The position numbers and the translations under genes are program-made. Below the pieces are notes generated by a model that worked only from the letters and a program-made list of their open reading frames with translations, was not told the DNA's origin and did not search any database. Of a stretch of DNA of 64,000 nucleotides, positions 1 through 64,000 are shown one piece after another. The stretch is taken from assembly GCF_025717675.1 (NCBI RefSeq), contig NZ_JAJIRT010000004.1:372001-436000 (forward strand), in the 5' to 3' direction. Within the stretch, counting starts at the first letter, position 1; each line of letters begins with the position of its first letter. The DNA is from Paucibacter sp. DJ2R-2. GTDB lineage: Bacteria; Pseudomonadota; Gammaproteobacteria; Burkholderiales; Burkholderiaceae_C.

Positions 1-1056
1 GGCAAGCCGCAGCGCCGCCTGCTGCGTGCGGCGAGCCGCTCGGCCAAATCCGCCCCGGTTGGAAAAACCTGGGACTGGCCGGTGCTGCAGCCCAGCGGGC
101 AGACGGCGCCGGTGGCGCGCTTCGGCGACGCCGCGGACGACCCGGCGATCTGGGTGCACCCCAGTGACGCCCGCCTCAGCCGCATCCTCGGCACCAACAA
201 AAAGCAAGGCCTGCTGGTCTACAACCTGCAAGGCGAGGAGCGGCAGCTGCTAGAGGTGGGACGCATCAACAATGTCGATCTGCGCCAGGGCCTGCAAGTG
301 GCGCCCGGTCAGTCCATGGACCTGGCCGTGGCCACGCAGCGCGATGAGAAGGCGCTCGTGCTCTTCGGCATCGATGGCCAAGGTCAGGTGTCCGAGCTGG
401 CCCGGCTGCCCACCGATCTGAAAGACATCTACGGCCTCTGCGTCGGCCGCAGCGCCGAGGGCGAGCTGGACGCCTACCCCAACGACAAAGACGGCCGCGT
501 GCAGCAGATCCGCATCACGCGCAGTGCCGATGGGCGCTGGCAGTCACGCCTGCTGCGCCAATTCCAGCTGGCCAGCCAACCCGAGGGCTGCGTGGTGGAC
601 GAGGCAAACGGTCGGCTCTTTGTCGGCGAAGAGAAACGCGGGATTTGGCAGATCGACATCGGCAGCAAGGCCGGCATGACGCCCAAGCCGCAGCTGATCC
701 TGCCGGTCGGCGGCGCCCTGGTCGCCGATGTGGAAGGTCTGGCGATCTACCGCGCCCGGCCGGGTGACGCCGGCTATCTGCTGGTGTCCTCGCAAGGCAA
801 CCACAGCTATCTGGTGCTCGACGCCCAGCCGCCCTACGCCTTGCGCGGCGGCTTTCGCATCGGCATCAATGCCGAGTTGGGCATCGACGGCGCGTCGGAA
901 ACCGATGGCCTGGAGGTCAGCGCCGCCAACTTCGGCGGCGTCTACGGCCAGGGCCTGATCGTCGTGCAGGACGGCCACAAGCGCCTGCCCGACGGCCCGC
1001 AGAACTTCAAGCTGCTGCCCTGGAGCGAGGTGGCGCGCGCGCTCAAGCTGCCTTGA
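1..1056 (+). CDS. Beta-propeller phytase (3-phytase), 5'-truncated by the window edge
   Basis: The reading frame is open from the first base, so the start lies outside the window and about 351 residues of the C-terminal part are visible. Residues near the left contain the block DAADDPAIWVHP, typical of the calcium-dependent beta-propeller phytases, followed by propeller-blade segments such as NKKQGLLVYNLQG, VDLRQG and EGCVVDEANGRLFVGEE. Family members are secreted or periplasmic enzymes that hydrolyse phytate to release phosphate. The visible length corresponds to about one propeller. A tandem-domain protein with a second, upstream propeller cannot be excluded. The stop is followed by the convergent acetyltransferase gene, whose 3' end overlaps it by 14 bp. 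Confidence 0.85.
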   Translation, partial: GKPQRRLLRAASRSAKSAPVGKTWDWPVLQPSGQTAPVARFGDAADDPAIWVHPSDARLSRILGTNKKQGLLVYNLQGEERQLLEVGRINNVDLRQGLQVAPGQSMDLAVATQRDEKALVLFGIDGQGQVSELARLPTDLKDIYGLCVGRSAEGELDAYPNDKDGRVQQIRITRSADGRWQSRLLRQFQLASQPEGCVVDEANGRLFVGEEKRGIWQIDIGSKAGMTPKPQLILPVGGALVADVEGLAIYRARPGDAGYLLVSSQGNHSYLVLDAQPPYALRGGFRIGINAELGIDGASETDGLEVSAANFGGVYGQGLIVVQDGHKRLPDGPQNFKLLPWSEVARALKLP

Positions 1057-1696
1057 GCAGGGCGGCGATGTCGCCGCCGGTGATGGCGGACAGGTGGGCG
1101 GTGATCTGCTCGACCGGCCAGTCCCACCAGGCGATATCGAGCAGCTGCTCGACTTGCTCGGGGCTGAAGCGGCGCTTGATCGGGCGGGCCGGGTTGCCGC
1201 CCACCACGGTGTAGGGCGGCACGTCCTCACAGACCACCGAGCGGGCGGCCACGATGGCGCCGTGGCCGATCTGCACGCCGGGCATGATCAAGGCGTCGTA
1301 GCCGATCCAGACATCGTGGCCGATCACCGTGTCGCCCTTGTAGGGCAGATCACCGGGCTGCGGCGCGGCCTTCTCCCAGCCTTGGCCGAAGATGAAAAAG
1401 GGATAGGTCGAGATGCCCGAGCTCTGGTGGTTGGCGCCGTTCATGATGAAGCGGGTGCCGCGGGCGATGGCGCAGAACTTGCCGATGATCAGCTTGTCGC
1501 CGATGAAGGGGAAGTGATAGAGCACCTGGCGCTCGAAGTTCTCGGCCGGCTGCGGCGCCTGCCCCGGCTCACCGGGATCGTCGTAATAGCTGTAGTCGCC
1601 GACGATGATGTTCGGCTTGCGGATCACCGATTTGAGAAAGCAGACCTGGGGAAAGCCAGGCATGGGGTGAGGCTGGTCGGGGTTGGGGCCGTGCAT
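1043..1696 (-). CDS. Vat/CatB-type xenobiotic acetyltransferase (left-handed beta-helix)
   Basis: The 217-residue product belongs to the hexapeptide-repeat acetyltransferases that acetylate streptogramin A or chloramphenicol from acetyl-CoA. Diagnostic segments are VGDYSYYDDP near residue 35, the active-site His region GANHQSSGISTYPF near residue 90, and hexapeptide turns (TVIGHDVWIGYDALIMPGV, GHGAIVAARSVV) followed by the PPYTVVGGNPARPIKRRF C-terminal block. It is a stand-alone gene read toward the phytase. Chromosomal family members are common in environmental bacteria, so antibiotic resistance as a phenotype is not implied. An alternative in-frame Met is available 11 residues downstream (MPGF). 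Confidence 0.85.
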   Translation of the reverse strand: MHGPNPDQPHPMPGFPQVCFLKSVIRKPNIIVGDYSYYDDPGEPGQAPQPAENFERQVLYHFPFIGDKLIIGKFCAIARGTRFIMNGANHQSSGISTYPFFIFGQGWEKAAPQPGDLPYKGDTVIGHDVWIGYDALIMPGVQIGHGAIVAARSVVCEDVPPYTVVGGNPARPIKRRFSPEQVEQLLDIAWWDWPVEQITAHLSAITGGDIAALLKAA

Positions 1697-1813
1697 GGCA
1701 GAAGGCGCTGCTGCAGCGCGAGGTCAGAACACCGAGATTGTGCCGGCGCAGCCCGAGGCGGCTGGAAGCCATGCCCCGTGGCGCCAGGCGCCCGGGGTCG
1801 TCTGCCAACTTGA

Positions 1814-2368
1814 TCAGAACCTGAACTGCAGGCCCAAGGACAGCACGTTGATGTCGTTCTTCAGGAAGCGGTTGTACTCGAGCTGCAGACCCCAGCTGGG
1901 GTTGAAGTCATAGCCCAGGCCGGCGCCCAGGCTGGTTTCGCTGACCGAGTCGTGGCGCATATTCACCAGCGTGGCTTTCATCGTCGTGCGGCCCACACCC
2001 AGGCGCCCATACAACTGGACCGACTCGCTCAGCGGCGCGCTCAGGCGCAGCGCGGCGCCGACATGGTCCTCGGGGTAGACAAAGCCCTTGGGGTCGAGAA
2101 AGCCGACCATGAAATCGAAATTGAGGGAGCGCGCGAACAGCTCGGCCGAAAGGTTCGGGCTGAACTGGTAACCGGCGCTGAAGCCGAAGGACGGATCTGA
2201 CTTGCCGTCGTAGACCTTGGACTTTCCCTTGGCACTGCCGAGATTGGCACTCAGGTAGAAACCTTTGCCATCGCCGACCGGGCCGGCTTGAGCGGCCGTC
2301 TGCATCAGCATGGCCGCAGCGGCGGCCGCCAACAGGGGAATTCCTTTCGCTCTCATCTTGAACACCAT
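1814..2368 (-). CDS. Outer-membrane beta-barrel protein (OmpA/OmpW-like porin family)
   Basis: The 184-residue protein has a clear signal peptide (MVFKMRAKGIPLLAAAAAAM... ending AQAG) and then alternating amphipathic strands with motifs such as GFYLSANLG, GFSAGYQFSPNLSAELFAR and GLGYDFNPSWGLQLEYNRF. It ends in the aromatic LGLQFRF typical of outer-membrane barrels recognised by the BAM complex. The start at 2368 was chosen because it puts the signal peptide at the N terminus and is preceded by GAGGAG, although spacing is short. A start four codons downstream is possible. Its role is not identifiable beyond an eight-stranded barrel. Confidence 0.75.
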   Translation of the reverse strand: MVFKMRAKGIPLLAAAAAAMLMQTAAQAGPVGDGKGFYLSANLGSAKGKSKVYDGKSDPSFGFSAGYQFSPNLSAELFARSLNFDFMVGFLDPKGFVYPEDHVGAALRLSAPLSESVQLYGRLGVGRTTMKATLVNMRHDSVSETSLGAGLGYDFNPSWGLQLEYNRFLKNDINVLSLGLQFRF

Positions 2369-2441
2369 GCGCTCCTCACTCGTTTGGGTGAGCGGCAGAA
2401 TATCAGTGGATGAGGCGTTAGGCATCCCCCAAAAGTAGGCC

Positions 2442-4199
2442 TCAGTGCGCAGGCAAAGGCCGCGTCGCAAGGGTCAACACGCTCCAATCACGGCGCGCCA
2501 GCTGGATCAGCACCAGGCCGGCCAGCAGGGGCAGCAGATAGATCAGCGCGTCGGCCAACATCAGCTGCGGCGAGCTCTGAGCCCAAGGCGCCACGCCTGC
2601 TTGCAGACCGTCCACCCATTTGCGGCCATAGATGGCCAGCAGGGGCAGCGCCAGCCAGGCGGAAGCTCGGCGCAGGCCAGAGCTGATGCCGCTGCCCAGC
2701 ACCTCGCGGCCGGCCAGCAGGAACAGCGGGCTGACCACGAAGAGCATGGTGAAGAAGACATTGGCAATCGGCAGCGCCGCGCCCAACTCGGCGCGCAAGG
2801 CCCAGAAGGGCAGCCACAGCAGGCACAGCAAACCCAGGCCCAGAGCCGTCTTGCGGGCGCGTCGGTCGGCCAGCGAATCGCTGACTTGCGCCGCTTCCGA
2901 GGCCGGCTTTTTCATCAGATGCATGAGCAGCAGACAGAACAGGCCCACGGTGGCATCAATCGCCAGGGTCACCGGATAACCAAAGGCTTCAATGGACAGC
3001 CCCTGCCAGGTGGCGGTGTAGGCGATCGAGAGGTTCATCAGCGCCATATAAGCGGTGAACTGGGTGGCCGCGACCTTGGGGTTGGTCACATCCATGAACA
3101 GGGCCGAGCGCACGCCGTACATCAGGCCCATGAAGACATTGAAAGCCAAAACCGCGGCCCACAGCGCCGTGACCAGGGCCGGCTCCACCGCAGCCTTGCT
3201 GTCCGCCGCACGCGGCATCACATAGCCATGCTGCTGCAGCACGATGGCCAGGTAGACGACGGGCAGGCTCATCAAAACCACCGAGACGCTGAGCACCAGG
3301 CGGCGGCCGATGCGGTCGGACAACATGCCGCCGACCACCATGGCCACACCGCTGAGCACGCTAGTGGCCAGATTCATCCAGGCCACCTGATCATCATCCA
3401 GACCCAGCTCCACCGAGAGGTTGGACTGCAGGGCCAGGCTCAGTGACATGGCGCCGCAAGGCAGCAGCGCAAAGAACACGCCTGCATAAGCACCGCGCGT
3501 GCCGATGAAGGAACGGAAGGCGTCCATGGCGAAGCTGCGCATCTCGCCCAGGGCGTGACGCAAGCCCCGGCCCGCCTGGCTGGCGGCATCGCCGGCCTGG
3601 GCCAGCGCCTCTTTCATGGGCATCACGACGAGGCCGGTGACGGCCAGGATGCTCAAGGCCACAAAAACAAAGCTGTTCTGGAAGCCGATATAGGCCATCA
3701 GGAAGAGCACGCCGCTGCCGCCGACCGCCTGGCCCACGGCCGCACCGGCAAACATCAGGCCGTTGGCCAGACCGCGCTCCTCGGGGTGCAGGGTGTTGCA
3801 AGCCAGAGCGTCGATGGCCACGTCCTGCATGGCCGCAAAGGTGTTGTGCACCAGCAAGATGATGGTGAACAAGGCCAGTTGCTCAGGCAGCTTGACGAAG
3901 ACCAGCACCCCCAAGGTGGCGGCCATGACCAGCTGCGTGCCCAAGATCCAGGCGCGGCGATGACCGAAGCGCTGCGAGCGGAACACATCGACCAGGGGAC
4001 CGAAGGCCCATTTGAAGGCCCAGGGCAGGTAGAAAGCGGCGACAAACGCCCCGATCTCGGCCGGGCCCACGCCCATGCGGCGCAGCTGGGTGGCCACCGC
4101 GGTGGCGGCAAAACCGAGGGGGATGCCCTCGGTCATGTACAAGAAGAAAAAGGCCGACAGGCGACCGTTCCGGCTTCCCAGCAGATTGGGCAATCTCAT
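2442..4199 (-). CDS. AmpG-like major facilitator permease (muropeptide transporter type)
   Basis: This 585-residue polytopic membrane protein opens with FFFLYMTEGIPLGFAATAVATQLRRMGV and continues with FYLPWAFKWAFGPLVD, the hallmark of the AmpG/PAT branch of the major facilitator superfamily. About 14 hydrophobic segments are visible, more than the usual 12, with a C-terminal extension as in AmpG. AmpG members import anhydro-muropeptides for cell-wall recycling. Substrate assignment here is by similarity only. The gene lies downstream of, and in the same direction as, the receiver-domain gene. A second AmpG-like permease occurs at 11907. Confidence 0.75.
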   Translation of the reverse strand: MRLPNLLGSRNGRLSAFFFLYMTEGIPLGFAATAVATQLRRMGVGPAEIGAFVAAFYLPWAFKWAFGPLVDVFRSQRFGHRRAWILGTQLVMAATLGVLVFVKLPEQLALFTIILLVHNTFAAMQDVAIDALACNTLHPEERGLANGLMFAGAAVGQAVGGSGVLFLMAYIGFQNSFVFVALSILAVTGLVVMPMKEALAQAGDAASQAGRGLRHALGEMRSFAMDAFRSFIGTRGAYAGVFFALLPCGAMSLSLALQSNLSVELGLDDDQVAWMNLATSVLSGVAMVVGGMLSDRIGRRLVLSVSVVLMSLPVVYLAIVLQQHGYVMPRAADSKAAVEPALVTALWAAVLAFNVFMGLMYGVRSALFMDVTNPKVAATQFTAYMALMNLSIAYTATWQGLSIEAFGYPVTLAIDATVGLFCLLLMHLMKKPASEAAQVSDSLADRRARKTALGLGLLCLLWLPFWALRAELGAALPIANVFFTMLFVVSPLFLLAGREVLGSGISSGLRRASAWLALPLLAIYGRKWVDGLQAGVAPWAQSSPQLMLADALIYLLPLLAGLVLIQLARRDWSVLTLATRPLPAH

Positions 4200-4209
4200 G
4201 CGCTCATCC

Positions 4210-4227
4210 GCGCGCCGGCGGGCGCGC
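4210..4227 (-). terminator. GC-only hairpin between receiver gene and permease
   Basis: A perfect 7-bp stem (GCGCGCC / GGCGCGC) with a 4-nt loop lies in the gap between the receiver gene and the AmpG-like gene. There is no T-run on the minus strand, so it would be at best a weak or Rho-assisted terminator. Confidence 0.25.
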
Positions 4228-4313
4228 CCCTCATGTTGTTGTGGGGCGGATTATCCCGGTGGGCCGCGGCCGCGGCCATGCAGGCCTACCCGGAGGGTGG
4301 GCCCGGCGGATTC

Positions 4314-4919
4314 CTAGCGCGGGCGCAGGCTGGCCAGGGTTTCCACGCGCTTGAGCAGCTCGCGGTCGTTCCAGGGCTTCTTGAAGATGCCGTAGAGGCC
4401 TTGCACCTGGTGCACTCGCGCCTGCATCTCGTCGTGGCCGGTGATGGCGATGATGGGCAGGTCCTCGGTCGCCAGGCTGCCCTGGACATCGGCGATCAGC
4501 TCGAAGCCGTCCTTGTTGGGCATTTCCAGATCGGTGATCAAGACGGCAAAGCGCCGCTCTGCCAGGCATTGCAGAGCTTCCAGGCCATCCTTGGCCACGG
4601 TCACCTGGTAGCCAGCGCCTTCGAACAAGCGGGACAGCTTGGCACGCGCCACGGCCGAATCGTCAACCACCAGCAGCGGCACCGGGCCGGCCGCTGCCTG
4701 GGCGACCGCGATGGGCGCCGCGGCCTGTGGCGCAGCCGCCACGCGGTTCACCGGCGCATAGCCTTCCGGCAGCGGTGGCTGCACGGTGTTGTGGCCGGCC
4801 GGGGGGATCTGGTCGTCACCGCGGCGCACGCTGATGATGAAGACCACGATGGCCAGGGGCACGGCGATCAGCAGCGGCAGCAAATAGGGACCCAGCAGAT
4901 CCGGCACTTCAAAAGGCAT
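4314..4919 (-). CDS. Membrane-anchored single-domain response regulator (CheY-like receiver)
   Basis: The 201-residue protein has one transmembrane segment at about residues 10-30 (LLGPYLLPLLIAVPLAIVVF), a Pro/Ala-rich linker to about residue 80, and a complete receiver domain at about 80-200. The acidic pair is D86/D87 (LLVVDDS), the phosphoacceptor is D130 (LITDLEMPN) and the conserved Lys is K181 in FKKPW. No output domain follows. The charged residues after the membrane segment suggest a cytosolic receiver. No histidine kinase is adjacent, so it is an orphan. The upstream region is occupied by the inverted-repeat mosaic at 5060-5276. Confidence 0.8.
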   Translation of the reverse strand: MPFEVPDLLGPYLLPLLIAVPLAIVVFIISVRRGDDQIPPAGHNTVQPPLPEGYAPVNRVAAAPQAAAPIAVAQAAAGPVPLLVVDDSAVARAKLSRLFEGAGYQVTVAKDGLEALQCLAERRFAVLITDLEMPNKDGFELIADVQGSLATEDLPIIAITGHDEMQARVHQVQGLYGIFKKPWNDRELLKRVETLASLRPR

Positions 4920-5059
4920 GGTGAGTTCTCCGCCCTTCCCCGGCCTGGCCTTGTCAGACCGCAGGGAAAAGCTCGATGCGTCGGTGGAGCGCAGAATCTA
5001 CCACCGCCGCCGACCCGCCGGCGCGGGAAAAGCCCCGTCGCCGGCCGCCAGAACCGAGA

Positions 5060-5276
5060 CTCAGAGGGTGAGAACTTTTGTAGCGAGCGGCCGTCAGACT
5101 AGACTGAGCCCGGACTGATCCAGTCCTGAGGACTGGATCAGTCCGGGCGAAGGACTCGGCCTCTGGCCGAGTCGGGCGGAGCGCAGGAACCGGAACGTAC
5201 TCTATGTACGTGAGGATTCCGAGCGTTCGGCCAACGACGTATGGCGGCCGCGCAGTAAAAAGCTCTAACCCTCTCA
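5060..5276. repeat. Mosaic of nested inverted repeats between aqpZ and receiver gene (MITE-like or RNA-structured element)
   Basis: Three layers of symmetry are visible. The outer arms, 5060-5100 and 5241-5276, are imperfect inverted copies (CTcAGAGGGTgAGAaCTTTT against CTgAGAGGGTtAGAgCTTTT, each followed by a CGGCCG block). Inside is a perfect palindrome at 5108-5148 with 20-bp arms (GCCCGGACTGATCCAGTCCT) and a 1-nt centre. Next is a 9-bp-arm hairpin at 5153-5173 (GACTCGGCC / GGCCGAGTC). A further hairpin with CGTAC/GTACG and outer CGGAA/TTCCG arms lies near 5190-5222. The right outer arm includes the stop codon of aqpZ. It may terminate aqpZ transcription, be a miniature mobile element, or encode a structured RNA. 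Confidence 0.7.
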
Positions 5277-5975
5277 GGCCTTGGCGGGGGCGCTGCCGAC
5301 GGCCCGATAGGCCACGGCACCGAGCACGGCACCGACAATGGGCGCCACCCAGAACAGCCACAGCTGCTCAATCGCCCAGCCACCCACATACAAGGCCACG
5401 CCGGTGCTGCGCGCCGGGTTGACCGAGGTGTTGGTGACGGGGATGCTGATCAGGTGGATCAGGGTCAGAGCCAGGCCGATGGCGATGGGCGCGAAGCCGG
5501 CCGGGGCGCGGCCGTCGGTGGCACCGAGGATGACGATCAGGAAGAAGGCCGTCATCACCACCTCGGTCAACAAGGCGGCCTGCAGCGAGTACTGGCCCGG
5601 CGAGTGCTCGCCGAAACCATTGGAGGCAAAGCCGCCGGCCAGGTCAAAGCCGGCCTTGCCGCTGGCAATCAGATAGAGCACGCCGCCGGCGGCCAAGCCA
5701 CCGAGCACCTGGGACACGATGTAGGGTAGCAGCTGGCTGGCCGGGAAACGGCCGCCGGCCCAGAGGCCCACCGACACCGCCGGGTTGAAGTGGCCGCCCG
5801 AGATGTGACCGACGGCATAGGCCATGGTCAGCACGGTCAGGCCGAAGGCCAGGGACACGCCATGCAGGCCGATGCCCACGCCGGGAAAGGCCGCGGCCAG
5901 AACGGCACTGCCGCAACCGCCGAGCACCAGCCAGAAGGTACCCAGAAACTCCGCGCCATAGGCTTTTGTATTCAT
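5274..5975 (-). CDS. aqpZ: Aquaporin Z
   Basis: The 233-residue product is a typical bacterial water channel with six membrane spans and two half-helices carrying the pore motifs [11 protein letters not shown] and [11 protein letters not shown]. The opening [25 protein letters not shown] matches AqpZ. It mediates water flux across the inner membrane. The start at 5975 ([10 protein letters not shown]) fits the family N terminus. An upstream in-frame extension to 6044 has no family support. Its stop codon lies inside the right arm of the neighbouring inverted-repeat element, so that element is transcribed as its 3' UTR. Confidence 0.95.
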
Positions 5976-6123
5976 GCTTGCATCACTCCATCCGTTGATT
6001 TGAGTCGTTCGCACCGGCACCTGGAGCGGCCGGCGGCGCGCCATGATGGACCAGGCCAGATGTCAAAGCAAGCACGGATACCCCTGGCTTTCGGCACCCC
6101 CGCGGCCGGCCTCTCCTTGGGTA

Positions 6124-6762
6124 CTAAGCGGCCGGCCAGTGACGCTGAAACACAGCGCGCACGGCCGGCGCGTCCTCGGTGGCCAACAAGCCGGCATGAA
6201 ACTCGGGCCTCTGCTGCTGCAGATGCGCGCGGCTGCCCGACCATTTCGACACCACCGTGGCCAGCAAGGCCAGGGCGCTGCAGCGGCCCGGGCCCAGGCA
6301 AGCGCCGCCGTACTGGTCGGCAAACAGCTCCCAGAGCTGGTGCAGCCGTGCCCGCGTGCCGCGACGGATGCGCTCCTGCACGGCCTCGTCCTGCTCGGCC
6401 TCGGCACACCAGCGCTGCGGGTAGTCGATCACGCCGATGGCGGCATAGCAGTTGGCAGCCAGGAAGACCAGGCCGCTCAGGGCCTGGGCGCGTGGCCCCG
6501 GCTCGCGCGGCAGCAGGCCGGAATCCGGCGCGGCATCCAGGCCCAGATGCATCAGGATGGCGGCGCTTTCGCTGATGACCTGGCCGCCCGGCAGGCGCAG
6601 GGTCGGGATCTGGCGCAGGGGATTGATGCGACCCAATTCCTCCAGGCCGGGCCCTGGTCGCCAGCTGGCGGCCTCGATCAAGCGATGCTCCAGCCCCGCA
6701 ATGCACAGGGCCGCCTCTACAGCGGCCGAACCGGAACCCTGGCTGCCATACAGCTCATACAT
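6124..6762 (-). CDS. Glutathione S-transferase family protein
   Basis: The 212-residue protein has an N-terminal thioredoxin-like domain (YELYGSQGSGSAAVEAALCIAGL, INPLRQIPTLRLPGGQVISESAAILMHL) with the conserved cis-Pro in QIPTL and the glutathione-contacting ESAAI, followed by an all-helical C-terminal domain. It is cytosolic and probably conjugates glutathione or reduces substrates with it. The substrate is unknown. It lies 12 bp downstream of the amidase gene and is probably co-transcribed with it. Confidence 0.85.
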   Translation of the reverse strand: MYELYGSQGSGSAAVEAALCIAGLEHRLIEAASWRPGPGLEELGRINPLRQIPTLRLPGGQVISESAAILMHLGLDAAPDSGLLPREPGPRAQALSGLVFLAANCYAAIGVIDYPQRWCAEAEQDEAVQERIRRGTRARLHQLWELFADQYGGACLGPGRCSALALLATVVSKWSGSRAHLQQQRPEFHAGLLATEDAPAVRAVFQRHWPAA

Positions 6763-6774
6763 CGCTCTGCTCCT

Positions 6775-8196
6775 TCAAAGCACTGGCCAGGGTCGCTGCG
6801 GGCCGCGCAGGCGCTCGAACTCGGCACAGACTTGCAGCACACCCAGGTCATCAAAACGTCGGCCAATGATCTGCAAGCCGATCGGCAAGCCGGCCGCGCT
6901 GTAGCCGCCGTTGATGCTGGCCGCCGGCTGCTCACTCATGTTGTAGGGCAAGGTGAAGGCGATGTGCTCGAAGGGCCGCGCCGGGTCATTGAGCGGACTG
7001 GCTTGTTCGGCAGCAAAAGCCGTCTCGGGGCTGACCGGGCTGAGCACATAGTCGAAGGGCTGGCAGGCCGCCACGGCCGCCTCGCGCAAGGCCTGCATCT
7101 GGCTGTAACCCTGGAACAGCTCGTCCGCCGCCATGCCGGCCGCGCCCTCGACCCAGGCCCTGATGTAGGGCAAGACCAAAGCCTGGCGTTCGGGCGGCAA
7201 GGCGCGGTAATCAAGCCAGGAGCGCATGCGCCAGAACTTGTCCAGGCCGTCAATCATGGCGCGGTGGCAGAACGGGGCCAAGGGCTCGACATGCGCACCG
7301 GCCTGCTCGAACAGGCTCGCCGCGGCCACCACGGCTGCGCGCATCTCGGCGCTGGCCGGTGTGCCCCAGCCGGCATCAAGCAAAAGCCCCAAGCGCAAGC
7401 CCTTGAGCTCGCGGCGCAAGGCCAGCCAGTCCTGCGCAAGCGCGGGCAGGCTGCTGGCATCGCGCCAGTCGGGCCGGCTCAGATGGGCCATCATGCGCGC
7501 CGCATCCGCGACCGTGCGCGTCATCGGCCCGGCCACCCGGCCGGCATAGGCGGGTTGGATCGGAATTCGGCCCAGGCTGGGTTTGAGCGTGAAGATGCCG
7601 CACCAGCCGGCCGGCAGGCGCAGGGAGCCGCCGATGTCGGTGCCAACATGAAGCGGCCCATAACCCGCCGCCGCAGCGGCCGCCGCACCGGCGCTGGACC
7701 CACCCGGGTTCTTGCTCAGGTCCCAGGGATTGCGGCACAGGGCATGGAAGCTGGACAGGCCCGAGCTCAGCATGCCGTAGTCAGGCATGGTGGTCTTGGC
7801 CAGCAGCACGGTACCGGTCTCGCGCAGGCGAGCAGCCGGCGGCGCGTCCGCCGGCGCCGGGCTCAACAGGGAAGCGGCGCAGCCCAAGGGCATGGGCGTG
7901 CCACGCGTGGCGATGTTTTCCTTGAGCGTGAGCGGCACGCCGTCCAGGGTGCAGGCCGGGTCCAGGCCCGGCGGGCATAAGGGTTCACCGCGCAGCCAGC
8001 GTGCCTCGCTGACCCGGGCCTGCGCCAACGCAGCCTCGGCATCAAGGGCATAGAGCGCATGGAGCGCGGGTTCGCGCCGCTCGATCTGCGCCAGCACGGC
8101 ACGCGTCACCTCGACCGGCGACAGCTGCTTGCTGGCATAGGCCGCAATCAATTCGGACGCAGACCAGAGCTGCAGGGGCTGGCTGGCAATGCTCAT
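6775..8196 (-). CDS. Amidase signature family hydrolase
   Basis: The 473-residue protein has the full amidase-signature Ser-cisSer-Lys triad: K92 in PLTLKEN, the cis-Ser in NPGGSSAG (about residues 164-170) and the nucleophile S191 in GTDIGGSLRLPAG. The family hydrolyses carboxylic amides to acid and ammonia in the cytosol. No signal peptide is seen. It is not GatA: no gatB or gatC is nearby and the C-terminal half differs. It precedes the GST gene closely, which suggests a small catabolic or detoxification unit of unknown substrate. Confidence 0.88.
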   Translation of the reverse strand: MSIASQPLQLWSASELIAAYASKQLSPVEVTRAVLAQIERREPALHALYALDAEAALAQARVSEARWLRGEPLCPPGLDPACTLDGVPLTLKENIATRGTPMPLGCAASLLSPAPADAPPAARLRETGTVLLAKTTMPDYGMLSSGLSSFHALCRNPWDLSKNPGGSSAGAAAAAAAGYGPLHVGTDIGGSLRLPAGWCGIFTLKPSLGRIPIQPAYAGRVAGPMTRTVADAARMMAHLSRPDWRDASSLPALAQDWLALRRELKGLRLGLLLDAGWGTPASAEMRAAVVAAASLFEQAGAHVEPLAPFCHRAMIDGLDKFWRMRSWLDYRALPPERQALVLPYIRAWVEGAAGMAADELFQGYSQMQALREAAVAACQPFDYVLSPVSPETAFAAEQASPLNDPARPFEHIAFTLPYNMSEQPAASINGGYSAAGLPIGLQIIGRRFDDLGVLQVCAEFERLRGPQRPWPVL

Positions 8197-8461
8197 GGGC
8201 AGACGCCTTTCGCTTCAGGGCCAATATGCTGGGGGGCCAGGGGATTGTGGACCAAGGTGAGGCTCGGCAAACGCGCCGCTCGGGCGCATCTCGCACGACT
8301 CCGACGGCGCTCGCCCATCCAAGCCCCAAGGGGGATGGCGCAGCCCCGGCGACCATGCCACAGTGCGCCGGCACCCAAGAGTGAGGGCAGGACCGGCAAC
8401 GAGGCCAGGCCCATCCAGACAAGTCAAACAGAAGCCCGCGTGGACGGGCACGAGGAACCCC

Positions 8462-9352
8462 ATGAAGCCAAACGACACAAGCACAAGTTGGCGGGCCCAT
8501 GGCCTGCACGGCGCCGTCACCGCCCTGGCCTTGGCCAGCGCCCTGGTCCTGCAAGCCGGCTGCGGTGGCAGCCCGTTTGTGGATGTCGAGGAAAAGGTCG
8601 ACTGCGCCGTCTTCAATTGCAAGGACTCCGAACTCATCCAGTCGGACGCCCTGAGCCCGCGCGCCACCATTCTGGGCCAGGATGGTCTGCTGAATGTCAG
8701 CGTCAGCGTCGGCCAGAGCGCCAATCTGCTGACGCGCATCCGTCTGACCGGCGCCGACCGCCTCTATGCCCAGACCGACAGCCAGCGCATCGAGCTGCGC
8801 GACAGCGACGGCCGCGGCAGCAGCTATACCGGCCAGCTTCCGACGAGCCTGGCACAACCGAGCATCAGCATCATTCTGGAACGCCGGGGCGAGCAGCATG
8901 TCAACAGCGTCACCCTGCCGAAAAGCTTCAGCGTGCTCTCTCCCATAGGGCCGGTGAACCTGGGCCGCAGCGCCGGCAAGCTGATGGTGCAGCTCGGCCA
9001 GGAGGCCGGCAGCTCGGTGGACAACCGCAGCAATCTGCGCTGCAAGCGCGCCGACGGCAGCAGCTTCTCGGGCGGTATGAGCGACGCGGTCAGCCTGCCC
9101 TTTCTGATCGAAAACCAGGCCGGCGCGCCCTGGGTACGCATCAACACCCTGGATCTGGATTTGGCGCTCAACGAGCACAGCCGCAGCCTGGACAAGACCA
9201 CGCCTAATCTGTCGCCCGTGCAGAGCTGCGAGATCGATGTGAGCTGGCGAGTCTTCCGCTTGGGCAGCACCGCCAGCACCTTGTCGCGCTACACGACGGT
9301 GCGCGGCGAGCGTGCCGCCCGACAAAGCATCAGCTACGACGCGCGCTTGTGA
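8462..9352 (+). CDS. Putative lipoprotein of unknown function
   Basis: The 296-residue product starts with a lipoprotein signal peptide, hydrophobic VTALALASALVLQAGC, with lipobox LQAGC, so Cys near residue 31 would be acylated and the protein anchored facing the periplasm. The start was chosen because GAGGAA precedes ATG at 8462 and the signal peptide then begins the protein. The rest is beta-rich with several Cys (VDCAVFNCKDS, LRCKRA, SCEIDV) that could form disulphides. I do not recognise the family. It converges on bufC with a 4-bp gap. Confidence 0.7.
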   Translation: MKPNDTSTSWRAHGLHGAVTALALASALVLQAGCGGSPFVDVEEKVDCAVFNCKDSELIQSDALSPRATILGQDGLLNVSVSVGQSANLLTRIRLTGADRLYAQTDSQRIELRDSDGRGSSYTGQLPTSLAQPSISIILERRGEQHVNSVTLPKSFSVLSPIGPVNLGRSAGKLMVQLGQEAGSSVDNRSNLRCKRADGSSFSGGMSDAVSLPFLIENQAGAPWVRINTLDLDLALNEHSRSLDKTTPNLSPVQSCEIDVSWRVFRLGSTASTLSRYTTVRGERAARQSISYDARL

Positions 9353-9356
9353 GCGC

Positions 9357-10223
9357 TCAGGCGCTCGGTTCTTCCAGGGGCAGGAGCAGCTGATCGGCCA
9401 ACCAGGCCTGCAGCATGCCAACCACCGCCGGCGCAGCAGCGGCCTCACACCCAAGCTCCAGGGCGGCTTGCTCGCAAAGGTCGCCAAAGACACGACCAGC
9501 AGCCAGGGCCTGGAGCAAGCGCCCTTCCAGCGGCGGCAGCGAACGCCAGCGGGTTTCCAATGCCGGGCGCCAGATCAGGCAGACATGGGTCAGCGGATCG
9601 GGCGCAGCCAAGGTGGCCTCGCCTACGGGCTCCTCCGCGCGCAAGCGGCGCCAGGCCGGCGCCACCGCCCAGTCCAGGTTCAGCAATTGCACGCCGGGCC
9701 GCAGGCGCAGACGCAGGCCGGGCCAGTCCTGGGGCGCCAGTGCCTGCAGGGCCTCTCGGCCCAGGGCCGGGCTGTCGGCAGCGTCAAACGCCATGCGCAA
9801 GGCCCAGTCCATGCGGGCCAGGTCGACCAGGGCCGCATGGGGCAAGACCTGACCCCAGGACGAAGGCGATGCCGGCAGACCCTCAGGCGGCCCGGCCAGC
9901 TGGCCAGCCATGAAGTCACCCAGGCGATCGCCCCACCAACGCAAGGACGGCGTGCGCGGCGGATGGGCATGCAGATAGGCCAGGCCCAGGGCCTGGAAAT
10001 CCTCGTCGCCGAGGGCCCGGTGCAGGACCAGATAGTTGTCGCGCAGAGCGGCCAGCAGACGGGCCTGATAGGCATCCTGGTACACCGCCAGGCCCTGAGC
10101 CGCGCCGGGCTCGCGCAACAGGCCATGGCCCGCGCCAAGCTGCCCGCGCACGGCGGCTTGCAAGGCACGTTGCTGGGCAGCCAGGGCCGCCAAGGGCGGG
10201 CTCGTGTTCACCATCTTCATCAT
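9357..10223 (-). CDS. bufC: BufC/HvfC-family putative DNA-binding-domain protein (DUF2063)
   Basis: The 288-residue protein carries the DUF2063-type N-terminal helical domain (LAVYQDAYQARLLAALRDNYLVLHRALGDEDFQALGLAYLHAHPP...), found next to DUF692 oxidases. In bufferin/HvfABC systems the BufC partner helps the BufB oxidase recognise the precursor peptide. Its start overlaps the bufB stop (ATGATGA), so the two are translationally coupled. A start three codons downstream (MVNTSPP) is possible. The arrangement bufA2-bufB-bufC supports the assignment. Confidence 0.85.
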   Translation of the reverse strand: MMKMVNTSPPLAALAAQQRALQAAVRGQLGAGHGLLREPGAAQGLAVYQDAYQARLLAALRDNYLVLHRALGDEDFQALGLAYLHAHPPRTPSLRWWGDRLGDFMAGQLAGPPEGLPASPSSWGQVLPHAALVDLARMDWALRMAFDAADSPALGREALQALAPQDWPGLRLRLRPGVQLLNLDWAVAPAWRRLRAEEPVGEATLAAPDPLTHVCLIWRPALETRWRSLPPLEGRLLQALAAGRVFGDLCEQAALELGCEAAAAPAVVGMLQAWLADQLLLPLEEPSA

Positions 10224-11107
10224 GCCGCTTCCCGGGTGGGCGCCAGGGCCTGATCGCTGCGTCGCCGGGCTTGGTCCAGCTCATCAAGCAAGACATCCAG
10301 GGCCGGGATCTGGTCATCACGTTCGATCATGGTCGGACGCGCACCCAGGCGCTGCACGGTGTAGGCATAGAGCTGCCAGACCGCTTCGCTGACCGGTTGA
10401 TCGTGGGTGTCGACCAGCAGCCCATCGCGCTGCTCATGGCCGGCAAGATGGATCTGCCGCACCTGCGCGGCCGGCATGAGGTCGATGTAGGCGTGAGCGT
10501 CGAAGCCATGGTTGCGGCTGGAGACGTAAACATTGTTGACGTCCAGCAGCAGGCCGCAGCCGCTGCGCCGCAAGAGCTCGGCCACGAACTCGGCCTCGCT
10601 CATCTCGTCGCCGGCAAAACAAACATAGCTGGACACGTTCTCCAGCAGCAAGGGGCGCTGCAGGACATCCTGGACCTCGGCCACACGCGGCAGCAGATGC
10701 TGCAGTGCCGCCTCGGTGTAGGGCATGGGCAGCAGATCGTGCAGTTGCTGGTGATCCACGCCAGTCCAGCACAAATGGTCGGACACCCAGGCGGGCTGCA
10801 CGCAGTCGGCCAGGGCCTTGAGCTCGCGCAGATAGGCCCGGTTCAGCGCGTCACTGCTGCCGATGGACAGGGACACGCCGTGCATGACCATGGGGTAGTC
10901 GCGCCGCAGGCGGTCCAGGTGCTGCAGCGGAGGGCCGCCGGGCACCATGTAGTTCTCGGAAATGATTTCCAGCCAATCGGGCCGGCGACCGGCGGGCAAA
11001 GGCTGGGACAGCGCCGCGTAGTGTTCGCTGCGCAAGCCCAGACCGAAGCCTTGGATGGGAGCTGAAGCCCCGGCCGGGCCCTGCGATCGAGTCAATGGAA
11101 CAGGCAT
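10220..11107 (-). CDS. bufB: BufB multinuclear non-heme iron oxidase (MNIO, DUF692)
   Basis: The 295-residue enzyme shows the DUF692 TIM-barrel motifs: GLGLRSEHY at the N terminus, EIISENYM, VMHGVSLSIGS, SDHLCW, LENVSSYV, DVNNVYVSSRNHGFD, QIHLAGHEQRDGLLVDTHD and TMIERDD. The His, Asp and Glu residues in these blocks are the expected iron ligands. In bufferin systems this enzyme modifies Cys residues of the BufA peptide (thiooxazole formation) so that it can chelate copper. The gene lies 40 bp downstream of bufA2 and overlaps bufC by 4 bp. Confidence 0.92.
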   Translation of the reverse strand: MPVPLTRSQGPAGASAPIQGFGLGLRSEHYAALSQPLPAGRRPDWLEIISENYMVPGGPPLQHLDRLRRDYPMVMHGVSLSIGSSDALNRAYLRELKALADCVQPAWVSDHLCWTGVDHQQLHDLLPMPYTEAALQHLLPRVAEVQDVLQRPLLLENVSSYVCFAGDEMSEAEFVAELLRRSGCGLLLDVNNVYVSSRNHGFDAHAYIDLMPAAQVRQIHLAGHEQRDGLLVDTHDQPVSEAVWQLYAYTVQRLGARPTMIERDDQIPALDVLLDELDQARRRSDQALAPTREAA

Positions 11108-11147
11108 GGCAGGGCTCCGGTCGATCTTGAGTTGACTTGGGGCCGGC

Positions 11148-11411
11148 TTACTTCAGCACCTTGCCACCGGCCGTCTTGCATTCCTCGGCGGTCTTCTTCG
11201 AAACCCAGCCTTGGCCCTTGCAGCTGTTGTGGCCCTTGCATTCGCTCTTGGCGGTCTTGCACTCCGAGCTGCCCTTGCAGCTGTTGATGCCGGAACACTT
11301 GACCATGCCGTCGTCGGCCGCCTGTGCGGCGCCGCTGAAGGCGGTGGTGGCGAACAGAGCTGCGGCGGCGGTGGCGATGCTCAGGCCGGTCTTGAGGGTG
11401 CTGTGGTTCAT
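11148..11411 (-). CDS. bufA2: BufA2-type periplasmic bufferin metallophore precursor
   Basis: The 87-residue precursor has a signal peptide ending near A31 (GAAQA-A) and a short Cys-rich mature part with six Cys at positions 39, 45, 51, 58, 64 and 78. The pattern KCSGINSCKG ... SECKG ... HNSCKGQGW is the BufA2 signature. After modification by BufB the peptide is expected to bind copper or a similar metal in the periplasm. It is the first gene of the bufA2-bufB-bufC unit. No DoxX-like bufD gene is seen on either side. Confidence 0.88.
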   Translation of the reverse strand: MNHSTLKTGLSIATAAAALFATTAFSGAAQAADDGMVKCSGINSCKGSSECKTAKSECKGHNSCKGQGWVSKKTAEECKTAGGKVLK

Positions 11412-11906
11412 AGGAACTCCTGGTGAAGGTCAAGGGACAAAGTTGGAGGGAAACAAGCTCGACAGATCACGCTGTCCTGGTGTGAGTCGCCGCAGTGGCC
11501 TCGGCCTTACAGACGGCATCAAGTTTTTTTCGGCGGCTCAAGGTCTGGAAGATGACGGGCCGGTTGCGGCACCGATCGGTCGTTCGCTGGAATTGGAATA
11601 CGAGCGCAGAGCGCGCGGAGGACCGCAGAGGTCGCAGAGAAGAGAGCAGGCTTTTTTGGTCTCAGCGTCCTCTGCGGTCCTCAGCGAGCTCTGCGTGCTG
11701 AAACCTCTTTGCGAAAGACGGTTCAGTGCCGAAAAGCGAAGGCGCATCGCGCCCACGAGGGTTTGTCTGCAGCACCGGCACGCAAGGGGCTGGCCGGCGA
11801 CCAAGATAATGGGCGGCGCGCACTGAGTTGGCCGGTTGGGGCTGAGCTCAGCGCGCCTGCCCCAGCCCCGCTGCCCCTGGATTGCCTGCCCTTGCCTGCC
11901 GCCCGC
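11412..11906. other. Divergent intergenic region between bufA2 and the AmpG-like gene
   Basis: About 495 bp without a convincing gene. It must hold the bufA2 promoter on the minus strand, with an AGGAG-like site just before the bufA2 ATG, and the promoter of the plus-strand permease operon. The middle is occupied by the inverted repeat at 11606-11694. Open frames that cross it read through the repeat and have no family resemblance. Confidence 0.6.
11606..11694. repeat. 26-bp inverted repeat rich in GCAGAGG units
   Basis: The arms at 11606-11631 and 11669-11694 are inverted copies with two mismatches over 26 bp (GCAGAGCgCGCgGAGGACCG...). They are separated by 37 bp that contain a short T-run. 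Elements built from CTCTGCG/CGCAGAG units are scattered through many bacterial genomes and probably multicopy here. Whether it acts as a terminator or a regulatory stem-loop is unknown. Confidence 0.65.
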
Positions 11907-13205
11907 ATGACCGCCCCTCGTTCGCACGACCTGCCCCGCTCCCGCCAGCCCTGGCTCTGGATCCCTTCGCTCTACTTCGCCCAGGGCCTGCCCTATGTGG
12001 TGGTGATGACGCTGTCGGTGGTCATGTACAAGAACCTGGGCTTCAACAACACGGACATCGCGCTCTACACCAGCTGGCTCTACCTGCCCTGGGTGATCAA
12101 GCCTCTGTGGTCGCCTCTGGTGGAGCTGCTGGGCACCAAGCGGCGCTGGATCAGCGCCATGCAGTTTCTGATCGGCGCGGCCCTGGCCGGCGTGGCGCTG
12201 ACGATCCCGGGCGAGCGGGCACTGCAGATGACGCTGGCCCTGTTCTGGCTGATGGCATTCGCCTCCGCCTCGCACGACATCGCCGCCGACGGCTTTTACA
12301 TGCTGGCCCTGCCGCAGCGCAGCCAGGCGGCTTTCGTCGGCGTCCGTTCCACCTTCTACCGCCTGGCCAATATCGGCGGCCAGGGCGGCTTGGTCTATCT
12401 GGCCGGCGAGTTGCAGGAGCGCACCGGCAGCATGGTCACGGCCTGGTCCTGGGTGTTTGGCGTGGTGGCGGCCTTGTTCGGCCTGCTGGCTCTGTGGCAC
12501 AGCCTGTTCAGCCTGCCGCGCCCGGCCAGCGACCGACCGTCCGGCATCCAGCCAGGCCAGCTGCTGCCCGAATTCCTGCGCGTCTTTGCGCTGTTTTTCC
12601 AGAAGCCGGGCATCTGGGTGATCCTCGGCTTCCTGCTGCTCTACCGCTTTCCCGAGGCCCAGCTGCTCAAGCTGGCCACGCCTTTTCTGCTCGACCCGCC
12701 GGCCCAGGGCGGCCTGGGCCTGAGCACCAAACAGGTCGGCATCGCCTACGGCACCGTGGGCCTGACAGCCCTGACCCTGGGCGGCCTGGTCGGCGGCTGG
12801 GTGATCTCGCGCCTCGGCTTGAAGCGCGCGCTCTGGCCCCTGGTGCTGGCCATGCATGTGCCCAACATCGCCTTCCTGGCCATGGCGCTGTGGCTGCCCG
12901 CCAATCTCTGGCTGATCAGCGGCGCCCTGGCCGTCGAACAATTCGGTTATGGCTTAGGCTTCACCGCCTACCTGATGTACATGATTCTGGTGGCCGAGGG
13001 CGAGCACAAGACTGCCCACTACGCCATCTGCACCGGCTTCATGGCCCTGGGCATGATGTTGCCGGGCATGTGGAGCGGCTGGCTGCAGGACCAGCTCGGC
13101 TACACCGCCTTTTTCGTCTGGGTGCTGGTGGCCACCTTGCCCTCTTTCGCCATGGCGGCCCTGCTCAAGATCCCGGCCGACTTCGGCAAGAAGATCGAAG
13201 CATGA
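11907..13205 (+). CDS. AmpG/PAT-type major facilitator permease
   Basis: The 432-residue, roughly 12-span membrane protein has the N-terminal block WIPSLYFAQGLPYVVVM and YTSWLYLPWVIKPLWSPLVELLGTKRRWI, the PAT/AmpG-like signature. The start at 11907 removes an unsupported N-terminal extension. Its stop overlaps the start of the glycoside hydrolase gene in ATGA, so the two proteins are translationally coupled. That suggests import of an oligosaccharide or peptidoglycan-derived product generated by the partner enzyme. It is distinct from the permease at 2442. Confidence 0.78.
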   Translation: MTAPRSHDLPRSRQPWLWIPSLYFAQGLPYVVVMTLSVVMYKNLGFNNTDIALYTSWLYLPWVIKPLWSPLVELLGTKRRWISAMQFLIGAALAGVALTIPGERALQMTLALFWLMAFASASHDIAADGFYMLALPQRSQAAFVGVRSTFYRLANIGGQGGLVYLAGELQERTGSMVTAWSWVFGVVAALFGLLALWHSLFSLPRPASDRPSGIQPGQLLPEFLRVFALFFQKPGIWVILGFLLLYRFPEAQLLKLATPFLLDPPAQGGLGLSTKQVGIAYGTVGLTALTLGGLVGGWVISRLGLKRALWPLVLAMHVPNIAFLAMALWLPANLWLISGALAVEQFGYGLGFTAYLMYMILVAEGEHKTAHYAICTGFMALGMMLPGMWSGWLQDQLGYTAFFVWVLVATLPSFAMAALLKIPADFGKKIEA

Positions 13206-14767
13206 GGCGACGTCTGCTCCTCGCCAGCGGCCTGAGCCCGGCCCTCGGCTTGAGCCTGGGCGGCTGCGCCGACACACCGCTGCAAGGCGGCAGCACCCAG
13301 GACACGCCGCGCCTGCGCAGCGCGCCCGAGCTGGCTGCCCTGGCGCCGGCGGCGCCGCGCGAGTTCCGCGCCGTCTGGGTGGCGACCGTGGCCAATATCG
13401 ACTGGCCCAGCCGCAAAGGCCTGAGCACGGCCCAGCAGCAAGCGGAAGCCCTGGCACTGCTCGACCTGGCGGAGCAGCTCAAGCTCAACGCCGTGATCCT
13501 GCAAGTGCGGCCCGCGGCCGACGCCCTCTATGACTCGCGCCTGGAACCCTGGAGCGAGTACCTGAGTGGCCGCCAGGGCCAGGCACCCGAGCCCTTCTAC
13601 GACCCGCTGGCCTTCTGGATCAGCGAGGCGCACCAGCGCGGCCTGGAGTTGCACGCTTGGCTGAACCCCTTCCGCGCCCGCCAAAGCCAGGCCGCCAGCG
13701 CGCCGGCGGCTGGCCACCTGAGCCGCAGCCAGCCGCAGTGGGTGAGGAGTTATGGCGATCAGCTCTGGATCGACCCTGGCGAGCCCGCCGCCGCCGAGCA
13801 CACCCTGGCCGTGGTCGAGGACCTGCTGCGCCGCTACGACATCGACGGCCTGCATCTCGACGATTACTTCTACCCCTACCCGGTCAATGACAGCAGCGGC
13901 CGCGAGCTGGACTTCCCGGACGAGCCCAGCTGGAGCCGCTATCGCGAGGGCGGCGGCACGCTGGGCCGCAACGACTGGCGGCGCCAGAACGTCGACCAGC
14001 TGGTTCAGCGCCTGCAACAGACCGTGCGCGCGCTGCGCCCCGAAGTTCGCTTCGGCATCAGCCCCTTCGGCATCGGCAAGCCGGCGCTGCGCCCCGAAGG
14101 CATTGCCGGCTTCAGCCAGTACGACAAGCTCTACGCCGACGTCGAACGCTGGCTGAGCGAGGGCTGGGTCGATTACCTCGTGCCCCAGCTCTACTGGCCG
14201 ATCGCACAGAAGGCGCAAGCCTTCGGCCCCCTGCTGGACTACTGGCATGGCCAGAATCCGCTCGGCCGGCATGTCTGGCCCGGCTTGTTCAGCAGCAAGG
14301 TGACTGAAAAGGCCGACAGCTGGCCGGTGGACGAACTGGTGCAGCAGATTGCGCTGCTGCGCGAACGCCGCCCGGGCAGCGGCCATGCCCACTTCAGCAT
14401 GGTGGCCCTGGCGCAGAACCGCCGCGGTCTGGCCGATGCGCTGCGCCGGCACAGCTACCCGCAAGCCGCCCTGGTGCCTGCCACGCCCTGGCTGAAAACC
14501 GCGGCGGCCGCGCCGCCGACGCTGGCTCTGGAGCGCGGGCTGGACGGGCTGCTGCGCTTGCGCCTGTCACCGCAGACCGGCGCAGGTCTGCAGCGCTATG
14601 CCCTGTGGCTGCAGCGCGAGGGCGACTGGGAATTCCTGGCCACGGCCTTCACCAGCGGCGACCGCGCCCTCGAACTGGTGCTGCCGGCCGCCGGGCTCAG
14701 CGGTCTGGTGCTGTCGGCGCTTGATCGTTGCGGCAATGAGAGCGCTCGCCAGGGCTACAGCTTCTAA
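13202..14767 (+). CDS. GHL10-family (YngK-like) glycoside hydrolase lipoprotein
   Basis: The 521-residue product starts with a lipoprotein-type leader (MRRRLLLASGLSPALGLSLGGC; lipobox LGGC). It then has the GHL10/DUF187 TIM barrel: EFRAVWVATVANIDWPS, NAVILQVRPAADALYDS, LHAWLNPFRAR, YDIDGLHLDDYFYPYP and RFGISPFGI. The last about 100 residues resemble a beta-sandwich module. Relatives are surface or periplasmic carbohydrate hydrolases, some acting on peptidoglycan. The overlap with the permease gene supports a joint function in saccharide harvest. The exact substrate is unknown. Confidence 0.85.
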   Translation: MRRRLLLASGLSPALGLSLGGCADTPLQGGSTQDTPRLRSAPELAALAPAAPREFRAVWVATVANIDWPSRKGLSTAQQQAEALALLDLAEQLKLNAVILQVRPAADALYDSRLEPWSEYLSGRQGQAPEPFYDPLAFWISEAHQRGLELHAWLNPFRARQSQAASAPAAGHLSRSQPQWVRSYGDQLWIDPGEPAAAEHTLAVVEDLLRRYDIDGLHLDDYFYPYPVNDSSGRELDFPDEPSWSRYREGGGTLGRNDWRRQNVDQLVQRLQQTVRALRPEVRFGISPFGIGKPALRPEGIAGFSQYDKLYADVERWLSEGWVDYLVPQLYWPIAQKAQAFGPLLDYWHGQNPLGRHVWPGLFSSKVTEKADSWPVDELVQQIALLRERRPGSGHAHFSMVALAQNRRGLADALRRHSYPQAALVPATPWLKTAAAAPPTLALERGLDGLLRLRLSPQTGAGLQRYALWLQREGDWEFLATAFTSGDRALELVLPAAGLSGLVLSALDRCGNESARQGYSF

Positions 14768-14841
14768 ATCGCCCAGGCTTCCTCAGGCCAGGGGCGCATC
14801 GTCATTCAGCGACAGCCCCCACGCGTGAGCAGCGGCGGAGC

Positions 14842-15975
14842 TCAAACGCGCTGCCCACCGCTCATGCCATCGAGGCTGTGCAGCCAATGGCCATGGGCAT
14901 GAGACCAGGCCAGAGCGCGCTGGCGCAAGTGCCCCTGTTCGGCCCATTGCAAGGTCCAGAGCGTGGCGCTGTCGGCCGACTCGCCCGCCGGGGCCAGTGG
15001 CAGAGCCAGGCCGGCCGGACGTAGATCGGCGGTTTCGGCGCTGAGCCAGAGCAAGCCGTGGCGGTGCATCAAGCCCTCGACCTCGGCGCTGTAGGCGGCC
15101 AGGGCCGGCGCGTCGAAGTAAGCCAGCACCCAGCTGTTGAACAACACCGGCTGCGCGTCGGCAGGCAGCGCCTCCAGCCACTCGGCCAAGCGCAACAGCC
15201 CCTGTTCGGCCTGCTGCACCGGGTGGCGGGCTGCCCGCGCCTGCACCAGGGCTTGGTTCAGACGACGCGCCCGGGCGCTGTCATGGGGCCAGAGGCAGGC
15301 ACGCAACCAGCGCACCGCCGCTTCATCCTGCACATCGACCGGCACCAGATCCACTCCAAGCCGGGCTTGCAGGCGCCAGGGCTTGCGCGGCGGCTCAGCG
15401 GCGCTGCGCCACTGGCAGGCCACGGTCGGCCGATCGGGTGCCGCCGGGGCGCCGAGCTGGAAGTGGCCGTAGTCATAACGGTAAGCATCGACGCCCAGAT
15501 TGAGGCCGGCACTGCAGCCGAAATCGAACAGGGCCAGGTCTTGCCTGCCCGTCTGGGCGGCGATGGCGCTGAGCGCCGGCCAGAGCACGGCGCAGCGGCC
15601 GATCTCATTGGTCTGGGTGCTGCGCAGGCGCAGATGCTCAAGCAGGCGCGGCCGCTCCGCCCGCACAAAGTGGTGCAGGGCGTCGGCCAGTTCCGCGTCG
15701 GGCGCACGCTCGCCACCGACGCTGGGGTAGTAGGCCGCCAGCGCATGGGGCACGCCGGCCAGCACCCGCTCGTGCAGGGCCGCCAGCAGCAGATTGGGCC
15801 GGGCCTGCTGCTGGGCCCGCACATGGGCCATCAAGGCCAGCAGCTCGGGTGAATCGGCCACGATCTGGCACAGGGCCACATAAAGCGGGTCGTTCGGACA
15901 TTCCTGCGCGGCGAACTGGCGGTACTGCCGGGCCCAGCGCTGCAGATCGGTGGAAGGGGTCAGGTCGTCATCCAT
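14842..15975 (-). CDS. DUF2332 family protein (methyltransferase-like fold suspected)
   Basis: The 377-residue protein contains the DUF2332 pattern: FAAQECPNDPLYVALCQIVADSPELLALM, LLAALHERVLAG, STQTNEIGRCAVLWPAL and LALFDFGCSAGLNLGVDAYRYDYG. The FDFGCSAGLNL segment looks like a nucleotide- or SAM-binding glycine motif, but no activity is established. The start at 15975 begins MDDDLTPS, and upstream residues have no family support. It is divergent from the Crp/Fnr-type gene, with an 81-bp gap that must hold both promoters. Confidence 0.8.
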   Translation of the reverse strand: MDDDLTPSTDLQRWARQYRQFAAQECPNDPLYVALCQIVADSPELLALMAHVRAQQQARPNLLLAALHERVLAGVPHALAAYYPSVGGERAPDAELADALHHFVRAERPRLLEHLRLRSTQTNEIGRCAVLWPALSAIAAQTGRQDLALFDFGCSAGLNLGVDAYRYDYGHFQLGAPAAPDRPTVACQWRSAAEPPRKPWRLQARLGVDLVPVDVQDEAAVRWLRACLWPHDSARARRLNQALVQARAARHPVQQAEQGLLRLAEWLEALPADAQPVLFNSWVLAYFDAPALAAYSAEVEGLMHRHGLLWLSAETADLRPAGLALPLAPAGESADSATLWTLQWAEQGHLRQRALAWSHAHGHWLHSLDGMSGGQRV

Positions 15976-16056
15976 GGCTCCCAGCTTACGAGGCTGGCGC
16001 CCGGCACAATGTCGGGAACCCGACATTCATGCAAAGACGCGTCTTTTGCCTTCACC

Positions 16057-16755
16057 ATGGACCGCCCGCCCCCAGCCACCAGCGCCAACGCCGCCTTGCA
16101 AGCCCTGATGTGCGCCAACTTCCCCGAGCTGGACGGCGCGCTGATGCCGGCCGAGGCCGTGCTGCAAGGCAGCGTCAGCCTGCGCCGCCTGGCCCGCGGC
16201 CGCACCCTGTTCGCCCAGGGTCAGCCGGCTTTGGCTTTCTACGGCCTGGTGGCGGGCGAGATCGAGGCGCGCTTCACCGGCCTGGACGGCACGGTCTCGG
16301 TGCTGGAGCATGTGCAGGCACCGCGGCTGTTCGGCCTGGCGGCCTTTGCGGCCGGCCAGGCCGCCAGCTATGAAACCCTGGCCACGCAGAGCAGCCAGGT
16401 CCTGGTGATCGACCCGGCGGCCTATGCCATGCTGATGGACCGCTGGCCCGGCTTTGCCCGCGCCCTGATGGCCGAGTTTGCGCGCCGCTACGACGGCACC
16501 TTGCGCCTGCTGGAGGCCTCGCGCCACCGCAGCGCGCCCGAGCGTTTTGCATTGGCCCTGGCCCAGCTGCGCCGTGACCGCGCAGCCGGCCCGCCCGACG
16601 CCCAAGGCTGGCAGACCCTGCGCGCTACCCAGGCCGAGCTGGCCGCCGTGGCCAACCTCTCGCGTCAGACCGTCAACCAGCTGCTGCAGCAAGCGCAGGC
16701 CGAAGGCCGGCTGCGCTGCAGCTATGGCCAGCTGCATCTGCGCATCGTGAGCTAG
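16057..16755 (+). CDS. Crp/Fnr family transcriptional regulator
   Basis: The 232-residue protein has an N-terminal cyclic-nucleotide-binding-like beta-roll (LARGRTLFAQGQPALAFYGLVAGEIEARFTG, PRLFGLAAF) and a C-terminal winged helix (TLRATQAELAAVANLSRQTVNQLLQQAQAEGRL). The helix-turn-helix is LAAVANLSRQTVNQLL. No FNR-type Cys cluster is present. The beta-roll lacks an obvious cAMP phosphate-binding GE-RSA motif, so the ligand is unknown. A longer start at 16009 is possible. The 3' end overlaps the desaturase gene by 4 bp on the opposite strand. Confidence 0.85.
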   Translation: MDRPPPATSANAALQALMCANFPELDGALMPAEAVLQGSVSLRRLARGRTLFAQGQPALAFYGLVAGEIEARFTGLDGTVSVLEHVQAPRLFGLAAFAAGQAASYETLATQSSQVLVIDPAAYAMLMDRWPGFARALMAEFARRYDGTLRLLEASRHRSAPERFALALAQLRRDRAAGPPDAQGWQTLRATQAELAAVANLSRQTVNQLLQQAQAEGRLRCSYGQLHLRIVS

Positions 16756-17612
16756 CCGCGGCAGCAAGCCGGCAACCAGGTCTGTGGCGCCGTGCTGGCA
16801 AACAAACCCAGGCGCGCCGGTGCCCGGCCCGGGCGGTACACAAAGCTGCCGAAGAGCTGGTCCCACAAGGGAATGGCGGTGCCGTAGTTGTGGGCCTCGG
16901 CTTCGACCACGCTGTGGTGCCAGCGATGCAGCTCGGCGCTGCCGATCAAGCAGTTCAGCGGCCCCAGGCTGCCACGCAGATTGGCATGCACGGCCAGGCC
17001 TTGCACTTGCATGAACAGGGCCGCCCACAACATCACCTCGGCGCTGAAGCCCAGCAGCAGCCAGGGCAAGAGCCGCGCTGCCTGGTTCCAGGCGGCATTG
17101 AGCGGATGGGCCAGCACCGCATTGGCAGCATTGAGCTTGGCGGGCTGGTGGTGCAAAGCATGAAAGCGCCAGAGCCCCTCACGGCGATGGGCCCAACGGT
17201 GCAGGGCAAAAGGCCCCAGCTCGCCGATGGCGATGGCCAGAGGAAGAGCAACGACGGCCGGCAGTGTCGCCAAAGCGCCGGGCGAATCGGCCTGGCCGGG
17301 GGCCCAGCGCAAGACCAGGGCGGTCAGCAAGAAGGCGCTCAGGCTGTCGACCACGGCATTGAGGCCCAAGAAGGCAGCGTCTCGGGCCAGCTCGGGCCGG
17401 CGGGCTTGCCAGTCCGGGCTCAGCGGCCACAGGCGTTCGGCCAGCATCAACCAGGCCAGGGCGGCCAGGCCAACCAGGGCAAGGGTCTGCTCATGGGGCC
17501 AGCCGCGCAGCGCCCAGGCTGCAGCCGGCAAGGCCGCCAGCAAAAGCAAATGAGGCCAGTTGCTGGCGTGGAGCAGGCGCAGGGCGCCTTGAGTCAAGGT
17601 TCGCAGATTCAT
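16752..17612 (-). CDS. Sterol desaturase / fatty acid hydroxylase family membrane di-iron enzyme
   Basis: The 286-residue integral membrane protein has the histidine boxes of the family: HRWAHRREGLWRFHALHH in the middle, which includes HRWAH and HALHH, and HRWHH further on (AELHRWHHSVVEAEAHNYG). These bind the di-iron centre that hydroxylates or desaturates a lipid. Several transmembrane helices precede the boxes. The substrate cannot be told from sequence. Its promoter side faces the second Crp-like gene at 17660, with a 47-bp gap. Confidence 0.88.
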   Translation of the reverse strand: MNLRTLTQGALRLLHASNWPHLLLLAALPAAAWALRGWPHEQTLALVGLAALAWLMLAERLWPLSPDWQARRPELARDAAFLGLNAVVDSLSAFLLTALVLRWAPGQADSPGALATLPAVVALPLAIAIGELGPFALHRWAHRREGLWRFHALHHQPAKLNAANAVLAHPLNAAWNQAARLLPWLLLGFSAEVMLWAALFMQVQGLAVHANLRGSLGPLNCLIGSAELHRWHHSVVEAEAHNYGTAIPLWDQLFGSFVYRPGRAPARLGLFASTAPQTWLPACCRG

Positions 17613-17659
17613 GCCGCCATGCTGGGGCCGGCAGCGCGCTCATGCATTAACCTCGGTTC

Positions 17660-18265
17660 ATGCCCAAGTTAGAAACTGCCCCGACCTGCCCGATTTGCGG
17701 CCCGGCCCTGCTGGCCTATCTGCAGCAGTCGCCCGCGCGTCTGGCGCGCTGGGCCGCCCTGCCCCGCTTGGCGCTGCAACGGGGTCAGGTCTTGCTGCGC
17801 GCCGGTGAAACGCCGGCGGCGCTCTGGTGGGTGGAGCAAGGTTTGCTGCGCGCCAGCTTCCTCGACGCCAGCGGCCGCGAACGCAACCACGCCTTTTATC
17901 CCGAGCAGCAATGGCTGGGCCTGCCCGACCCGCCCCAGCCCAGCCCGGTGAGCCTGGAAGCGCTGGAAACCAGCCGCCTGTGCGTGCTGCCCTACGCCGC
18001 GCTGCAGCAATGGCAGGCCGAAGAACCGGGGCTGGCCGAGCTGCTCTGGCAAGGCCTGAGTGCCCAGGTCCAGCGCCTGACGGCGCGCGAGCAGCAGTGG
18101 TTGATGCTGGACGCCGGCCAGCGCTACCGGCGCTTTCTGGCGGAGGAGCCGGAACTGGCGCAGCGCCTCAAGCAGCGCCAGCTGGCCAGCTATCTGGGCA
18201 TCACCGATGTGGCGCTGTCGCGCATCCGGCGACGCCTGCGGGAGCAGGCCGGACTCAGCCTTTGA
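17660..18265 (+). CDS. Crp/Fnr-type regulator with atypical sensor domain
   Basis: The 201-residue protein has a cupin-like beta-roll (LQRGQVLLRAGETPAALWWVEQGLLRASFLDASGRERNHAFYPEQQWLG) and a short C-terminal helix-turn-helix (QRQLASYLGITDVALSRIRRRL) of the Crp/Fnr superfamily. An N-terminal CPIC pair is visible (PTCPICGP). The HTH resembles YeiL/Crp-like regulators that sense oxidative or nutrient signals. It faces the desaturase gene, and its end overlaps the glutathione peroxidase gene by 11 bp. It could regulate either neighbour. Confidence 0.8.
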   Translation: MPKLETAPTCPICGPALLAYLQQSPARLARWAALPRLALQRGQVLLRAGETPAALWWVEQGLLRASFLDASGRERNHAFYPEQQWLGLPDPPQPSPVSLEALETSRLCVLPYAALQQWQAEEPGLAELLWQGLSAQVQRLTAREQQWLMLDAGQRYRRFLAEEPELAQRLKQRQLASYLGITDVALSRIRRRLREQAGLSL

Positions 18266-18743
18266 GGGCCGCCTCGATATCGGCGCTCATTTTCTCAGGC
18301 GCGTCGTTGGGCGCATAACGCTTGAGCACCTGGCCATCGCGGCCAACCAGAAACTTGGTGAAGTTCCACTTGATGCCCTCGGTGCCCAGCAGGCCCGGCT
18401 TCTCGGACTTCAGCCATTGCCAGAGCGGGTGGGCGTCGGCGCCGTTGACCTTGACCTTGGCCATCATCGGGAAGCTGACGCCGTAGTTCAGCTGGCAGAA
18501 GGAGGCGATCTCGCTGTTCTCGCCCGGGTCCTGGCCGCCGAACTCATTGCTGGGGAAGCCGACCACCACCAAGCCCTGCTCACCGTAGCGCTTCCAGAGT
18601 GCTTCCAGGCCCTCGAACTGCGGCGTGAAGCCGCAGGCGCTGGCGGTGTTGACGATCAGCAGCACCTTGCCGCGCTGGCTGGCCAGATCGGCCGGCGCGC
18701 CGGCAATGGAGACCGCCTGGAAGTCATAGACGCTTTGGGCCAT
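18255..18743 (-). CDS. Glutathione peroxidase (Cys type)
   Basis: The 162-residue protein is a full-length bacterial peroxidase of the thioredoxin fold. The peroxidatic Cys is C37 in VNTASACGFTPQFEGLE, followed by the GFPSNEFGGQDPG block with the catalytic Gln and the WNFTKFLV block with Trp and Asn. It reduces hydrogen or lipid peroxides using glutathione or thioredoxin. The gene lies 22 bp downstream of the drug/metabolite transporter gene and is likely in the same transcript. Confidence 0.95.
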   Translation of the reverse strand: MAQSVYDFQAVSIAGAPADLASQRGKVLLIVNTASACGFTPQFEGLEALWKRYGEQGLVVVGFPSNEFGGQDPGENSEIASFCQLNYGVSFPMMAKVKVNGADAHPLWQWLKSEKPGLLGTEGIKWNFTKFLVGRDGQVLKRYAPNDAPEKMSADIEAALKG

Positions 18744-18765
18744 GGCGCAGATCCTCTCGATGAAA

Positions 18766-19641
18766 TCAAGTTTCTATAGTAGCCGGGCGCGGCCGCTCCA
18801 GCGCCGAGAGCAAGGCCGCCGCCAGGATGCAGGCGCCGCCGACCGCGGTCTTGAGGTCCAACTGCCCGCCACCTAGCCAGAGCGCTGACAAGGCAGCCAC
18901 GGGCACCTCGATCAGCATGACGATGGCGGTGACATTGGCCGGCAGGCGCCCGGCGCCGTACTGCAGGGACAGATTGGAAAAGAAGAACAGCACTGCCATG
19001 GCCAGTAAGGGCCAGAGCCAGCCGGCGTGAGGCAAAGCCGGCCAGGTGATCAGGCCGCCCCCGGCCATGAGGATGGCCGCGCCGCCGGCCACAAACACAC
19101 CGCCGCTGAACATGGCCAAGGCGCGGGCATGGGCGCTGCGCCCGGCTTCGCGGCGCAACATCACATTGTTCAGTGCAAAGCAGAAGCCGCCGAACAAGCC
19201 CAGACCATCGGCCAGACTGGCCGGCCAGGGCAGGCCGCCACCCTCGGGCGCCAGCACAAAGGCCGCGCCGCCCAAGGCCAGGGCCATGCGCAGCAGAGCC
19301 AGGCCGGTCAGGCGTTCGCCCAGGATGAAGCGCGCCAGCAGCACCGCCCACAGCGGCATCAAATAAAAGAGCAGTACCACCCTCAACACATCACCCAGGG
19401 CGACGCCCCAGTTGAAGGCGGTGTTGGTCAGGCCGGCTGCCAGCATCACCAGCCAGAGCGAGGGCGTGCGCAGAAACTCGGCCCAGGCGCGGCGGTCGCT
19501 CAGCGACACCACCACGAGCGACAGCAGGTAGAGCGCGACCGTGGTCCAGAGCGGGTGCAGACCGGCGGCTTGGAACTGGCGGAAGGGCCACCAAGACAGG
19601 CCCCAGACCAGGGCATTGAACATCAGGGCGAGAACAGGCAT
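18766..19641 (-). CDS. EamA/DMT-superfamily transporter
   Basis: The 291-residue inner-membrane protein has ten predicted spans in two EamA repeats (FNALVWGLSWWPFRQFQAAGLHPLW, LLFYLMPLWAVLLARFILGERLTG, IVMLIEVPVAALSALWLGG). The family exports amino acids, metabolites or drugs. The start at 19641 (MPVLALMFNAL) was chosen because it begins just before the first span. A longer frame to 19785 has no family support. Confidence 0.82.
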   Translation of the reverse strand: MPVLALMFNALVWGLSWWPFRQFQAAGLHPLWTTVALYLLSLVVVSLSDRRAWAEFLRTPSLWLVMLAAGLTNTAFNWGVALGDVLRVVLLFYLMPLWAVLLARFILGERLTGLALLRMALALGGAAFVLAPEGGGLPWPASLADGLGLFGGFCFALNNVMLRREAGRSAHARALAMFSGGVFVAGGAAILMAGGGLITWPALPHAGWLWPLLAMAVLFFFSNLSLQYGAGRLPANVTAIVMLIEVPVAALSALWLGGGQLDLKTAVGGACILAAALLSALERPRPATIET

Positions 19642-19946
19642 GAGCGGAGCAAGCCAAGCGCCGCGCAGCGGCAGCCGGACCAGGAAAGCCAAGGGATGGG
19701 GGAAGCGCTTGCAGCCGGCGGCCGCAAGCGGTTGGTCGGCCGCAACAGGGCGGCAAAAAAAGGCCGGGAAAGCGCTTGAAAACACTGGCCTCGATCGGGT
19801 CGGCCGGCCAACAATGCCCAGGGTTTATAGCATGGCGAAATAGGGCCGCCTGGCTTTCAATCGCTGCAAACCCGAGGGTGCTGCCCGCCCGGCCGGCCGC
19901 CCGCCCATCTGCAACGCTGAGCTTTGTAAAAAAGGGAGAGTCTTCC
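19642..19946. other. Divergent intergenic region before the SGNH-like gene
   Basis: This region is 305 bp between divergent genes. I see two copies of AAGCGCTTG about 75 bp apart (near 19705 and 19772), and an AT-richer TTTATAGCATGG at about 19825 that could be a -10 region for the plus-strand gene. No RNA gene or long repeat is evident. Confidence 0.45.
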
Positions 19947-20885
19947 TTGGATCATCTGGCCTGCTTCAAGCCGGGGGACCTGCTGTCCACCCCGGCGCCT
20001 GACCTGACAAGCTACCGCTGGCGCCTGCTGGCCCAAGGCGATTCCTGGTTCTCGAACTCGGCCGCCAAGCTCAACGCCCATGCCAATCTGCTGCAAGAGA
20101 TGGTCTTCAAGGCCCCGGTCTGCGCCGTCAACTGCGCCGGCTCGGGCGAGGCGCTCAGCCATATGGTGGACCTGGAGTCTGCGGCCGATTTCGTCGGCCT
20201 GCTGAGCGGCGAAGCGGCCCTGGCCTGGGACGGCGTGCTGCTCTCGGTGGGCGGCAATGACCTGATCTCGGCGGCCCAGACCCCGGCCCACGGCGCCGAC
20301 GGCCAGGATGTGCCCCTGCACCTGCGCCTGATCCGTCATCAGACCGAATGGGGCGCGCCCTCCGCTGGCGTGGCCCGTTACTTCTCGGAACCCGGCTGGC
20401 AGACCTACAGCGATTACCTGCGCACCAATGTCCGCCATCTGCTGACCCTGCGCGACCAGGGCCCCTCGGCCGGCAAGCCGGTCTTTATGCATTGCTACGC
20501 CGTGCCCATGCCGCGCCCGGCCGGCGCCGACGACGGCGGCCTGGGGGCATCCGGCCCCTGGCTCTACCCGGCTCTCAAGGCCTATGCCCTGCCCAGCGCC
20601 GATTGGGCCGCGGTCAGCCGCCTGATGGTCTTCCACCTGGCCCAGCTGCTCAAGAGCATGGCGGCCGACAAGGAGCAGTTCCCGGGCCTGCATGTCTTCG
20701 ACTCGACCACCGTGCCCCTGGCCCCGGCCACACCGGGCACCAGCGGCAGCAGCGGCGACTGGCACAACGAGATCCACCTCAACCACAGCGGCTGCTTCAA
20801 GATCGCGCGCGCCTGGTCCGAGCACATCGAGGCCGTGCTCGGCGGTGTCAAGACCGTGGAGCCGGCCGCGCGTCGCCGCAACTGA
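19947..20885 (+). CDS. SGNH/GDSL-like hydrolase of unknown substrate
   Basis: I call a TTG start at 19947 because it follows a good GGGAGAG ribosome-binding site at 19934-19940, giving 312 residues. Three SGNH blocks can be seen: the GDS-type block LLAQGDSWFS (nucleophilic Ser), the GGND block LSVGGNDLISA (oxyanion hole Asn) and DWHNEIHLN near the C terminus, with Asp and His of the triad. It has no signal peptide. The family covers esterases and lipases, and this member resembles uncharacterised cytosolic ones. A strong terminator follows it. Confidence 0.72.
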   Translation: MDHLACFKPGDLLSTPAPDLTSYRWRLLAQGDSWFSNSAAKLNAHANLLQEMVFKAPVCAVNCAGSGEALSHMVDLESAADFVGLLSGEAALAWDGVLLSVGGNDLISAAQTPAHGADGQDVPLHLRLIRHQTEWGAPSAGVARYFSEPGWQTYSDYLRTNVRHLLTLRDQGPSAGKPVFMHCYAVPMPRPAGADDGGLGASGPWLYPALKAYALPSADWAAVSRLMVFHLAQLLKSMAADKEQFPGLHVFDSTTVPLAPATPGTSGSSGDWHNEIHLNHSGCFKIARAWSEHIEAVLGGVKTVEPAARRRN

Positions 20886-20906
20886 AGGCCAGGCTGCGGC
20901 CGAAGA

Positions 20907-20947
20907 AAAGCCCGCCGCAAGAGTGCTTGCTGGCGGGCTTTCTTTTT
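20907..20947. terminator. Rho-independent terminator, probably bidirectional
   Basis: A 10-bp stem AAAGCCCGCC / GGCGGGCTTT, extended by GCAAG/CTTGC inside, is followed by TCTTTTT on the plus strand and preceded by A residues for the minus strand. It sits between the converging SGNH-like and lplT genes. Confidence 0.9.
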
Positions 20948-20969
20948 CCGGTCAGAGCGGACCGGCTGC

Positions 20970-22250
20970 TCAGTGGCACTCGTCGCAACGCGCCAGCACC
21001 AGCAGGCGCTCCACCTCTTCACGGTGCTGCACACAGTTGCGCTCATGCCAGCGCTTCACGATCCACATGGTCACGGCCACGATCAGGCCGAGGATGGAGA
21101 TGGCGATATAGGCCGACAGGCCGAACCGCGTCATGCCGGTGTAGAGCGCGCCCAGGCCCAGGATGCAGGCCTGTTCGTTGAAATTCTGCACGGCGATCGA
21201 GCGGCCCGCGCCCATCAGGTTGTGGCCGCGGTGCTGGAGCAGCGCATTCATGGGCACGACCAGATAGCCGCCGATCATGCCCAGCACGATCAGGAAAGGC
21301 ACAGCCGCCCACAGATGAGTGATGCCGTTCAGCACGATGATGAGTACGCCCATCAAGATGCCCAGCGGAATGACCTTGGTGGCGCGGTCCAGGCGCATAT
21401 ACATCGACGCCACGACCGCCCCGACCGCCGTGCCCACCGCGACCACGCCGCCCAGATTGGAGGCCTGCGTGGTGCTGTAGCCCAGGGCCAGCGCCGCCCA
21501 GGAGAAGACGATGATGCGCAGATTGGCCGACACGCCCCAGAACAAGGTGGTGGTAGCCAAGGAAATCTGACCCAGCTTGTCCTGCCAGAGGCGGGAGTTG
21601 CAAGAGGCGAAATCACGCACCAATTCCACCGGGCTGTGCGCCAGCGGCTGCAGCGGCGCCTGGGTGCGCGGGATGCTCAGGTTGAACACCGCAGCGATCA
21701 CATAAAGAATCACCAGGCTGCTGATGGCGGCCTCGGGCGCGGTGTCGATGCCGGTGGTGATGAAGGGCATGTCAATGCCCAGCAGGATGGGCGACAGATG
21801 CGGGCCCACCAACTGACCGCCGAGCAAAATGCCCAGGATGATGGATGCAATGGTCAGGCCTTCAATCCAACCATTGGCCTTGACCAACTGCGAGGGAGGC
21901 AGCAGCTCAGTCAGGATGCCGTACTTGGCCGGCGAGTAAGCCGCCGCACCCAGGCCCACCACCGCATAGGCCAACAAGGGGTGCGCACCAAACAGCATCA
22001 TCAGGCAGCCGAAGATCTTGATCAGGTTCGAATAGAACATGACCTTGCCCTTGGGCACGGCATCCGCGAATGCACCAACAAAGGGCGCCAGCACCACATA
22101 GAAGAGCGCAAACATCGGGCCCAGCGCGGGAATCTGCCAGGCCGGCGCTGCCGTGCTCTTCAGCAATTCGATGGCGCCGACCAGCAAGGCCTGGTCCGCC
22201 AGCGAGCTGAAGAACTGCGCCGACATGATGGAAGAGAAGCCTTTTTTCAT
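20970..22250 (-). CDS. lplT: Lysophospholipid transporter LplT-like MFS protein
   Basis: The 426-residue membrane protein begins MKKGFSSIMSAQFFSSLADQALLVGAIELL and carries PAKYGILTELLPPSQLVKANGWIEG, the signature of LplT, which flips lyso-phosphatidylethanolamine into the cytoplasm for reacylation. In enterobacteria lplT is paired with aas, but no acyltransferase gene is adjacent here. The C terminus has a short Cys/His-rich tail (VLARCDECH) beyond the last span. The start at 22250 fits the family. An upstream extension is unlikely. Confidence 0.9.
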   Translation of the reverse strand: MKKGFSSIMSAQFFSSLADQALLVGAIELLKSTAAPAWQIPALGPMFALFYVVLAPFVGAFADAVPKGKVMFYSNLIKIFGCLMMLFGAHPLLAYAVVGLGAAAYSPAKYGILTELLPPSQLVKANGWIEGLTIASIILGILLGGQLVGPHLSPILLGIDMPFITTGIDTAPEAAISSLVILYVIAAVFNLSIPRTQAPLQPLAHSPVELVRDFASCNSRLWQDKLGQISLATTTLFWGVSANLRIIVFSWAALALGYSTTQASNLGGVVAVGTAVGAVVASMYMRLDRATKVIPLGILMGVLIIVLNGITHLWAAVPFLIVLGMIGGYLVVPMNALLQHRGHNLMGAGRSIAVQNFNEQACILGLGALYTGMTRFGLSAYIAISILGLIVAVTMWIVKRWHERNCVQHREEVERLLVLARCDECH

Positions 22251-22453
22251 GAACCCAATCGGTACTGCGGGGAAATGTCGAGCAAGGCGCAAGGCGACGG
22301 GTGCACGCCGACGCTCACGCTAGGACGGTCTGTTCCGGGTTTTCCCCAGGCTGCAGCCACGCCCGTGGCCGCGCCCGGTTTATAGCACGCAGCACTTTCA
22401 CGACGCTCTCACCATCCCAAGAACAGGGCGGGCGGGGTGCCACAATATCGGGC

Positions 22454-23569
22454 ATGCCACGCCCGATCGAAGCCCTCATCCACCTCCCTCACCTGGCCCA
22501 CAACCTGGCGCGCGCACGCGCCTGCGTGCCGGACGCCCAGGTCTGGGCCGTCGTCAAAGCCAATGCCTATGGCCACGGCATCGAGAACGTCTTCGAGGCC
22601 TTCCGGGCTGCGGACGGCATCGCCTTGCTGGACCTGGACGAAGCGCAGCGCGTGCGGGCCCTCGGTTGGCGCGGCCCCATCTTGCTGCTCGAGGGCTGCT
22701 TCGAGTCGCGGGATCTGGAGCTCTGCTCGCGCCTCAAGCTCTGGCATGCGGTGCACTGCGAACAGCAGATCGACTGGCTGGCCATGCACAAGACGCACGA
22801 GCCGCACCGCGTCTTCCTGAAGATGAACAGCGGCATGAACCGCCTGGGTTTCAGCCCGCAGGCCTTCCGCGCGGCCTGGACCCGGCTCAACGCCCTGCCC
22901 CAGGTGGACGAGATTTCGCTGATGACGCATTTCTCCGATGCCGATGCGCAGCGCTTTGGCAAAGACGGCATCGCCCACCAGGTCGCCGCCTTCCAGGCCG
23001 CCACTGCCGACCTTCCCGGTGAGCGCTCACTCTCCAACAGCGCGGCTACGCTGCGTTACAACCAGATCGAAAGCGTGCGGGCCGACTGGGTCCGTGCCGG
23101 CATCATGAGCTATGGCGGCGTGCCCGACTACCCCGAGCATGACGCCGCCCATTGGGACCTCAAGCCCGGCATGAGCTTGCGCGCCAAGGTCATCGGCATC
23201 CAACATCTGCAGCCCGGCGACACCGTCGGCTACGGCAGCAGCTTCACGGCCGACCGGCCCATGCGCATCGGCACCGTGGCCTGTGGCTACGCCGACGGCT
23301 ACCCGCGCCATGCCGGCAGCGGCACCCCGGTGCTGGTCGACGGGCAGCGCAGTGCCACGGTCGGCCGGGTGTCCATGGACATGCTCGCCGTCGACCTGAC
23401 CCTGCTGCCGCATGCCGGACTCGGCAGCGAAGTGACGCTCTGGGGCTTGAGCAGCCGCGGCGCCGTGCTCGGCATCGACGAGGTGGCCAAGGCCGCCGGC
23501 ACCATTGGCTATGAGCTGATGTGCGCTCTCACCAAGCGCGTGCCGGTCAGCGTCGTGCATGGCGACTGA
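22454..23569 (+). CDS. alr: Alanine racemase
   Basis: The 371-residue PLP enzyme has the cofactor lysine K35 in [22 protein letters not shown], the catalytic Tyr region [28 protein letters not shown] and [11 protein letters not shown]. It interconverts L- and D-alanine for peptidoglycan. The start at 22454 ([11 protein letters not shown]) matches the family. The gene is followed after 18 bp by arfB on the same strand. The promoter lies in the 203-bp gap shared with divergent lplT. Confidence 0.96.
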
Positions 23570-23587
23570 GCGGCTGCGGGTGGCGCG

Positions 23588-23992
23588 GTGATCCTGAACT
23601 GGACGCCCGCCGACTGGGAGCTGGACTTCAGCTTCATACGCGCCAGCGGCCCGGGCGGGCAGAACGTCAACAAGGTGTCGAGCGCCGTGCACCTGCGCTT
23701 CGACATTGAACGCTCCAGCTTGCCGCCCCTGATCAAGCAGCGCCTGCTGGCTCTGTCCGACCAGCGCCTCAACAACGAGGGCGTGATCGTCATCAAGGCG
23801 CAGGATTCGCGCAGCCAGGAGGCCAACCGAGCCGATGCGGTGGCCCGCTTGGTCGATCTGGTCCAGAGCGTGGCCCACACGCCCAAAGCCCGCAAGGCCA
23901 CCAAGCCGACCTGGGGCTCCAAGCAGCGCCGCCTGGAGGGCAAGGCGCAGCGCAGCGGCATCAAGGCCAGGCGCGGCCGGGTGCAGGAATAG
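23588..23992 (+). CDS. arfB: Alternative ribosome-rescue factor ArfB (peptidyl-tRNA hydrolase)
   Basis: The 134-residue protein, read from a GTG start, has the catalytic GGQ at residues 23-25 (SGPGGQNVNKV) and the long basic C-terminal tail (TPKARKATKPTWGSKQRRLEGKAQRSGIKARRGRV) that enters the empty mRNA channel of stalled ribosomes. It releases peptides from non-stop complexes. Length and domain order match ArfB/YaeJ rather than class-I release factors. It is probably co-transcribed with alr. Confidence 0.95.
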   Translation: MILNWTPADWELDFSFIRASGPGGQNVNKVSSAVHLRFDIERSSLPPLIKQRLLALSDQRLNNEGVIVIKAQDSRSQEANRADAVARLVDLVQSVAHTPKARKATKPTWGSKQRRLEGKAQRSGIKARRGRVQE

Positions 23993-24133
23993 GCGATCCG
24001 CGGGTATACCCTGATTCCATGCAGCTGAGGCCCCGAGCCTTGCAGTTCGTCGCAGGCCGCTGGACCGACCCTGGCGGCCTGCGCACACTGACTTCCATGG
24101 CAACTCGCCATGCAAGACCAGGAGCCCCGCATC

Positions 24134-24556
24134 ATGTCCCTCAGCAACGAACTGGAACGCCTGGCCGAACTGCATCAGCGCGGTCAACTGTCCGACGATG
24201 AGTTTCAGCGTGCCAAGGAGCGGCTGTTGCAAGGGCAGGCCAGCGAGTCGTCCAGCACCTACAGCCGTGCCCAGGCCCAGCCGGATCGCAAGGAGCAAGG
24301 CTTGGGCTCGGCCATCAACCGCCTGCAGCGCAGCCGCGATGAACGCTGGTTGGGCGGCGTCTGCGGCGGCCTGATGGAGATCAGTGGCACAGCGGCCTGG
24401 ATCTGGCGCCTGATCTTCCTGTCCCTGCTGTTCTGCCACGGCGCCGGTCTGCTCGCCTACCTGCTGCTCTGGCTGCTGGTGCCCGAAGCGCCCAAGCCCG
24501 TCCCGGGCCTGGGCTGGCAGAACGACGAGGGCACTCGCAAAGCGCCCTCGCTTTGA
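24134..24556 (+). CDS. PspC-domain membrane protein with N-terminal SHOCT-like helix
   Basis: The 140-residue protein has an N-terminal SHOCT-like segment (NELERLAELHQRGQLSDDEFQRAKERLL) and a C-terminal PspC domain (LQRSRDERWLGGVCGGLMEISGTAAWIWRLIFL... with a second hydrophobic stretch LLAYLLLWLLVPEA). PspC proteins are linked to envelope stress. No other psp genes are nearby. The start at 24134 (MSLSNELERL) removes eight unsupported residues. Confidence 0.82.
   Translation: MSLSNELERLAELHQRGQLSDDEFQRAKERLLQGQASESSSTYSRAQAQPDRKEQGLGSAINRLQRSRDERWLGGVCGGLMEISGTAAWIWRLIFLSLLFCHGAGLLAYLLLWLLVPEAPKPVPGLGWQNDEGTRKAPSL
24526..24550. terminator. Hairpin at the end of the pspC-like gene
   Basis: A 7-bp stem CGAGGGC / GCCCTCG with an 11-nt loop overlaps the last codons of the pspC-like gene, just before the converging tonB stop. 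There is only a short T-run (CTTT) on the plus strand, so the call is weak. Confidence 0.35.
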
Positions 24557-24564
24557 GCGTGAAC

Positions 24565-25263
24565 TCAATCGACGCGGAAGGCAAACTCCTGCTCGAAGCG
24601 ATGGTTGCCGGGACAGACATAGTGTTCGCGCAGCGTGCTCTCGATGGCGCCCATCAGTTGGCGGCGTGTCTTGCCATCGAGGGCGCCGCGCGCGGCCAGC
24701 AGCTCGGTGGCCACCACGCGACCCTCGCGCACGGTGGCCAGGATCTTGAACACCGCCTCACCACTCCAACTCAGGGCGGGCAGCTCGGGCCGGGCCATCT
24801 GCGTGCAGACCATGCCGGCCTGACGAATCGCCGGCTCGACCACGGGCGGGCTCTGCACGGGCTCGGCCACGGTCGGCCGCGGGCTGTAGTCCACCACCGG
24901 CGGACCGTCGTAGCGGGTCTGGATGTCGGTGGGGCTGGGATCGCGCTGGATCACGATGTCGGGCAACGGCACCTTGATTGGCAAAGGAATGTCGCGCAAG
25001 TGCTGCGGCAGCTCCACCGCGATCGGCTGGGGCACAGGCTCGGGCGGCTTGGGCGCATCCATCAGAACCTCCACCTCGGTCTTGGCCGGTGGTTTGGGCA
25101 GGCTGGGTCGGGCAAAGCCCTGAATCAAGCCGACCACCAGAGCCACATGCACCAAGACCGCAATGCCCAGGCCGGTGTAGCGGGCCGGGCCCGGCTGAGG
25201 CTTCAGTGCAGTGTCGAATACAAAAGAGAGAGAAGTTGAAGAGGTAGCGAGCTGCTGAGTCAT
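24565..25263 (-). CDS. tonB: Energy transducer TonB family protein
   Basis: The 232-residue protein has one N-terminal membrane segment (TGLGIAVLVHVALVVGLI), a proline-rich periplasmic spacer (KPPEPVPQPIAVELPQ..., PLPIKVPLPD) and a C-terminal TonB domain (GEAVFKILATVREGRVVATELLAARGALDGKTRRQLMGAIES). It links the proton-motive force to outer-membrane receptors. The start at 25263 (MTQQLATSS) was chosen because the AAAGG site lies 9 nt upstream of it. Another Met is available at 25272. No exbB or exbD gene is adjacent. Confidence 0.88.
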   Translation of the reverse strand: MTQQLATSSTSLSFVFDTALKPQPGPARYTGLGIAVLVHVALVVGLIQGFARPSLPKPPAKTEVEVLMDAPKPPEPVPQPIAVELPQHLRDIPLPIKVPLPDIVIQRDPSPTDIQTRYDGPPVVDYSPRPTVAEPVQSPPVVEPAIRQAGMVCTQMARPELPALSWSGEAVFKILATVREGRVVATELLAARGALDGKTRRQLMGAIESTLREHYVCPGNHRFEQEFAFRVD

Positions 25264-25517
25264 GCGATCCATCCTTTCGATCAAGGCAAGAGGGTCTTCG
25301 ATGAAGGGCCTGACGTCTTCACTGGCGCGGGCCTGAGCCCAGGCTAAGGAGGAGCGGTGCCGCGCGTCAACGGCGAAACAGGACGCCCACCGCGCCTGTG
25401 GCTGCACGCAGACAAGCCCAGCCATGACCTCCGGGACCCCTGCGCGCTTGTGCCAAGCTCGGGGGTGCACCGCCCCCGCTTCGGGAAGAACGGCGGCACG
25501 CTTCAGGAGGCCCGTCC

Positions 25518-26921
25518 ATGCCCGATTCCTCCGCCGCCCCGCAGCGGCTTGAACACGACAGCTTCGGCGACATCGCCGTTCCCGCCGAGCACCTCTGGGG
25601 CGCGCAAACGCAGCGCTCCTTGCAGTTCTTTGCCATCTCCACCGAACGCCAGGCGCCCGAGCTGATCCATGCATTGGTGCTGGTGAAGAAGATCAGTGCC
25701 CGTGTCAACGGCGAGTTAGGTCTCTTGGAACCGGCCAAAGCCGAGGCCATCGTCGCGGCCGCCGATGAAATACTGGCCGGGCGCTGGGCCGAGGAGTTCC
25801 CGCTGTCGGTCTGGCAGACCGGCTCGGGCACGCAGACGAATATGAACGTCAACGAGGTGCTGGCCAACCGCGCCAGCGAGCTGCTCGGCGGCCCGCGCGG
25901 CCCCGCGCGCCGGGTGCACGCGAACGACGAGGTCAACCTCGGCCAGTCCTCCAACGACGTCTTTCCTACCGCCATGCACATCGCCGCGGCGCTGGCGATC
26001 GAGCAGCAGCTGATGCCGGCCCTGGAGGAGTTGCGCAGCCAGCTCGACCTCAAGGCCCGGGCCTTCGCCGACATCATCAAGATCGGCCGCACGCATCTGC
26101 AGGACGCCACGCCCCTGACCCTGGGCCAGGAGTTTTCGGGCTATGTGGCGCAGCTGGCGCAAGGCCGGCTGCACCTGCAAGCCGCCCTGCCCCATCTCTA
26201 CCAACTGGCCCTGGGCGGCACGGCGGTCGGTACCGGCCTGAACGCCCACCCCGCCTTTGCCGAGCGCGCTGCGGCCGGCATCGCCGAGGCGACCGGCCTG
26301 CCCTTTGTCAGTGCGCCCAATAAATTTGAGGTGATGGCGGCGGCCGATGCCCTCGTGCACGGCCATGGGGTACTGAAGACCGTGGCCGCCAGCCTGATGA
26401 AGATCGCCAACGACATCCGCTGGCTGGCCAGCGGTCCGCGTTGCGGCCTCGGCGAGCTGCAGATCCCGGAGAACGAACCGGGCTCCTCCATCATGCCGGG
26501 CAAGATCAACCCGACCCAGAGTGAAGCCCTGACCATGATCTGCTGCCAGGTCTTCGGCAACGATGTGGCGCTCAATTTCGGCGGCGCCAGCGGCAACTTC
26601 GAGCTCAATGTGTTCCGACCGATGATGGCCCACAACTTCCTGCAAAGCGCCCGCCTGCTCAGCGACGGTGCGCGCAGCTTCAGCCAACACTGCGTTGCGG
26701 GCATCGAGCCGCGGCGCGAGCGCATCCAGCAATTGCTCAATGAGTCCCTGATGCTGGTGACGGCCCTGGCTCCCCATATCGGCTACGACCAGGCCGCTCA
26801 GATTGCCAAACTGGCGCATACCCAGGGCAGCAGCCTGCGCCAGGCGGCCCTGCAATTGGGCCTGCTGAGCGAGCAAGACTTCGACCGCTGGGTGCGCGTC
26901 GAGGACATGGTCGGCCGCTGA
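25518..26921 (+). CDS. fumC: Class II fumarate hydratase
   Basis: The 467-residue enzyme matches FumC along its whole length: [27 protein letters not shown] at the N terminus, [48 protein letters not shown] and the lyase signature [13 protein letters not shown]. It interconverts fumarate and malate in the TCA cycle and is iron-independent. It is a single gene with an AGGAGG-like site before ATG. Confidence 0.97.
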
Positions 26922-26937
26922 GTCAGGAGCGGCCATG

Positions 26938-26969
26938 AAAAAAGGCGAGCGGCCCGAAGGGCGCTCGCC
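26938..26969 (-). terminator. Rho-independent terminator of the first PEP-CTERM gene
   Basis: On the minus strand GGCGAGCG pairs with CGCTCGCC in a strong bulged stem-loop that is followed by seven T residues. It lies directly after the stop of the PEP-CTERM gene at 26994 and may also protect fumC transcripts. Confidence 0.85.
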
Positions 26970-26993
26970 TCTCAGAAAGCTGCGTACGGAGGT

Positions 26994-27512
26994 TCAGGCG
27001 GCCGCGCCGGGCGCCAGCTTACGGCGGCGCGCCAGGGCGCCGATGCCGGCCAGGCCCAGCGCCATATAGACGTAGGAGGCGGCTTCAGGCACGGCCGTGA
27101 CCGAGAAGCTGATCGGGGTCTCGATCGCCTGGCCATCGACCACCTGCAGGTCGAAATGCTGACCCTCGAAGAAATAGACATTGAAGTGGCCCGCATCTCC
27201 ACCGCCCACGTCATAAAGCATGCCGGCATCGGTGAAGTAATTGCCGCTGTTGGCGAACTGGTTGTCGTAGGCAAAGTTGCCGTCTTCGCCCACGGGCACC
27301 AAACCTAGGATGGCCACACCATTGCGGCTACCGCTGATGCTGAGGATGTCCTCGGGTACCAGGGCGGCACCGGCGGTCGTGAAAGTGCCAGAGGCGCTCA
27401 CGCCCGTGCCGGTATAGGACCAGGCCCAGCTCGTGTCGGCCTGCGCCAAGCCAGAGGCCATGAGGGCGGCGCCGCTCAGAAGTGCAGCAGCGACTTGCTT
27501 GAGAAACTTCAT
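26994..27512 (-). CDS. PEP-CTERM sorting domain protein (variant VPEAASY)
   Basis: The 172-residue protein has a signal peptide (MKFLKQVAAALLSGAALMASGLAQAD) and a C-terminal sorting tail: VPEAASYVYMALGLAGIGALARRRK followed by LAPGAAA. The tail has the expected motif-helix-Arg cluster, but the motif reads PEA rather than PEP and seven residues follow the Arg cluster. Such proteins are processed by exosortase and exported with exopolysaccharide. The body is unfamiliar and probably a beta-sandwich. An AAGGATG site precedes the ATG. Confidence 0.82.
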   Translation of the reverse strand: MKFLKQVAAALLSGAALMASGLAQADTSWAWSYTGTGVSASGTFTTAGAALVPEDILSISGSRNGVAILGLVPVGEDGNFAYDNQFANSGNYFTDAGMLYDVGGGDAGHFNVYFFEGQHFDLQVVDGQAIETPISFSVTAVPEAASYVYMALGLAGIGALARRRKLAPGAAA

Positions 27513-27600
27513 GGGACATCCTTTGCGTGAGTGGTGTCGCCCGGAAACCGGGAACTGAAAACCAAATCACGATAGGCCGGGCTTTCAGCAGCGTCAACGA

Positions 27601-27625
27601 GGGCAAAGCCCAAGAGGGCTTGCCC
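27601..27625 (-). terminator. Hairpin between the two PEP-CTERM genes
   Basis: GGGCAA-GCCC pairs with GGGC-TTGCCC, with one bulged A and an AAGA loop. There is no T-run after it on the minus strand, so termination would need another factor. Confidence 0.4.
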
Positions 27626-27640
27626 GGCCCCTAAGTTCAA

Positions 27641-28297
27641 TCAAACCTGCCGACGCCGACGGGCGACCAGACCCAAGACACCCAGACCGGACAGCAGCAA
27701 GGCGTAAGTTTCAGGTTCCGGCACGGCCGCGACGGCTGCCAGGGTCAGGTTGTCGGCGGTGGGCCAGAGGACCGTACCGGCAGCCGGGGCCGACTGCAGC
27801 GTGGCGGACAGCAAAGCACCATCGGATACAAAACCGACGAAGCTGCTGGTCGTGGCGCCCGTGATGGTCTGAGTGACCGTGCCGCTGGCGTCGGTGGCGG
27901 TCAGCACCACATCGCCGGCCGCAAATAGGCCCGAGATGTTGGAACCGAAGAAGTTGCCGCCGAAGGCGCTCACACCGCCGGTGAAGCCGTTGAAGGTCAC
28001 GGAGTCGGTGGCGATATTGGTGGACAACCAGGGATTGGCCACGGTGCCGGCACCCCAGAAGCTGCTGGTGCTGGCGGTCGCGGTGTAGCCATAGGAACCG
28101 GCGGTGCGATTGATGGGGCTGGGGGTGGCGCCAGTGATGGAAAAGCCGGTGAAGGTGTCGACGCCAGGCGCAGTCACAGCAGCCAGGAAGGCCGCTTGTG
28201 AGGTGTAGACCGTCACCGTGGCATGGGCGCCGCCGGCGAAGCAGACCAGCGTGGCCAGAGCCAGAGGCTGAAGCAGGAATTTGGATGTGAGCGACAT
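27641..28297 (-). CDS. PEP-CTERM sorting domain protein (canonical)
   Basis: The 218-residue protein has a signal peptide (LQPLALATLVCFAGGAHA), a Ser/Thr/Gly-rich body with little charge, and the canonical tail VPEPETYALLLSGLGVLGLVARRRRQV. It is expected to be cut by exosortase. The start at 28297 (MSLTSKF) follows an AAGGGAA site. The upstream in-frame extension lacks support. No exosortase gene (epsH/xrtA) lies in the window, so processing would use an enzyme encoded elsewhere. Confidence 0.88.
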   Translation of the reverse strand: MSLTSKFLLQPLALATLVCFAGGAHATVTVYTSQAAFLAAVTAPGVDTFTGFSITGATPSPINRTAGSYGYTATASTSSFWGAGTVANPWLSTNIATDSVTFNGFTGGVSAFGGNFFGSNISGLFAAGDVVLTATDASGTVTQTITGATTSSFVGFVSDGALLSATLQSAPAAGTVLWPTADNLTLAAVAAVPEPETYALLLSGLGVLGLVARRRRQV

Positions 28298-28621
28298 GGA
28301 CAGTTCCCTTGAGGTCAGTGCGTGGAGTTCGCGAAACGAGGCGCCAGGGTGGCGCTTCGAAGCCTCAGTGTCAGCAGCGTGACAAATGCTCACAAGTCTA
28401 TGAGCTAGGGGGATCTGTCCCCGGCAAAGGGCTCAGGCCAACCCTGTGTTTCAGACTGGCACGGGCAGCCCAGGCACCGGGCCTTGGCACTCAAGGCCGC
28501 AATCAGCCCGTCTGATGCAGATCGCAAAAATGGTGGGACGCTGAGATTTGATTCGCGGTTAGCATGCCACCGCGCGCCTTCGCCATTGGGGTCAAAGGGC
28601 AGCTACGCAACCCTCCGCTTC
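28298..28621. other. Divergent intergenic region between PEP-CTERM gene and sensor kinase
   Basis: The 324-bp gap carries promoters for two divergent genes. A short GGGGA/TCCCC hairpin lies at 28409-28422. Two TGGCAC strings occur near 28455 and 28484, but neither has a GC doublet at the right distance for a sigma-54 promoter. No gene is supported. Confidence 0.5.
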
Positions 28622-30850
28622 ATGCAATCGTGGCGCCAAGCCTTTCGTGAGCAGTCCCTGGCGCGCCAGCTGCTGTTGCAGCTGAGCGTGCTGGTGTTCC
28701 TGATGCTGCTGTCGCTGGCCGGCATGGCCTATATCTTGGTCGGGCGCCTGGTCGAGCAAGGCGTCCCGCCGATCTTGCAGCGCAGCGTGGAGCTGCAAGC
28801 AGCCCTGCAAGGCCAGACCTTCAAGTCGGCACAGATCAGCGTGGAAAGGCTGGCCAAGGAATGGCTGCATCGGATTGACCAGCCTTCCGACGCCGAGATC
28901 GAGCGCCGGTTTGCACAGCTGTTTGAGCGCCAGGCTGATGGCGTCTGGCGCATCCAAGCGCCATGGATAGACACGCTCCGAGCGCCGACTTTCTACCTTC
29001 AGCATGGCGCACAAGGACCCGATGCCTCGGTACGCCGCCGCGCTGTTGTCAGCCATACCCTGCTCAGTGAGCAGGGGCCGGCGCTCGTGCCGCCGTATTT
29101 TTCGGTGTACACCGACTTTGTCGAGAAGGGCCTGATGGTGTTCTCGCTGGGCATCGACTGGGGCAAGAGCGCTAGCTCGGCCACCGACAACTTCAGCTAC
29201 CCCACCATGACCGGTTCGGACCCGGCTCGCAATCCGGAACGACGCAGCTTCTGGACGCCCGTCTACTACGACGGCGAAGCGAAGGCGTGGATGGTTTCGG
29301 TGATCCAGCCCCTCGATTGGCGCGGGCGCTGGGTGGGCACCATGGGGCATGACATCACCATCGACACCTTGCTGCAGCAGATCGCCGAAACCAAGGCACC
29401 GCTGGCTTCGGTGTCCATGATCTTCAGCCGCGACGGCCATCTGATCGCCCACCCCGAACTGCGCGAACGAATTGCCGCAGCCCAGGGTCAACTGGCTTTG
29501 GGTGATTTGAAAGACCCGGTGCTGAGCTCGGTGCATCAGCTGATCAAGAGCGCGCCCTCCGAGCAGCGCAGCGCACGTACACCGGATGGCCGCTATCTGC
29601 TGGTTTGGTCGCGCATCGATGGGCCTGACTGGTGGTCGGTGCAGCTGCTGCCGCAAGCGGCCATCAATGCGCTGCTGGAGCGACTCGTGGGCGCCTTGCT
29701 GACAGTCGGCGCCATCACGCTGCTTCTGACTTTGTTGCTCTTGAAGGCTTTGATCCGTCAACGCCTGCAAAGACCGCTGAATGCGATCACCGCGTCCACG
29801 GAAGCCTTGGCTGCGCACCTGCTGAGCGGGGCCGAACCGCAGGCCCTGCCGCCGCAGGCTTCACGGGATCTGCGGCGCCTGAACCAGGCCTTCGACAGCA
29901 TGGCGACCGAGTTGGCGGTACATCGGCGCCAGGAACAAGCGGCCTTGCTGGCCTTGGAAGGCGAAGTGCAAGAACGCCGCCACGCCGAGGAAGCGGTGCG
30001 TTTACTGAACCTGTCTCTTGAAGCGCGCGTGCGCGAACGAGGCGACGCCTTGCAGCAAGCTCAGAACGAGCTGGTTCAGCGCGAAACCCTGGCCAGCCTG
30101 GGCTCCCTGGTGGCGGGGGTCTCGCACGAGCTCAACACACCCATCGGCAATGCCTTGATTGCCGCCGACACCGCGAGCAGCGCACTCCAGCAGGCACAGC
30201 AACAGCTGGCCGGAGGCACGGTCAAGCGCAGCGAACTGCTGTCCCGCATCGCCTTGGCCGAGCAATCACTGGAGCTGTGCCTTGGCAATCTGCGCCGCAG
30301 CGCCGGCTTGGTGCGCGACTTCAAGCAAGTTGCAATCGACCGGGCCAGCTTGCAGCGCCGCCCTTTTGAGCTGAGAAAAGTCAGCGAGGAGGTGGTGCAT
30401 CTGCTGCATTTCGCCTTGAAGACAGGGCACCATGAAGTCTTGATTGACCTGCCCGAAGACCTCAGCCTGGACGGCTATCCGGGTGCTTTTGGCCAAGTGC
30501 TGACCAATTTGGTGCAAAACGCGGTGCTGCATGGCTTCGACGAGCGCACGGGTGGCCGCATCGAGATCAAGCTGAAGTCAGCCGATGTACAGAGTGTGGT
30601 GATCACCGTCAGCGACAACGGCTGCGGCATTCCGCCGGAGCATCTGGACCAAGTCTTCAAACCCTTCTTTACCACCCGCTTCGGCAAAGGGGGCAGCGGC
30701 CTGGGCCTGCACCTGGTGTACAGCCTGGTGCGCAATGTGCTCGGTGGTCAGATCGAATTGCACAGCGAGCTGGGCAAGGGCACCAGCCTGACCTTGACCC
30801 TGCCGCGCCATGCGCCTGTCGACAGTGGACCGAGCAAAGTGAACGGCTGA
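28622..30850 (+). CDS. Membrane sensor histidine kinase with extracytoplasmic Cache-like domain
   Basis: The 742-residue protein has a membrane span near residues 20-45, a periplasmic Cache-like domain of about 300 residues (TPVYYDGEAKAWMVSVIQPL, GTMGHDITIDTLLQQI, SMIFSRDGHLIAHPEL), a second span (LLTVGAITLLLTLLLLKALI) and a HAMP region (LQRPLNAITASTEALA). After a coiled coil come the kinase core with phosphoacceptor H502 in GVSHELNTPIG and the ATPase domain (NLVQNAVLHGF, VSDNGCGIPPEHLDQVFKPFFTT, GLGLHLVYSLV). It likely senses a small organic ligand. No response regulator is adjacent. Confidence 0.9.
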   Translation: MQSWRQAFREQSLARQLLLQLSVLVFLMLLSLAGMAYILVGRLVEQGVPPILQRSVELQAALQGQTFKSAQISVERLAKEWLHRIDQPSDAEIERRFAQLFERQADGVWRIQAPWIDTLRAPTFYLQHGAQGPDASVRRRAVVSHTLLSEQGPALVPPYFSVYTDFVEKGLMVFSLGIDWGKSASSATDNFSYPTMTGSDPARNPERRSFWTPVYYDGEAKAWMVSVIQPLDWRGRWVGTMGHDITIDTLLQQIAETKAPLASVSMIFSRDGHLIAHPELRERIAAAQGQLALGDLKDPVLSSVHQLIKSAPSEQRSARTPDGRYLLVWSRIDGPDWWSVQLLPQAAINALLERLVGALLTVGAITLLLTLLLLKALIRQRLQRPLNAITASTEALAAHLLSGAEPQALPPQASRDLRRLNQAFDSMATELAVHRRQEQAALLALEGEVQERRHAEEAVRLLNLSLEARVRERGDALQQAQNELVQRETLASLGSLVAGVSHELNTPIGNALIAADTASSALQQAQQQLAGGTVKRSELLSRIALAEQSLELCLGNLRRSAGLVRDFKQVAIDRASLQRRPFELRKVSEEVVHLLHFALKTGHHEVLIDLPEDLSLDGYPGAFGQVLTNLVQNAVLHGFDERTGGRIEIKLKSADVQSVVITVSDNGCGIPPEHLDQVFKPFFTTRFGKGGSGLGLHLVYSLVRNVLGGQIELHSELGKGTSLTLTLPRHAPVDSGPSKVNG

Positions 30851-30862
30851 GCCGAAGAGGCG

Positions 30863-31744
30863 TCAGGCAGGCCGTGTCGCCATGAAGATGCTGCCCAGGC
30901 ACAGCCCCATGCCCGCGAGCGACAGCACATTGGGCACCCAGCCCTCCAGAGCTGCCGAGATGCCCAAGGCAATCACCGGAATCACCACCCCGGTCAGCGC
31001 CGCCCTGGCCGGACCCTGCAATTGCGCGAGCTTGAAATAGAGCACAAAGGCCGTCACCGAGCCGAACACCGCCAGGTAAAGCAGGCTCAGCACATAGGGC
31101 GCACGCCAGTCGAAATGCAGGCCTTGGCCGCTCAGCAGCGACATCAGCAGCAGGAACACCGCGCCATAGCCCATGCTCCAGGCCAGGATGGGCACCAGGG
31201 GCAGGCCGCGCCGCGTCAAGGTCAAGGTCAGCACATTGCCGATGCAGGCGGCCAGCACAGCCAGCAGGCCCAGGCCCAAGCCCAGTGCCGCGGTCGGGCG
31301 CGCGCCGGTCTCGGCGATCTCGGGCCAGAAGATCATCACCACGCCGACCACCCCGCCGCTGGCGCACAGCAAAAAGCGCCGCGTCACCTTCTGGCCGAAA
31401 AAGAAACGGCCGCTCAGCGCATTGCCAAACACCATGAGGCAGAACAACACGGCCACCAAGCCCGTCGGGATGTGACGTTCGGCCTCGTAGACCGAGTAGT
31501 AGTTGCCGCTGTACTGAACGATGCCGGTGGCCAGCATCAGCAGATGGGCGCCCGCCGGCATGCGCAGCGATTCACGGCGCCAGAGCGCCAGCCCGAACAG
31601 CAAGGCGGCCGCGATGGCAAATCGCCAGCCCACGGAGTTGAGCACCGGCACGCCGCTGTCCAACTGGTACAGGATCACATGCCAGGTGCTGGCCCAGATC
31701 AGGGTCGGGCCCCAGAACAGCCAACGGGTGGAAATGGTGGGCAT
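30863..31744 (-). CDS. EamA/DMT-superfamily transporter
   Basis: The 293-residue membrane protein has two EamA repeats of five spans (PTLIWASTWHVILYQL..., GLVAVLFCLMVFGNALSGRFFFGQKV, LAQLQGPARAALTGVVIPVIALGISAALEG). Relatives export metabolites, but the substrate is unknown. It converges on the kinase gene with a 12-bp gap. It is not closely similar to the other EamA protein at 18766. Confidence 0.85.
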   Translation of the reverse strand: MPTISTRWLFWGPTLIWASTWHVILYQLDSGVPVLNSVGWRFAIAAALLFGLALWRRESLRMPAGAHLLMLATGIVQYSGNYYSVYEAERHIPTGLVAVLFCLMVFGNALSGRFFFGQKVTRRFLLCASGGVVGVVMIFWPEIAETGARPTAALGLGLGLLAVLAACIGNVLTLTLTRRGLPLVPILAWSMGYGAVFLLLMSLLSGQGLHFDWRAPYVLSLLYLAVFGSVTAFVLYFKLAQLQGPARAALTGVVIPVIALGISAALEGWVPNVLSLAGMGLCLGSIFMATRPA

Positions 31745-31754
31745 CGAAAAAAGA

Positions 31755-31775
31755 AAACGCCTGCTTCAGGCGTTT
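31755..31775 (-). terminator. Rho-independent terminator after the MAPEG gene
   Basis: A perfect 9-bp stem AAACGCCTG / CAGGCGTTT with a 3-nt loop is followed on the minus strand by TTCTTTTTT. It terminates transcription coming from the MAPEG gene just upstream of the transporter start. Confidence 0.85.
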
Positions 31776-31844
31776 GTGAAAGGAAGGAAGGGGGAAGGAA
31801 AAAAGGCAGCGCCAAGCGGCCCAACACCAAGTGTCTGTCCCGGC

Positions 31845-32240
31845 TCAGCCTAACAGGCTTCGACCATAGACCCAGAAGACATAGGCTGTTGCCGCCAAAA
31901 GCACAGAAAAAGTCATGGCCATGCCAGCAATGCGAAAGCTGAAATTCTCACGCGCCTGGCTGACACCGTAGGCATGCGAACAGCGGCCAAGCACCAACAG
32001 GAAGCCCAAGCCAAGCATCGCCCAAGTCGGAGCGCCCAGGTTCTCGGCGAAAAACAGGAGCAAGAGCGTGATGGGCACATACTCAGCGAAATTCGAATGC
32101 ACCCGCACCGCGCGCAGCATCTCGCTATTGCCCGCATCACCCAGACCAATCTTCAGCCGATGGCGCAAACGCAGGGTTCGCACACTCAGCGCAAAAAACA
32201 GCAAGGCCAGAATGGCTGCAAACAAGGGGACGATGGGCAT
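31845..32240 (-). CDS. MAPEG family membrane protein
   Basis: The 131-residue, four-span protein shows the MAPEG pattern (RHRLKIGLGDAGNSEMLRAVRVHSNFAEYVPITLLLLFFAE, GRCSHAYGVSQ). The family includes microsomal glutathione transferases and eicosanoid-related enzymes. Bacterial members are of unknown substrate. The ATG at 32240 is preferred over a GTG one codon earlier. It lies 36 bp downstream of the LysE-type gene and is probably co-transcribed. Confidence 0.87.
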   Translation of the reverse strand: MPIVPLFAAILALLFFALSVRTLRLRHRLKIGLGDAGNSEMLRAVRVHSNFAEYVPITLLLLFFAENLGAPTWAMLGLGFLLVLGRCSHAYGVSQARENFSFRIAGMAMTFSVLLAATAYVFWVYGRSLLG

Positions 32241-32276
32241 CACGAACTGTCCTTCTACAAATCGCCGTCAAACGAT

Positions 32277-32906
32277 TCAAACGCTGCGCTTGAAACTGGC
32301 CAGCAGGGCGCCCGCCACCACGAACAAGCTGCCGAAGGTGCGGTTCATGGCCTTGATGTGGGCGGGCGAACGCAGGGCCGACAGCACGCGCGCGGCCAGC
32401 ACGGTATAGCCGGCCATCACCACCAGATCGGTGAAGCCCAGGGTGGCGGCAATCACCAGATATTGATGCAACAAGCTGGCCTTGAGGTCGAGGAACTGCG
32501 GCACCACGGCCAGCAGGAAGACCGTGCCCTTGGGATTGACGGCATTGATGGCCCAGCCACGCAGCACCAGCTGGCGCCGTGTCACCTGGGCCGCTTCGCT
32601 GTCGGCCGCCACCATGGGCGTAGCCGGCGCGCGCCATTGCTGGATGCCCAGGTAGACAAGGTAGGCCACACCGAGCCATTTGACGATGGCAAAGCCCAGG
32701 CTGGAGGTGGCGATCAGGGCGCCCAGTCCCGCGCCGACCAGCAGGATCTGGGTCAGGATGCCCAGGATCAGGCCGAAGGTGGTGAAGTAGCCGCGCCGAA
32801 AGCCATGGTTGAGGCCGGAGCTCATGGCAGCGATCGCGCCGGCACCCGGCGACAGGCTGATGGCCCAGGAGGCGGCAAAAAATGTCACCCAGGTCGAAAA
32901 CTCCAT
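32277..32906 (-). CDS. LysE/RhtB family amino-acid exporter
   Basis: The 209-residue inner-membrane protein has the LysE features: SPGAGAIAAMSSGLNHGFRRGYFTTFGLILG near the N terminus, WLGVAYLVYLGIQQW in the middle and AINAVNPKGTVFLLAVVPQFL. Six spans are predicted. Relatives export lysine, homoserine or threonine. An AAGGAG site is placed before the ATG at 32906, which decides this start over a longer frame. Confidence 0.9.
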   Translation of the reverse strand: MEFSTWVTFFAASWAISLSPGAGAIAAMSSGLNHGFRRGYFTTFGLILGILTQILLVGAGLGALIATSSLGFAIVKWLGVAYLVYLGIQQWRAPATPMVAADSEAAQVTRRQLVLRGWAINAVNPKGTVFLLAVVPQFLDLKASLLHQYLVIAATLGFTDLVVMAGYTVLAARVLSALRSPAHIKAMNRTFGSLFVVAGALLASFKRSV

Positions 32907-33090
32907 GTACAGCTCCTTGCGGCCCTGGCAAGACGCCGGCCAGGGCCGGATTCTGTCATCTCGGCCACGAACTTGCTGGGGGCGATCTGCGCCCGATGCC
33001 CACCCCTGGCGCCGGCCCCGCTTGCCCAGCATCTCTGGCTGAGGAACACTTCAGCCCCATTCAACTTGATGGCGCTCGCCCTCCTTCTCA

Positions 33091-33672
33091 ATGCACAAGA
33101 CCCGACTCGAAGCCTTCAGCGACGGCGTGCTCGCCATCATCATCACCATCATGGTGCTGGAGCTGAAAGTACCCCATGGTGAAGACCTCGCCACCTTGCT
33201 GCCCCTGGCGCCGGTGTTTCTCAGCTATGTGCTGAGCTTTGTCTATGTGGGCATTTACTGGAACAACCATCACCATATGCTGCACGCCGCCCGCCAGGTC
33301 AGCGGCGGTGTGCTCTGGGCCAATCTACACCTGCTGTTCTGGCTTTCCCTGTTGCCTTTCGTCACCGGCTGGATGGGCGAGAACCATTTCGGCGCCCTGC
33401 CCACCGCCTTTTACGGGGGCGTGCTGCTGATGGCGGCCGTGGCCTACTGGATCTTGGCGCGCAGCATCATCGCCACCGAAGGCCGCGAGTCGACCTTGGC
33501 CCAGGCCATCGGCCGCGACGGCAAGGGTCTCCTCTCGGTCTTGCTTTACGCCCTGGCGATTCCACTGGCCTTCTGGCAGACCTGGCTCGCGCAAGCCCTG
33601 TTCATCGGCGTGGCCTTGATGTGGTTGGTGCCGGACCGGCGCATCGAGCGCCAGCTTCAGCATCCCGGCTGA
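33091..33672 (+). CDS. TMEM175-family potassium channel-like protein (DUF1211)
   Basis: The 193-residue protein has six spans and the family hallmark RLEAFSDGVLAIIITIMVLEL at the N terminus, with the RxxxFSD motif that lines the pore in bacterial TMEM175 channels. Further motifs are YVGIYWNNHHHMLH and NLHLLFWLSLLPFVTGWMG. Such channels conduct K+. It precedes radA by 42 bp on the same strand and could share its transcript. Confidence 0.9.
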   Translation: MHKTRLEAFSDGVLAIIITIMVLELKVPHGEDLATLLPLAPVFLSYVLSFVYVGIYWNNHHHMLHAARQVSGGVLWANLHLLFWLSLLPFVTGWMGENHFGALPTAFYGGVLLMAAVAYWILARSIIATEGRESTLAQAIGRDGKGLLSVLLYALAIPLAFWQTWLAQALFIGVALMWLVPDRRIERQLQHPG

Positions 33673-33714
33673 GGACTAGCGGGCTGCCTGACGGCGAGCG
33701 AGGACAATCGCCCC

Positions 33715-35082
33715 ATGGCCAAAGAGAAATCCATCTACACCTGCTCCGACTGCGGCGGCATCAGCCCCAAATGGCTGGGCAAATGCCCGAGCTGCGGCGC
33801 CTGGAACACCTTGATCGAAGGCGTGGCCGAGGCGCCCGGCGCCGGCGGTAAGAACAACCGCTACCAAGCCCTGGCCAAGAGCCAGCCAGTGGCGACGCTG
33901 AGCGAGATCGAGGCCACCGATTTCGAGCGTACCCCCACCGGCCAGGATGAGCTGGACCGCGTGCTCGGCGGCGGCATCGTCGCTGGCGGCGTGGTGCTGA
34001 TCGGCGGCGACCCGGGCATCGGCAAATCGACCCTGCTGCTGCAGGCCATCGACGACCTGTCGCAGAAGCTGCCGGTGCTCTATGTGACCGGCGAGGAATC
34101 GGGCGCCCAGATCGCCATGCGCTCACGCCGCCTCGGCCTGGCCGGGCACAAGGTGCGCGTGCTGGCCGAGATCAGCCTGGAAAAAATCCTGGCCACGCTG
34201 GAGGCCGAGCGCCCGGCCTTCTGTGTCATCGACTCGATTCAGACGCTGTACTCCGAACATCTGAGCTCGGCCCCCGGCTCGGTGGCGCAAGTGCGCGAGT
34301 GCGCGGCCCAGCTGACCCGCACGGCCAAATCCAGCGGCTGCGCCATGGTGCTGGTCGGCCATGTCACCAAGGAAGGCTCGCTGGCCGGCCCGCGCGTGCT
34401 GGAGCACATCGTCGACACGGTGCTTTACTTCGAGGGCGACACCCACAGCAGCTTCCGCCTGGTGCGGGCAATCAAGAACCGCTTTGGTGCCGTCAACGAG
34501 ATCGGCGTGTTCGCCATGACGGAGAAAGGCCTCAAGGGCGTGGCCAACCCCAGCGCCATCTTTCTGAGCACCCACGGCGAGCCGGTGCCCGGCAGCTGCG
34601 TGCTGGTGACCCTGGAAGGCACGCGCCCACTGCTGGTCGAGCTGCAGGCCCTGGTCGACGGCGGCGGGCCCAGCCCGCGCCGGCTCTCGGTCGGCCTGGA
34701 CCGGGACCGTTTGGCCATGCTGCTGGCCGTGCTGCACCGCCACGCCGGTGTGGCCACCCAGGATCAGGACGTGTTCGTCAACGCGGTCGGCGGCGTGCGC
34801 ATCAGCGAGCCGGCGGCCGACCTGGCTGTGCTGCTGGCCATCCAGAGCTCGCTGCGCGGCCGGCCGCTGCCCAAGGGCTTCATCGCCTTTGGCGAAATCG
34901 GCCTGGCCGGCGAGGTGCGGCCAGCCCCGCGCGGCCAGGAGCGGCTCAAGGAAGCGGCCAAGCTGGGCTTCAGCGTCGCCGTCGTACCCAAGGCCAATGC
35001 GCCCAAAAAGCCGATCGAAGGCCTGACCGTCCATGCGGTCGAGCGCATCGAAGAGGCCATGGACTGCGTCAGGGGCTTGTGA
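33715..35082 (+). CDS. radA: DNA repair protein RadA
   Basis: The 455-residue protein has the N-terminal zinc finger C10, C13, C24, C27 (YTCSDCG ... CPSCGAW), the RecA-like core with Walker A GDPGIGKST at about 98-106, the RadA-specific KNRFG (AIKNRFGAVNEIGVF) and a C-terminal Lon-protease-like domain (FIAFGEIGLAGEVRPAPRGQERLKEAAKLGF). It acts as a branch-migrating helicase in recombination. The end overlaps the converging GGDEF gene by 14 bp. Confidence 0.97.
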   Translation: MAKEKSIYTCSDCGGISPKWLGKCPSCGAWNTLIEGVAEAPGAGGKNNRYQALAKSQPVATLSEIEATDFERTPTGQDELDRVLGGGIVAGGVVLIGGDPGIGKSTLLLQAIDDLSQKLPVLYVTGEESGAQIAMRSRRLGLAGHKVRVLAEISLEKILATLEAERPAFCVIDSIQTLYSEHLSSAPGSVAQVRECAAQLTRTAKSSGCAMVLVGHVTKEGSLAGPRVLEHIVDTVLYFEGDTHSSFRLVRAIKNRFGAVNEIGVFAMTEKGLKGVANPSAIFLSTHGEPVPGSCVLVTLEGTRPLLVELQALVDGGGPSPRRLSVGLDRDRLAMLLAVLHRHAGVATQDQDVFVNAVGGVRISEPAADLAVLLAIQSSLRGRPLPKGFIAFGEIGLAGEVRPAPRGQERLKEAAKLGFSVAVVPKANAPKKPIEGLTVHAVERIEEAMDCVRGL

Positions 35083-37084
35083 AGCCTTCGCCCCCAGCGC
35101 CGCTGGCCGGGTCGCGCGAGGGTGCTGCAGGCGCGGCGGGCGGCGGGCCATAGCGGGCCTCGCCCAGCCAGGGTCGACCGGCGCGCTTGTTGCGGTACAT
35201 GGCGTCGTCGGCGCTCTTGGCCAGGCTCAGCTCGTCCTGGCCGTCCTCGGGGAACAGGGCCAGGCCCAGCGAGCAGGTCATCTCCAGGCGCACGCCGCCG
35301 AGTTCCATGGGCTGGGCCACCTGGGTGTAGATCTTGTCGGCCACGCCCTGGGCCGACTCGCGACTCAAGGGCCCGGTCAAGAGCACCACGAATTCGTCGC
35401 CGCCGATGCGACCCACAGTGTCGGTCTCGCGCACGGCCGCCTTGATGCGCCGCGCCACGGTCTGCAGCAGCTGGTCGCCGACGGCATGACCGAACTGGTC
35501 GTTGATGGGCTTGAATCGGTCCAGGTCGAGCAGGATCAGGCCGATGGGCTCCTGATAGCGCCGCGCATTGGCCAGGGCAAAACGCAGGCGCTCGTCGAAA
35601 TGGGCCCGGTTGGCCAGCTCGGTCAGGGGGTCGTGCAAAGCCATGAAACGCACACGCTCCTCGGACTGGCGGCGCGCATTGATGTCGGACAGGGTGCCGA
35701 TCATGCGCACCGGCCTTTGCTGCAGGCTGCGTTCGACCACGGTGCCACGGGCCAGCACCCAGTTCCAACGCGCGGCCGGACCGGCCACCCGGTACTCGAC
35801 CGAAAACTGGGCGGCCGAGCCCTCCAGGCAGGCTTGCGCCTCACTCTGCACCCGGGTCAGGTCCTCTGGATGAATCAAACCCCAGACCTGGCTGATCGGG
35901 CATGCGGCTGGCTCGGCCGGCAGACCCATCAGCTGCTTCCAGCGCGCCGAGCTGGCGAGCTGGCCGCTGGGCAGGTGCCAGTCCCAGACGCCGTCGCCGG
36001 CACCCTCGACCGCAAAGGCCCAGCGCTGCTCACTCTCACGCAAGGCCTGGGTCATTCGCTCGGCCAGGGCCAGGGCGCGTTCACGGGCGCTGCCCAGCAA
36101 CCAGGCCAACAAGGCCAGAAGCAGGCTCAGCACCACCCCGGCGCACAGCACATTGGGCGCGTAGTCCGCACCGTGTCGGGCCGCAAAGCCTGGCCCTGCG
36201 GCCAGTTGCAGCGTCCAGGTGCGCCCGCCCAGCACCAGGAACTCGCTGGCCTGGCGCACGGCCGGCGGCGGCGCCTCGGCCAAGCCCAGGGGGTCGGGCC
36301 GCCAGCCGGCATCGGCACGGCGGTAGAGCAGGCGGCTTTCGTCCAGATCTTGTCCGTCGAACAAGGCCAGGGACAGGGATGCGGGCAGCTCGCCATACAG
36401 GCTGGCCATCAGCTCCGCGGCCGCCACCGGTGCCAGCACCCAGGCCTGCAGGGCCTGGCGCCGCTCCTCGATCGAGGCCGGCATGCGCCCGCCACGGTAG
36501 ATCGGCAAAGCCAACGCGAAGCCGGGCTGCGCCGTCAGGGCCAGCTCACGCAGATTCAACAGCGGCGACAGGGCCAGATGGCCCGAGTCGCGCGCCAGCA
36601 GCAAGGTCTGGGACAGGGCCGGCAAGGTGCCCAGATCGAGTGCCATCAGAGCACGGTTGCGCAGCAGGCCAGGTTCCATCTGCTGGATCTTGAATGCCTG
36701 ACCGGCGCGCGAGGCTTGTGGCAGCACGACGGCGATGCCCTGCAGGCCGGCAAAATCGGCACCCAGGGGCAAGGCATCCACATAACGCTGGAATGCCACG
36801 GCATCGAGCGGGCCGTGAACGCCCAGAAAACCCTGCACGCCTTGCAACAGATGCTGCTGTGCGGCCATGCGCTGCTCGATGCGCTCGCTGAGTTCGCGCA
36901 AGCTGGCATCAAAGGCCTGGCGCTGCACGGCCTGCTCGCGCGCCTGCTCGGAATGCCAGAAGCTCAGGGTCAGGCCCAGACTGAGCAGCAAGACCGCCAA
37001 GGGCAGGCCGCGCCCGCGCAGCCAGTTCGCTTGCGAGTTCAGGCCAAGCACGCCGCTGAAACCTCTGAGGCTGAAACGCTTCAT
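35069..37084 (-). CDS. CHASE-PAS-GGDEF diguanylate cyclase
   Basis: The 671-residue membrane protein has a span near 25-45, a periplasmic CHASE-like domain (LLQGVQGFLGVHGPLDAVAFQRYVDALPL...) to about residue 310 and a second span. A PAS domain follows (WAFAVEGAGDGVWDWHLPSGQL ... ARGTVVERSLQQRPVRMIGTLSDI), then a GGDEF domain. The active motif GGDEF is at 561-565 and an inhibitory-site RETD lies just upstream. It should make c-di-GMP with product feedback. Its start overlaps the stop of the periplasmic binding protein gene in ATGA. Confidence 0.92.
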   Translation of the reverse strand: MKRFSLRGFSGVLGLNSQANWLRGRGLPLAVLLLSLGLTLSFWHSEQAREQAVQRQAFDASLRELSERIEQRMAAQQHLLQGVQGFLGVHGPLDAVAFQRYVDALPLGADFAGLQGIAVVLPQASRAGQAFKIQQMEPGLLRNRALMALDLGTLPALSQTLLLARDSGHLALSPLLNLRELALTAQPGFALALPIYRGGRMPASIEERRQALQAWVLAPVAAAELMASLYGELPASLSLALFDGQDLDESRLLYRRADAGWRPDPLGLAEAPPPAVRQASEFLVLGGRTWTLQLAAGPGFAARHGADYAPNVLCAGVVLSLLLALLAWLLGSARERALALAERMTQALRESEQRWAFAVEGAGDGVWDWHLPSGQLASSARWKQLMGLPAEPAACPISQVWGLIHPEDLTRVQSEAQACLEGSAAQFSVEYRVAGPAARWNWVLARGTVVERSLQQRPVRMIGTLSDINARRQSEERVRFMALHDPLTELANRAHFDERLRFALANARRYQEPIGLILLDLDRFKPINDQFGHAVGDQLLQTVARRIKAAVRETDTVGRIGGDEFVVLLTGPLSRESAQGVADKIYTQVAQPMELGGVRLEMTCSLGLALFPEDGQDELSLAKSADDAMYRNKRAGRPWLGEARYGPPPAAPAAPSRDPASGAGGEGFTSP

Positions 37085-37884
37085 GGCAAGGCCACCATGG
37101 CCCGCGCCATCTCGGGGCGAAAGTATTTTTCAAAGATGCGCAGCAGGCTGCCATCGCGGCGCATGCCTTCGATCAGCTCGCGCCAACGCGCCTGCTCGGC
37201 CTCGCTGAGGCTGGCGCGCGACATGATCAGGCCATGGGGCACGGGCGCGTCGCCGAAGTCGAGCACCTGGGCCAACTCGCGGATGCGCGCCGATTGCAAG
37301 GTCGGCAGGTCGAAGGGCTCGATGATCATGGCCTGAATCTGCCCGGCGCTGAGGGCATCGAACAAGGCACTGAGGCCGGTGGACTGCACCAGGCGTTGCT
37401 GCTCGGCCAGGCTGTCGACGAGGCGGTTGGCGCTCTCGCTGTAACGGAAGCTGCGAATCACGCCCAGCTTCAGGCTGCGCTGCCGCTCGAAGTCCTCGAT
37501 CTTCTGGACCTGACTGTCACGCCGCAGCAGCAGTTGGTAGCGGTTGCTGAAGCACCAGGCGAAGCTGGCAAATTTCTCGCGCTGCGCATTGCTGATGCCG
37601 GACAGGCTGAAGTCGAGCGCGCCGCTTTCGACCAGCTGCCAGATGCGGGCGCGCGGCAAGAGCGAAACGAAAAACCTGCAGCCACTGCGCCGGGCCATCT
37701 CGTCGGCAATGTCCTTGTCGATGCCGCTGCCGGTCTCGGCCGAGTAGAGCAGGCCATGGTCATGCAGGGCCAGGCTGAAGGGGCGCGAGCAATCCGGGCC
37801 GCCGGCGGCATGGGCCGGAGCCACCGGGGCAAGCAGCAGCCCGGCCATCAAGGCGCCGAACCTGATGCACCGCCCGACTCCCAT
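37081..37884 (-). CDS. Periplasmic solute-binding protein (amino-acid ABC type, SBP_bac_3-like)
   Basis: The 267-residue product has a signal peptide (FGALMAGLLLAPVAPAHA-A) and the two-lobed fold of family-3 solute-binding proteins (GIDKDIADEMARRSGCRFFVSLLPRARIWQLVESGALDFSLSGISNAQREKFASF). No permease or ATPase gene is adjacent. The downstream partner, in an ATGA overlap, is the GGDEF protein. That suggests a sensory rather than a transport role, with the binding protein presenting a ligand to the cyclase. The start at 37884 places the signal peptide first. Confidence 0.85.
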   Translation of the reverse strand: MGVGRCIRFGALMAGLLLAPVAPAHAAGGPDCSRPFSLALHDHGLLYSAETGSGIDKDIADEMARRSGCRFFVSLLPRARIWQLVESGALDFSLSGISNAQREKFASFAWCFSNRYQLLLRRDSQVQKIEDFERQRSLKLGVIRSFRYSESANRLVDSLAEQQRLVQSTGLSALFDALSAGQIQAMIIEPFDLPTLQSARIRELAQVLDFGDAPVPHGLIMSRASLSEAEQARWRELIEGMRRDGSLLRIFEKYFRPEMARAMVALP

Positions 37885-38087
37885 GCTTGCGCTGCACAAC
37901 TGCACTGCTGCGTCCTCTCTTGCTGAGCCCGGGCCATCACTGGCCCTCCGGCCAGCGGCACCCAAAGCCTGCTGAGGCGCGCTCTGCTGTTGGAGCGCGG
38001 CCGCAGCCCTCCCGGAAAAGACTTCAAGAATACGCCAAAGCCATGACCGGCCCAAGACTGGATGGTCAGAAGCCGTAGGATGCAGCC

Positions 38088-38474
38088 ATGAACACATGGA
38101 TCGGTATTGGTTTGGCGCTGATCGCCCTGCTGGGCGGCGGCTTTCTCTATGGTTGGCAAGGCGTGATGCTCGCCCTGACGGTGGTGGTGTTCTGGCTGCT
38201 GCTGCAGTTCTCGCGCCTGATGCGGGTGATGAAAGCGGCGTCAGAGGGCCCGGTCGGGCATGTCGACAGCGCCGTGATGTTGAATGCCAAGCTGTGCAGC
38301 GGCATGAAGCTGGTCGAGGTGCTGCCCCTGACGCGCAGCCTGGGCCAGAAGATCAGCGAACAGCCCGAAACCTATGGCTGGACCGACGCCGGTGGCGCCC
38401 GCGTCGAGTTGCAGATGGAAAAGGGCACGGTGAGCAGCTGGCAGCTGATCCGCCCCGACGATCAAGCCTCGTAA
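38088..38474 (+). CDS. Small membrane protein of unknown function
   Basis: The 128-residue product has two adjacent hydrophobic stretches (IGIGLALIALLGGGFLYGW and VMLALTVVVFWLLLQFSRL), then a basic amphipathic segment and a soluble C-terminal part of about 75 residues (GMKLVEVLPLTRSLGQKISEQPETYGWTDAGGARVELQMEKGTV). I do not recognise the family. It lies 46 bp before the zinc-finger gene and could be in the same operon. Confidence 0.65.
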   Translation: MNTWIGIGLALIALLGGGFLYGWQGVMLALTVVVFWLLLQFSRLMRVMKAASEGPVGHVDSAVMLNAKLCSGMKLVEVLPLTRSLGQKISEQPETYGWTDAGGARVELQMEKGTVSSWQLIRPDDQAS

Positions 38475-38520
38475 AATCACGTTTTTGCGTCCGACCTTGT
38501 TCACACGAAAGCACCCTCCC

Positions 38521-38727
38521 ATGAGCGAAGCCAAATCCATCGTCGAAGTCACGGCCGCCGATGTACAAGGTCCGGGCGTCGTTGCCTGCCCCAACCCCAA
38601 GATGAGCTTGTGGAGCAGCCACCCCAAGGTCTTCATCGACATCAGCCACGACGGCCAGGGCAAGTGCCCCTATTGCGGCACCGTCTACAAGCTCAAGGCC
38701 GGCGAAACCCTGCACAGCCACCACTGA
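38521..38727 (+). CDS. Zinc-finger domain (CHCC-type) protein
   Basis: The 68-residue protein has the pattern VVACPNPKM..HPKVFIDI.H..GKCPYCGTVYKL, with Cys, His and a CPYC pair that bind one zinc ion, as in the CHCC zinc-finger family related to the NDUFS6 subunit of complex I. The start at 38521 (MSEAKSIVEV) fits relatives. A 2-bp gap separates it from the next gene, so they are co-expressed. Confidence 0.88.
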   Translation: MSEAKSIVEVTAADVQGPGVVACPNPKMSLWSSHPKVFIDISHDGQGKCPYCGTVYKLKAGETLHSHH

Positions 38728-38729
38728 GC

Positions 38730-39182
38730 ATGCAGCCGCGCAGCAAAGCTCAAGCCGCCGCCCTGCTGGCCTCGCCCGAGGACACCGAACAGCAGTTCTA
38801 CGAGGCCCTGCAGCAGGCCGACCTGGAGCGGCTGATGGAGGTCTGGGCTGACGAGGATGAGATCTCCTGCGTGCACCCGGGCGGCCCGCGCGTGGTCGGC
38901 CTGGGCGCGATCCGCGCCGCCTTCGAAGCGGTGTTCCAGCAAGGCGCCATCCCAGCCCATCCCGAGCGCGTGCGGCGCCTGCACACCGGCGACACCGCCA
39001 TCCACCAGGTGCTGGAGCGGGTGCAGGTGCAGGGCCCGGACGGCCAGCAAAGCGCCTGGGTGATTGCCACCAATGTCTACCTCAAGACGGCCTTTGGCTG
39101 GCGCATGGTCTTGCACCATGCCAGCCCCGGCAATGCGCATGACATTCAAGAAGTGATCGAAGAGCCCTCGGTCCTGCACTGA
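38730..39182 (+). CDS. NTF2-like/SnoaL-type nuclear transport factor fold protein
   Basis: The 150-residue protein shows the NTF2-like pattern (EDTEQQFYEALQQADLERLMEVWADEDEISCVHPGGPRVVGLGAIRAAFEAVF ... WRMVLHHASPG), common in DUF4440-type proteins. Binding pocket and role are unknown. The gene follows the zinc-finger gene by 2 bp and precedes the YheT-like hydrolase by 14 bp, so a three-gene operon is likely. Confidence 0.82.
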   Translation: MQPRSKAQAAALLASPEDTEQQFYEALQQADLERLMEVWADEDEISCVHPGGPRVVGLGAIRAAFEAVFQQGAIPAHPERVRRLHTGDTAIHQVLERVQVQGPDGQQSAWVIATNVYLKTAFGWRMVLHHASPGNAHDIQEVIEEPSVLH

Positions 39183-39196
39183 GCGCGCCGCAAGCG

Positions 39197-40216
39197 ATGC
39201 AGTATTCCGCGCCGCGCTGGCTGCCCGGCGGCCACGCCCAGACCATCTGGTCCGCCCTCTATGCCCGTCACAAGGGTGGCCCCGAGCTGCGCTTCCAGCG
39301 CCAGCGCTGGGACACGCCGGATGGGGACTTCGTCGATGTCGACTGGCTGAACTACGCGCCGCCCGAAGCGCCGGCCGGCAGCTTTTTGGCCCACCCCGGA
39401 GCAAGTGACGAGCGCATGCCGCCCCTGTTGGTGCTGTTTCACGGCCTGGAAGGCAGCTCGCAAAGCCAGTACGCGCAAGCCTTCGCCACGGTGGCCCGCT
39501 CGCGCGGCTGGGCCTGTGCCCTGCCGCATTTCCGCGGCTGTTCGGGCGAGATGAACCTGGCCCCGCGCGCCTACCATTCGGGCGACTTCGAAGAGATCGG
39601 CTGGATGCTGGCCCGCTGCAAGCAGCAGCACGAGGGCCCGGTTCTGGCGGCTGGCGTTTCGCTGGGCGGCAATGCCTTGCTGCGCTGGGCCGAGGAGTCA
39701 GGCCAAAGCGCCGCCACCACGGTGCGCGCGGTCTGCGCCATCTGTTCTCCGATCGACCTGGCGGCCTCGGGCCGCGCCATCGGCCGGGGTTTCAGCCGCC
39801 TGGTCTACACCCGCATGTTTCTACGCAGCATGGTGCCCAAGGCCTTGCGCAAGCTGGAACAGCACCCGGGCCTCTTTGACGGCGAACGCCTGCGTGCCGC
39901 GCGTGACCTGTACGAGTTCGACAACCTCTTCACCGCACCCCTGCACGGCTTTCGCAACACCGAGGACTACTGGGCGCGCGCCTCGGCCAAACCCCATCTG
40001 AAGCGCATCGGCATCCCGGCCCTGCTGCTCAATGCCCGCAACGACCCCTTTGTACCGGCGCACTGCCTGCCGCGGCAGCAGGACGTCGGCTCCTTCGTGC
40101 GCCTCTGGCAGCCGGCCCATGGCGGCCATGTCGGCTTCACCCACGGCAAGCCGCCCGGTGAAGTTTTCACCATGCCCGAGCAGGTCTGCGACTGGCTGCT
40201 GCGGGCCTTGGACTGA
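39197..40216 (+). CDS. YheT-family alpha/beta hydrolase
   Basis: The 339-residue protein begins with the YheT motif (WLPGGHAQTIWSALYARH) and has the nucleophile elbow GVSLGGNALLRW, preceded by VLFHGLEGSSQSQYAQAFATVARSRGWACALPHFRGC. The acid and His are in NDPFVP and GHVGFTHG. Members are esterase-like proteins of poorly known physiological substrate. Domain order and length match the family. Confidence 0.9.
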   Translation: MQYSAPRWLPGGHAQTIWSALYARHKGGPELRFQRQRWDTPDGDFVDVDWLNYAPPEAPAGSFLAHPGASDERMPPLLVLFHGLEGSSQSQYAQAFATVARSRGWACALPHFRGCSGEMNLAPRAYHSGDFEEIGWMLARCKQQHEGPVLAAGVSLGGNALLRWAEESGQSAATTVRAVCAICSPIDLAASGRAIGRGFSRLVYTRMFLRSMVPKALRKLEQHPGLFDGERLRAARDLYEFDNLFTAPLHGFRNTEDYWARASAKPHLKRIGIPALLLNARNDPFVPAHCLPRQQDVGSFVRLWQPAHGGHVGFTHGKPPGEVFTMPEQVCDWLLRALD

Positions 40217-40349
40217 GCCGTCAAGGCCATTCATAGCGCATAACCTTCCACTCAGGCGTGCCAGGCCTCCAATCGCCCGAGCCGCACAGCTTGTCATTTC
40301 GTTCGCCGTATGCTGCGGGCGCCCGACAGTCAGGAAGGAGGGGCGTCAG

Positions 40350-41339
40350 ATGAATCAGAGTTCGACACCGGCCGCAAGGCAGGCGCCGCTGATGCAGCTC
40401 AGCGCGGCGGCCAAGCGCTACCAGCGCGGCGGGTCCGCCGTCCAGGCGCTGCAGGATTTCGAACTGCGGCTGGACACAGCGGAGGTGATCGGTTTGCTGG
40501 GGCCCAATGGCTCGGGCAAAACCACCCTGGTCAAGATTCTGACCGGCCTCTGCGGCGCCGACCAAGGCGAGCTGCGCTGGCGCGATGGACCGGCCCAGGC
40601 CGCTGGCTTGCCCGGCCCGCATCTGCGCGAGATCGGCGTGTTGCTGGAGGGCCGGGGCGCCGCCTACGAGCGCCTCACCGCCCAAGAGAATGCGCGTTAC
40701 TTCTGCGAACTGCGCGAGCAGCGCTTCAGCCCTGAGTACTTCCGGCACTTGGCGCGCCTGCTGGGTCTGGCTGATGTGGACACGCCAATCCGCCAGCTCT
40801 CCACCGGCAACAAGCTGCGCGCCGCCTTGATCGGCGCCCTGATCCACCGGCCGGCCCTGGTGCTACTGGACGAGCCCACCCTGGGCCTGGACCTGGAAGG
40901 CGTGGAGCGACTGCATGAACTGGTACACCAGGGTGCGTCCGCAGGCCAGACCTTTCTGATCGGCTCGCACGATCTGCATTTCATCGAGCGCCTGTGTCCA
41001 CGCATCGTCAGCATCCACCGCGGACACAAGCGTTTTGACGGGCCGCGCGAGACCTTTCTTCATCAGGAGTTCCGCTACCGCCTGCAGGTGTGCAGCGACA
41101 GCCCCTGCCCGCCGCCTCCCGACTGGCTGAACGGACGCCCTTGGCAGCAGCAGGCCGGCCAATGGGTCTTGCCCCTGCGCGACCCGGCCGAGGCCGCACG
41201 CCTGATGGCCGAATGGGCGCCCTGGCTGGGCGCCTGCAGTTCGCTGCAGCTGCGTGCCGTCGAGCTGCGCGAACACTATCTGGAACAACTGGGAATCTCG
41301 GCCTCAGAAGGCGGGCTTGAGGAGGCGCTGGCGTCATGA
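40350..41339 (+). CDS. ABC-2-type exporter ATP-binding protein
   Basis: The 329-residue protein has a Walker A GPNGSGKTT, a signature QLSTGNKLRAALIGAL and a Walker B LVLLDEPTLGLDLEGVERLHELV. A C-terminal extension of about 100 residues follows the ATPase core. The start at 40350 follows an AAGGAGG site at 40335-40341. The next gene overlaps in ATGA and encodes the membrane partner, so these two form an exporter of unknown substrate. Confidence 0.88.
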   Translation: MNQSSTPAARQAPLMQLSAAAKRYQRGGSAVQALQDFELRLDTAEVIGLLGPNGSGKTTLVKILTGLCGADQGELRWRDGPAQAAGLPGPHLREIGVLLEGRGAAYERLTAQENARYFCELREQRFSPEYFRHLARLLGLADVDTPIRQLSTGNKLRAALIGALIHRPALVLLDEPTLGLDLEGVERLHELVHQGASAGQTFLIGSHDLHFIERLCPRIVSIHRGHKRFDGPRETFLHQEFRYRLQVCSDSPCPPPPDWLNGRPWQQQAGQWVLPLRDPAEAARLMAEWAPWLGACSSLQLRAVELREHYLEQLGISASEGGLEEALAS

Positions 41340-42103
41340 ACAACACGCCCTGGATTCGCCACGGCCTCAACGAGGCCCGCCGCAGCCTGGCCCTGGCTCG
41401 GCGCTACTGGGTCGAAACCTTGCTGGGCCTGGGCTTTGTCTTCAGCCTGTTCGGCGGCCTGGTCTTCGCCGTGCTCAAAGCCAGCGGCCAGTCCTTCGAC
41501 TCGGGTCAGGCCGATGGGCTGATCACCGGCTTTGCCCTGTGGATGTTCGCCAGCGGCCTGGCCCATGGCTGCGCCAAGGAAATCACCGAGGAGACCCAGC
41601 AGCGCACCCTGGAGCAGTTGCAGCTGGCACCGCTGAGCCTGGAGCGACTGCTGGCCGTGCGCTTGCTGCTGGAGACGGCCGTCGGCCTGGTCCTGTTGGT
41701 GCTGACCTTGGCCTTGATCGCCCTGCTGACCGAGGGGCGGGTGCAGTTGAGTGTGCCGGCCCTGAGCCTGGCGGTGCTGGGTGCGCCGGCCATGGCCGGC
41801 CTGGGCTATGCGCTGGCGGGCCTGAGCCTGCTGGTCAAGCGCGGTGAGTTGCTGATGATCGCCGCCTACCCCCTGGTGATCGGCCTGGTGTCCTTGCCCG
41901 CCTTGCCGCTCTCGGGACTGTCGGCCCTGCCCTATGCGCTGGCAGCGGCGGCGGCGCGCGCGGCATCCGCTGGTGACGCCATCCCGAGCGAGGTCTGGGG
42001 CTGGGTGGCACTCGATAGCGCGGTCTTCCTGACGCTGGGCCTGATGGTGTTCCGTGCCTGCCTGCGCCAGGCACGGCAGCTCGGCGTGCTCGGCCACATC
42101 TGA
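41336..42103 (+). CDS. ABC-2-type exporter membrane protein
   Basis: The 255-residue protein has six hydrophobic segments (TLLGLGFVFSLFGGLVFAVLK, GLITGFALWMFASGLAHGC, LLLETAVGLVLLVLTLALIALL and three more). It fits the ABC-2 permease topology, with no signal peptide. Its start overlaps the ATPase stop by 4 bp. Substrate is unknown. Confidence 0.82.
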   Translation: MNNTPWIRHGLNEARRSLALARRYWVETLLGLGFVFSLFGGLVFAVLKASGQSFDSGQADGLITGFALWMFASGLAHGCAKEITEETQQRTLEQLQLAPLSLERLLAVRLLLETAVGLVLLVLTLALIALLTEGRVQLSVPALSLAVLGAPAMAGLGYALAGLSLLVKRGELLMIAAYPLVIGLVSLPALPLSGLSALPYALAAAAARAASAGDAIPSEVWGWVALDSAVFLTLGLMVFRACLRQARQLGVLGHI

Positions 42104-42137
42104 GCGGAGCACTGGCAGCGGAACCTACACTGGGGCC

Positions 42138-42671
42138 ATGGATGCCATCGTCGAAGCGGCCTTGAAGAAGTGGCCAAATGTTCCGCACTGCTACGGCTGG
42201 CTTGCCCTGGATGCGCGCGGCAACTGGTATATGCGCGACGAGCGCTGCCAGGCGGCCGGGCCCTTTCCGCAGGTCAAAGGCAGCCGGGTCACGCATGAGA
42301 AATTGCGCGAGTTCATCGAGCGCAACTACGCCGTTGACGAACGCGGCGCCTGGTTTTTCCAGAACGGCCCGCAGCGCGTCTATCTACAGTTGGAGGCCGC
42401 CCCCTGGATCTGGCGTCTGGACGGCGATACGCTGGCCACACCGTCGACGGTGCGCAGCCACACAGGCTTGAGCAGCACGGTCGACGCGGTCTGGCTCGAT
42501 GAACAGGACCGCCTGTTCTTGAGCACCCCACTCGGCCTGGGCCTGGTGCACAGCCTGGACATGGACTGGGCGGCCCAAGCGGTCGAACAAGGTTTGTGGG
42601 TGCCCGAGGTCCGCAGCCACGAAACCTTGTTGCAACAGTTCGGCATCGTGCTGGCGCCCGCTGCCGACTGA
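42138..42671 (+). CDS. Conserved proteobacterial protein of unknown function (DUF2946-type)
   Basis: The 177-residue protein starts MDAIVEAALKKWPNVPHCYGWLALDARGNWYMRDERCQ and contains ERNYAVDERGAWFFQNGPQRVYLQLEAAPW. This pattern is common in beta- and gammaproteobacterial proteins of unknown function. I believe the family is listed as DUF2946, but I am not certain of the number. No catalytic motif or membrane span is evident. It follows the exporter genes by 34 bp. Confidence 0.75.
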   Translation: MDAIVEAALKKWPNVPHCYGWLALDARGNWYMRDERCQAAGPFPQVKGSRVTHEKLREFIERNYAVDERGAWFFQNGPQRVYLQLEAAPWIWRLDGDTLATPSTVRSHTGLSSTVDAVWLDEQDRLFLSTPLGLGLVHSLDMDWAAQAVEQGLWVPEVRSHETLLQQFGIVLAPAAD

Positions 42672-42750
42672 GCCCTGCCGCTGTGGCCCGGGCGAGTCAA
42701 CCCGCCCTCAGGAAGCGACGTTCAGGAGCATTGCTGCTCGAAGGTCTTGC

Positions 42751-43125
42751 ATGAGAAAAAACACCCTGGTCGCGTCCAAGCTCTGTGCCATCGCCATCGG
42801 CGCCATGCTGTTGGCTCCCTCGGCCTGGGCCTTCCGCTGCAACTCCTATGTCATCGACGCCGGCATGCCCAAGTTCGAAGTGCTGCGCAAATGTGGGCAG
42901 CCGAGCAACAAGGAGCAACGCATCGACCGCCGCATCGTGCGGGTTCGCGTGCCCGCGCCTGCAGGCCCGAATGTGCCGCTGGGCGGCCAGGTCGAAGTCG
43001 AGCGCGAGGTGCAGGTTCAGGTCGAAGAGTGGATCTACAACTTCGGACCCAACCAGTTCATGCAATTGCTGGTTTTTGAAGACGGGCGTTTGATGTCCGT
43101 GAAGGACATCGGCTACGGCAGCTGA
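42751..43125 (+). CDS. DUF2845-domain secreted protein
   Basis: The 124-residue protein has a signal peptide (LCAIAIGAMLLAPSAWA-F) and the DUF2845 pattern (FRCNSYVIDAGMPKFEVLRKCGQPSNKEQR ... EEWIYNFGPNQFMQLLVFEDGRL), with two Cys that could form a disulphide. It is probably periplasmic. Function is unknown. It is a single gene ended by the bidirectional terminator at 43191. Confidence 0.85.
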   Translation: MRKNTLVASKLCAIAIGAMLLAPSAWAFRCNSYVIDAGMPKFEVLRKCGQPSNKEQRIDRRIVRVRVPAPAGPNVPLGGQVEVEREVQVQVEEWIYNFGPNQFMQLLVFEDGRLMSVKDIGYGS

Positions 43126-43190
43126 GGCGCAGCGCTCGCCTTGCCTCGCCTCGGTCGCTGGCATCGTTCCATCAAAGCAGCGGGCACAAA

Positions 43191-43214
43191 AAAACCGGCC
43201 AGAGGGCCGGTTTT
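43191..43214. terminator. Bidirectional Rho-independent terminator
   Basis: The 10-bp stem AAAACCGGCC / GGCCGGTTTT with an AGAG loop is perfectly symmetrical, with A residues before and T residues after on both strands. It lies between the converging DUF2845 gene and cytochrome c gene. Confidence 0.93.
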
Positions 43215-43232
43215 CGGGAGGTAGAGCTTGGC

Positions 43233-43787
43233 TCAGTTCGCAGCAGAAGCGGCAGCAGCCGGCGCCTTGGGCTCATCGAACTTGGCACCACCCTTGTTGG
43301 ACATGTAGACCACGGCGCGCGCGATTTCGAAGTCGCTGAAATCACCGCCGCCTTGTGCGCCCATGGCACCCTTGCCCTTGAGTGCCGAGTTCAGCAGCGC
43401 TTCGTAGCCGGTCTTCACGCGCGGGCCCCAGGCGGCTTCGTCGCCGAGCTTGGGAGCGCCCGCTGCGCCGGTGGCGTGGCAAGCCGCGCATTGGGCCTGG
43501 AACACTTGTTCACCGGTCTTGAGCGCTGCGACATTGTTCAGGTCCTTCAACTCGATCGCGCCGACCGGCTGGATGCGGGCCGCGACGGCCTGGGCTTCCA
43601 GGGCCTCGGTACCTGCCGAAGGCTTGCTGTCGGTCGTCACGTAGTTGGCCAGCATGATGATCACGATGACGGGCACGACAAAGGCGAAGAACACGGCCCA
43701 GGCCAGTTGCTTGGGCGTCTTGATCGGGCCTTCATGGGCTTCGTCAGCATGATCGTGCTCGTGTGCGTGATTCTGGTTTCCGCTCAT
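43233..43787 (-). CDS. Membrane-anchored cytochrome c (c5-type)
   Basis: The 184-residue protein starts with a His-rich cytosolic segment (NQNHAHEHDHADEAHEG), then one membrane span (QLAWAVFFAFVVPVIVIIMLANYV) and a periplasmic class-I cytochrome domain with a single haem motif CAACH (VFQAQCAACHATGAAGAPKLGD) and an axial Met in GKGAMGAQGG. It passes electrons in the respiratory chain. The start at 43787 (MSGNQNHAHE) places the His-rich segment first. The Ala-rich tail is unusual but not diagnostic. Confidence 0.88.
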   Translation of the reverse strand: MSGNQNHAHEHDHADEAHEGPIKTPKQLAWAVFFAFVVPVIVIIMLANYVTTDSKPSAGTEALEAQAVAARIQPVGAIELKDLNNVAALKTGEQVFQAQCAACHATGAAGAPKLGDEAAWGPRVKTGYEALLNSALKGKGAMGAQGGGDFSDFEIARAVVYMSNKGGAKFDEPKAPAAAASAAN

Positions 43788-43943
43788 GAAATCCTCGTTG
43801 GCGTCGGCAAGGGAAGATGCGCTGCCCGGCAAATCACCGGACGCAAAACCGACAGATTATATCGTCGCCTACCCCGGAGCCTGGGCAAGGATTGAGCGTG
43901 ATCACGGAGCTGCCGGCCACTGAGGTTAGAATGCGCGCTCCCG

Positions 43944-44018
43944 GCGACCGTGGTGAAGTGGATATCATTGGGCCCTCCGAAGGCTTAGGCGCAAGTTCGA
44001 TTCTTGCCGGTCGCACCA
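43944..44018 (+). tRNA. tRNA-Arg (anticodon CCG)
   Basis: The cloverleaf can be drawn in full. The acceptor stem GCGACCG pairs with CGGTCGC. The D arm is GTGA/TCAT. The anticodon stem GGGCC/GGCTT has loop CTCCGAA and anticodon CCG (43977-43979). The T arm is GCAAG/CTTGC with loop TTCGATT. The discriminator A and an encoded CCA follow at 44015-44018. It lies on the left boundary of the Tn7-like element, whose first candidate binding motif begins 34 bp further on. Confidence 0.93.
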
Positions 44019-44051
44019 CCGGGACACTTCATTTTTCCCCACCAAGCCTGA

Positions 44052-44124
44052 CAAATAAAGCATTTCCTGGCGGTATTGCCATGAAATGCCTGATGCCAAG
44101 TGGCGCCAGTATTTGCTTGATGCC
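44052..44124. repeat. Candidate left-end transposase-binding motifs
   Basis: Three motifs lie in series: CAAATAAAGC at 44052-44061, GGCGGTATTGCCATG at 44069-44083 (preceded by CT) and GGCGCCAGTATTTGC from about 44102, the last two each followed by a TGATGCC string. The first two reappear inverted near 50.1-50.2 kb. This looks like a series of TnsB-binding sites. Confidence 0.5.
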
Positions 44125-44162
44125 GGCGCTGTCAGAGTGATTTCGAGACCAATAATGACAAA

Positions 44163-44198
44163 GCCGCTGCAGGCAGTGCCTGGCAGCGGCTCTTTTCT
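44163..44198 (+). terminator. Rho-independent terminator inside the left end
   Basis: The stem GCCGCTGC-AGGC / GCCT-GCAGCGGC, with one bulged G and an AGT loop, is followed by TCTTTTCTTT on the plus strand. It would stop tRNA read-through from entering the transposon. On the minus strand it lies just after the TniQ-like gene, and a short TTTG follows there. Confidence 0.75.
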
Positions 44199-44228
44199 TT
44201 CCGGGTGGCGCGCGAGGCGCCCGGCCCG

Positions 44229-45686
44229 TCAGTCCGGCGAGAGGGGCAGTTGCAACTGATCGCCCTCGATCTCGGCACGCAGGCGAACGATGGACTCGTT
44301 GATCCGGAGGATGAACCGGTGCCCGAGGCGCGTTGCCGAAGCAGACAGCCGTGCTGACCGGTCACCGAGACCAAAGCGCATAAGGCTGAACACTGCAGCC
44401 TCCGCGCTGCTCGGCATGATGCCACCGACACCCAGACCCTGAGCATTCCGGGGCGTCAGCCGCCTGCCGCGCTTCGCAAGCTCCCGCGCCATGCCCTCCA
44501 CCTTGTCGATCGCTGCGAGATGGCGAGCCTCTTCCTCCTGCGCTCTGCGCGCCGCCGCCGCCGCCCTCACCTGAACATACAGGTCACGGTGGCGTGTCAG
44601 CGTTTTGATGTCCACTCGTTGCGCCCTGGCCACCTCGGTCAGTGACAGGCCCTCCGCCAGGGCGCCAATCAGCGCCTGCTGAACTGCATCGTGGTCTACG
44701 CGCTTGGCCTGCCGGCGCTCCCGCGCAGGCGCCAGCCCCCCGGCCCCTGCCGGGTGTTCGACGCGACCTTGCATGAGCTCGGCCAGCTCCAACCCATCGG
44801 CCGCGCAGATGTCGAGCAGTTGATCCAGACTCATTCGCATGCCGGGCGTCCGCATCCATTCCGACAGCACCGACTTGTGCATGCCGGAACGGTGAGCCAG
44901 GCTGCAAGCGGTTCCACGCGGCGCGCAGTATTCACGCATGGCTGCACGCATCGCTTCAGGGCCCGCAGTCTCGATGGCGGAAGAAGCGGCAAGCACCTGC
45001 CGGCACTGTTCAGCCCGCCACACCTCGGCATCCGTCGCTGCTTCCGCTTGGTTGCGCCGGCAACGATGTCCGATCGAACAGCATTTCGAGCAGACCCCGC
45101 TGAACCTGATCCGCTCGTATTCGGGTTTCGAGTCCCGCGGGCTACGCCCGCACTCAGGCACGATCAGGCGCTTGCGATGAATTGGGCAGCAGTTCACCGG
45201 ACGCATCCGCCACAGCAGGCGGCCGTAGGGGAGACCACCGTCAATCATGTCGACATCAAGGCAGTCGGTACAGACGCGCTCCTCGTCGGTGATCAGGTTG
45301 CCAGTCGTGAACTCCTGTAGTGGCAGAAGCGTCGCGCATCTCAGGCCCTTCAGCCCGGTGGCCGCCTCCATCACACGCACCCAGCGCTCAGCGGAGCGAT
45401 GCATGCCGACCAGATCCAGGCCTGCATGTTTGTCCCAGCCCCAGCCGATTTGGTAGCGGGGCGTGTAGATGGTGGTGTCGATTCGCCGCTCCACCACGGG
45501 GAGAACGCGGTCGACGACCTGCCGGGGCGAGAGATGATGCGCATGACAGACAGACAGCAGGTGGCTGAACAGGGACTCAACATCTCCTGTCGAAGCGCCA
45601 CGCGGCGCCAGGTGATAAAGCACTGTTGCCTGTACTGCCATCGTCGGAGACTGCAACGGCTCGACTGGGATGGGCTTCTCACGCAC
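44229..45686 (-). CDS. tniQ: TniQ/TnsD-family transposition targeting protein
   Basis: The 485-residue protein has the TniQ N terminus (REKPIPVEPLQ ... DVESLFSHLLSVCHAHHLSP), zinc-binding Cys clusters (RVCTDCLD, NCCPIHRKRLIVPEC, GVCSKC) and a C-terminal part of about 200 residues with helix-turn-helix features (LSLTEVARAQRVDIKTLTRH). TniQ/TnsD proteins choose the target site and recruit TnsC. I call a GTG start at 45686 because it overlaps the TnsC-like stop in GTGCGTGA and follows GGAGAAG. An ATG at 45641 would cut off the TniQ motif. Confidence 0.85.
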   Translation of the reverse strand: MREKPIPVEPLQSPTMAVQATVLYHLAPRGASTGDVESLFSHLLSVCHAHHLSPRQVVDRVLPVVERRIDTTIYTPRYQIGWGWDKHAGLDLVGMHRSAERWVRVMEAATGLKGLRCATLLPLQEFTTGNLITDEERVCTDCLDVDMIDGGLPYGRLLWRMRPVNCCPIHRKRLIVPECGRSPRDSKPEYERIRFSGVCSKCCSIGHRCRRNQAEAATDAEVWRAEQCRQVLAASSAIETAGPEAMRAAMREYCAPRGTACSLAHRSGMHKSVLSEWMRTPGMRMSLDQLLDICAADGLELAELMQGRVEHPAGAGGLAPARERRQAKRVDHDAVQQALIGALAEGLSLTEVARAQRVDIKTLTRHRDLYVQVRAAAAARRAQEEEARHLAAIDKVEGMARELAKRGRRLTPRNAQGLGVGGIMPSSAEAAVFSLMRFGLGDRSARLSASATRLGHRFILRINESIVRLRAEIEGDQLQLPLSPD

Positions 45687-46815
45687 GGCGCTTCTCCAGC
45701 TTGGCCAGCCAGGCTTGCTGCCCTTCTCCAGAGACGAACTCCGCATCGCCATAGCAGGCGTCTCGGAGAGCCTGCTCGCCCTCGGAGATTTCAATCTCAA
45801 TCTGATTGAGCATCTTGTTGGCCTTGAAGGCGCGCTGCACGTCCTTCGAATTGAACTTCTCGCCCTTGCTATGAGTTTGCAGTTGGGCCGCTTGCTGGAG
45901 CTGCGTTTTGAGCAGCCCGACCGAGCCCAACGACGCCATCATCAAATCCCTCCAGGCTGCAGACAGGTTCGGAACGTCCTCGCAGGGCCAGTGAGCTTCG
46001 AACTTGGCCAGCACCTTGCGGAACTCAGCTTCGTCAGCAGTCGGCGCATCGTCCTTCGGGGCGCTGGATAGGTGGTACCGCTTGTAGTGCAGGATTGCGC
46101 CGCGCCGGGCCAGCTGACCGTACGTCGTCATCAGAGGCGCGATCTGATACGTCCCGACCAGCATCAGCTTGGTCTCAGGCTGGATGTCCGCCATGCTTTT
46201 CAGCGTATCCATCATGGCCTCGGTCTGACCGAAACGCAGAAGGTGGTGTGACTCGTCGATGCCGAGCAGTCGAACATTTCGATTGCGAATCTCCGCCTCC
46301 AGCAGCTCCCGACGCTGCGCCACGCCGATCCTGCTGGCGTGCAAGGCGCGGAGTTCGCCGTCGAGCGGGGCATGGCTGCGCTGCTGGTCGGGCAACAGAC
46401 CTCCACATGCATGGTGAAGCCGCGAATAGACGACCTTCCACGACAGCGAACGCTCCCCATTGGCTGGGGCGGAGATGAAGGCGACCGGCACCTCATGAGG
46501 CAGCCGCACGGGTGCATACCGCTGCACGATGGTACGCAGGCATTTGTCGACCAGCGAAGTCTTGCCGATGCCAGTGGGGCCGATGAGCATGATGAGCTTG
46601 ACGTCGTTGTGCGGGTCCATCAGCTCGTGAAGGTGCCGGATGACCGTACGTAGATTTCGATGTTCGAAGCGCAACGACGCGAACCAGTTCAGCCGTTCTT
46701 GTGCGGACAGGCTCATGACTTCCTCGCGAGAGAGGCAGGCCAGATTTGCGGAGCTCCCGATGGCTGCTGCCGCAGCGACGGAATCAGCGGCGTTAGCGTT
46801 GATTTGGGTGTTCAT
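45679..46815 (-). CDS. TnsC/TniB-like AAA+ ATPase of the transposon
   Basis: The 378-residue protein has a Walker A GPTGIGKTS and a Walker B RLLGIDESHHLL, typical of TnsC/TniB transposition regulators. The region after Walker B (DIQPETKLMLVGTYQIAPLM) fits the sensor-1 segment. The protein polymerises on DNA and passes target information from TniQ to the transposase. The start at 46815 (MNTQINANAAD) was chosen because it lies 29 bp after the TnsAB stop. A longer frame has no support. Confidence 0.88.
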   Translation of the reverse strand: MNTQINANAADSVAAAAAIGSSANLACLSREEVMSLSAQERLNWFASLRFEHRNLRTVIRHLHELMDPHNDVKLIMLIGPTGIGKTSLVDKCLRTIVQRYAPVRLPHEVPVAFISAPANGERSLSWKVVYSRLHHACGGLLPDQQRSHAPLDGELRALHASRIGVAQRRELLEAEIRNRNVRLLGIDESHHLLRFGQTEAMMDTLKSMADIQPETKLMLVGTYQIAPLMTTYGQLARRGAILHYKRYHLSSAPKDDAPTADEAEFRKVLAKFEAHWPCEDVPNLSAAWRDLMMASLGSVGLLKTQLQQAAQLQTHSKGEKFNSKDVQRAFKANKMLNQIEIEISEGEQALRDACYGDAEFVSGEGQQAWLAKLEKRRA

Positions 46816-46844
46816 GATGTTTCCTTGTCTTGGAGTCCATTCGA

Positions 46845-49670
46845 TCAGCGCAGGCCCATGGCGGCACCCATGGATTCGAAGTTGTCGTCGTCGACATCGC
46901 ACTCGTCCCAAGCAGGTCCTTCGATCGGAAACGCCGGCATGCGAATGGGCAGCACCTCCGCCTTGGGGGCCTGCGAGGCGCCAGGCTTGATCGCCGCACC
47001 GCCAGCCCTAAGCTTGTCCATGTGGGTAGCCTGCGCCGTCGCTTCGGAGTCATTGGCAGCAGTACCGATGGGCAGGGGCAACGCCGAAGCACCCATCCCA
47101 GCCAGCCCTTGATACATGCGCTTCACTTCACGTTCCTGCGCCGCAATCACAGGATCGAAGTCCTCAGGGCGGAGCTTTTCCGAGCCGAAGCCCGTGCCGA
47201 CCCGAGCCAGGCCGTCCTCGCGAGCACGCGCCTGTGCCTCGCGCATGCGGGCGCGGTAGGCCAGCTCGATCTCGCGGTTGCCTCGGTCAGCGATGAACCG
47301 GGATGATGTGCCGACCGCCGTGACCCACACGCCATTGATATGCGCATAGACCACGCTCGCGTTCCACCATTCCACCCTGACTTCCACCGACTTACCCTCG
47401 GCACTCGCCATCGAGGGATGTCGGTAGTAGACGCCGTAGACATTCACTCCGCGACCTGACACCACCTTGCGCGTGGGCCGCCGCATAGGATGAGGAGATG
47501 TCAGCAGCATGAGGTTCTCGCCGAGTTGATGAATGACATGAGAACGCATGCCGGTGTCCTGCATGCGCTTCTCCTCGTAGTCGTTCGGCGACATGCCCAG
47601 TTCGGGATGGACGCGATTGGCGTGCTCCTCAAACAGGTACTTCGTCATGACGGCGTGCAATGCCACCAGGTTCCAGCGCACCCGGTTTTGAGGATTAACC
47701 GAGGCAGTGATCTCCCGCGTCGACGACTTCATGCAGCGCGAGTTGCCCTCGAGTTCTGCCAACACTTCTTCGTTGATGGAGCCGAAGGTGCGCTCAATCA
47801 GTGCGCCGCCACGAGGCTCCGCTGGTGGGCGGTAGCGAATTTCGATGCCGAGAATTCGGCAGAGGTACTCCAGCGCGTGGCTGTGGAATTCCTTTCCGTT
47901 GTCCACGGCAAGAACCCGTGGCAATCGCCCCCACCTGGCGACGTAGTCTCGAATCAGCAGCATCACCGCGCGTGCCGAAGCGGGCTCATATAGCAGCACG
48001 AATGCCCGAATCTGCCGAGTGCAGCCGTCGATAGCGACCGATAGCGTCGGCTTGCGCAGCGGCAGGCCATCCGGGCTTTGCGTTTCGATGTCCGCAATCG
48101 TGTGATCCGCATAGATCACTTCGTGGGGACGAAACCCGTGCGCAGGGTGCTCATTGCTAAGCAGCGGCACGAGGGCAGCTTGCCGGTAGGCCGAGCGCTT
48201 TCCTTCGCGGTCTTTGATGGATTTTCGTTGCTTGCATCGTCGCGTGAAAGTTTGCAACGAAACAGGAAGGACAGGGCCGCCGCCAGGCTCGCTCAGCTCC
48301 TGCACTGCTCGAACGTACTTCTTGTAAGCGCCCTTGGCCGTCGGGCGATCTGGCGTGTTGAAGTGGTCGGAGATGGCACATTGAATCTGCTCCTCGTTCA
48401 GCTCGGAGACGCGGGGCTCCCGGTTGCCTCTTTTTTCCTCGGCATCCATCAATGCCTCGAGAGCCTGGAGATCGTTCTGTGCACTGGCGATGCGCGCGCG
48501 GAATCGATCCAGCGAGCGCTCCGAATAGGCGGTTTGATGAGGATTCCGCACTGCCTCGAGTCGCGCCATGGCCTGTTCGACTTTTTTTGGTGGCGCCATC
48601 CACAAAGCCATGCGCTCATTGGCCAAGCGAAAGCCCTCTCCCGTCGCTTCGCCCCGACTGTGCAGCTGGCGAACCTCTTCGACAGACTTGCTGGTGGTTT
48701 TGCCCATAGGATCCTGCAGCAGTACATCTCGCTCGCCCTGAAGGATCACTTTGTATTCACGCCCGTAGATGCTGATCTTCCCGCCAGAGCGCAGCATCAA
48801 CGTGCCAGGGATCGGCGGAAGAGGAGGTGCCTCCACGGCATCAATCAACGCGTGTGTCTGTGCAGTTACTTCATCTGCAAACACTTTCACCTGCTCTGTG
48901 TCAGCCAGCCGAGATGACTCAAGAGGAACGTAAATGACCCGCTCAGCAATCGCCTTGTAGACGGTGTCTGCGGAAATGCCTTGCCGGATCAGTTCACGAA
49001 GTGGAACCCAGCGGTCTGCGGCTACCGCCGCGACGACCGCTTGGCACTCTTGATCTGAGAGGGGCGGGCAATCCTCGCGGTAGTAGTCCTCAAGGAACCG
49101 ACTGTTCTCGATCAAGCGGTGCGGCAGCTCACTGACCACGACGAACTGGTACGCAAGCCCCATCTCTGCGAAGTGGTCTTCTGCTGCGATGTTGTGGTGC
49201 ACGCCATCGACATCCCGAAAGTACCGCTCCGGATTCTTCTTGCTGTCGGCATGGAAGCGCGCGTCATCGCGGACTTCGATGATGGAGATGCCGTCATCAC
49301 GGACGACCATGAAGTCTGCGGTGTACTGATGCACCGACGCACGACTGCCATCTGCCCTACGAACCTGCATTGTCACCGTCGTAGGCTGAGCGAAGTACGC
49401 ATGCACCGAGGTGTCCGACTCGAGCTTCCATGCCATTGCACTTTCACCGCGCCGGCTTTCCAGCATCATGGTGGCCTGCATCTTTCTGCTGAAGTGGCGA
49501 ATGCAGGTGTTGCCGCGCCTGCCTTGCACTTGCCGAGCAGGCCCGCTGGCAATGGTGTGCCTCACGTAGTTGCGACCGGATTCAGGCATTTGCGTTCGGC
49601 GGAAGATTGTTTCGAGGTGCGCGTGTAGTTCTGGGCCCATGCGCCAAGGCTTGATGTGATTGGGGTTCAT
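46845..49670 (-). CDS. TnsA-TnsB-like fused transposase
   Basis: The 941-residue protein has an N-terminal TnsA-like nuclease domain (about 40-210), a linker with HTH segments, and a TnsB/Mu-like DDE domain. In the TnsA part the strand SVHQYTADFMVV ... ISIIEVRDD gives D119, E132 and R134, where other TnsA proteins have Lys. In the DDE part the residues are D522 (YADHT), D590 (AVDNGKEF) and E626 (LIERTFG), with 35 residues between the second D and the E. It should cut and join transposon ends. The first-strand nuclease may be weak or inactive. Confidence 0.83.
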   Translation of the reverse strand: MNPNHIKPWRMGPELHAHLETIFRRTQMPESGRNYVRHTIASGPARQVQGRRGNTCIRHFSRKMQATMMLESRRGESAMAWKLESDTSVHAYFAQPTTVTMQVRRADGSRASVHQYTADFMVVRDDGISIIEVRDDARFHADSKKNPERYFRDVDGVHHNIAAEDHFAEMGLAYQFVVVSELPHRLIENSRFLEDYYREDCPPLSDQECQAVVAAVAADRWVPLRELIRQGISADTVYKAIAERVIYVPLESSRLADTEQVKVFADEVTAQTHALIDAVEAPPLPPIPGTLMLRSGGKISIYGREYKVILQGERDVLLQDPMGKTTSKSVEEVRQLHSRGEATGEGFRLANERMALWMAPPKKVEQAMARLEAVRNPHQTAYSERSLDRFRARIASAQNDLQALEALMDAEEKRGNREPRVSELNEEQIQCAISDHFNTPDRPTAKGAYKKYVRAVQELSEPGGGPVLPVSLQTFTRRCKQRKSIKDREGKRSAYRQAALVPLLSNEHPAHGFRPHEVIYADHTIADIETQSPDGLPLRKPTLSVAIDGCTRQIRAFVLLYEPASARAVMLLIRDYVARWGRLPRVLAVDNGKEFHSHALEYLCRILGIEIRYRPPAEPRGGALIERTFGSINEEVLAELEGNSRCMKSSTREITASVNPQNRVRWNLVALHAVMTKYLFEEHANRVHPELGMSPNDYEEKRMQDTGMRSHVIHQLGENLMLLTSPHPMRRPTRKVVSGRGVNVYGVYYRHPSMASAEGKSVEVRVEWWNASVVYAHINGVWVTAVGTSSRFIADRGNREIELAYRARMREAQARAREDGLARVGTGFGSEKLRPEDFDPVIAAQEREVKRMYQGLAGMGASALPLPIGTAANDSEATAQATHMDKLRAGGAAIKPGASQAPKAEVLPIRMPAFPIEGPAWDECDVDDDNFESMGAAMGLR

Positions 49671-50914
49671 TTGATTGGACTTTTCTGGTTCGCCGCCTCT
49701 TGCGGCATTGGCTTGTGATGGCCCGCTTCGCTCCCCAGCGTTCAACTGGGAAGTTCGGGCGTGGCTCCGCCCATACCGCCTGAATTGGCGGCAGAACGGT
49801 TGGCGATGAAGATGCAGGGCCCGGCGCCCGGGTCAGGTCAGGCCGGCGGCGGTTGCGGTCGGCATTCGATGGGGCAGTGGTGGCTCAGATCAGGATTCAT
49901 GGTGCAGCGCTCTTGCGATTTGGGGTGAGCTCCGCCCTGACCCACGCAACAAGGGTCATTTGGCGGTAGACAAAGGGGACAGGGGTGCTGAGGTGTCAGG
50001 CCCCTTTTGCTCGCGGCGCTACGGTGGATCCGCTGTGCAGGGAAGGATGATGGTCATGGAAGCGTCCTTGGTGAGACGTCCATGGCCAATACTGCCGGGC
50101 GTCTTGAATGAATTAACGGCACCGCGCCGAAAAGCATGAGGAATATTGCAAGCCAGTGCACAAATAAACCCAAGGAGCTTTATTTGATACCCGCCAGATT
50201 GGCTCACTCACACGAATGCAATATTCGATTTTGGTGTACCAATAGGAATATCAAGAATAGATTTATAAAAATAATCTGAATTCCACGAGACTGAAAAGAC
50301 GTCGGCCATCCCAGCCCTGCTTGTGTCTTTGCAAATCCTGTCCTGCGGATCGCCATTGACGACATGCTAAGAGCATTTTTTGCAGCCCGCAACCGCGCAT
50401 CGCTCATGATTTAATACCGTATTTCTGTAACGGAAACAATGGCTTAGCGAAGCTGGCTCGTATCTCTGTCACGAGTGCTTTTGCCTCCAGCACTTCGCTA
50501 CCAATGGACCGCTCATCACGTCCCAAGTCCTTGACGGGCGGGGCTTTTTGCCAGTTTCTTCCGAGACTTCATATTAGATTTCAGACAGGTGAAGCAAAGT
50601 CAAAAGAGCCTCCCAAAGCCACCGCACGCAGGTTCGTATTTCGGGTACGGATACCGATACGGACACTATCCCGACAAAAACACTCGGCTATTCGGGTGGA
50701 ATTTGGTCGCATGCTGAGTCGCACTTCGATCGAAAAACGAGCGCTCGCGCTCGCGCTGCTGTCGCCAAACCCACGATCTGGCAGGCGTGTGAGTGGGCCG
50801 GTAGTGCGTCAAGCGATCCCAAACGTTGAGCCGACCTGCGCCCCCTCGGCCCAGTCAGATCGAATGCGAGAGGTAATAGTCTTTACAAGACTGGAAGTTG
50901 TTTATCATGGCTAG
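49671..50914. other. AT-richer intergenic region holding the candidate right end
   Basis: Over 1.2 kb without a supported gene. It includes the putative right-end motifs (50081-50197) and an 8-bp inverted repeat CAAATAAA/TTTATTTG at 50161-50186. A clearly AT-rich stretch runs from about 50160 to 50290. Short open frames here have no family resemblance. The last 100 bp must include the promoter of the CARF regulator. I see only a weak TTTACA...TATCAT pair with short spacing. Confidence 0.55.
50081..50197. repeat. Candidate right-end transposase-binding motifs (inverted copies of the left ones)
   Basis: On the minus strand GGCAGTATTGGCCATG (50081-50096) matches left motif GGCGGTATTGCCATG with one substitution and one extra G. 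CTGGCGGGTATCAAATAAAGC spans 50177-50197 (minus strand) and joins both left motifs. The inverted orientation relative to the left side is what a Tn7-like element shows. Confidence 0.5.
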
Positions 50915-52447
50915 ATGGCTGGCAAAAAGTGGCTCATCTCTTGGATCGGCAACGCCGACCACCTAGCGTCAGAGGGGGGCTCTGCCTCCAGCGATGGCCC
51001 AATCGCCACTGCCCTGACCAACTCGCCGAAGTTCGATCGAGTCTGCCTGCTGACCAACTACGCGCATGAGCGCAGCGCCGCCTACTGCGCCTGGCTGGAG
51101 CAACGTTGCAGCTACACAAGCGCCGCGGTCGACCTCCAGGAAATCAGCCTTAGCAGCCCAATCGACTACGCGTCCATCTACGAGCAGGTCAGCAAGCACC
51201 TCAAGAATCTTGGCCTTCCTCGGTCAGACGTTGAACTCACTTTCCACCTGAGCCCAGGAACTCCCGCCATGGCGGCCATCTGGATCATGTTGGCCAAGAC
51301 GCGCTTTCCCGCTAAGTTGATTCAGACTTCCAAGGAGCAAGGTCTGGAATCGGTGGACTTTCCCTTCGACCTGGCCAGTGACTTCCTGCCCGAGTTCCTT
51401 CAACGCAGTGCCGAGCGGATTGAACGGCTCTCCCAAGGCCCCGTCGAAAGCGCCCCGCAGTTCAGCAAGATCCTTCATCGCAGCGATGCCGTCCGTCAGC
51501 AGGTGCACCTCGCCCGGCGCATCGCAGCCCACGACGTTCCGGTCTTAATTCTTGGCGAGACCGGCACAGGCAAGGAACTCTTCGCCGAAGCGATCTGTGC
51601 CGCAAGTGAGCGTGCCAGCAAACCATTCATTGCCGTCAACTGCGGAGCCCTCTCGCCCGAGTTGGCCAACTCAGAGTTGTTTGGCCATGTCATAGGAGCG
51701 TTTACAGGCGCGACCAAAGCAAGAAAGGGACACTTCCAAGAAGCGCAAGGCGGCACCCTGTTCCTCGATGAAGTCGGTGATCTGCCACCGGAAACCCAGG
51801 TACGACTGCTGCGCGTGCTCCAAGCCAAAGAAGTCACGCCGCTAGGAGACTCGAAGCCAGTCAAGGTAGACGTCCGGATCGTCGCCGCCACGCATCGCGA
51901 CCTTGCCGCAGATGTCGCCTCGGGGCGTTTCCGCGAGGACCTGTTCCACCGCTTGGCTGTCGGCATCTTGCGCTTGCCGCCTCTGCGCGAGCGTGATGGC
52001 GATGTCGACCTGCTAGCCGACGCCTTCCTTGACAAGATCAATGCCGATGCCAAGGGGAAACCAGAAACGCAAGAGAAGAAACTTTCCACAAGTGCAAGGA
52101 AACTTCTCGAACAGTATCCGTGGCCGGGCAACATTCGCGAGCTTTACCACTCACTACTTCGGGCTGCGATTTGGTCGACCGGGCCGGTCATACAGGCTGA
52201 AGATGTGCAGGCAGCTCTGCTGCAGGTTCGGCAGCAGGGCCATGATTCAATCCTGAAGCCACTGGGCCAAGGCTTTGATTTGCAAGGCATTTTGGATGAC
52301 GTCTCGCGCGACTACATCGCCAAAGCACTGAACCGGTCGGGCGATCGGAAGACGGTGGCAGCCAAGATGCTGGGGTTCGCCAATCATCAAACGCTGGGCA
52401 ATTGGATGAAAAAACTGGGACTGGAAAGCAGCGACACTAAAGACTAG
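50915..52447 (+). CDS. CARF-like sensor fused to sigma-54 AAA+ activator (RtcR-like)
   Basis: The 510-residue protein has three parts. Residues 1-165 are a CARF-type Rossmann sensor (KKWLISWIGNADHLA, DGPIATAL, FDRVCLLTNY, HLSPGTPAMAAIW). Residues 185-430 are a sigma-54 AAA+ domain with Walker A GETGTGKE (214-221), the sigma-54 contact loop GAFTGA (261-266) and Walker B TLFLDEVGD (281-289). Residues 455-505 form a Fis-type helix-turn-helix (DRKTVAAKMLGFANHQTLGNWMKKL). It resembles RtcR, where the CARF domain senses damaged tRNA. It precedes a sigma-54 promoter and hsdR, so it is likely their activator. Confidence 0.85.
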   Translation: MAGKKWLISWIGNADHLASEGGSASSDGPIATALTNSPKFDRVCLLTNYAHERSAAYCAWLEQRCSYTSAAVDLQEISLSSPIDYASIYEQVSKHLKNLGLPRSDVELTFHLSPGTPAMAAIWIMLAKTRFPAKLIQTSKEQGLESVDFPFDLASDFLPEFLQRSAERIERLSQGPVESAPQFSKILHRSDAVRQQVHLARRIAAHDVPVLILGETGTGKELFAEAICAASERASKPFIAVNCGALSPELANSELFGHVIGAFTGATKARKGHFQEAQGGTLFLDEVGDLPPETQVRLLRVLQAKEVTPLGDSKPVKVDVRIVAATHRDLAADVASGRFREDLFHRLAVGILRLPPLRERDGDVDLLADAFLDKINADAKGKPETQEKKLSTSARKLLEQYPWPGNIRELYHSLLRAAIWSTGPVIQAEDVQAALLQVRQQGHDSILKPLGQGFDLQGILDDVSRDYIAKALNRSGDRKTVAAKMLGFANHQTLGNWMKKLGLESSDTKD

Positions 52448-52455
52448 AGGGAGGC

Positions 52456-52471
52456 TGGCACGGTTCTCGCA
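52456..52471 (+). promoter_or_regulatory. Sigma-54 (-24/-12) promoter upstream of hsdR
   Basis: TGGCACGGTTCTCGCA matches the consensus TGGCACGNNNNTTGCA at all but one conserved position. GG at 52457-52458 and GC at 52469-52470 have the required 10-bp gap. The transcription start would fall near 52482, so an ATG at 52483 would be leaderless and the real hsdR start is probably 52507. Confidence 0.82.
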
Positions 52472-52506
52472 AAACAACAGGCATGAATGCCACGAGAGCC
52501 GGCCAG

Positions 52507-55500
52507 ATGTTGATGCAAGATATTAAATCGCTGAACTTCGAGCCGCTGCGTGCGGTCTACCCGGAGCTCGCCAATATGGGCGGGTACGCGGAGCATTACG
52601 CGCACACCGACCCGGAAAGCGCACTCGTCAAGCTGCGCAACTTCGCCGAACGTCTGGTCGACCGCGTTTACCTGAAGTTGAAGCTCGAACGAGCCCCTCA
52701 GTCCAACTTCGTCGATTTGCTGCACAACGCCAGCTTCAGGGAGATCGCCCAACCCCTGGTTCTCGACAAGCTGCACCTGCTGCGCCGCCTCGGCAATCGC
52801 GGCGCCCATGGCGAGGACGTTGAGGCCACTGACTCGCTGCGTTGTGTGCAAGAGGCCTGGCAGCTTGCTCGCTGGCTCCATGTGACCTTTCTGGGCGGCA
52901 AGGTCGACGACTTTTCAGATTTCAAGCAGCCCCCAGCGGAAGGCATCGACAGCAAAGCTGAGATCAAGCGCAAAGCGAAAGCGCTGGCTGAAGAGAACAG
53001 CATCAAAGAAGAGCGGCTCAAGCAAGCTCTTCAGGAACTCGCTGAGTTGCGAGCTGCTGATCGCGCCGCAACACCGCCGACAGCCCCTGGCACCTCGCCC
53101 ACTGTCGAAGCACTGGTGCAAGTCGGCCAAGCCTCCACTCAGGTCGCCAGTCAGCTGCGCTTCAGCGAAGACCACACCCGCAAATGGCTGATTGACCGCG
53201 ACCTGCGCATGGCCGGTTGGGATGTCCCGCCGGGTACTGCCAGCAACGAATCCGTCAGCCAGGAATTCGAGGTTTCGCATCAGCCGACTGCAAGCGGCAC
53301 AGGCTATTGCGACTATGTGCTCTGGGATGACAACCGCAAGCCCCTGGCGGTTGTGGAGGCCAAGAAGACCCGTGTTGATGCCCGAACCGGGCAGGAGCAA
53401 GCCAAGCTCTATGCCGATGCGCTTGAGAAGGATTACGGCCAGCGGCCCATGATCTTCTACACCAACGGCCACGACATCTGGGTCTGGGACGACGCGGGCG
53501 GCTATCCGCCTCGCTCAGTGTTCGGCTTCTACTCCAAGGACACGCTTCAATACCGTATCGGCTTCCAGCGCCGGGAAAAACTCGACCTGCTCAAGGACGT
53601 CCGGCCCGACGCCAAGATCGCCGGCTACCTTCACCAAATCGAGAGCATCACGCGCGTTGCCGAGCGTTTCAGCCAGCGCCACCGCCGTGCGCTGGTGGTT
53701 CAAGCCACCGGCACCGGCAAAACTCGTGTGGCCATCGCCCTGGCCAAGCTCTTGATCGACGCACGCTGGGTCAAGCGTGTGCTCTTCCTGTGCGATCGCA
53801 AGGAGCTGCGCAAGCAAGGCAAGAACGCTTTCAACGAACACGTCAAAGAACCGATCTACGTCATCGGGCAGGCCAATGACGTGGGCAAGATGGATGCCCG
53901 CATCTACATCGGCATCTACCAAGGCCTGATCAACGACTACGAGTCCTTCGACGTCGGTTTCTTCGACCTGATCATTGCCGATGAATCGCACCGCTCGATC
54001 TACAACCTCTACGGCGATCTTTTCAAGTACTTCGACGCCCTCCAGGTTGGCTTGACCGCCACGCCGGTCGAGATGGTCAGCCGCAGCACCTGCCAACTTT
54101 TTGGCTGCGACTACAAATTGCCCACGGCCAACTACCCCTTGGAGCAGGCCATTGCCGACCGCAAGCTCGTGCCCTTCAAGGTGGTCGCCCATACGACCAA
54201 GTTTCTGCGTGACGGCATCAAGGCGGCGTATCTCAGCGACGAGCAAATCGCTCAGCTGGAAGACCAAGGCTTCGATCCCAATGAGCTGGAGTTCGACGCC
54301 CAGGAAATTGACGAGGCCGTTTTCAACAAGGACACCAACCGCGTCATCCTGCGCAACTTGATGGACAAAGGCATCCGCGATGCCGACGGTCAGCTCCCGG
54401 GCAAGACCATCGTCTTCGCCCGCAAGATCGAGCATGCCCGTCTATTGGCCGACCTCTTCAATGAGATGTACCCGCAGTTCGCCGGCAAGTTCTGCCGAGT
54501 GATCCACTCCAAAGAGCCGCGGGCCGAGGACCTGATTGATCAGTTCAAAGACCCAGCGAGCGATCTACGCATTGCTGTCTCAGTGGACATGCTGGACACC
54601 GGCATTGATGTGCCCCAAGTGGTGAACCTCGTCTTCGCCAAGCCGGTCAAGAGCAAGGTGAAGTTCTGGCAAATGATTGGCCGCGGCACGCGCCTTTGCG
54701 AAAACCTGTTCGGCCCCGGTCTCCACAAGAGCGAATTCCTGATCTTCGACCACTGGAATAACTTCGAATTCCATGAGCTCAACGCCGACGAGGTCGAACC
54801 CACGGTACCCAAGCCGCTGACGCAGCGTCGCTACGAGGCCCGTATTGAACTCGCAGCCTTGGCCCTTGCCAGGTCCGACATTGCGGCATTCGATGCGCTT
54901 GCGTTGCAGCTCCAGCAAGACGCCGCTGCACTGCCCGACGGCGGCATCGCCGTGCGCGAGAACTGGCAAGCCGTGAATCAGGCCCGTGACGCCAAACTGG
55001 TCCACCATTTCGCCCCCGTCACCCGGCAACTATTGACCGACATCGTCGCGCCCCTGATGAACGCACTGGATGTGCGCGGTCAAGGCGATGCCCTGCGCTG
55101 GGACCTTCTGCTCGCCAAGGCCCAAGCAGCGGCGATCTCTGCGCCAGGGAAGCCCAATGCCCATCGCGATGCGATTTTGGAATGGGTCGACCGCCTACCG
55201 CCGCATCTGAACCCGGTGCGCGCCAAAGCGAATGAGCTCAGAACCATCCGCTCCGATGCGTTCTGGCAAGCCCCAAGCTTCGCCGATCTGGATGCCATGC
55301 GCGCTGCCCTGCGCGACCTGATGGAGCTGGCCGACGCCCCCGTGACGCCTCCGCCTAAGCCTGTGGTGCACCTGGATATTCGCGAGGATGAAGCCGAGTA
55401 CCAAGTTCATTTGCGGCCAACCAAGATCAAGTCGGTTGACTTCGGCATCTACCGCAAGGCCGTGCAATCGGCCCTGGAACCATTGTTCGAAACCGACCCG

Positions 55501-55932
55501 GTTCTGCTCAAGCTGCGCCGTGGCGAGCTCATCACGCCCGAAGAGTTGGACAAGCTCAACAGCCTGCTGCACACCCGCAACCCCGATGTGGACCTGTCCA
55601 CACTGCGTGAGTTCTACCCCGACACAGCCGTGCAGCTAACGCAAATTCTGCGCGGCATTGTTGGCATGGACCACGAAGCCGTGGATCTGCAGTTCTCCAC
55701 CTTCGCCCAAGCCCATGCCCTCAATAGTCAGCAACTGCGTTTCCTCGCGCTGCTGAAGGACCACATCCGCCAGTTTGGCGCCATCGCCGTCGGGCAATTG
55801 TTCGATGCTCCTTTCAACACCGTCCATGCCGAAGGCTTGGGTGGTGTCTTTCCCAATCAAACGCAACTAGACGAAGTCGTGCGCATGGTGCGTGCCTTCG
55901 GCGAACCCTTGCAGCCGCCTGCGGCACACTGA
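52507..55932 (+). CDS. hsdR: Type I restriction enzyme R subunit (HsdR), with N-terminal DUF4145
   Basis: The protein has about 1141 residues. An N-terminal DUF4145-like helical domain holds the RRLGNRGAHG motif. It is followed by a coiled region, a nuclease domain (D277, E292, K294 counted from a 52483 start; GYCDYVLWDD, LAVVEAKKTR) and a DEAD-type translocase with Walker A ATGTGKT and IIADESHRSIYNLYG. The C-terminal third resembles EcoEI-type R subunits. It translocates and cuts unmodified DNA with HsdM and HsdS. I prefer start 52507 over 52483 because of the sigma-54 transcription start. Confidence 0.92.
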   Translation: MLMQDIKSLNFEPLRAVYPELANMGGYAEHYAHTDPESALVKLRNFAERLVDRVYLKLKLERAPQSNFVDLLHNASFREIAQPLVLDKLHLLRRLGNRGAHGEDVEATDSLRCVQEAWQLARWLHVTFLGGKVDDFSDFKQPPAEGIDSKAEIKRKAKALAEENSIKEERLKQALQELAELRAADRAATPPTAPGTSPTVEALVQVGQASTQVASQLRFSEDHTRKWLIDRDLRMAGWDVPPGTASNESVSQEFEVSHQPTASGTGYCDYVLWDDNRKPLAVVEAKKTRVDARTGQEQAKLYADALEKDYGQRPMIFYTNGHDIWVWDDAGGYPPRSVFGFYSKDTLQYRIGFQRREKLDLLKDVRPDAKIAGYLHQIESITRVAERFSQRHRRALVVQATGTGKTRVAIALAKLLIDARWVKRVLFLCDRKELRKQGKNAFNEHVKEPIYVIGQANDVGKMDARIYIGIYQGLINDYESFDVGFFDLIIADESHRSIYNLYGDLFKYFDALQVGLTATPVEMVSRSTCQLFGCDYKLPTANYPLEQAIADRKLVPFKVVAHTTKFLRDGIKAAYLSDEQIAQLEDQGFDPNELEFDAQEIDEAVFNKDTNRVILRNLMDKGIRDADGQLPGKTIVFARKIEHARLLADLFNEMYPQFAGKFCRVIHSKEPRAEDLIDQFKDPASDLRIAVSVDMLDTGIDVPQVVNLVFAKPVKSKVKFWQMIGRGTRLCENLFGPGLHKSEFLIFDHWNNFEFHELNADEVEPTVPKPLTQRRYEARIELAALALARSDIAAFDALALQLQQDAAALPDGGIAVRENWQAVNQARDAKLVHHFAPVTRQLLTDIVAPLMNALDVRGQGDALRWDLLLAKAQAAAISAPGKPNAHRDAILEWVDRLPPHLNPVRAKANELRTIRSDAFWQAPSFADLDAMRAALRDLMELADAPVTPPPKPVVHLDIREDEAEYQVHLRPTKIKSVDFGIYRKAVQSALEPLFETDPVLLKLRRGELITPEELDKLNSLLHTRNPDVDLSTLREFYPDTAVQLTQILRGIVGMDHEAVDLQFSTFAQAHALNSQQLRFLALLKDHIRQFGAIAVGQLFDAPFNTVHAEGLGGVFPNQTQLDEVVRMVRAFGEPLQPPAAH

Positions 55933-55967
55933 CGCAGCGATAACAACAACAAAGAAGTAGTACAGCC

Positions 55968-57509
55968 ATGATCACAGGCGCACTGAGAAGCCGTATCGAC
56001 AGTCTCTGGACCGAATTCTGGACCGGCGGCATCACCAACCCGCTCACCGTCATCGAGCAGATCACCTTCCTGATGTACAGCCGCCTGCTGGACATGCAGG
56101 AGCGCACCCAGGAAAAGCGCGCAGCCCTCACCGGCAAGCGAGAAGCCAGCCTGTTCAGCGAAGAGGATCAAAGCTGCCGCTGGGAAACCTGGCGTCACTA
56201 CGGGGGCGCTGAAATGCTGCCCCATGTGCGTGACCGCGTGTTCCCGCACTTCCGCCGCCTTGCCGAGCGCAGCACGGGCGAAGGCAGCCATTTCGCCGCC
56301 TTCATGAAGGACGCGCAGCTGATGATTCAAAAGGAGTCACTGCTGGTGAAGGCCGTCAGCGCAGTGCACGAACTGCCGCTGGAACAAGGCGACACCAAGG
56401 GTGATCTCTACGAGTACCTGCTCGGCAAGCTCACCACGGCCGGCATCAACGGCCAGTTCCGTACGCCGCGCCACATCATCCGCATGATGGTGGAGTTGAT
56501 GCAGCCCCAGCCCACTGATCGCATCTGCGACCCGTCCTGCGGCACCGCTGGCTTCTTGATCGAGTCCTACGACTACCTCTTGCGTGAGCACAGCAGCGCC
56601 GCCGGCACGCACAAAGAAGTTGTGGAAGGCGAAGAGCACATCAGCTACAGCGGCGATCTGCTCGGCGAGCATCGCAAACATATCGACAGCGATATGTTCC
56701 ACGCCTACGACTTCGACGCCACCATGCTGCGCATCGCCACCATGAACCTGGTGATGCACGGCGTGAAGCAGCCCGATGTCCATTACCAAGACACCTTGAG
56801 CCAGAGCTTTGAGGAACGCCACCCCAAGGGCTCCAAGAACGCCTTCGACCTCATCCTCGCCAACCCACCGTTCAAAGGCAGCCTGGACGAGCAAGACGTG
56901 GCCCCGGACATCCTGCGCACCGTTAAGACCAAGAAGACCGAGTTGCTCTTCATTGGCCTGATCCTGCGTATGTTGAAACTCGGCGGCCGCAGTGCAACCA
57001 TCGTGCCGGACGGCGTGCTTTTCGGTTCCAGCAAGGCGCACGTGCAACTGCGCCAGCACTTGATCGAGAACAACCAGCTCGAGGCCGTGATTTCGCTGCC
57101 CTCGGGCGTGTTCAAGCCCTACGCCGGCGTGTCCACTGCCATCATCATCTTTGCGAAGGGTGGCAAGACCGAGAACGTGTTCTTCTACGACGTTCAGTCG
57201 GATGGCCGTACGCTGGATGACAAACGTACTCAGATCGGTGACGGGTCAGGCGATATGCCCGATGTGAAGGCCAAGTTTCTGCAATGGTGCGAGGGCAAGG
57301 GTGATTTCAGTGATCGGACGGCCAAAGCGTTTGAAGTGACTGCTGATGACATACGGGCGCAGAGTTATGACTTGTCTATCAATCGACATAAAGAGCAAGT
57401 GCATATCGCTGAAACACACGACGCACCTGCGGCCATCGTCGCCAAGTTGCGTCACCTGGAGACGGCGATACAAAGAGAGCTAACGGATCTGGAAGACTTG
57501 TTGAAATGA
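55968..57509 (+). CDS. hsdM: Type I DNA methyltransferase subunit (HsdM)
   Basis: The 513-residue protein has the N-terminal helical HsdM domain (LWTEFWTGGITNPLTVIEQITFLMYSRLLDM), the SAM-binding motif DPSCGTAGF (188-196) and the catalytic motif NPPF (299-302, ILANPPFKGS), so it is an N6-adenine methyltransferase. It follows hsdR by 35 bp and its stop overlaps the hsdS start (ATGA). The gene order R-M-S on one strand is unusual only in that the promoter is sigma-54 type. Confidence 0.96.
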   Translation: MITGALRSRIDSLWTEFWTGGITNPLTVIEQITFLMYSRLLDMQERTQEKRAALTGKREASLFSEEDQSCRWETWRHYGGAEMLPHVRDRVFPHFRRLAERSTGEGSHFAAFMKDAQLMIQKESLLVKAVSAVHELPLEQGDTKGDLYEYLLGKLTTAGINGQFRTPRHIIRMMVELMQPQPTDRICDPSCGTAGFLIESYDYLLREHSSAAGTHKEVVEGEEHISYSGDLLGEHRKHIDSDMFHAYDFDATMLRIATMNLVMHGVKQPDVHYQDTLSQSFEERHPKGSKNAFDLILANPPFKGSLDEQDVAPDILRTVKTKKTELLFIGLILRMLKLGGRSATIVPDGVLFGSSKAHVQLRQHLIENNQLEAVISLPSGVFKPYAGVSTAIIIFAKGGKTENVFFYDVQSDGRTLDDKRTQIGDGSGDMPDVKAKFLQWCEGKGDFSDRTAKAFEVTADDIRAQSYDLSINRHKEQVHIAETHDAPAAIVAKLRHLETAIQRELTDLEDLLK

Positions 57510-58687
57510 ACCGGCTTGTTCAACTAAGCGATGTCGCCCTCGTGTTCAACGGCAAGACACCCGCTCGCGTAGATCAGAGACAGGGCGGGCACCCAGTTTT
57601 GAAAATCAAAGACGTGAATTCCCTCGGGCGTTTCGCTGGCAGCTTCGAATCATTTGTTGATCATGAATTTGCGGCAAGATTCTCTGAAAAACTAGTTGAG
57701 GTTGGCGATACTCTAATCCTCAACGCCGCGCACAACGCCGACTATGTAGGCTCAAAGTCGTATTTGGCAGAGCCAAGCGTAGTTGGCAGTCTGCCAACTG
57801 GTGAATGGCTTGTGGTCAGAGCTATGCAGCACTGCACCGATGCTCGTTTCATCCATCATTGGATTACAAGCGCTCGGATTCGACAAAGGCTTCGGGACCA
57901 AGTAAAGGGGATTCATCTCTACCCAAAGGACGTTGCTGCATTGCCCGTGCTGCTGCCGTCGTTGCATGAGCAACAGCGCATCGCCGCCATCCTCGACAAG
58001 GCCGACAGCCTGCGCCGCAAACGCCTAGAAGCCATCCGCCTCGCCGACGAATTCCTTCGGGCTGCCTATTTGGACCTCGCCACGAAGCACCCGGACCGAG
58101 CTTCGGTTGACAGTGTCCTCGCATCCATTCCTAACGCAGCGAGGACGGGACCCTTCGGCAGTCAGTTACTCGTTTCAGAGTTCACCGAATCGGGCATCCC
58201 AGTCCTCGGGATCGACAACGTTGTCTCCAACTCATTCACCTGGGGCGCACGCCGATTCGTCTCACCTGAGAAGTACAAGGAACTAGAGCGATACACCGTT
58301 CGCCCTGGGGATGTCATGGTCACGATCATGGGCACCACAGGTCGGGTCGCAATCGCACCTGAGGATTTGCCTGTTTGCATCAGCACAAAGCATCTGTGCA
58401 CGCTGTCGCTTGATCAGCAGAAGATGCGGCCTTCCTATTTATGGGCTTGCTTGCGCTGGGACCCAGAAGTCCGGGCACAGACTCAGCGCGAATCAAAGGG
58501 CGCCATCATGGAAGGATGGAACATGGGCATTGTGAAGGGCTTGATGGTCAGCAAGCCGCCGATGGAAGCGCAACTTAAGTTCGAGGCGCTGCTAGCGAAG
58601 ATCACCCAGTTTTCCCAGAACGCAGGCAGCGCTGCAGATCAGACGGATGCTTTGGTAGCTTCACTTTCAGCTAAGTACTTCAGTTAG
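57506..58687 (+). CDS. hsdS: Type I restriction specificity subunit (HsdS)
   Basis: The 393-residue protein has two target-recognition domains (residues about 1-150 and 190-350), separated by the conserved central helix region (LPVLLPSLHEQQRIAAILDKADSLRRKRLEAIRLADEFL). A shorter distal conserved helix is seen near the C terminus. The N-terminal domain begins with VQLSDVALVFNGKTP. It fixes the DNA sequence recognised by the complex; the target cannot be read from sequence. It overlaps hsdM by 4 bp. Confidence 0.93.
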   Translation: MNRLVQLSDVALVFNGKTPARVDQRQGGHPVLKIKDVNSLGRFAGSFESFVDHEFAARFSEKLVEVGDTLILNAAHNADYVGSKSYLAEPSVVGSLPTGEWLVVRAMQHCTDARFIHHWITSARIRQRLRDQVKGIHLYPKDVAALPVLLPSLHEQQRIAAILDKADSLRRKRLEAIRLADEFLRAAYLDLATKHPDRASVDSVLASIPNAARTGPFGSQLLVSEFTESGIPVLGIDNVVSNSFTWGARRFVSPEKYKELERYTVRPGDVMVTIMGTTGRVAIAPEDLPVCISTKHLCTLSLDQQKMRPSYLWACLRWDPEVRAQTQRESKGAIMEGWNMGIVKGLMVSKPPMEAQLKFEALLAKITQFSQNAGSAADQTDALVASLSAKYFS

Positions 58688-58719
58688 CCCATCTCTGTCT
58701 GATTGCACTTGCCTAAACC

Positions 58720-58914
58720 ATGGCTTCATTGATCAAGTCACTCTCGCTCAAGAACTTCAGAGGTTTCCCTTGTGGGACTTTGATGGGCCACAGACGCTGC
58801 CAGCCCAATGGTCTCAGCTTTCAGATCGACCCGCCAGAGCTAAGGCTTCACGCAGCCCCGCGCATCTCAATGCAGAGTGCAGGACTCTCACAGTGCAAGG
58901 CGTTCTTTATGTAA
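58720..58914 (+). pseudogene. Possible truncated AAA (RecF/AAA15-like) ATPase N-terminal fragment
   Basis: The first residues MASLIKSLSLKNFRGF resemble the start of AAA15/RecF-type ATPases (IKSLSLKNFRGF), but a P-loop does not follow. The sequence becomes unrelated after about 16 residues and stops at 64. I read it as a remnant of a gene replaced during module exchange rather than a working protein. The region to 58985 contains a good RBS only for the next gene. Confidence 0.4.
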
Positions 58915-58985
58915 CTAACCGTATAGTCACTTTGTGCTGGAACTAACCTCCAGCGACCCACCGACAGATATCAGGGAGGAAAGCG

Positions 58986-60737
58986 ATGGCAGCAAAGACT
59001 GCACGCTTTCAAGTTGATTCGAGGTTGGCTCGTTTGTTGAGCCAGGAATACTCGTCGACTGAGAAAGCACTCAAGGAACTGGTCGACAACGCCTGGGATG
59101 CGGACGCCGAGAACGTTCACATCTCGCTGCCGGCGCCGATGACCGATGCGCCTATCGTCATTTCGGACGATGGCTCCGGCATGACGCGGGCCGAGCTCGA
59201 ATCGCACTACCTGGCCATCGCTCGAGATCGGCGAGTACATCGAGGTGAGAGAACTGCAGGCAAGCAACGCTTGGTCAAGGGGCGCAAAGGCATCGGCAAA
59301 TTTGCGGGCTTGATGGCTGCCGCCGAGATGACCCTCGAGACCCGCACGCGAGGCACACTCAGCCGCTTCACGCTACGGATGGCGGACCTCGCTGGCGTTG
59401 AAGATATCGAGCACTTGCCGATTCAAATCGATACCGAGCGTAGCGACCCGGAGTCACACGGCACCACCATCACGCTGCGCACCCTCCACGGTGAACTGGC
59501 CTTCCCGGATGCAGCCAGGATGCGCCAAGCCCTGATTTTTGAGTATGGCCGGTCGGCGGACTTCACTGTCTACGTGGATGGGAAACTGCTCGGCGTCGAC
59601 GATGTTGTTGGCACCTACACCGACCAGACGGTGGATGTCTCCGGTGTCGGCCCCGTCCAGCTTCGGTTTGCGATTGCCGAAGAGCGATCGGCCCATCGAC
59701 AGGCGGGCATCGTGTTGCGGGTGGACGGCAAGGTGGTTGGAAAGCCGTCCTTTTTTGGCCTTGAAGAGCGGGAAGACTTTCCGCAGAAACTGAAGTCCAA
59801 GCTGTACGGTGAGGTCCAGGCTGACGGTCTGCGCGACCATGTGACGGCGGGCTGGGATAGCGTGATCGAAAACAGCAGCCTGCTTTCTGCGGTCACCGAG
59901 CAAGTACAGCCCATCCTGATCGCGGCTTACAGGGAGCGATACCGTCGCGAGATTCAGCTGGCGCAGGCTCGGATCAGCCGTTCAATCAAGGACCGGCTTG
60001 CAGCGATGCCTGAGCATCGCCGCGAGTTCGCCGACAAGGCGGTGCGCCGCGCGCTGGAACGCTTCTACGGCGAAGAGCCAACCAAGCTTGAGCAATACGT
60101 TTATGTGTTGCTCGAGGCCATCGAGCACGTTGAGTACGGCGCAGTCCTGTCTCACATCCACGATGCCTCGCGAAAAGACGTTGTAGCCATCTCGGCAGCG
60201 CTTGACGAGTTCGGCATGGCCGACATGGCCACTTTGGTTACCCAAGCTAAAGCGCGCATGCAGTTCCTTGACGAGTTGGAAGCGCTTGCACGAGCGCCCG
60301 AGACGCGTGAGGCCGAGATGCACAAGGCGATCGAGCGCAACCTGTGGATTCTGGGCGCGACCTACACCTTCTTCCGCTCCAACCAGACGCTCAAGCGAAC
60401 GGTGGAAGAGGCGCTAGGGCGCAAGTACCAGGGCGCCAAGGCGGCTGAGCGCCCCGACCTGGTGCTGAATGAAGACCTCAACGGTTCGTGCCTGCTGATT
60501 GAGTTCAAGCGCCCATCACATGCACTGAACCACGAGGACTACCTCCAGGCCATCAGCTATCGGCATGAGCTGTCGAAGCACATGACCAAACCTATTCGAG
60601 TGATGCTGATGGGAGGAAGGAGATCGCCGGACTTCCCAACGATGCAGCGCGAAGCTGAGGTGGAAGCACTTGCCTTTTTCGATGTGATTGCATCGGCGCG
60701 AAGGGCAATCGACTGGCAGCTTTCAGCCCAGCATTGA
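58986..60737 (+). CDS. GHKL-type ATPase fused to a PD-(D/E)XK nuclease domain (Shedu-like)
   Basis: The 583-residue protein has an N-terminal Hsp90/MORC-like ATPase: N box ELVDNAWDAD (N35), G1 box ISDDGSGM (D61-D62) and G2 box GRKGIGKFAG (G102-K105). After a central region with helices, the C terminus (about 440-583) carries KAIERNLWILGATYTFFRSN, then D491 (RPDLVL), E506-K508 (LLIEFKRP) and Q521 (YLQAISY). This is the DUF4263/Shedu nuclease arrangement. A strong GGGAGGAAAGCG site precedes the ATG. It is likely a defence effector whose ATPase may gate the nuclease. Confidence 0.8.
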   Translation: MAAKTARFQVDSRLARLLSQEYSSTEKALKELVDNAWDADAENVHISLPAPMTDAPIVISDDGSGMTRAELESHYLAIARDRRVHRGERTAGKQRLVKGRKGIGKFAGLMAAAEMTLETRTRGTLSRFTLRMADLAGVEDIEHLPIQIDTERSDPESHGTTITLRTLHGELAFPDAARMRQALIFEYGRSADFTVYVDGKLLGVDDVVGTYTDQTVDVSGVGPVQLRFAIAEERSAHRQAGIVLRVDGKVVGKPSFFGLEEREDFPQKLKSKLYGEVQADGLRDHVTAGWDSVIENSSLLSAVTEQVQPILIAAYRERYRREIQLAQARISRSIKDRLAAMPEHRREFADKAVRRALERFYGEEPTKLEQYVYVLLEAIEHVEYGAVLSHIHDASRKDVVAISAALDEFGMADMATLVTQAKARMQFLDELEALARAPETREAEMHKAIERNLWILGATYTFFRSNQTLKRTVEEALGRKYQGAKAAERPDLVLNEDLNGSCLLIEFKRPSHALNHEDYLQAISYRHELSKHMTKPIRVMLMGGRRSPDFPTMQREAEVEALAFFDVIASARRAIDWQLSAQH

Positions 60738-60905
60738 ATGGGCACTCTGGGAGCCGATGAAGTGAATACGGCCGTTGATTCGTTGCGGAAATTTTTCCAG
60801 GCGAGCGGTGCGTTGCTGTTCAGCCACCGCACCGCCAATGCCGCCTACCTTGACCTTGACCGCGCTTTCCAATGCACTGGCATAACAAGTTCTTGGCGCG
60901 GCTAA
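60738..60905 (+). CDS. Small open reading frame directly after the GHKL-nuclease gene
   Basis: The ATG follows the TGA of the previous gene without a gap (TGAATG), giving 55 residues (MGTLGADEVNTAVDSLRKFF ...). The composition is normal for the island, but I see no known domain. It could be a coupled small protein or a remnant. Confidence 0.3.
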   Translation: MGTLGADEVNTAVDSLRKFFQASGALLFSHRTANAAYLDLDRAFQCTGITSSWRG

Positions 60906-61032
60906 TTGCATGCCATCCTTACAGAAGTTTGGGCTTCTCGTCCGCCAAGGCGAGGTCCCGTTACCAGCCTTGGCTTGAGATCGTCGAGTCACACTGCGCC
61001 GCAAATGCGGCCCGCTACTCCTAGAAGATGCA

Positions 61033-61536
61033 ATGGACGTTCTGTACTACTGGAAAGACTACGAGTCTGACATTCGCCAAGGCCGCATCGGCTACTTCCG
61101 ATCTTCCAAGGACAAGCTCGACGAGCTGCAACAGCGATCCCCGGATGACATCTGGGTGGTGAAGACGCCACGCGGGAGCAAAGGGCAACTGCAGTTGTTG
61201 GGGCGCCTGGCTTGGGCGGACTCGCCAACGACGAAAGTTCTGGCGGCTCCTGGCGACAGCCTGATCCACTACCAGCCGGACCATCCGCGGTCTGTGTGGT
61301 TCGACGAGGGGCTTGCGCTGCAGCACCTTGACGAGGTAACGGCTTGGTTGCGCGCTCACCAACCCAGCAGCGTTCGAGCCAACTTCCAGGGGGCCAACGG
61401 CCAGTTGGCCATCGAGCAATCAGCGTCGTTGGAACTAAGGAGACTGACCGCCCGATGGCCCAGCCTGCCATTCAAGGATGCCGTGAGTAATAAAAAGTTT
61501 GCGGATTCCGCAAACAATTTTCCGCAATCCTCATGA
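61033..61536 (+). CDS. Uncharacterised protein, possibly PUA/EVE-like
   Basis: The 167-residue protein begins MDVLYYWKDYESDIRQGRIGYFRSSKDKL and contains DDIWVVKTPRGSKGQLQLLGRLAWAD. Aromatic-rich N termini with this W-F-IWVxKTP pattern recall PUA-like domains (EVE, ASCH) that bind modified bases, but this is a weak resemblance. The C-terminal 15 residues overlap the palindrome at 61497-61515. It lies between the GHKL-nuclease gene and the sigma-54 promoter at 61588. Confidence 0.55.
   Translation: MDVLYYWKDYESDIRQGRIGYFRSSKDKLDELQQRSPDDIWVVKTPRGSKGQLQLLGRLAWADSPTTKVLAAPGDSLIHYQPDHPRSVWFDEGLALQHLDEVTAWLRAHQPSSVRANFQGANGQLAIEQSASLELRRLTARWPSLPFKDAVSNKKFADSANNFPQSS
61497..61515. promoter_or_regulatory. 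Perfect palindrome, candidate activator or repressor site
   Basis: GTTTGCGGATTCCGCAAAC is a perfect 9-bp-arm palindrome with a 1-nt centre. A further half-site TTCCGCAA lies nearby at about 61520-61527. Its distance of about 75 bp from the sigma-54 promoter is in the range for enhancer sites. I did not find the same palindrome before hsdR. Confidence 0.5.
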
Positions 61537-61587
61537 GGCCTGCTTGTAAGTCATTGATTTATTTAGGACAAGGACGACTCCTTGCTC

Positions 61588-61603
61588 TGGCACGGCATTC
61601 GCA
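61588..61603 (+). promoter_or_regulatory. Second sigma-54 (-24/-12) promoter, before the DUF4258 gene
   Basis: TGGCACGGCATTCGCA has GG at 61589-61590 and GC at 61601-61602 with the required 10-bp gap. It shares TGGCACGG and TCGCA with the hsdR promoter. The predicted start near 61614 leaves a 25-nt leader before the ATG at 61639. Confidence 0.82.
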
Positions 61604-61638
61604 ATATGTCGAGTGTCAGCCAACCTTGGAGTCTCCCC

Positions 61639-61980
61639 ATGAGCCAGCGCCTAAAAGAGAACCAGCTACTTGATCGCAAGCCCGAAATGAGCAGTCACGC
61701 AGAGATCAGGATGCAACAACGTGGAATTCAACGGACCGACATCGAACTGGCGATTCAGTACGGCAGGCGCATCCATGCCAAGGGGCTCACCTACTACGTG
61801 ATCGGGCGCAAAGAAGTCAAGCTACTGGCCCAACAGGGGCAGAACATCTCGGGCCTCTCGGGCTTGCAGGTTCTGGTTCAAGAGGAACTGGTGGTCACCA
61901 CCTATCGCAACACCGATTTCCATGCCATTCGCACCACGGTGCGGGACAAGCGCCGCATGCGGTTGCGGCACCGGCACTGA
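61639..61980 (+). CDS. DUF4258-domain protein
   Basis: The 113-residue protein has the DUF4258-like core (SSHAEIRMQQRGIQRTDIELAIQYGRRIHAKGLTYYVIGRKEVKLL ... VVTTYRN). Members often sit in toxin-antitoxin or mobile regions and are thought to be small RNase-like proteins. The start at 61639 follows a GGAG site and the predicted sigma-54 transcript start, which decides it over upstream Met codons. It is the first gene of the operon that leads to the vWA-PP2C-kinase triad. Confidence 0.7.
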   Translation: MSQRLKENQLLDRKPEMSSHAEIRMQQRGIQRTDIELAIQYGRRIHAKGLTYYVIGRKEVKLLAQQGQNISGLSGLQVLVQEELVVTTYRNTDFHAIRTTVRDKRRMRLRHRH

Positions 61981-62164
61981 CGCTTCCGCAAGCACTGGAC
62001 GAGGGGCATTTCTGCCGGGCAAACATCAGAGCCCGAGATGCGTATTGATCCGAATTCGAGACATCCAACAGGGGATTAAAGACATGGGTTTTGCAAGCTA
62101 CGACGAAGACATACAGAGCCGCTTCTTTCAAGCAACTCGCATCAGGGAAAAGGAACACGAGGCC

Positions 62165-62863
62165 ATGAAAAACGAACCTGCAACCGCCACCAAACTGAAA
62201 GCTTTTGCTGCCCCGCAACCGCGGCCGCTTCCCATCATCGTGCTGGCTGACACCAGTGGCAGCATGGCCGAGAACGGCAAGATCGACGCCCTCAACGTCG
62301 CCCTCGGCCAGATGATCAAGAGCTTCGCGCAAGAGTCACGACTGCGTGCCGAGATCCAGGTCGGGCTCATCACCTTTGGTGGACGGGAGGCGCAGCAATA
62401 CCTGCCTTTGGTGGCTGCGCAGCGCATCGAGGGCATGCAGGCGCTTCAGGCCTCAGGCGCTACGCCCATGGGATCGGCGTTCACATTGGCGCGCACACTG
62501 CTGGAGGACAAGGTCTTGGTGCCCTCGCGAGCCTACCGCCCTGTGGTGGTGCTGGTGTCTGACGGCGAACCAAACGACGACTGGGAAGCGCAGCTGGAGG
62601 CACTCAAGACTTGCGAGCGCGGTAGCAAGGCCTCGCGGTTTGCCCTAGCCATTGGCGCAGATGCCGATCGGGACATGCTGGCGCGCTTTGCCAATGACCG
62701 TGAGGCGCCTGTATTTGAGGCTCATGAAGTGCGCGACATCGTGCGCTTTTTCCGCGCAGTGACCATGAGCGTGGTGGCTCGCTCATCCAGCGCCACACCA
62801 GACCAGCCCGTCGGACTGGAGCTGGACGCGGCGCTGGATGACCTCGATCTGGACGCACTGTAA
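62165..62863 (+). CDS. vWA-domain protein (TerY-like)
   Basis: The 232-residue protein is a von Willebrand factor A domain with an intact MIDAS: DTSGS (29-33, LADTSGSMAEN), GATPMGSA and VSDGEPNDD. It resembles TerY-like proteins, which form a triad with a PP2C phosphatase and a protein kinase. The start at 62165 (MKNEPATATK) gives a typical short N terminus. An ATG at 62084 would add 27 residues. The next gene starts directly after its TAA. Confidence 0.83.
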   Translation: MKNEPATATKLKAFAAPQPRPLPIIVLADTSGSMAENGKIDALNVALGQMIKSFAQESRLRAEIQVGLITFGGREAQQYLPLVAAQRIEGMQALQASGATPMGSAFTLARTLLEDKVLVPSRAYRPVVVLVSDGEPNDDWEAQLEALKTCERGSKASRFALAIGADADRDMLARFANDREAPVFEAHEVRDIVRFFRAVTMSVVARSSSATPDQPVGLELDAALDDLDLDAL

Positions 62864-63601
62864 TTGGCAACGAGAGCGACGACGCTGCGAGCAGCTGGGG
62901 CCTGCGTGACAGGGCCCGCGCATCGCGCTCAGGGTACCCAGGGTCAGGATGCGCTGCAGTTGCGCGGATGGCGCGGCGGCTGGATCGCTGCGGTGGCCGA
63001 TGGCCTGGGCTCGCGTGCGCACAGCGCCACAGGCGCGCGTCTGGCGGTGAAGGTGGCCCAGCAGGTAGCAAGAGATTGGCCTGCTCGGAGCTGGCTTGAG
63101 GTGTCGGCGCGCGAGGTTGCGACAGACATCTATCGTCGCTGGCTGGCAGCAGTGCCATGGGCTGACAAGGGACTCGCGGCTACCACCCTGCTGCTGGTGG
63201 TCTGCGACGCCGCAGGGCGTGCACGCACTTGGCAGATTGGTGACGGTCTGGTGCTGCTGTGTACGCAAGGCATGGCTCAGCCTTTGACCCCCGCGCGAGA
63301 TGGCTTCGGCAATCAGACGCGCGCCCTAGGCGTGGACCGGGCCTGGGCAGCCTGGCACACGGCTGACTTCGCGCTGAAGGAACCGGGCGACATGGTGCTG
63401 CTGATGACGGATGGCGTGGCCGACGACCTTTTGCCAAATGCCCTTGGCGGTTTCGCCAGCGCAGTGCGTCGAGACTTGGCGTGCAGAAGCCGGCGCGGGG
63501 GGCGGCGATGGCTGAACCACGAACTTACCCACTGGGCGACGCCGCTTCATGGCGATGACAAGACGCTGGCAGCGGTGTTCAAGGAAGAGAGATGCGGATG
63601 A
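62864..63601 (+). CDS. PP2C-family protein phosphatase
   Basis: The 245-residue protein is read from a TTG right after the vWA stop. The PP2C motifs are VTGPAHRAQGTQGQDAL, AVADGLGSRAHSATGARLAV (metal-binding Asp in VADG), AATTLLLVVC, TWQIGDG and LLMTDGVADDL. It would remove phosphate from the kinase or its targets. The stop overlaps the kinase start in ATGA, so the pair is coupled. Confidence 0.85.
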   Translation: MATRATTLRAAGACVTGPAHRAQGTQGQDALQLRGWRGGWIAAVADGLGSRAHSATGARLAVKVAQQVARDWPARSWLEVSAREVATDIYRRWLAAVPWADKGLAATTLLLVVCDAAGRARTWQIGDGLVLLCTQGMAQPLTPARDGFGNQTRALGVDRAWAAWHTADFALKEPGDMVLLMTDGVADDLLPNALGGFASAVRRDLACRSRRGGRRWLNHELTHWATPLHGDDKTLAAVFKEERCG

Positions 63602-64000
63602 CGGACAAGACAGAGACGGCTGCGCGCAAGAAGAAGCAGTTTGTGGTGGATGAGCAAGGTACTCAGCACGAACTGGGACTGAAGTTGGCCGAGGGCGGCG
63701 AGGGGATCGTGCTGCGCATTGCCGGAGATGCGAGACGCCTTGTGAAGGTCAGCCGCTGGCCCGATGCCGACGAGCGTACACAGCGCTGGCGCCGGCGCAT
63801 CGAATCCGTTCGCCGGATGCCCATCTTGGAGAACCGATTGCCGATCGCCATGCCACAGACGCTGATCATCAAGCCGCGCGCGGGCTATGTGATGGAGTTG
63901 ATGGATGGGCTGATCCCACTTGAGGAATTGCTGAGCCAGGCTCACGAGGCGTTTCTGAAAGACCAGGGAGCTGCCGGTTATGTCGCCTCAGGCGGACTGG
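63598..64000 (+). CDS. Protein kinase of the TerY-P-like triad (3' part outside window)
   Basis: The visible 134 residues start with a Lys-rich N terminus. They contain a glycine loop (KLAEGGEGIVLRI) followed by a Lys in LVKVSRW, which would be the ATP-binding Lys, and the hinge-like YVMELMDGLIPLEELL. The catalytic loop is beyond the right edge. The order vWA-PP2C-kinase is that of the TerY-P triad. Overlap with PP2C is 4 bp. Confidence 0.75.
   Translation, partial: MTDKTETAARKKKQFVVDEQGTQHELGLKLAEGGEGIVLRIAGDARRLVKVSRWPDADERTQRWRRRIESVRRMPILENRLPIAMPQTLIIKPRAGYVMELMDGLIPLEELLSQAHEAFLKDQGAAGYVASGGL

Follow-up and report, generated by a model that had tools for sequence, protein, structure and literature searches.

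Does one activator control both the restriction genes and the vWA-PP2C-kinase genes that follow it at the end of the 64,000-nucleotide window (the whole stretch of DNA analysed), and through which sites? The gene neighbourhood itself is known already. The preliminary description took the combination to be undescribed, but RtcR-like CARF-AAA-HTH proteins encoded beside R-M genes were predicted by Makarova 2014 to activate the genes behind them, among them those for DNA restriction, through sigma-54, with RNA bearing a 2',3'-cyclic phosphate or else a phage nucleotide as the possible ligand (PMC4012209), and superoperons like this one, with an RtcR homologue, type I RM, BrnT-like, TerYP and type II CoCoNuT genes, were described by Bell 2024 (PMC11090510). 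In the portions available, the former paper identifies no promoter or enhancer and the latter treats UAS binding only in general, naming no sites, whereas here we find a sigma-54/UAS set at both modules. In the papers searched we found no description of the control DNA of RtcR-restriction-CoCoNuT loci; the control sites appear to be what is new here.

The first gene encodes the predicted regulator.

50915..52447, + strand: rtcR-like gene, RtcR_PspF2 subfamily, CARF-AAA+(GAFTGA)-HTH sigma-54 activator (PADLOC and Pfam)

Residues 4-504 give a full-length match to PADLOC RtcR_PspF2 (PDLC01995; E 1.8e-198), which places the protein in this subfamily. It also matches Pfam RtcR (PF06956; 28.8 bits, cut-off 23.1) and Sigma54_activat (1.1e-66), matches HTH_8 under that profile's cut-off, and contains GAFTGA, supporting the CARF-like, AAA+ and HTH regulator that had been proposed. 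With a score of 354.5 against a cut-off of 650 bits, it falls outside the NCBIfam equivalog for canonical RtcR, the rtcBA regulator. In a structure model (mean pLDDT 72.8, pTM 0.48), strands and helices alternate in residues 4-147; the 50 PDB matches listed for this model are to activators, mainly via their AAA+ domains, and the N-terminal domain, compared by sequence with PDB entries, gave only weak matches, to Caskin-1 and an ion channel. The same genome encodes rpoN.

Downstream, we identified two putative sigma-54 promoters, P1 and P2, each ahead of a set of genes.

52456..52471, + strand: P1, sigma-54 -24/-12 site TGGCACGGTTCTCGCA, its first base 9 nt past the end of the rtcR stop codon
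52483..55932, + strand: hsdR, given as its longest ORF; 52507 is the more likely start (Pfam above cut-off)
55968..57509, + strand: hsdM (Pfam above cut-off)
57506..58687, + strand: hsdS (Pfam above cut-off)
58986..60737, + strand: GHKL ATPase with nuclease-like C-terminus and BbrUII/HgiDII-like N-terminal match (Pfam GHKL above cut-off)
61033..61536, + strand: 167-aa ORF, no function assigned; a relative adjoins GHKL in G1302
61588..61603, + strand: P2, sigma-54 -24/-12 site TGGCACGGCATTCGCA, 96 nt past the start of UAS2 (below)
61639..61980, + strand: DUF4258 (BrnT-like), first CoCoNuT-operon gene (PF14076 above cut-off; start codon taken as one following P2)
61922..62863, + strand: TerY-like vWA gene, given as its longest ORF; translation probably begins after 61980 (Pfam; PADLOC TerY E 1e-4)
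62864..63601, + strand: PP2C phosphatase (Pfam above cut-off)
63592..64000, + strand: Ser/Thr kinase with C-terminal Cys cluster, running past the window end and complete only beyond it

P1 matches the sigma-54 pattern exactly and lies directly after the regulator, as had been claimed for hsdR. It is 11 nt from the first hsdR ATG (52483), and transcription is predicted to start at ~52482 (12 nt counted from the -12 C); hence, the in-frame ATG at 52507 is the more likely start, and hsdR relatives such as that of G591 start at the equivalent position. The GHKL protein has a nuclease-like SduA_C match of 23.9 bits, just under the cut-off of 27, and its NCBIfam matches are all under equivalog cut-offs. 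P2, 35 nt from the DUF4258 ATG, bears out the second promoter reported there, since it shares the core TGGCACGGNNNTCGCA with P1.

The adjoining vWA, PP2C and kinase genes form a TerY-P triad, its zinc ribbon known only as the kinase Cys cluster (324, 331, 343, 346). The triad had been presented as a unit; its genes are present, but they are only the start of a longer operon. Judged from its sequence, the part outside the window is a type II CoCoNuT, with CnuH, CnuE, CnuB and CnuC in order beyond the kinase (L009:15032 to L010:10111). CnuH, with matches to AAA_11 and AAA_12, is the UPF1-like SF1 helicase expected of this type. As in published type II CoCoNuTs, so far as the consulted part of the account goes (PMC11090510), there is a shortened GTPase motif, NxD, in CnuB (NQDE at 647; Walker A at 513), and a candidate HEPN-type RxxxxH motif, RNKGSH, at 483 of CnuE, whose wHTH profile match is under cut-off. 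CnuC matches DUF2357 (PF09823) under cut-off (E 0.005) and corresponds in both place and sequence to its homologues in Polaromonas and Rhodoferax, the latter annotated DUF2357.

The exact sigma-54 pattern has only two matches in the window, P1 and P2; with one mismatch allowed, the whole window yields 18 matches, no excess over shuffles (mean 19.7). The core TGGCACGGNNNTCGCA occurs twice in the 5.8-Mb genome, both times at the island and correctly oriented, and its reversed control pattern once in 5.8 Mb. The consensus and matrix weights behind our sigma-54 and IHF assignments are those we take to be standard.

Recurrence outside the window had been proposed as a check, and it is found. Of the 43 family loci, our own included, 34 have a sigma-54 site scoring >=11 at the rtcR stop, whereas just 4 of the 706 stops of other ORFs do; at >=13 the numbers are 30 and 2. 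Each of the eight CoCoNuT starts found lies no more than 400 nt from a sigma-54 site, P1 itself in three cases, against a background of 0.13 sites per kb per strand. Truncated rtcR genes (L055, L059), sequences below 40% identity (G122, G685, G413) and G1310 (282,640 bases, the same as Vitreoscilla plasmid L147) were left out of the counts; G833, G921 and G966, partial matches, lie outside the locus set.

Searching the 200 nt upstream of P1 and of P2 for common words gave nothing convincing, because the candidate element for P1 sits further upstream, within rtcR.

52076..52108, + strand: UAS1, enhancer-like element AAGAAACTTTCCACAAGTGCAAGGAAACTTCTC, rtcR codons 388-398 (synonymous-codon conservation peak; matrix)

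Across family loci this element, TTTC-N7-GCAA, lies 355-391 bp upstream of P1. Its synonymous conservation (10-codon excess 0.299; 0.375 in 27 loci with hsdM) exceeds the maxima for hsdM (0.208), hsdR (0.169) and 45 paralogous activators (0.079), which we took as controls because canonical RtcR, present in only 4 of 229 genomes, was unworkable for this purpose. Among the P1-bearing genes, 34 have Ala at residue 394 and 33 of these encode it by GCA, as do 2 of 8 genes without P1; elsewhere in P1-bearing genes GCA accounts for 375 of 1760 Ala codons. UAS1 scores 36.4 bits with a leave-one-out matrix that omits our locus and keeps its close relatives. Among 17 later-fetched loci, outside matrix building though some are related to loci used, 14 carry the element (scores 22-45; exceptions G1344, G1540 and G1026). 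P1 is at or near the rtcR stop in 13 of these 14; in the other, G902, P1 is decayed and hsdRMS inverted.

The matrix built from other loci's coding elements has a sole further good match in the 34.5 kb searched on both strands: UAS2, second-best at 16.6, with the next at 1.9 (13.5 for UAS2 with the final training set).

61492..61524, + strand: UAS2, enhancer-like, with perfect palindrome GTTTGCGGATTCCGCAAAC at 61497-61515 (coding-trained matrix)

This arrangement recurs. In 12 of the 43 loci a sigma-54 site follows the best non-rtcR match at 55-150 nt, as against a mean of 2.3 and a maximum of 5 with 60 column-permuted matrices; spacing is 96-99 nt in 7 of the 12 pairs (this locus and six others), and in 11 loci the element is 86-121 nt before the sigma-54 site, closer than the copy within rtcR, a difference that speaks against an enhancer there. 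Most loci show no second pair, the scores of some pairs are weak (G1344 2.2, G1302 0.3, L056 -6.5), and G926 and G923 have higher-scoring matches without a promoter nearby. Helical phasing of the distances was suggestive at a period of 11 (p 0.005, 20 loci) and was dropped when thinning relatives to 13 loci gave p 0.22. The exact form TTTGC-N7-GCAAA occurs at 7 places in the genome, of which only P2's both scores above zero with the matrix and lies no more than 260 nt from a sigma-54 site >=10; on the strength of this exact form, the one searched genome-wide, we rejected a regulon beyond the island, as the other places fail on one or other count. Within the island, P1 and P2 each pair a -24/-12 site with the shared UAS, as members of one regulon would; this, with the same pattern in other genomes, supports the single regulon that had been suggested.

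IHF-like sites accompany both elements.

52268..52280, - strand: IHF consensus AATCAAAGCCTTG, rtcR codons 452-456 (perfect WATCAANNNNTTR)
61547..61559, - strand: IHF consensus AATCAATGACTTA, UAS2-P2 interval (consensus match)

Twelve of the 43 loci have a perfect consensus at the rtcR position, where synonymous shuffles predict 1.0, and its coding peak of 0.149 (0.198 in hsdM loci) is not above the best hsdM window, 0.208. Between UAS and promoter, 5 of the 12 pairs have a perfect IHF site, L050 being omitted from this count.

The elements, their conservation and their spacing, which the sequence displays directly, favour one activator serving several parallel UAS-(IHF)-sigma-54 promoters, the first enhancer being embedded in the activator's own gene (probability about 0.75). 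Binding, sigma-54 dependence, signal and order of expression are inferred. The HTH of the CoCoNuT-associated RtcR-like activator would bind the UAS (TTTC/TTTGC-N7-GCAA with flanking A/T tracts), IHF would bend the DNA at loci possessing a site, and the AAA+ ring would open sigma-54 RNA polymerase at every -24/-12 site. P1 would drive hsdRMS and perhaps GHKL, borrowing enhancer and IHF site from the rtcR reading frame, and P2 would drive the DUF4258-TerYP-CoCoNuT operon through the compact set just upstream. The activating signal may come from phage or RNA damage, perhaps as 2',3'-cyclic phosphate RNA ends by analogy with RtcR; since both promoters would answer one signal, DNA restriction and RNA-targeting CoCoNuT would be induced in parallel, not sequentially on one transcript.

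That differs from the order that Bell 2024 proposed in an echeloned model (PMC11090510, in the part seen): a single superoperon from P1, with restriction first, CoCoNuT later by read-through, gene order acting as the delay and internal promoters independent of RtcR. We consider it unlikely here, and our reading challenges the view that gene order on one transcript times restriction ahead of CoCoNuT. The genes are co-directional, and no forward terminator-like site was found from the GHKL gene to P2, so that read-through toward P2 is possible; moreover, no sigma-54 site lies within 1500 nt of 5 of the 8 Druantia-III-like modules. However, P2 has the same core and UAS as P1, the inverted modules of G902 and G1540 have their own sigma-54 sites, and so does a CoCoNuT start 9 kb from rtcR in L056, albeit with a weak UAS match. 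That the conserved rtcR codons instead reflect protein, codon-usage or RNA constraint, the sigma-54 sites being served from elsewhere, seems quite improbable: the peptide KKISxxA[RK] is itself conserved and the 6-codon excess at the element (0.349; 0.441 in the same loci as hsdM) is only slightly above one hsdM window (0.319), yet the signal is synonymous and is missing from the paralogous activators, and the element recurs outside rtcR and has weakened or disappeared in 6 of the 8 loci without P1 (kept in G902, intermediate in L148).

P2 could also answer to a different activator, its palindrome being a terminator or another regulator's operator; the palindrome does score as a terminator-like hairpin on the minus strand, and at least nine more genes for sigma-54 activators are present in the genome. 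The flanks and N7 spacing nevertheless match the rtcR element, far above the next match in score, and six other loci repeat the 96-99 nt spacing, making this very unlikely. Even harder to credit is that the promoters are relics and the modules constitutive from sigma-70 promoters. The hsd methylase genes generally require basal expression, but P1 is conserved in most loci and no sigma-70-like site was found in 58500-62000, a weak result given that shuffles average 1.0.

Returning to parallel control by one activator, the rtcR-like gene is probably a self-contained switch cassette, whose frame holds the enhancer, and in some lineages an IHF site, for the sigma-54 promoter with which it ends; whatever defence module inserts downstream would therefore come under its control, and further modules would bring their own compact UAS-(IHF)-sigma-54 sets. 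If so, restriction, CoCoNuT and, in some loci, Druantia-III-like or SbcDC-like modules form one parallel, sensor-triggered regulon, and an enhancer within the activator's own frame would account for the ability of these cassettes to move and to take on new modules. The published guess that CARF activators control restriction via sigma-54 is now tied to named, mutable sites.

RtcR-rtcBA of E. coli and Salmonella likewise combines a CARF-AAA+-HTH activator, a sigma-54 promoter and a UAS, in E. coli with an IHF site too, but its layout, as far as the sources consulted show, is divergent and intergenic (PMC9650030, PMC7790460, PMC9879122); our UAS matrix had no match in the K-12 rtcR-rtcB DNA. The available text on Nla28 of Myxococcus mentions no site lying in the gene of the activator itself, nor one at a defence locus, unlike here, but its intragenic sigma-54 promoters do have activator sites within the coding sequence of the upstream gene, as at P1 (PMC7910581).

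Within its 5.8-Mb, 47-contig genome, which also carries an rpoN gene, the window corresponds to G000:C29:372001-436000. Downstream of the regulator gene (rtcR) come hsdR, hsdM, hsdS, a GHKL-nuclease-like gene, an ORF of 167 aa, and DUF4258, vWA, PP2C and kinase genes. Past the window end lie genes for a UPF1-like helicase, a 520-aa RxxxxH-motif protein and an McrB-like GTPase, the last with a shortened NxD motif (NQDE) and a coiled-coil-type match; a weak McrC/DUF2357 match is also there. On the definition in the part of Bell 2024 (PMC11090510) available to us, these genes very probably form a type II CoCoNuT. The regulator is not a canonical RtcR, scoring 354.5 bits against the NCBIfam RtcR cut-off of 650. 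The features are:

43944-44018, tRNA-Arg (ccg), near the Tn7-like genes
44229-49745, minus strand, TniQ, TniB and TnsB-like genes (Tn7-like tnsB, tniB, tniQ), left of the island
50915-52447, rtcR-like regulator, a sigma-54 activator with an RtcR/CARF N-terminus
52456, P1, predicted sigma-54 site before hsdR, TGGCACGGTTCTCGCA
61033-61536, 167-aa ORF between the GHKL and DUF4258 genes
61588, P2, predicted sigma-54 site before DUF4258, TGGCACGGCATTCGCA

The preliminary description had proposed a sigma-54 activator and two promoters with the same core. This was confirmed and strengthened: TGGCACGGNNNTCGCA has exact matches in the genome at P1 and P2 and nowhere else; both lie within the island in the correct orientation, and the reversed control pattern has one match. 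If one mismatch is permitted, matches to the loose consensus number 18 in the window versus 19.7 in shuffles; hence, the consensus alone is insufficient. Since P1 lies very near the first hsdR ATG (52483), the in-frame ATG at 52507 is the more probable translation start.

We counted RtcR_PspF2 genes at E <= 1e-128 in overlapping genome sets. They occur in 5 of 299 genomes of the window's own family, in 7 of 399 across the order, and in 15 of 237, 4 of 117, 1 of 36 and 2 of 195 in the families of genomes G249, G494, G091 and G574, respectively; 7 plasmids also carry them, and 11 were among the best 80 genome-contig loci. A class-level search at too loose a limit matched 259 of 369 genomes, with 7 among the matches listed being distinct from generic activators. 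From 48 regions compared, we kept 43, including our own, with at least 40% identity and a near-full rtcR. Of these 43 loci, 34 have a site scoring at least 11 between -45 and +60 relative to the rtcR stop, as compared to 4 of 706 other ORF stops (30 of 43 versus 2 of 706 at a score of at least 13); in 27 of the 34 it is 1-9 nt past the stop. Immediately downstream of rtcR, 30 of these 34 loci carry an hsdR-like gene and three (G881, G934 and Rhodoferax) the vWA gene; the gene in L153 is unassigned. Judged from these comparisons, the predicted P1 is the rule among loci, not a coincidence. P1 and the rtcR coding element described below are also retained on an Azotobacter plasmid (L150:21490-26460) where hsdM is annotated in small pieces only and hsdR matches fall in two pieces.

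Synonymous codon agreement along rtcR has two peaks, at codons 386-399 and 451-457, and the 6-codon excess elsewhere is at most about 0.11. At the DNA level the first peak reads roughly AArAAAATTTCy-N6-GCAArAAwnTT. Over 10 codons its excess reaches at best 0.299 (0.375 when only the 27 hsdM-bearing loci are used), as compared to 0.208 for hsdM, 0.169 for hsdR and 0.079 for 45 paralogous activators. At 6-codon width, rtcR reaches 0.349 (0.441 in hsdM loci), with 0.243 for hsdR, 0.112 for the paralogous activators, and hsdM close behind at 0.319. The Ala codon in this element is GCA in 33 of the 34 P1 loci with Ala there, versus 2 of 8 without P1 (Fisher p 3.6e-5, not corrected for relatedness); elsewhere in P1-bearing rtcR genes, GCA accounts for 375 of 1760 Ala codons. 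We propose that the first peak is a putative enhancer (UAS1) embedded in the gene of its own regulator. The second peak (0.149; 0.198 in hsdM loci) is not above hsdM, so its case lies in its sequence content: 12 of 43 loci match the IHF consensus perfectly there on the minus strand, where synonymous shuffling predicts 1.0 (maximum 4 among 200 shuffles). In G1302, G881 and L149, rtcR has a longer C-terminus and the sigma-54 site falls within the reading frame, which keeps the spacing between UAS and promoter (359 or 379).

We trained a matrix solely on the rtcR coding elements of other loci and scanned 34.5 kb on both strands. Our own rtcR element scored highest (36.4), followed by a site directly upstream of P2 (16.6; 13.5 with the final training set), and then by a match of 1.9. 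The P2 element and two genes behind similar elements elsewhere are:

UAS2, starting 96 nt before the -24 box of P2, palindrome GTTTGCGGATTCCGCAAAC with A/T flanks
L177:1844-2839 (genome G879), ASCH-domain gene after a UAS-sigma-54 pair
L187:14906-15868 (genome G807), ASCH-domain gene after a UAS-sigma-54 pair

A perfect IHF consensus lies between UAS2 and P2. In 12 of the 43 loci, a sigma-54 site follows the best match outside rtcR at a distance of 55-150 nt, as compared to a mean of 2.33 and a maximum of 5 for 60 column-permuted matrices. In L050, one of these 12, the match is weak and lies upstream of rtcR, ahead of a minus-strand site. In the other 11 loci, such pairs are found at CoCoNuT starts (own locus, Polaromonas, Motiliproteus and G303), at a DruH3-like module (G591), on both sides in G902 (hsdR and an SbcD-like gene), before the ASCH-domain genes, which in G879 precede SbcD- and SbcC-like genes and are a possible further regulon module, in G1344 and G1302, and, upstream of rtcR and directed away from it, in G934. 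IHF sites are perfect in 5 of 12 pairs (these 11 loci, with G902 counted twice and L050 excluded) versus 1.25% for shuffled spacers. The highest score among these matches is 21.5 and the lowest -6.5 (L056), and the matrix yields false positives, since the close relatives G926 and G923 have matches of 17.8 and 14.7 that have no promoter near them. UAS-like matches also occur ~40-85 nt upstream of rtcR in G420 (14.1 bits) and G934 (21.5 bits, in AT-rich DNA), hinting at autoregulation or a divergent target.

P1 is absent from eight loci. In G303 and Polaromonas, the stretch from rtcR to the first gene of the CoCoNuT instead holds a UAS and promoter; in G1344 the UAS at this position is weaker and is accompanied by an IHF site and a promoter. 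DUF4258 in G189 is preceded by a weak site (11.3). G1540 has an inverted module after rtcR and a degraded rtcR element; a strong site (18.4) directly precedes that module, with no convincing UAS seen near it. G902 keeps the coding element with a decayed P1, and its hsdR has its own UAS and promoter, which looks like a recent inversion; 13.45-13.9 kb past the rtcR stop, one UAS lies between two divergent sigma-54 sites, one toward the inverted hsdRMS and the other toward the SbcD-like gene. Thiocystis (L053) and G1026 lack the coding element, and no sigma-54 site was found at the stop codon of rtcR in either; in Thiocystis the CoCoNuT is convergent and the contig ends. Each of the 8 CoCoNuT starts identified has a sigma-54 site no more than 400 nt away (P1 itself in three), and 3 of 8 Druantia-III-like modules have one within 1500 nt.

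By analogy with RtcR of E. coli, the regulator would sense 2',3'-cyclic-phosphate RNA or another nucleotide, and would then open P1 and P2 simultaneously. In the part of Bell 2024 (PMC11090510) available to us, gene order times the response and internal promoters are expected to be RtcR-independent; the layout here differs in that the regulator would open both promoters in parallel. Read-through from P1 into the downstream module is also possible. The element common to P1 and P2 supports the single regulon of restriction and vWA-PP2C-kinase genes put forward in the preliminary description. Its claim that the combination was undescribed did not stand, as the gene combination and general hypothesis are already in print in the accessible parts of Bell 2024 (PMC11090510) and Makarova 2014 (PMC4012209). 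The new part is the cis-regulatory layout: in a search of chiefly open-access literature, we found no report of these promoters, this UAS or an enhancer inside the gene of such a regulator. Activator sites within other coding sequences are known in Myxococcus, according to the available part of PMC7910581.

The defence island may be cargo of a Tn7-like element; the regions around rtcR in G1059 and L057 also contain weak TnsB-like matches (~27% identity). The 167-aa ORF had no family match in profile searches. In G1302 a relative (47%) sits next to the GHKL gene, and matches of 27-31% occur in four Caballeronia and Paraburkholderia plasmid records; the last ~15 codons of the ORF hold the UAS2 palindrome and are absent from the G1302 relative. 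Beyond the window, a gene for a 1339-aa nSTAND1-WD40 protein (L010:13617-17636) lies ~3.5 kb after CnuC.
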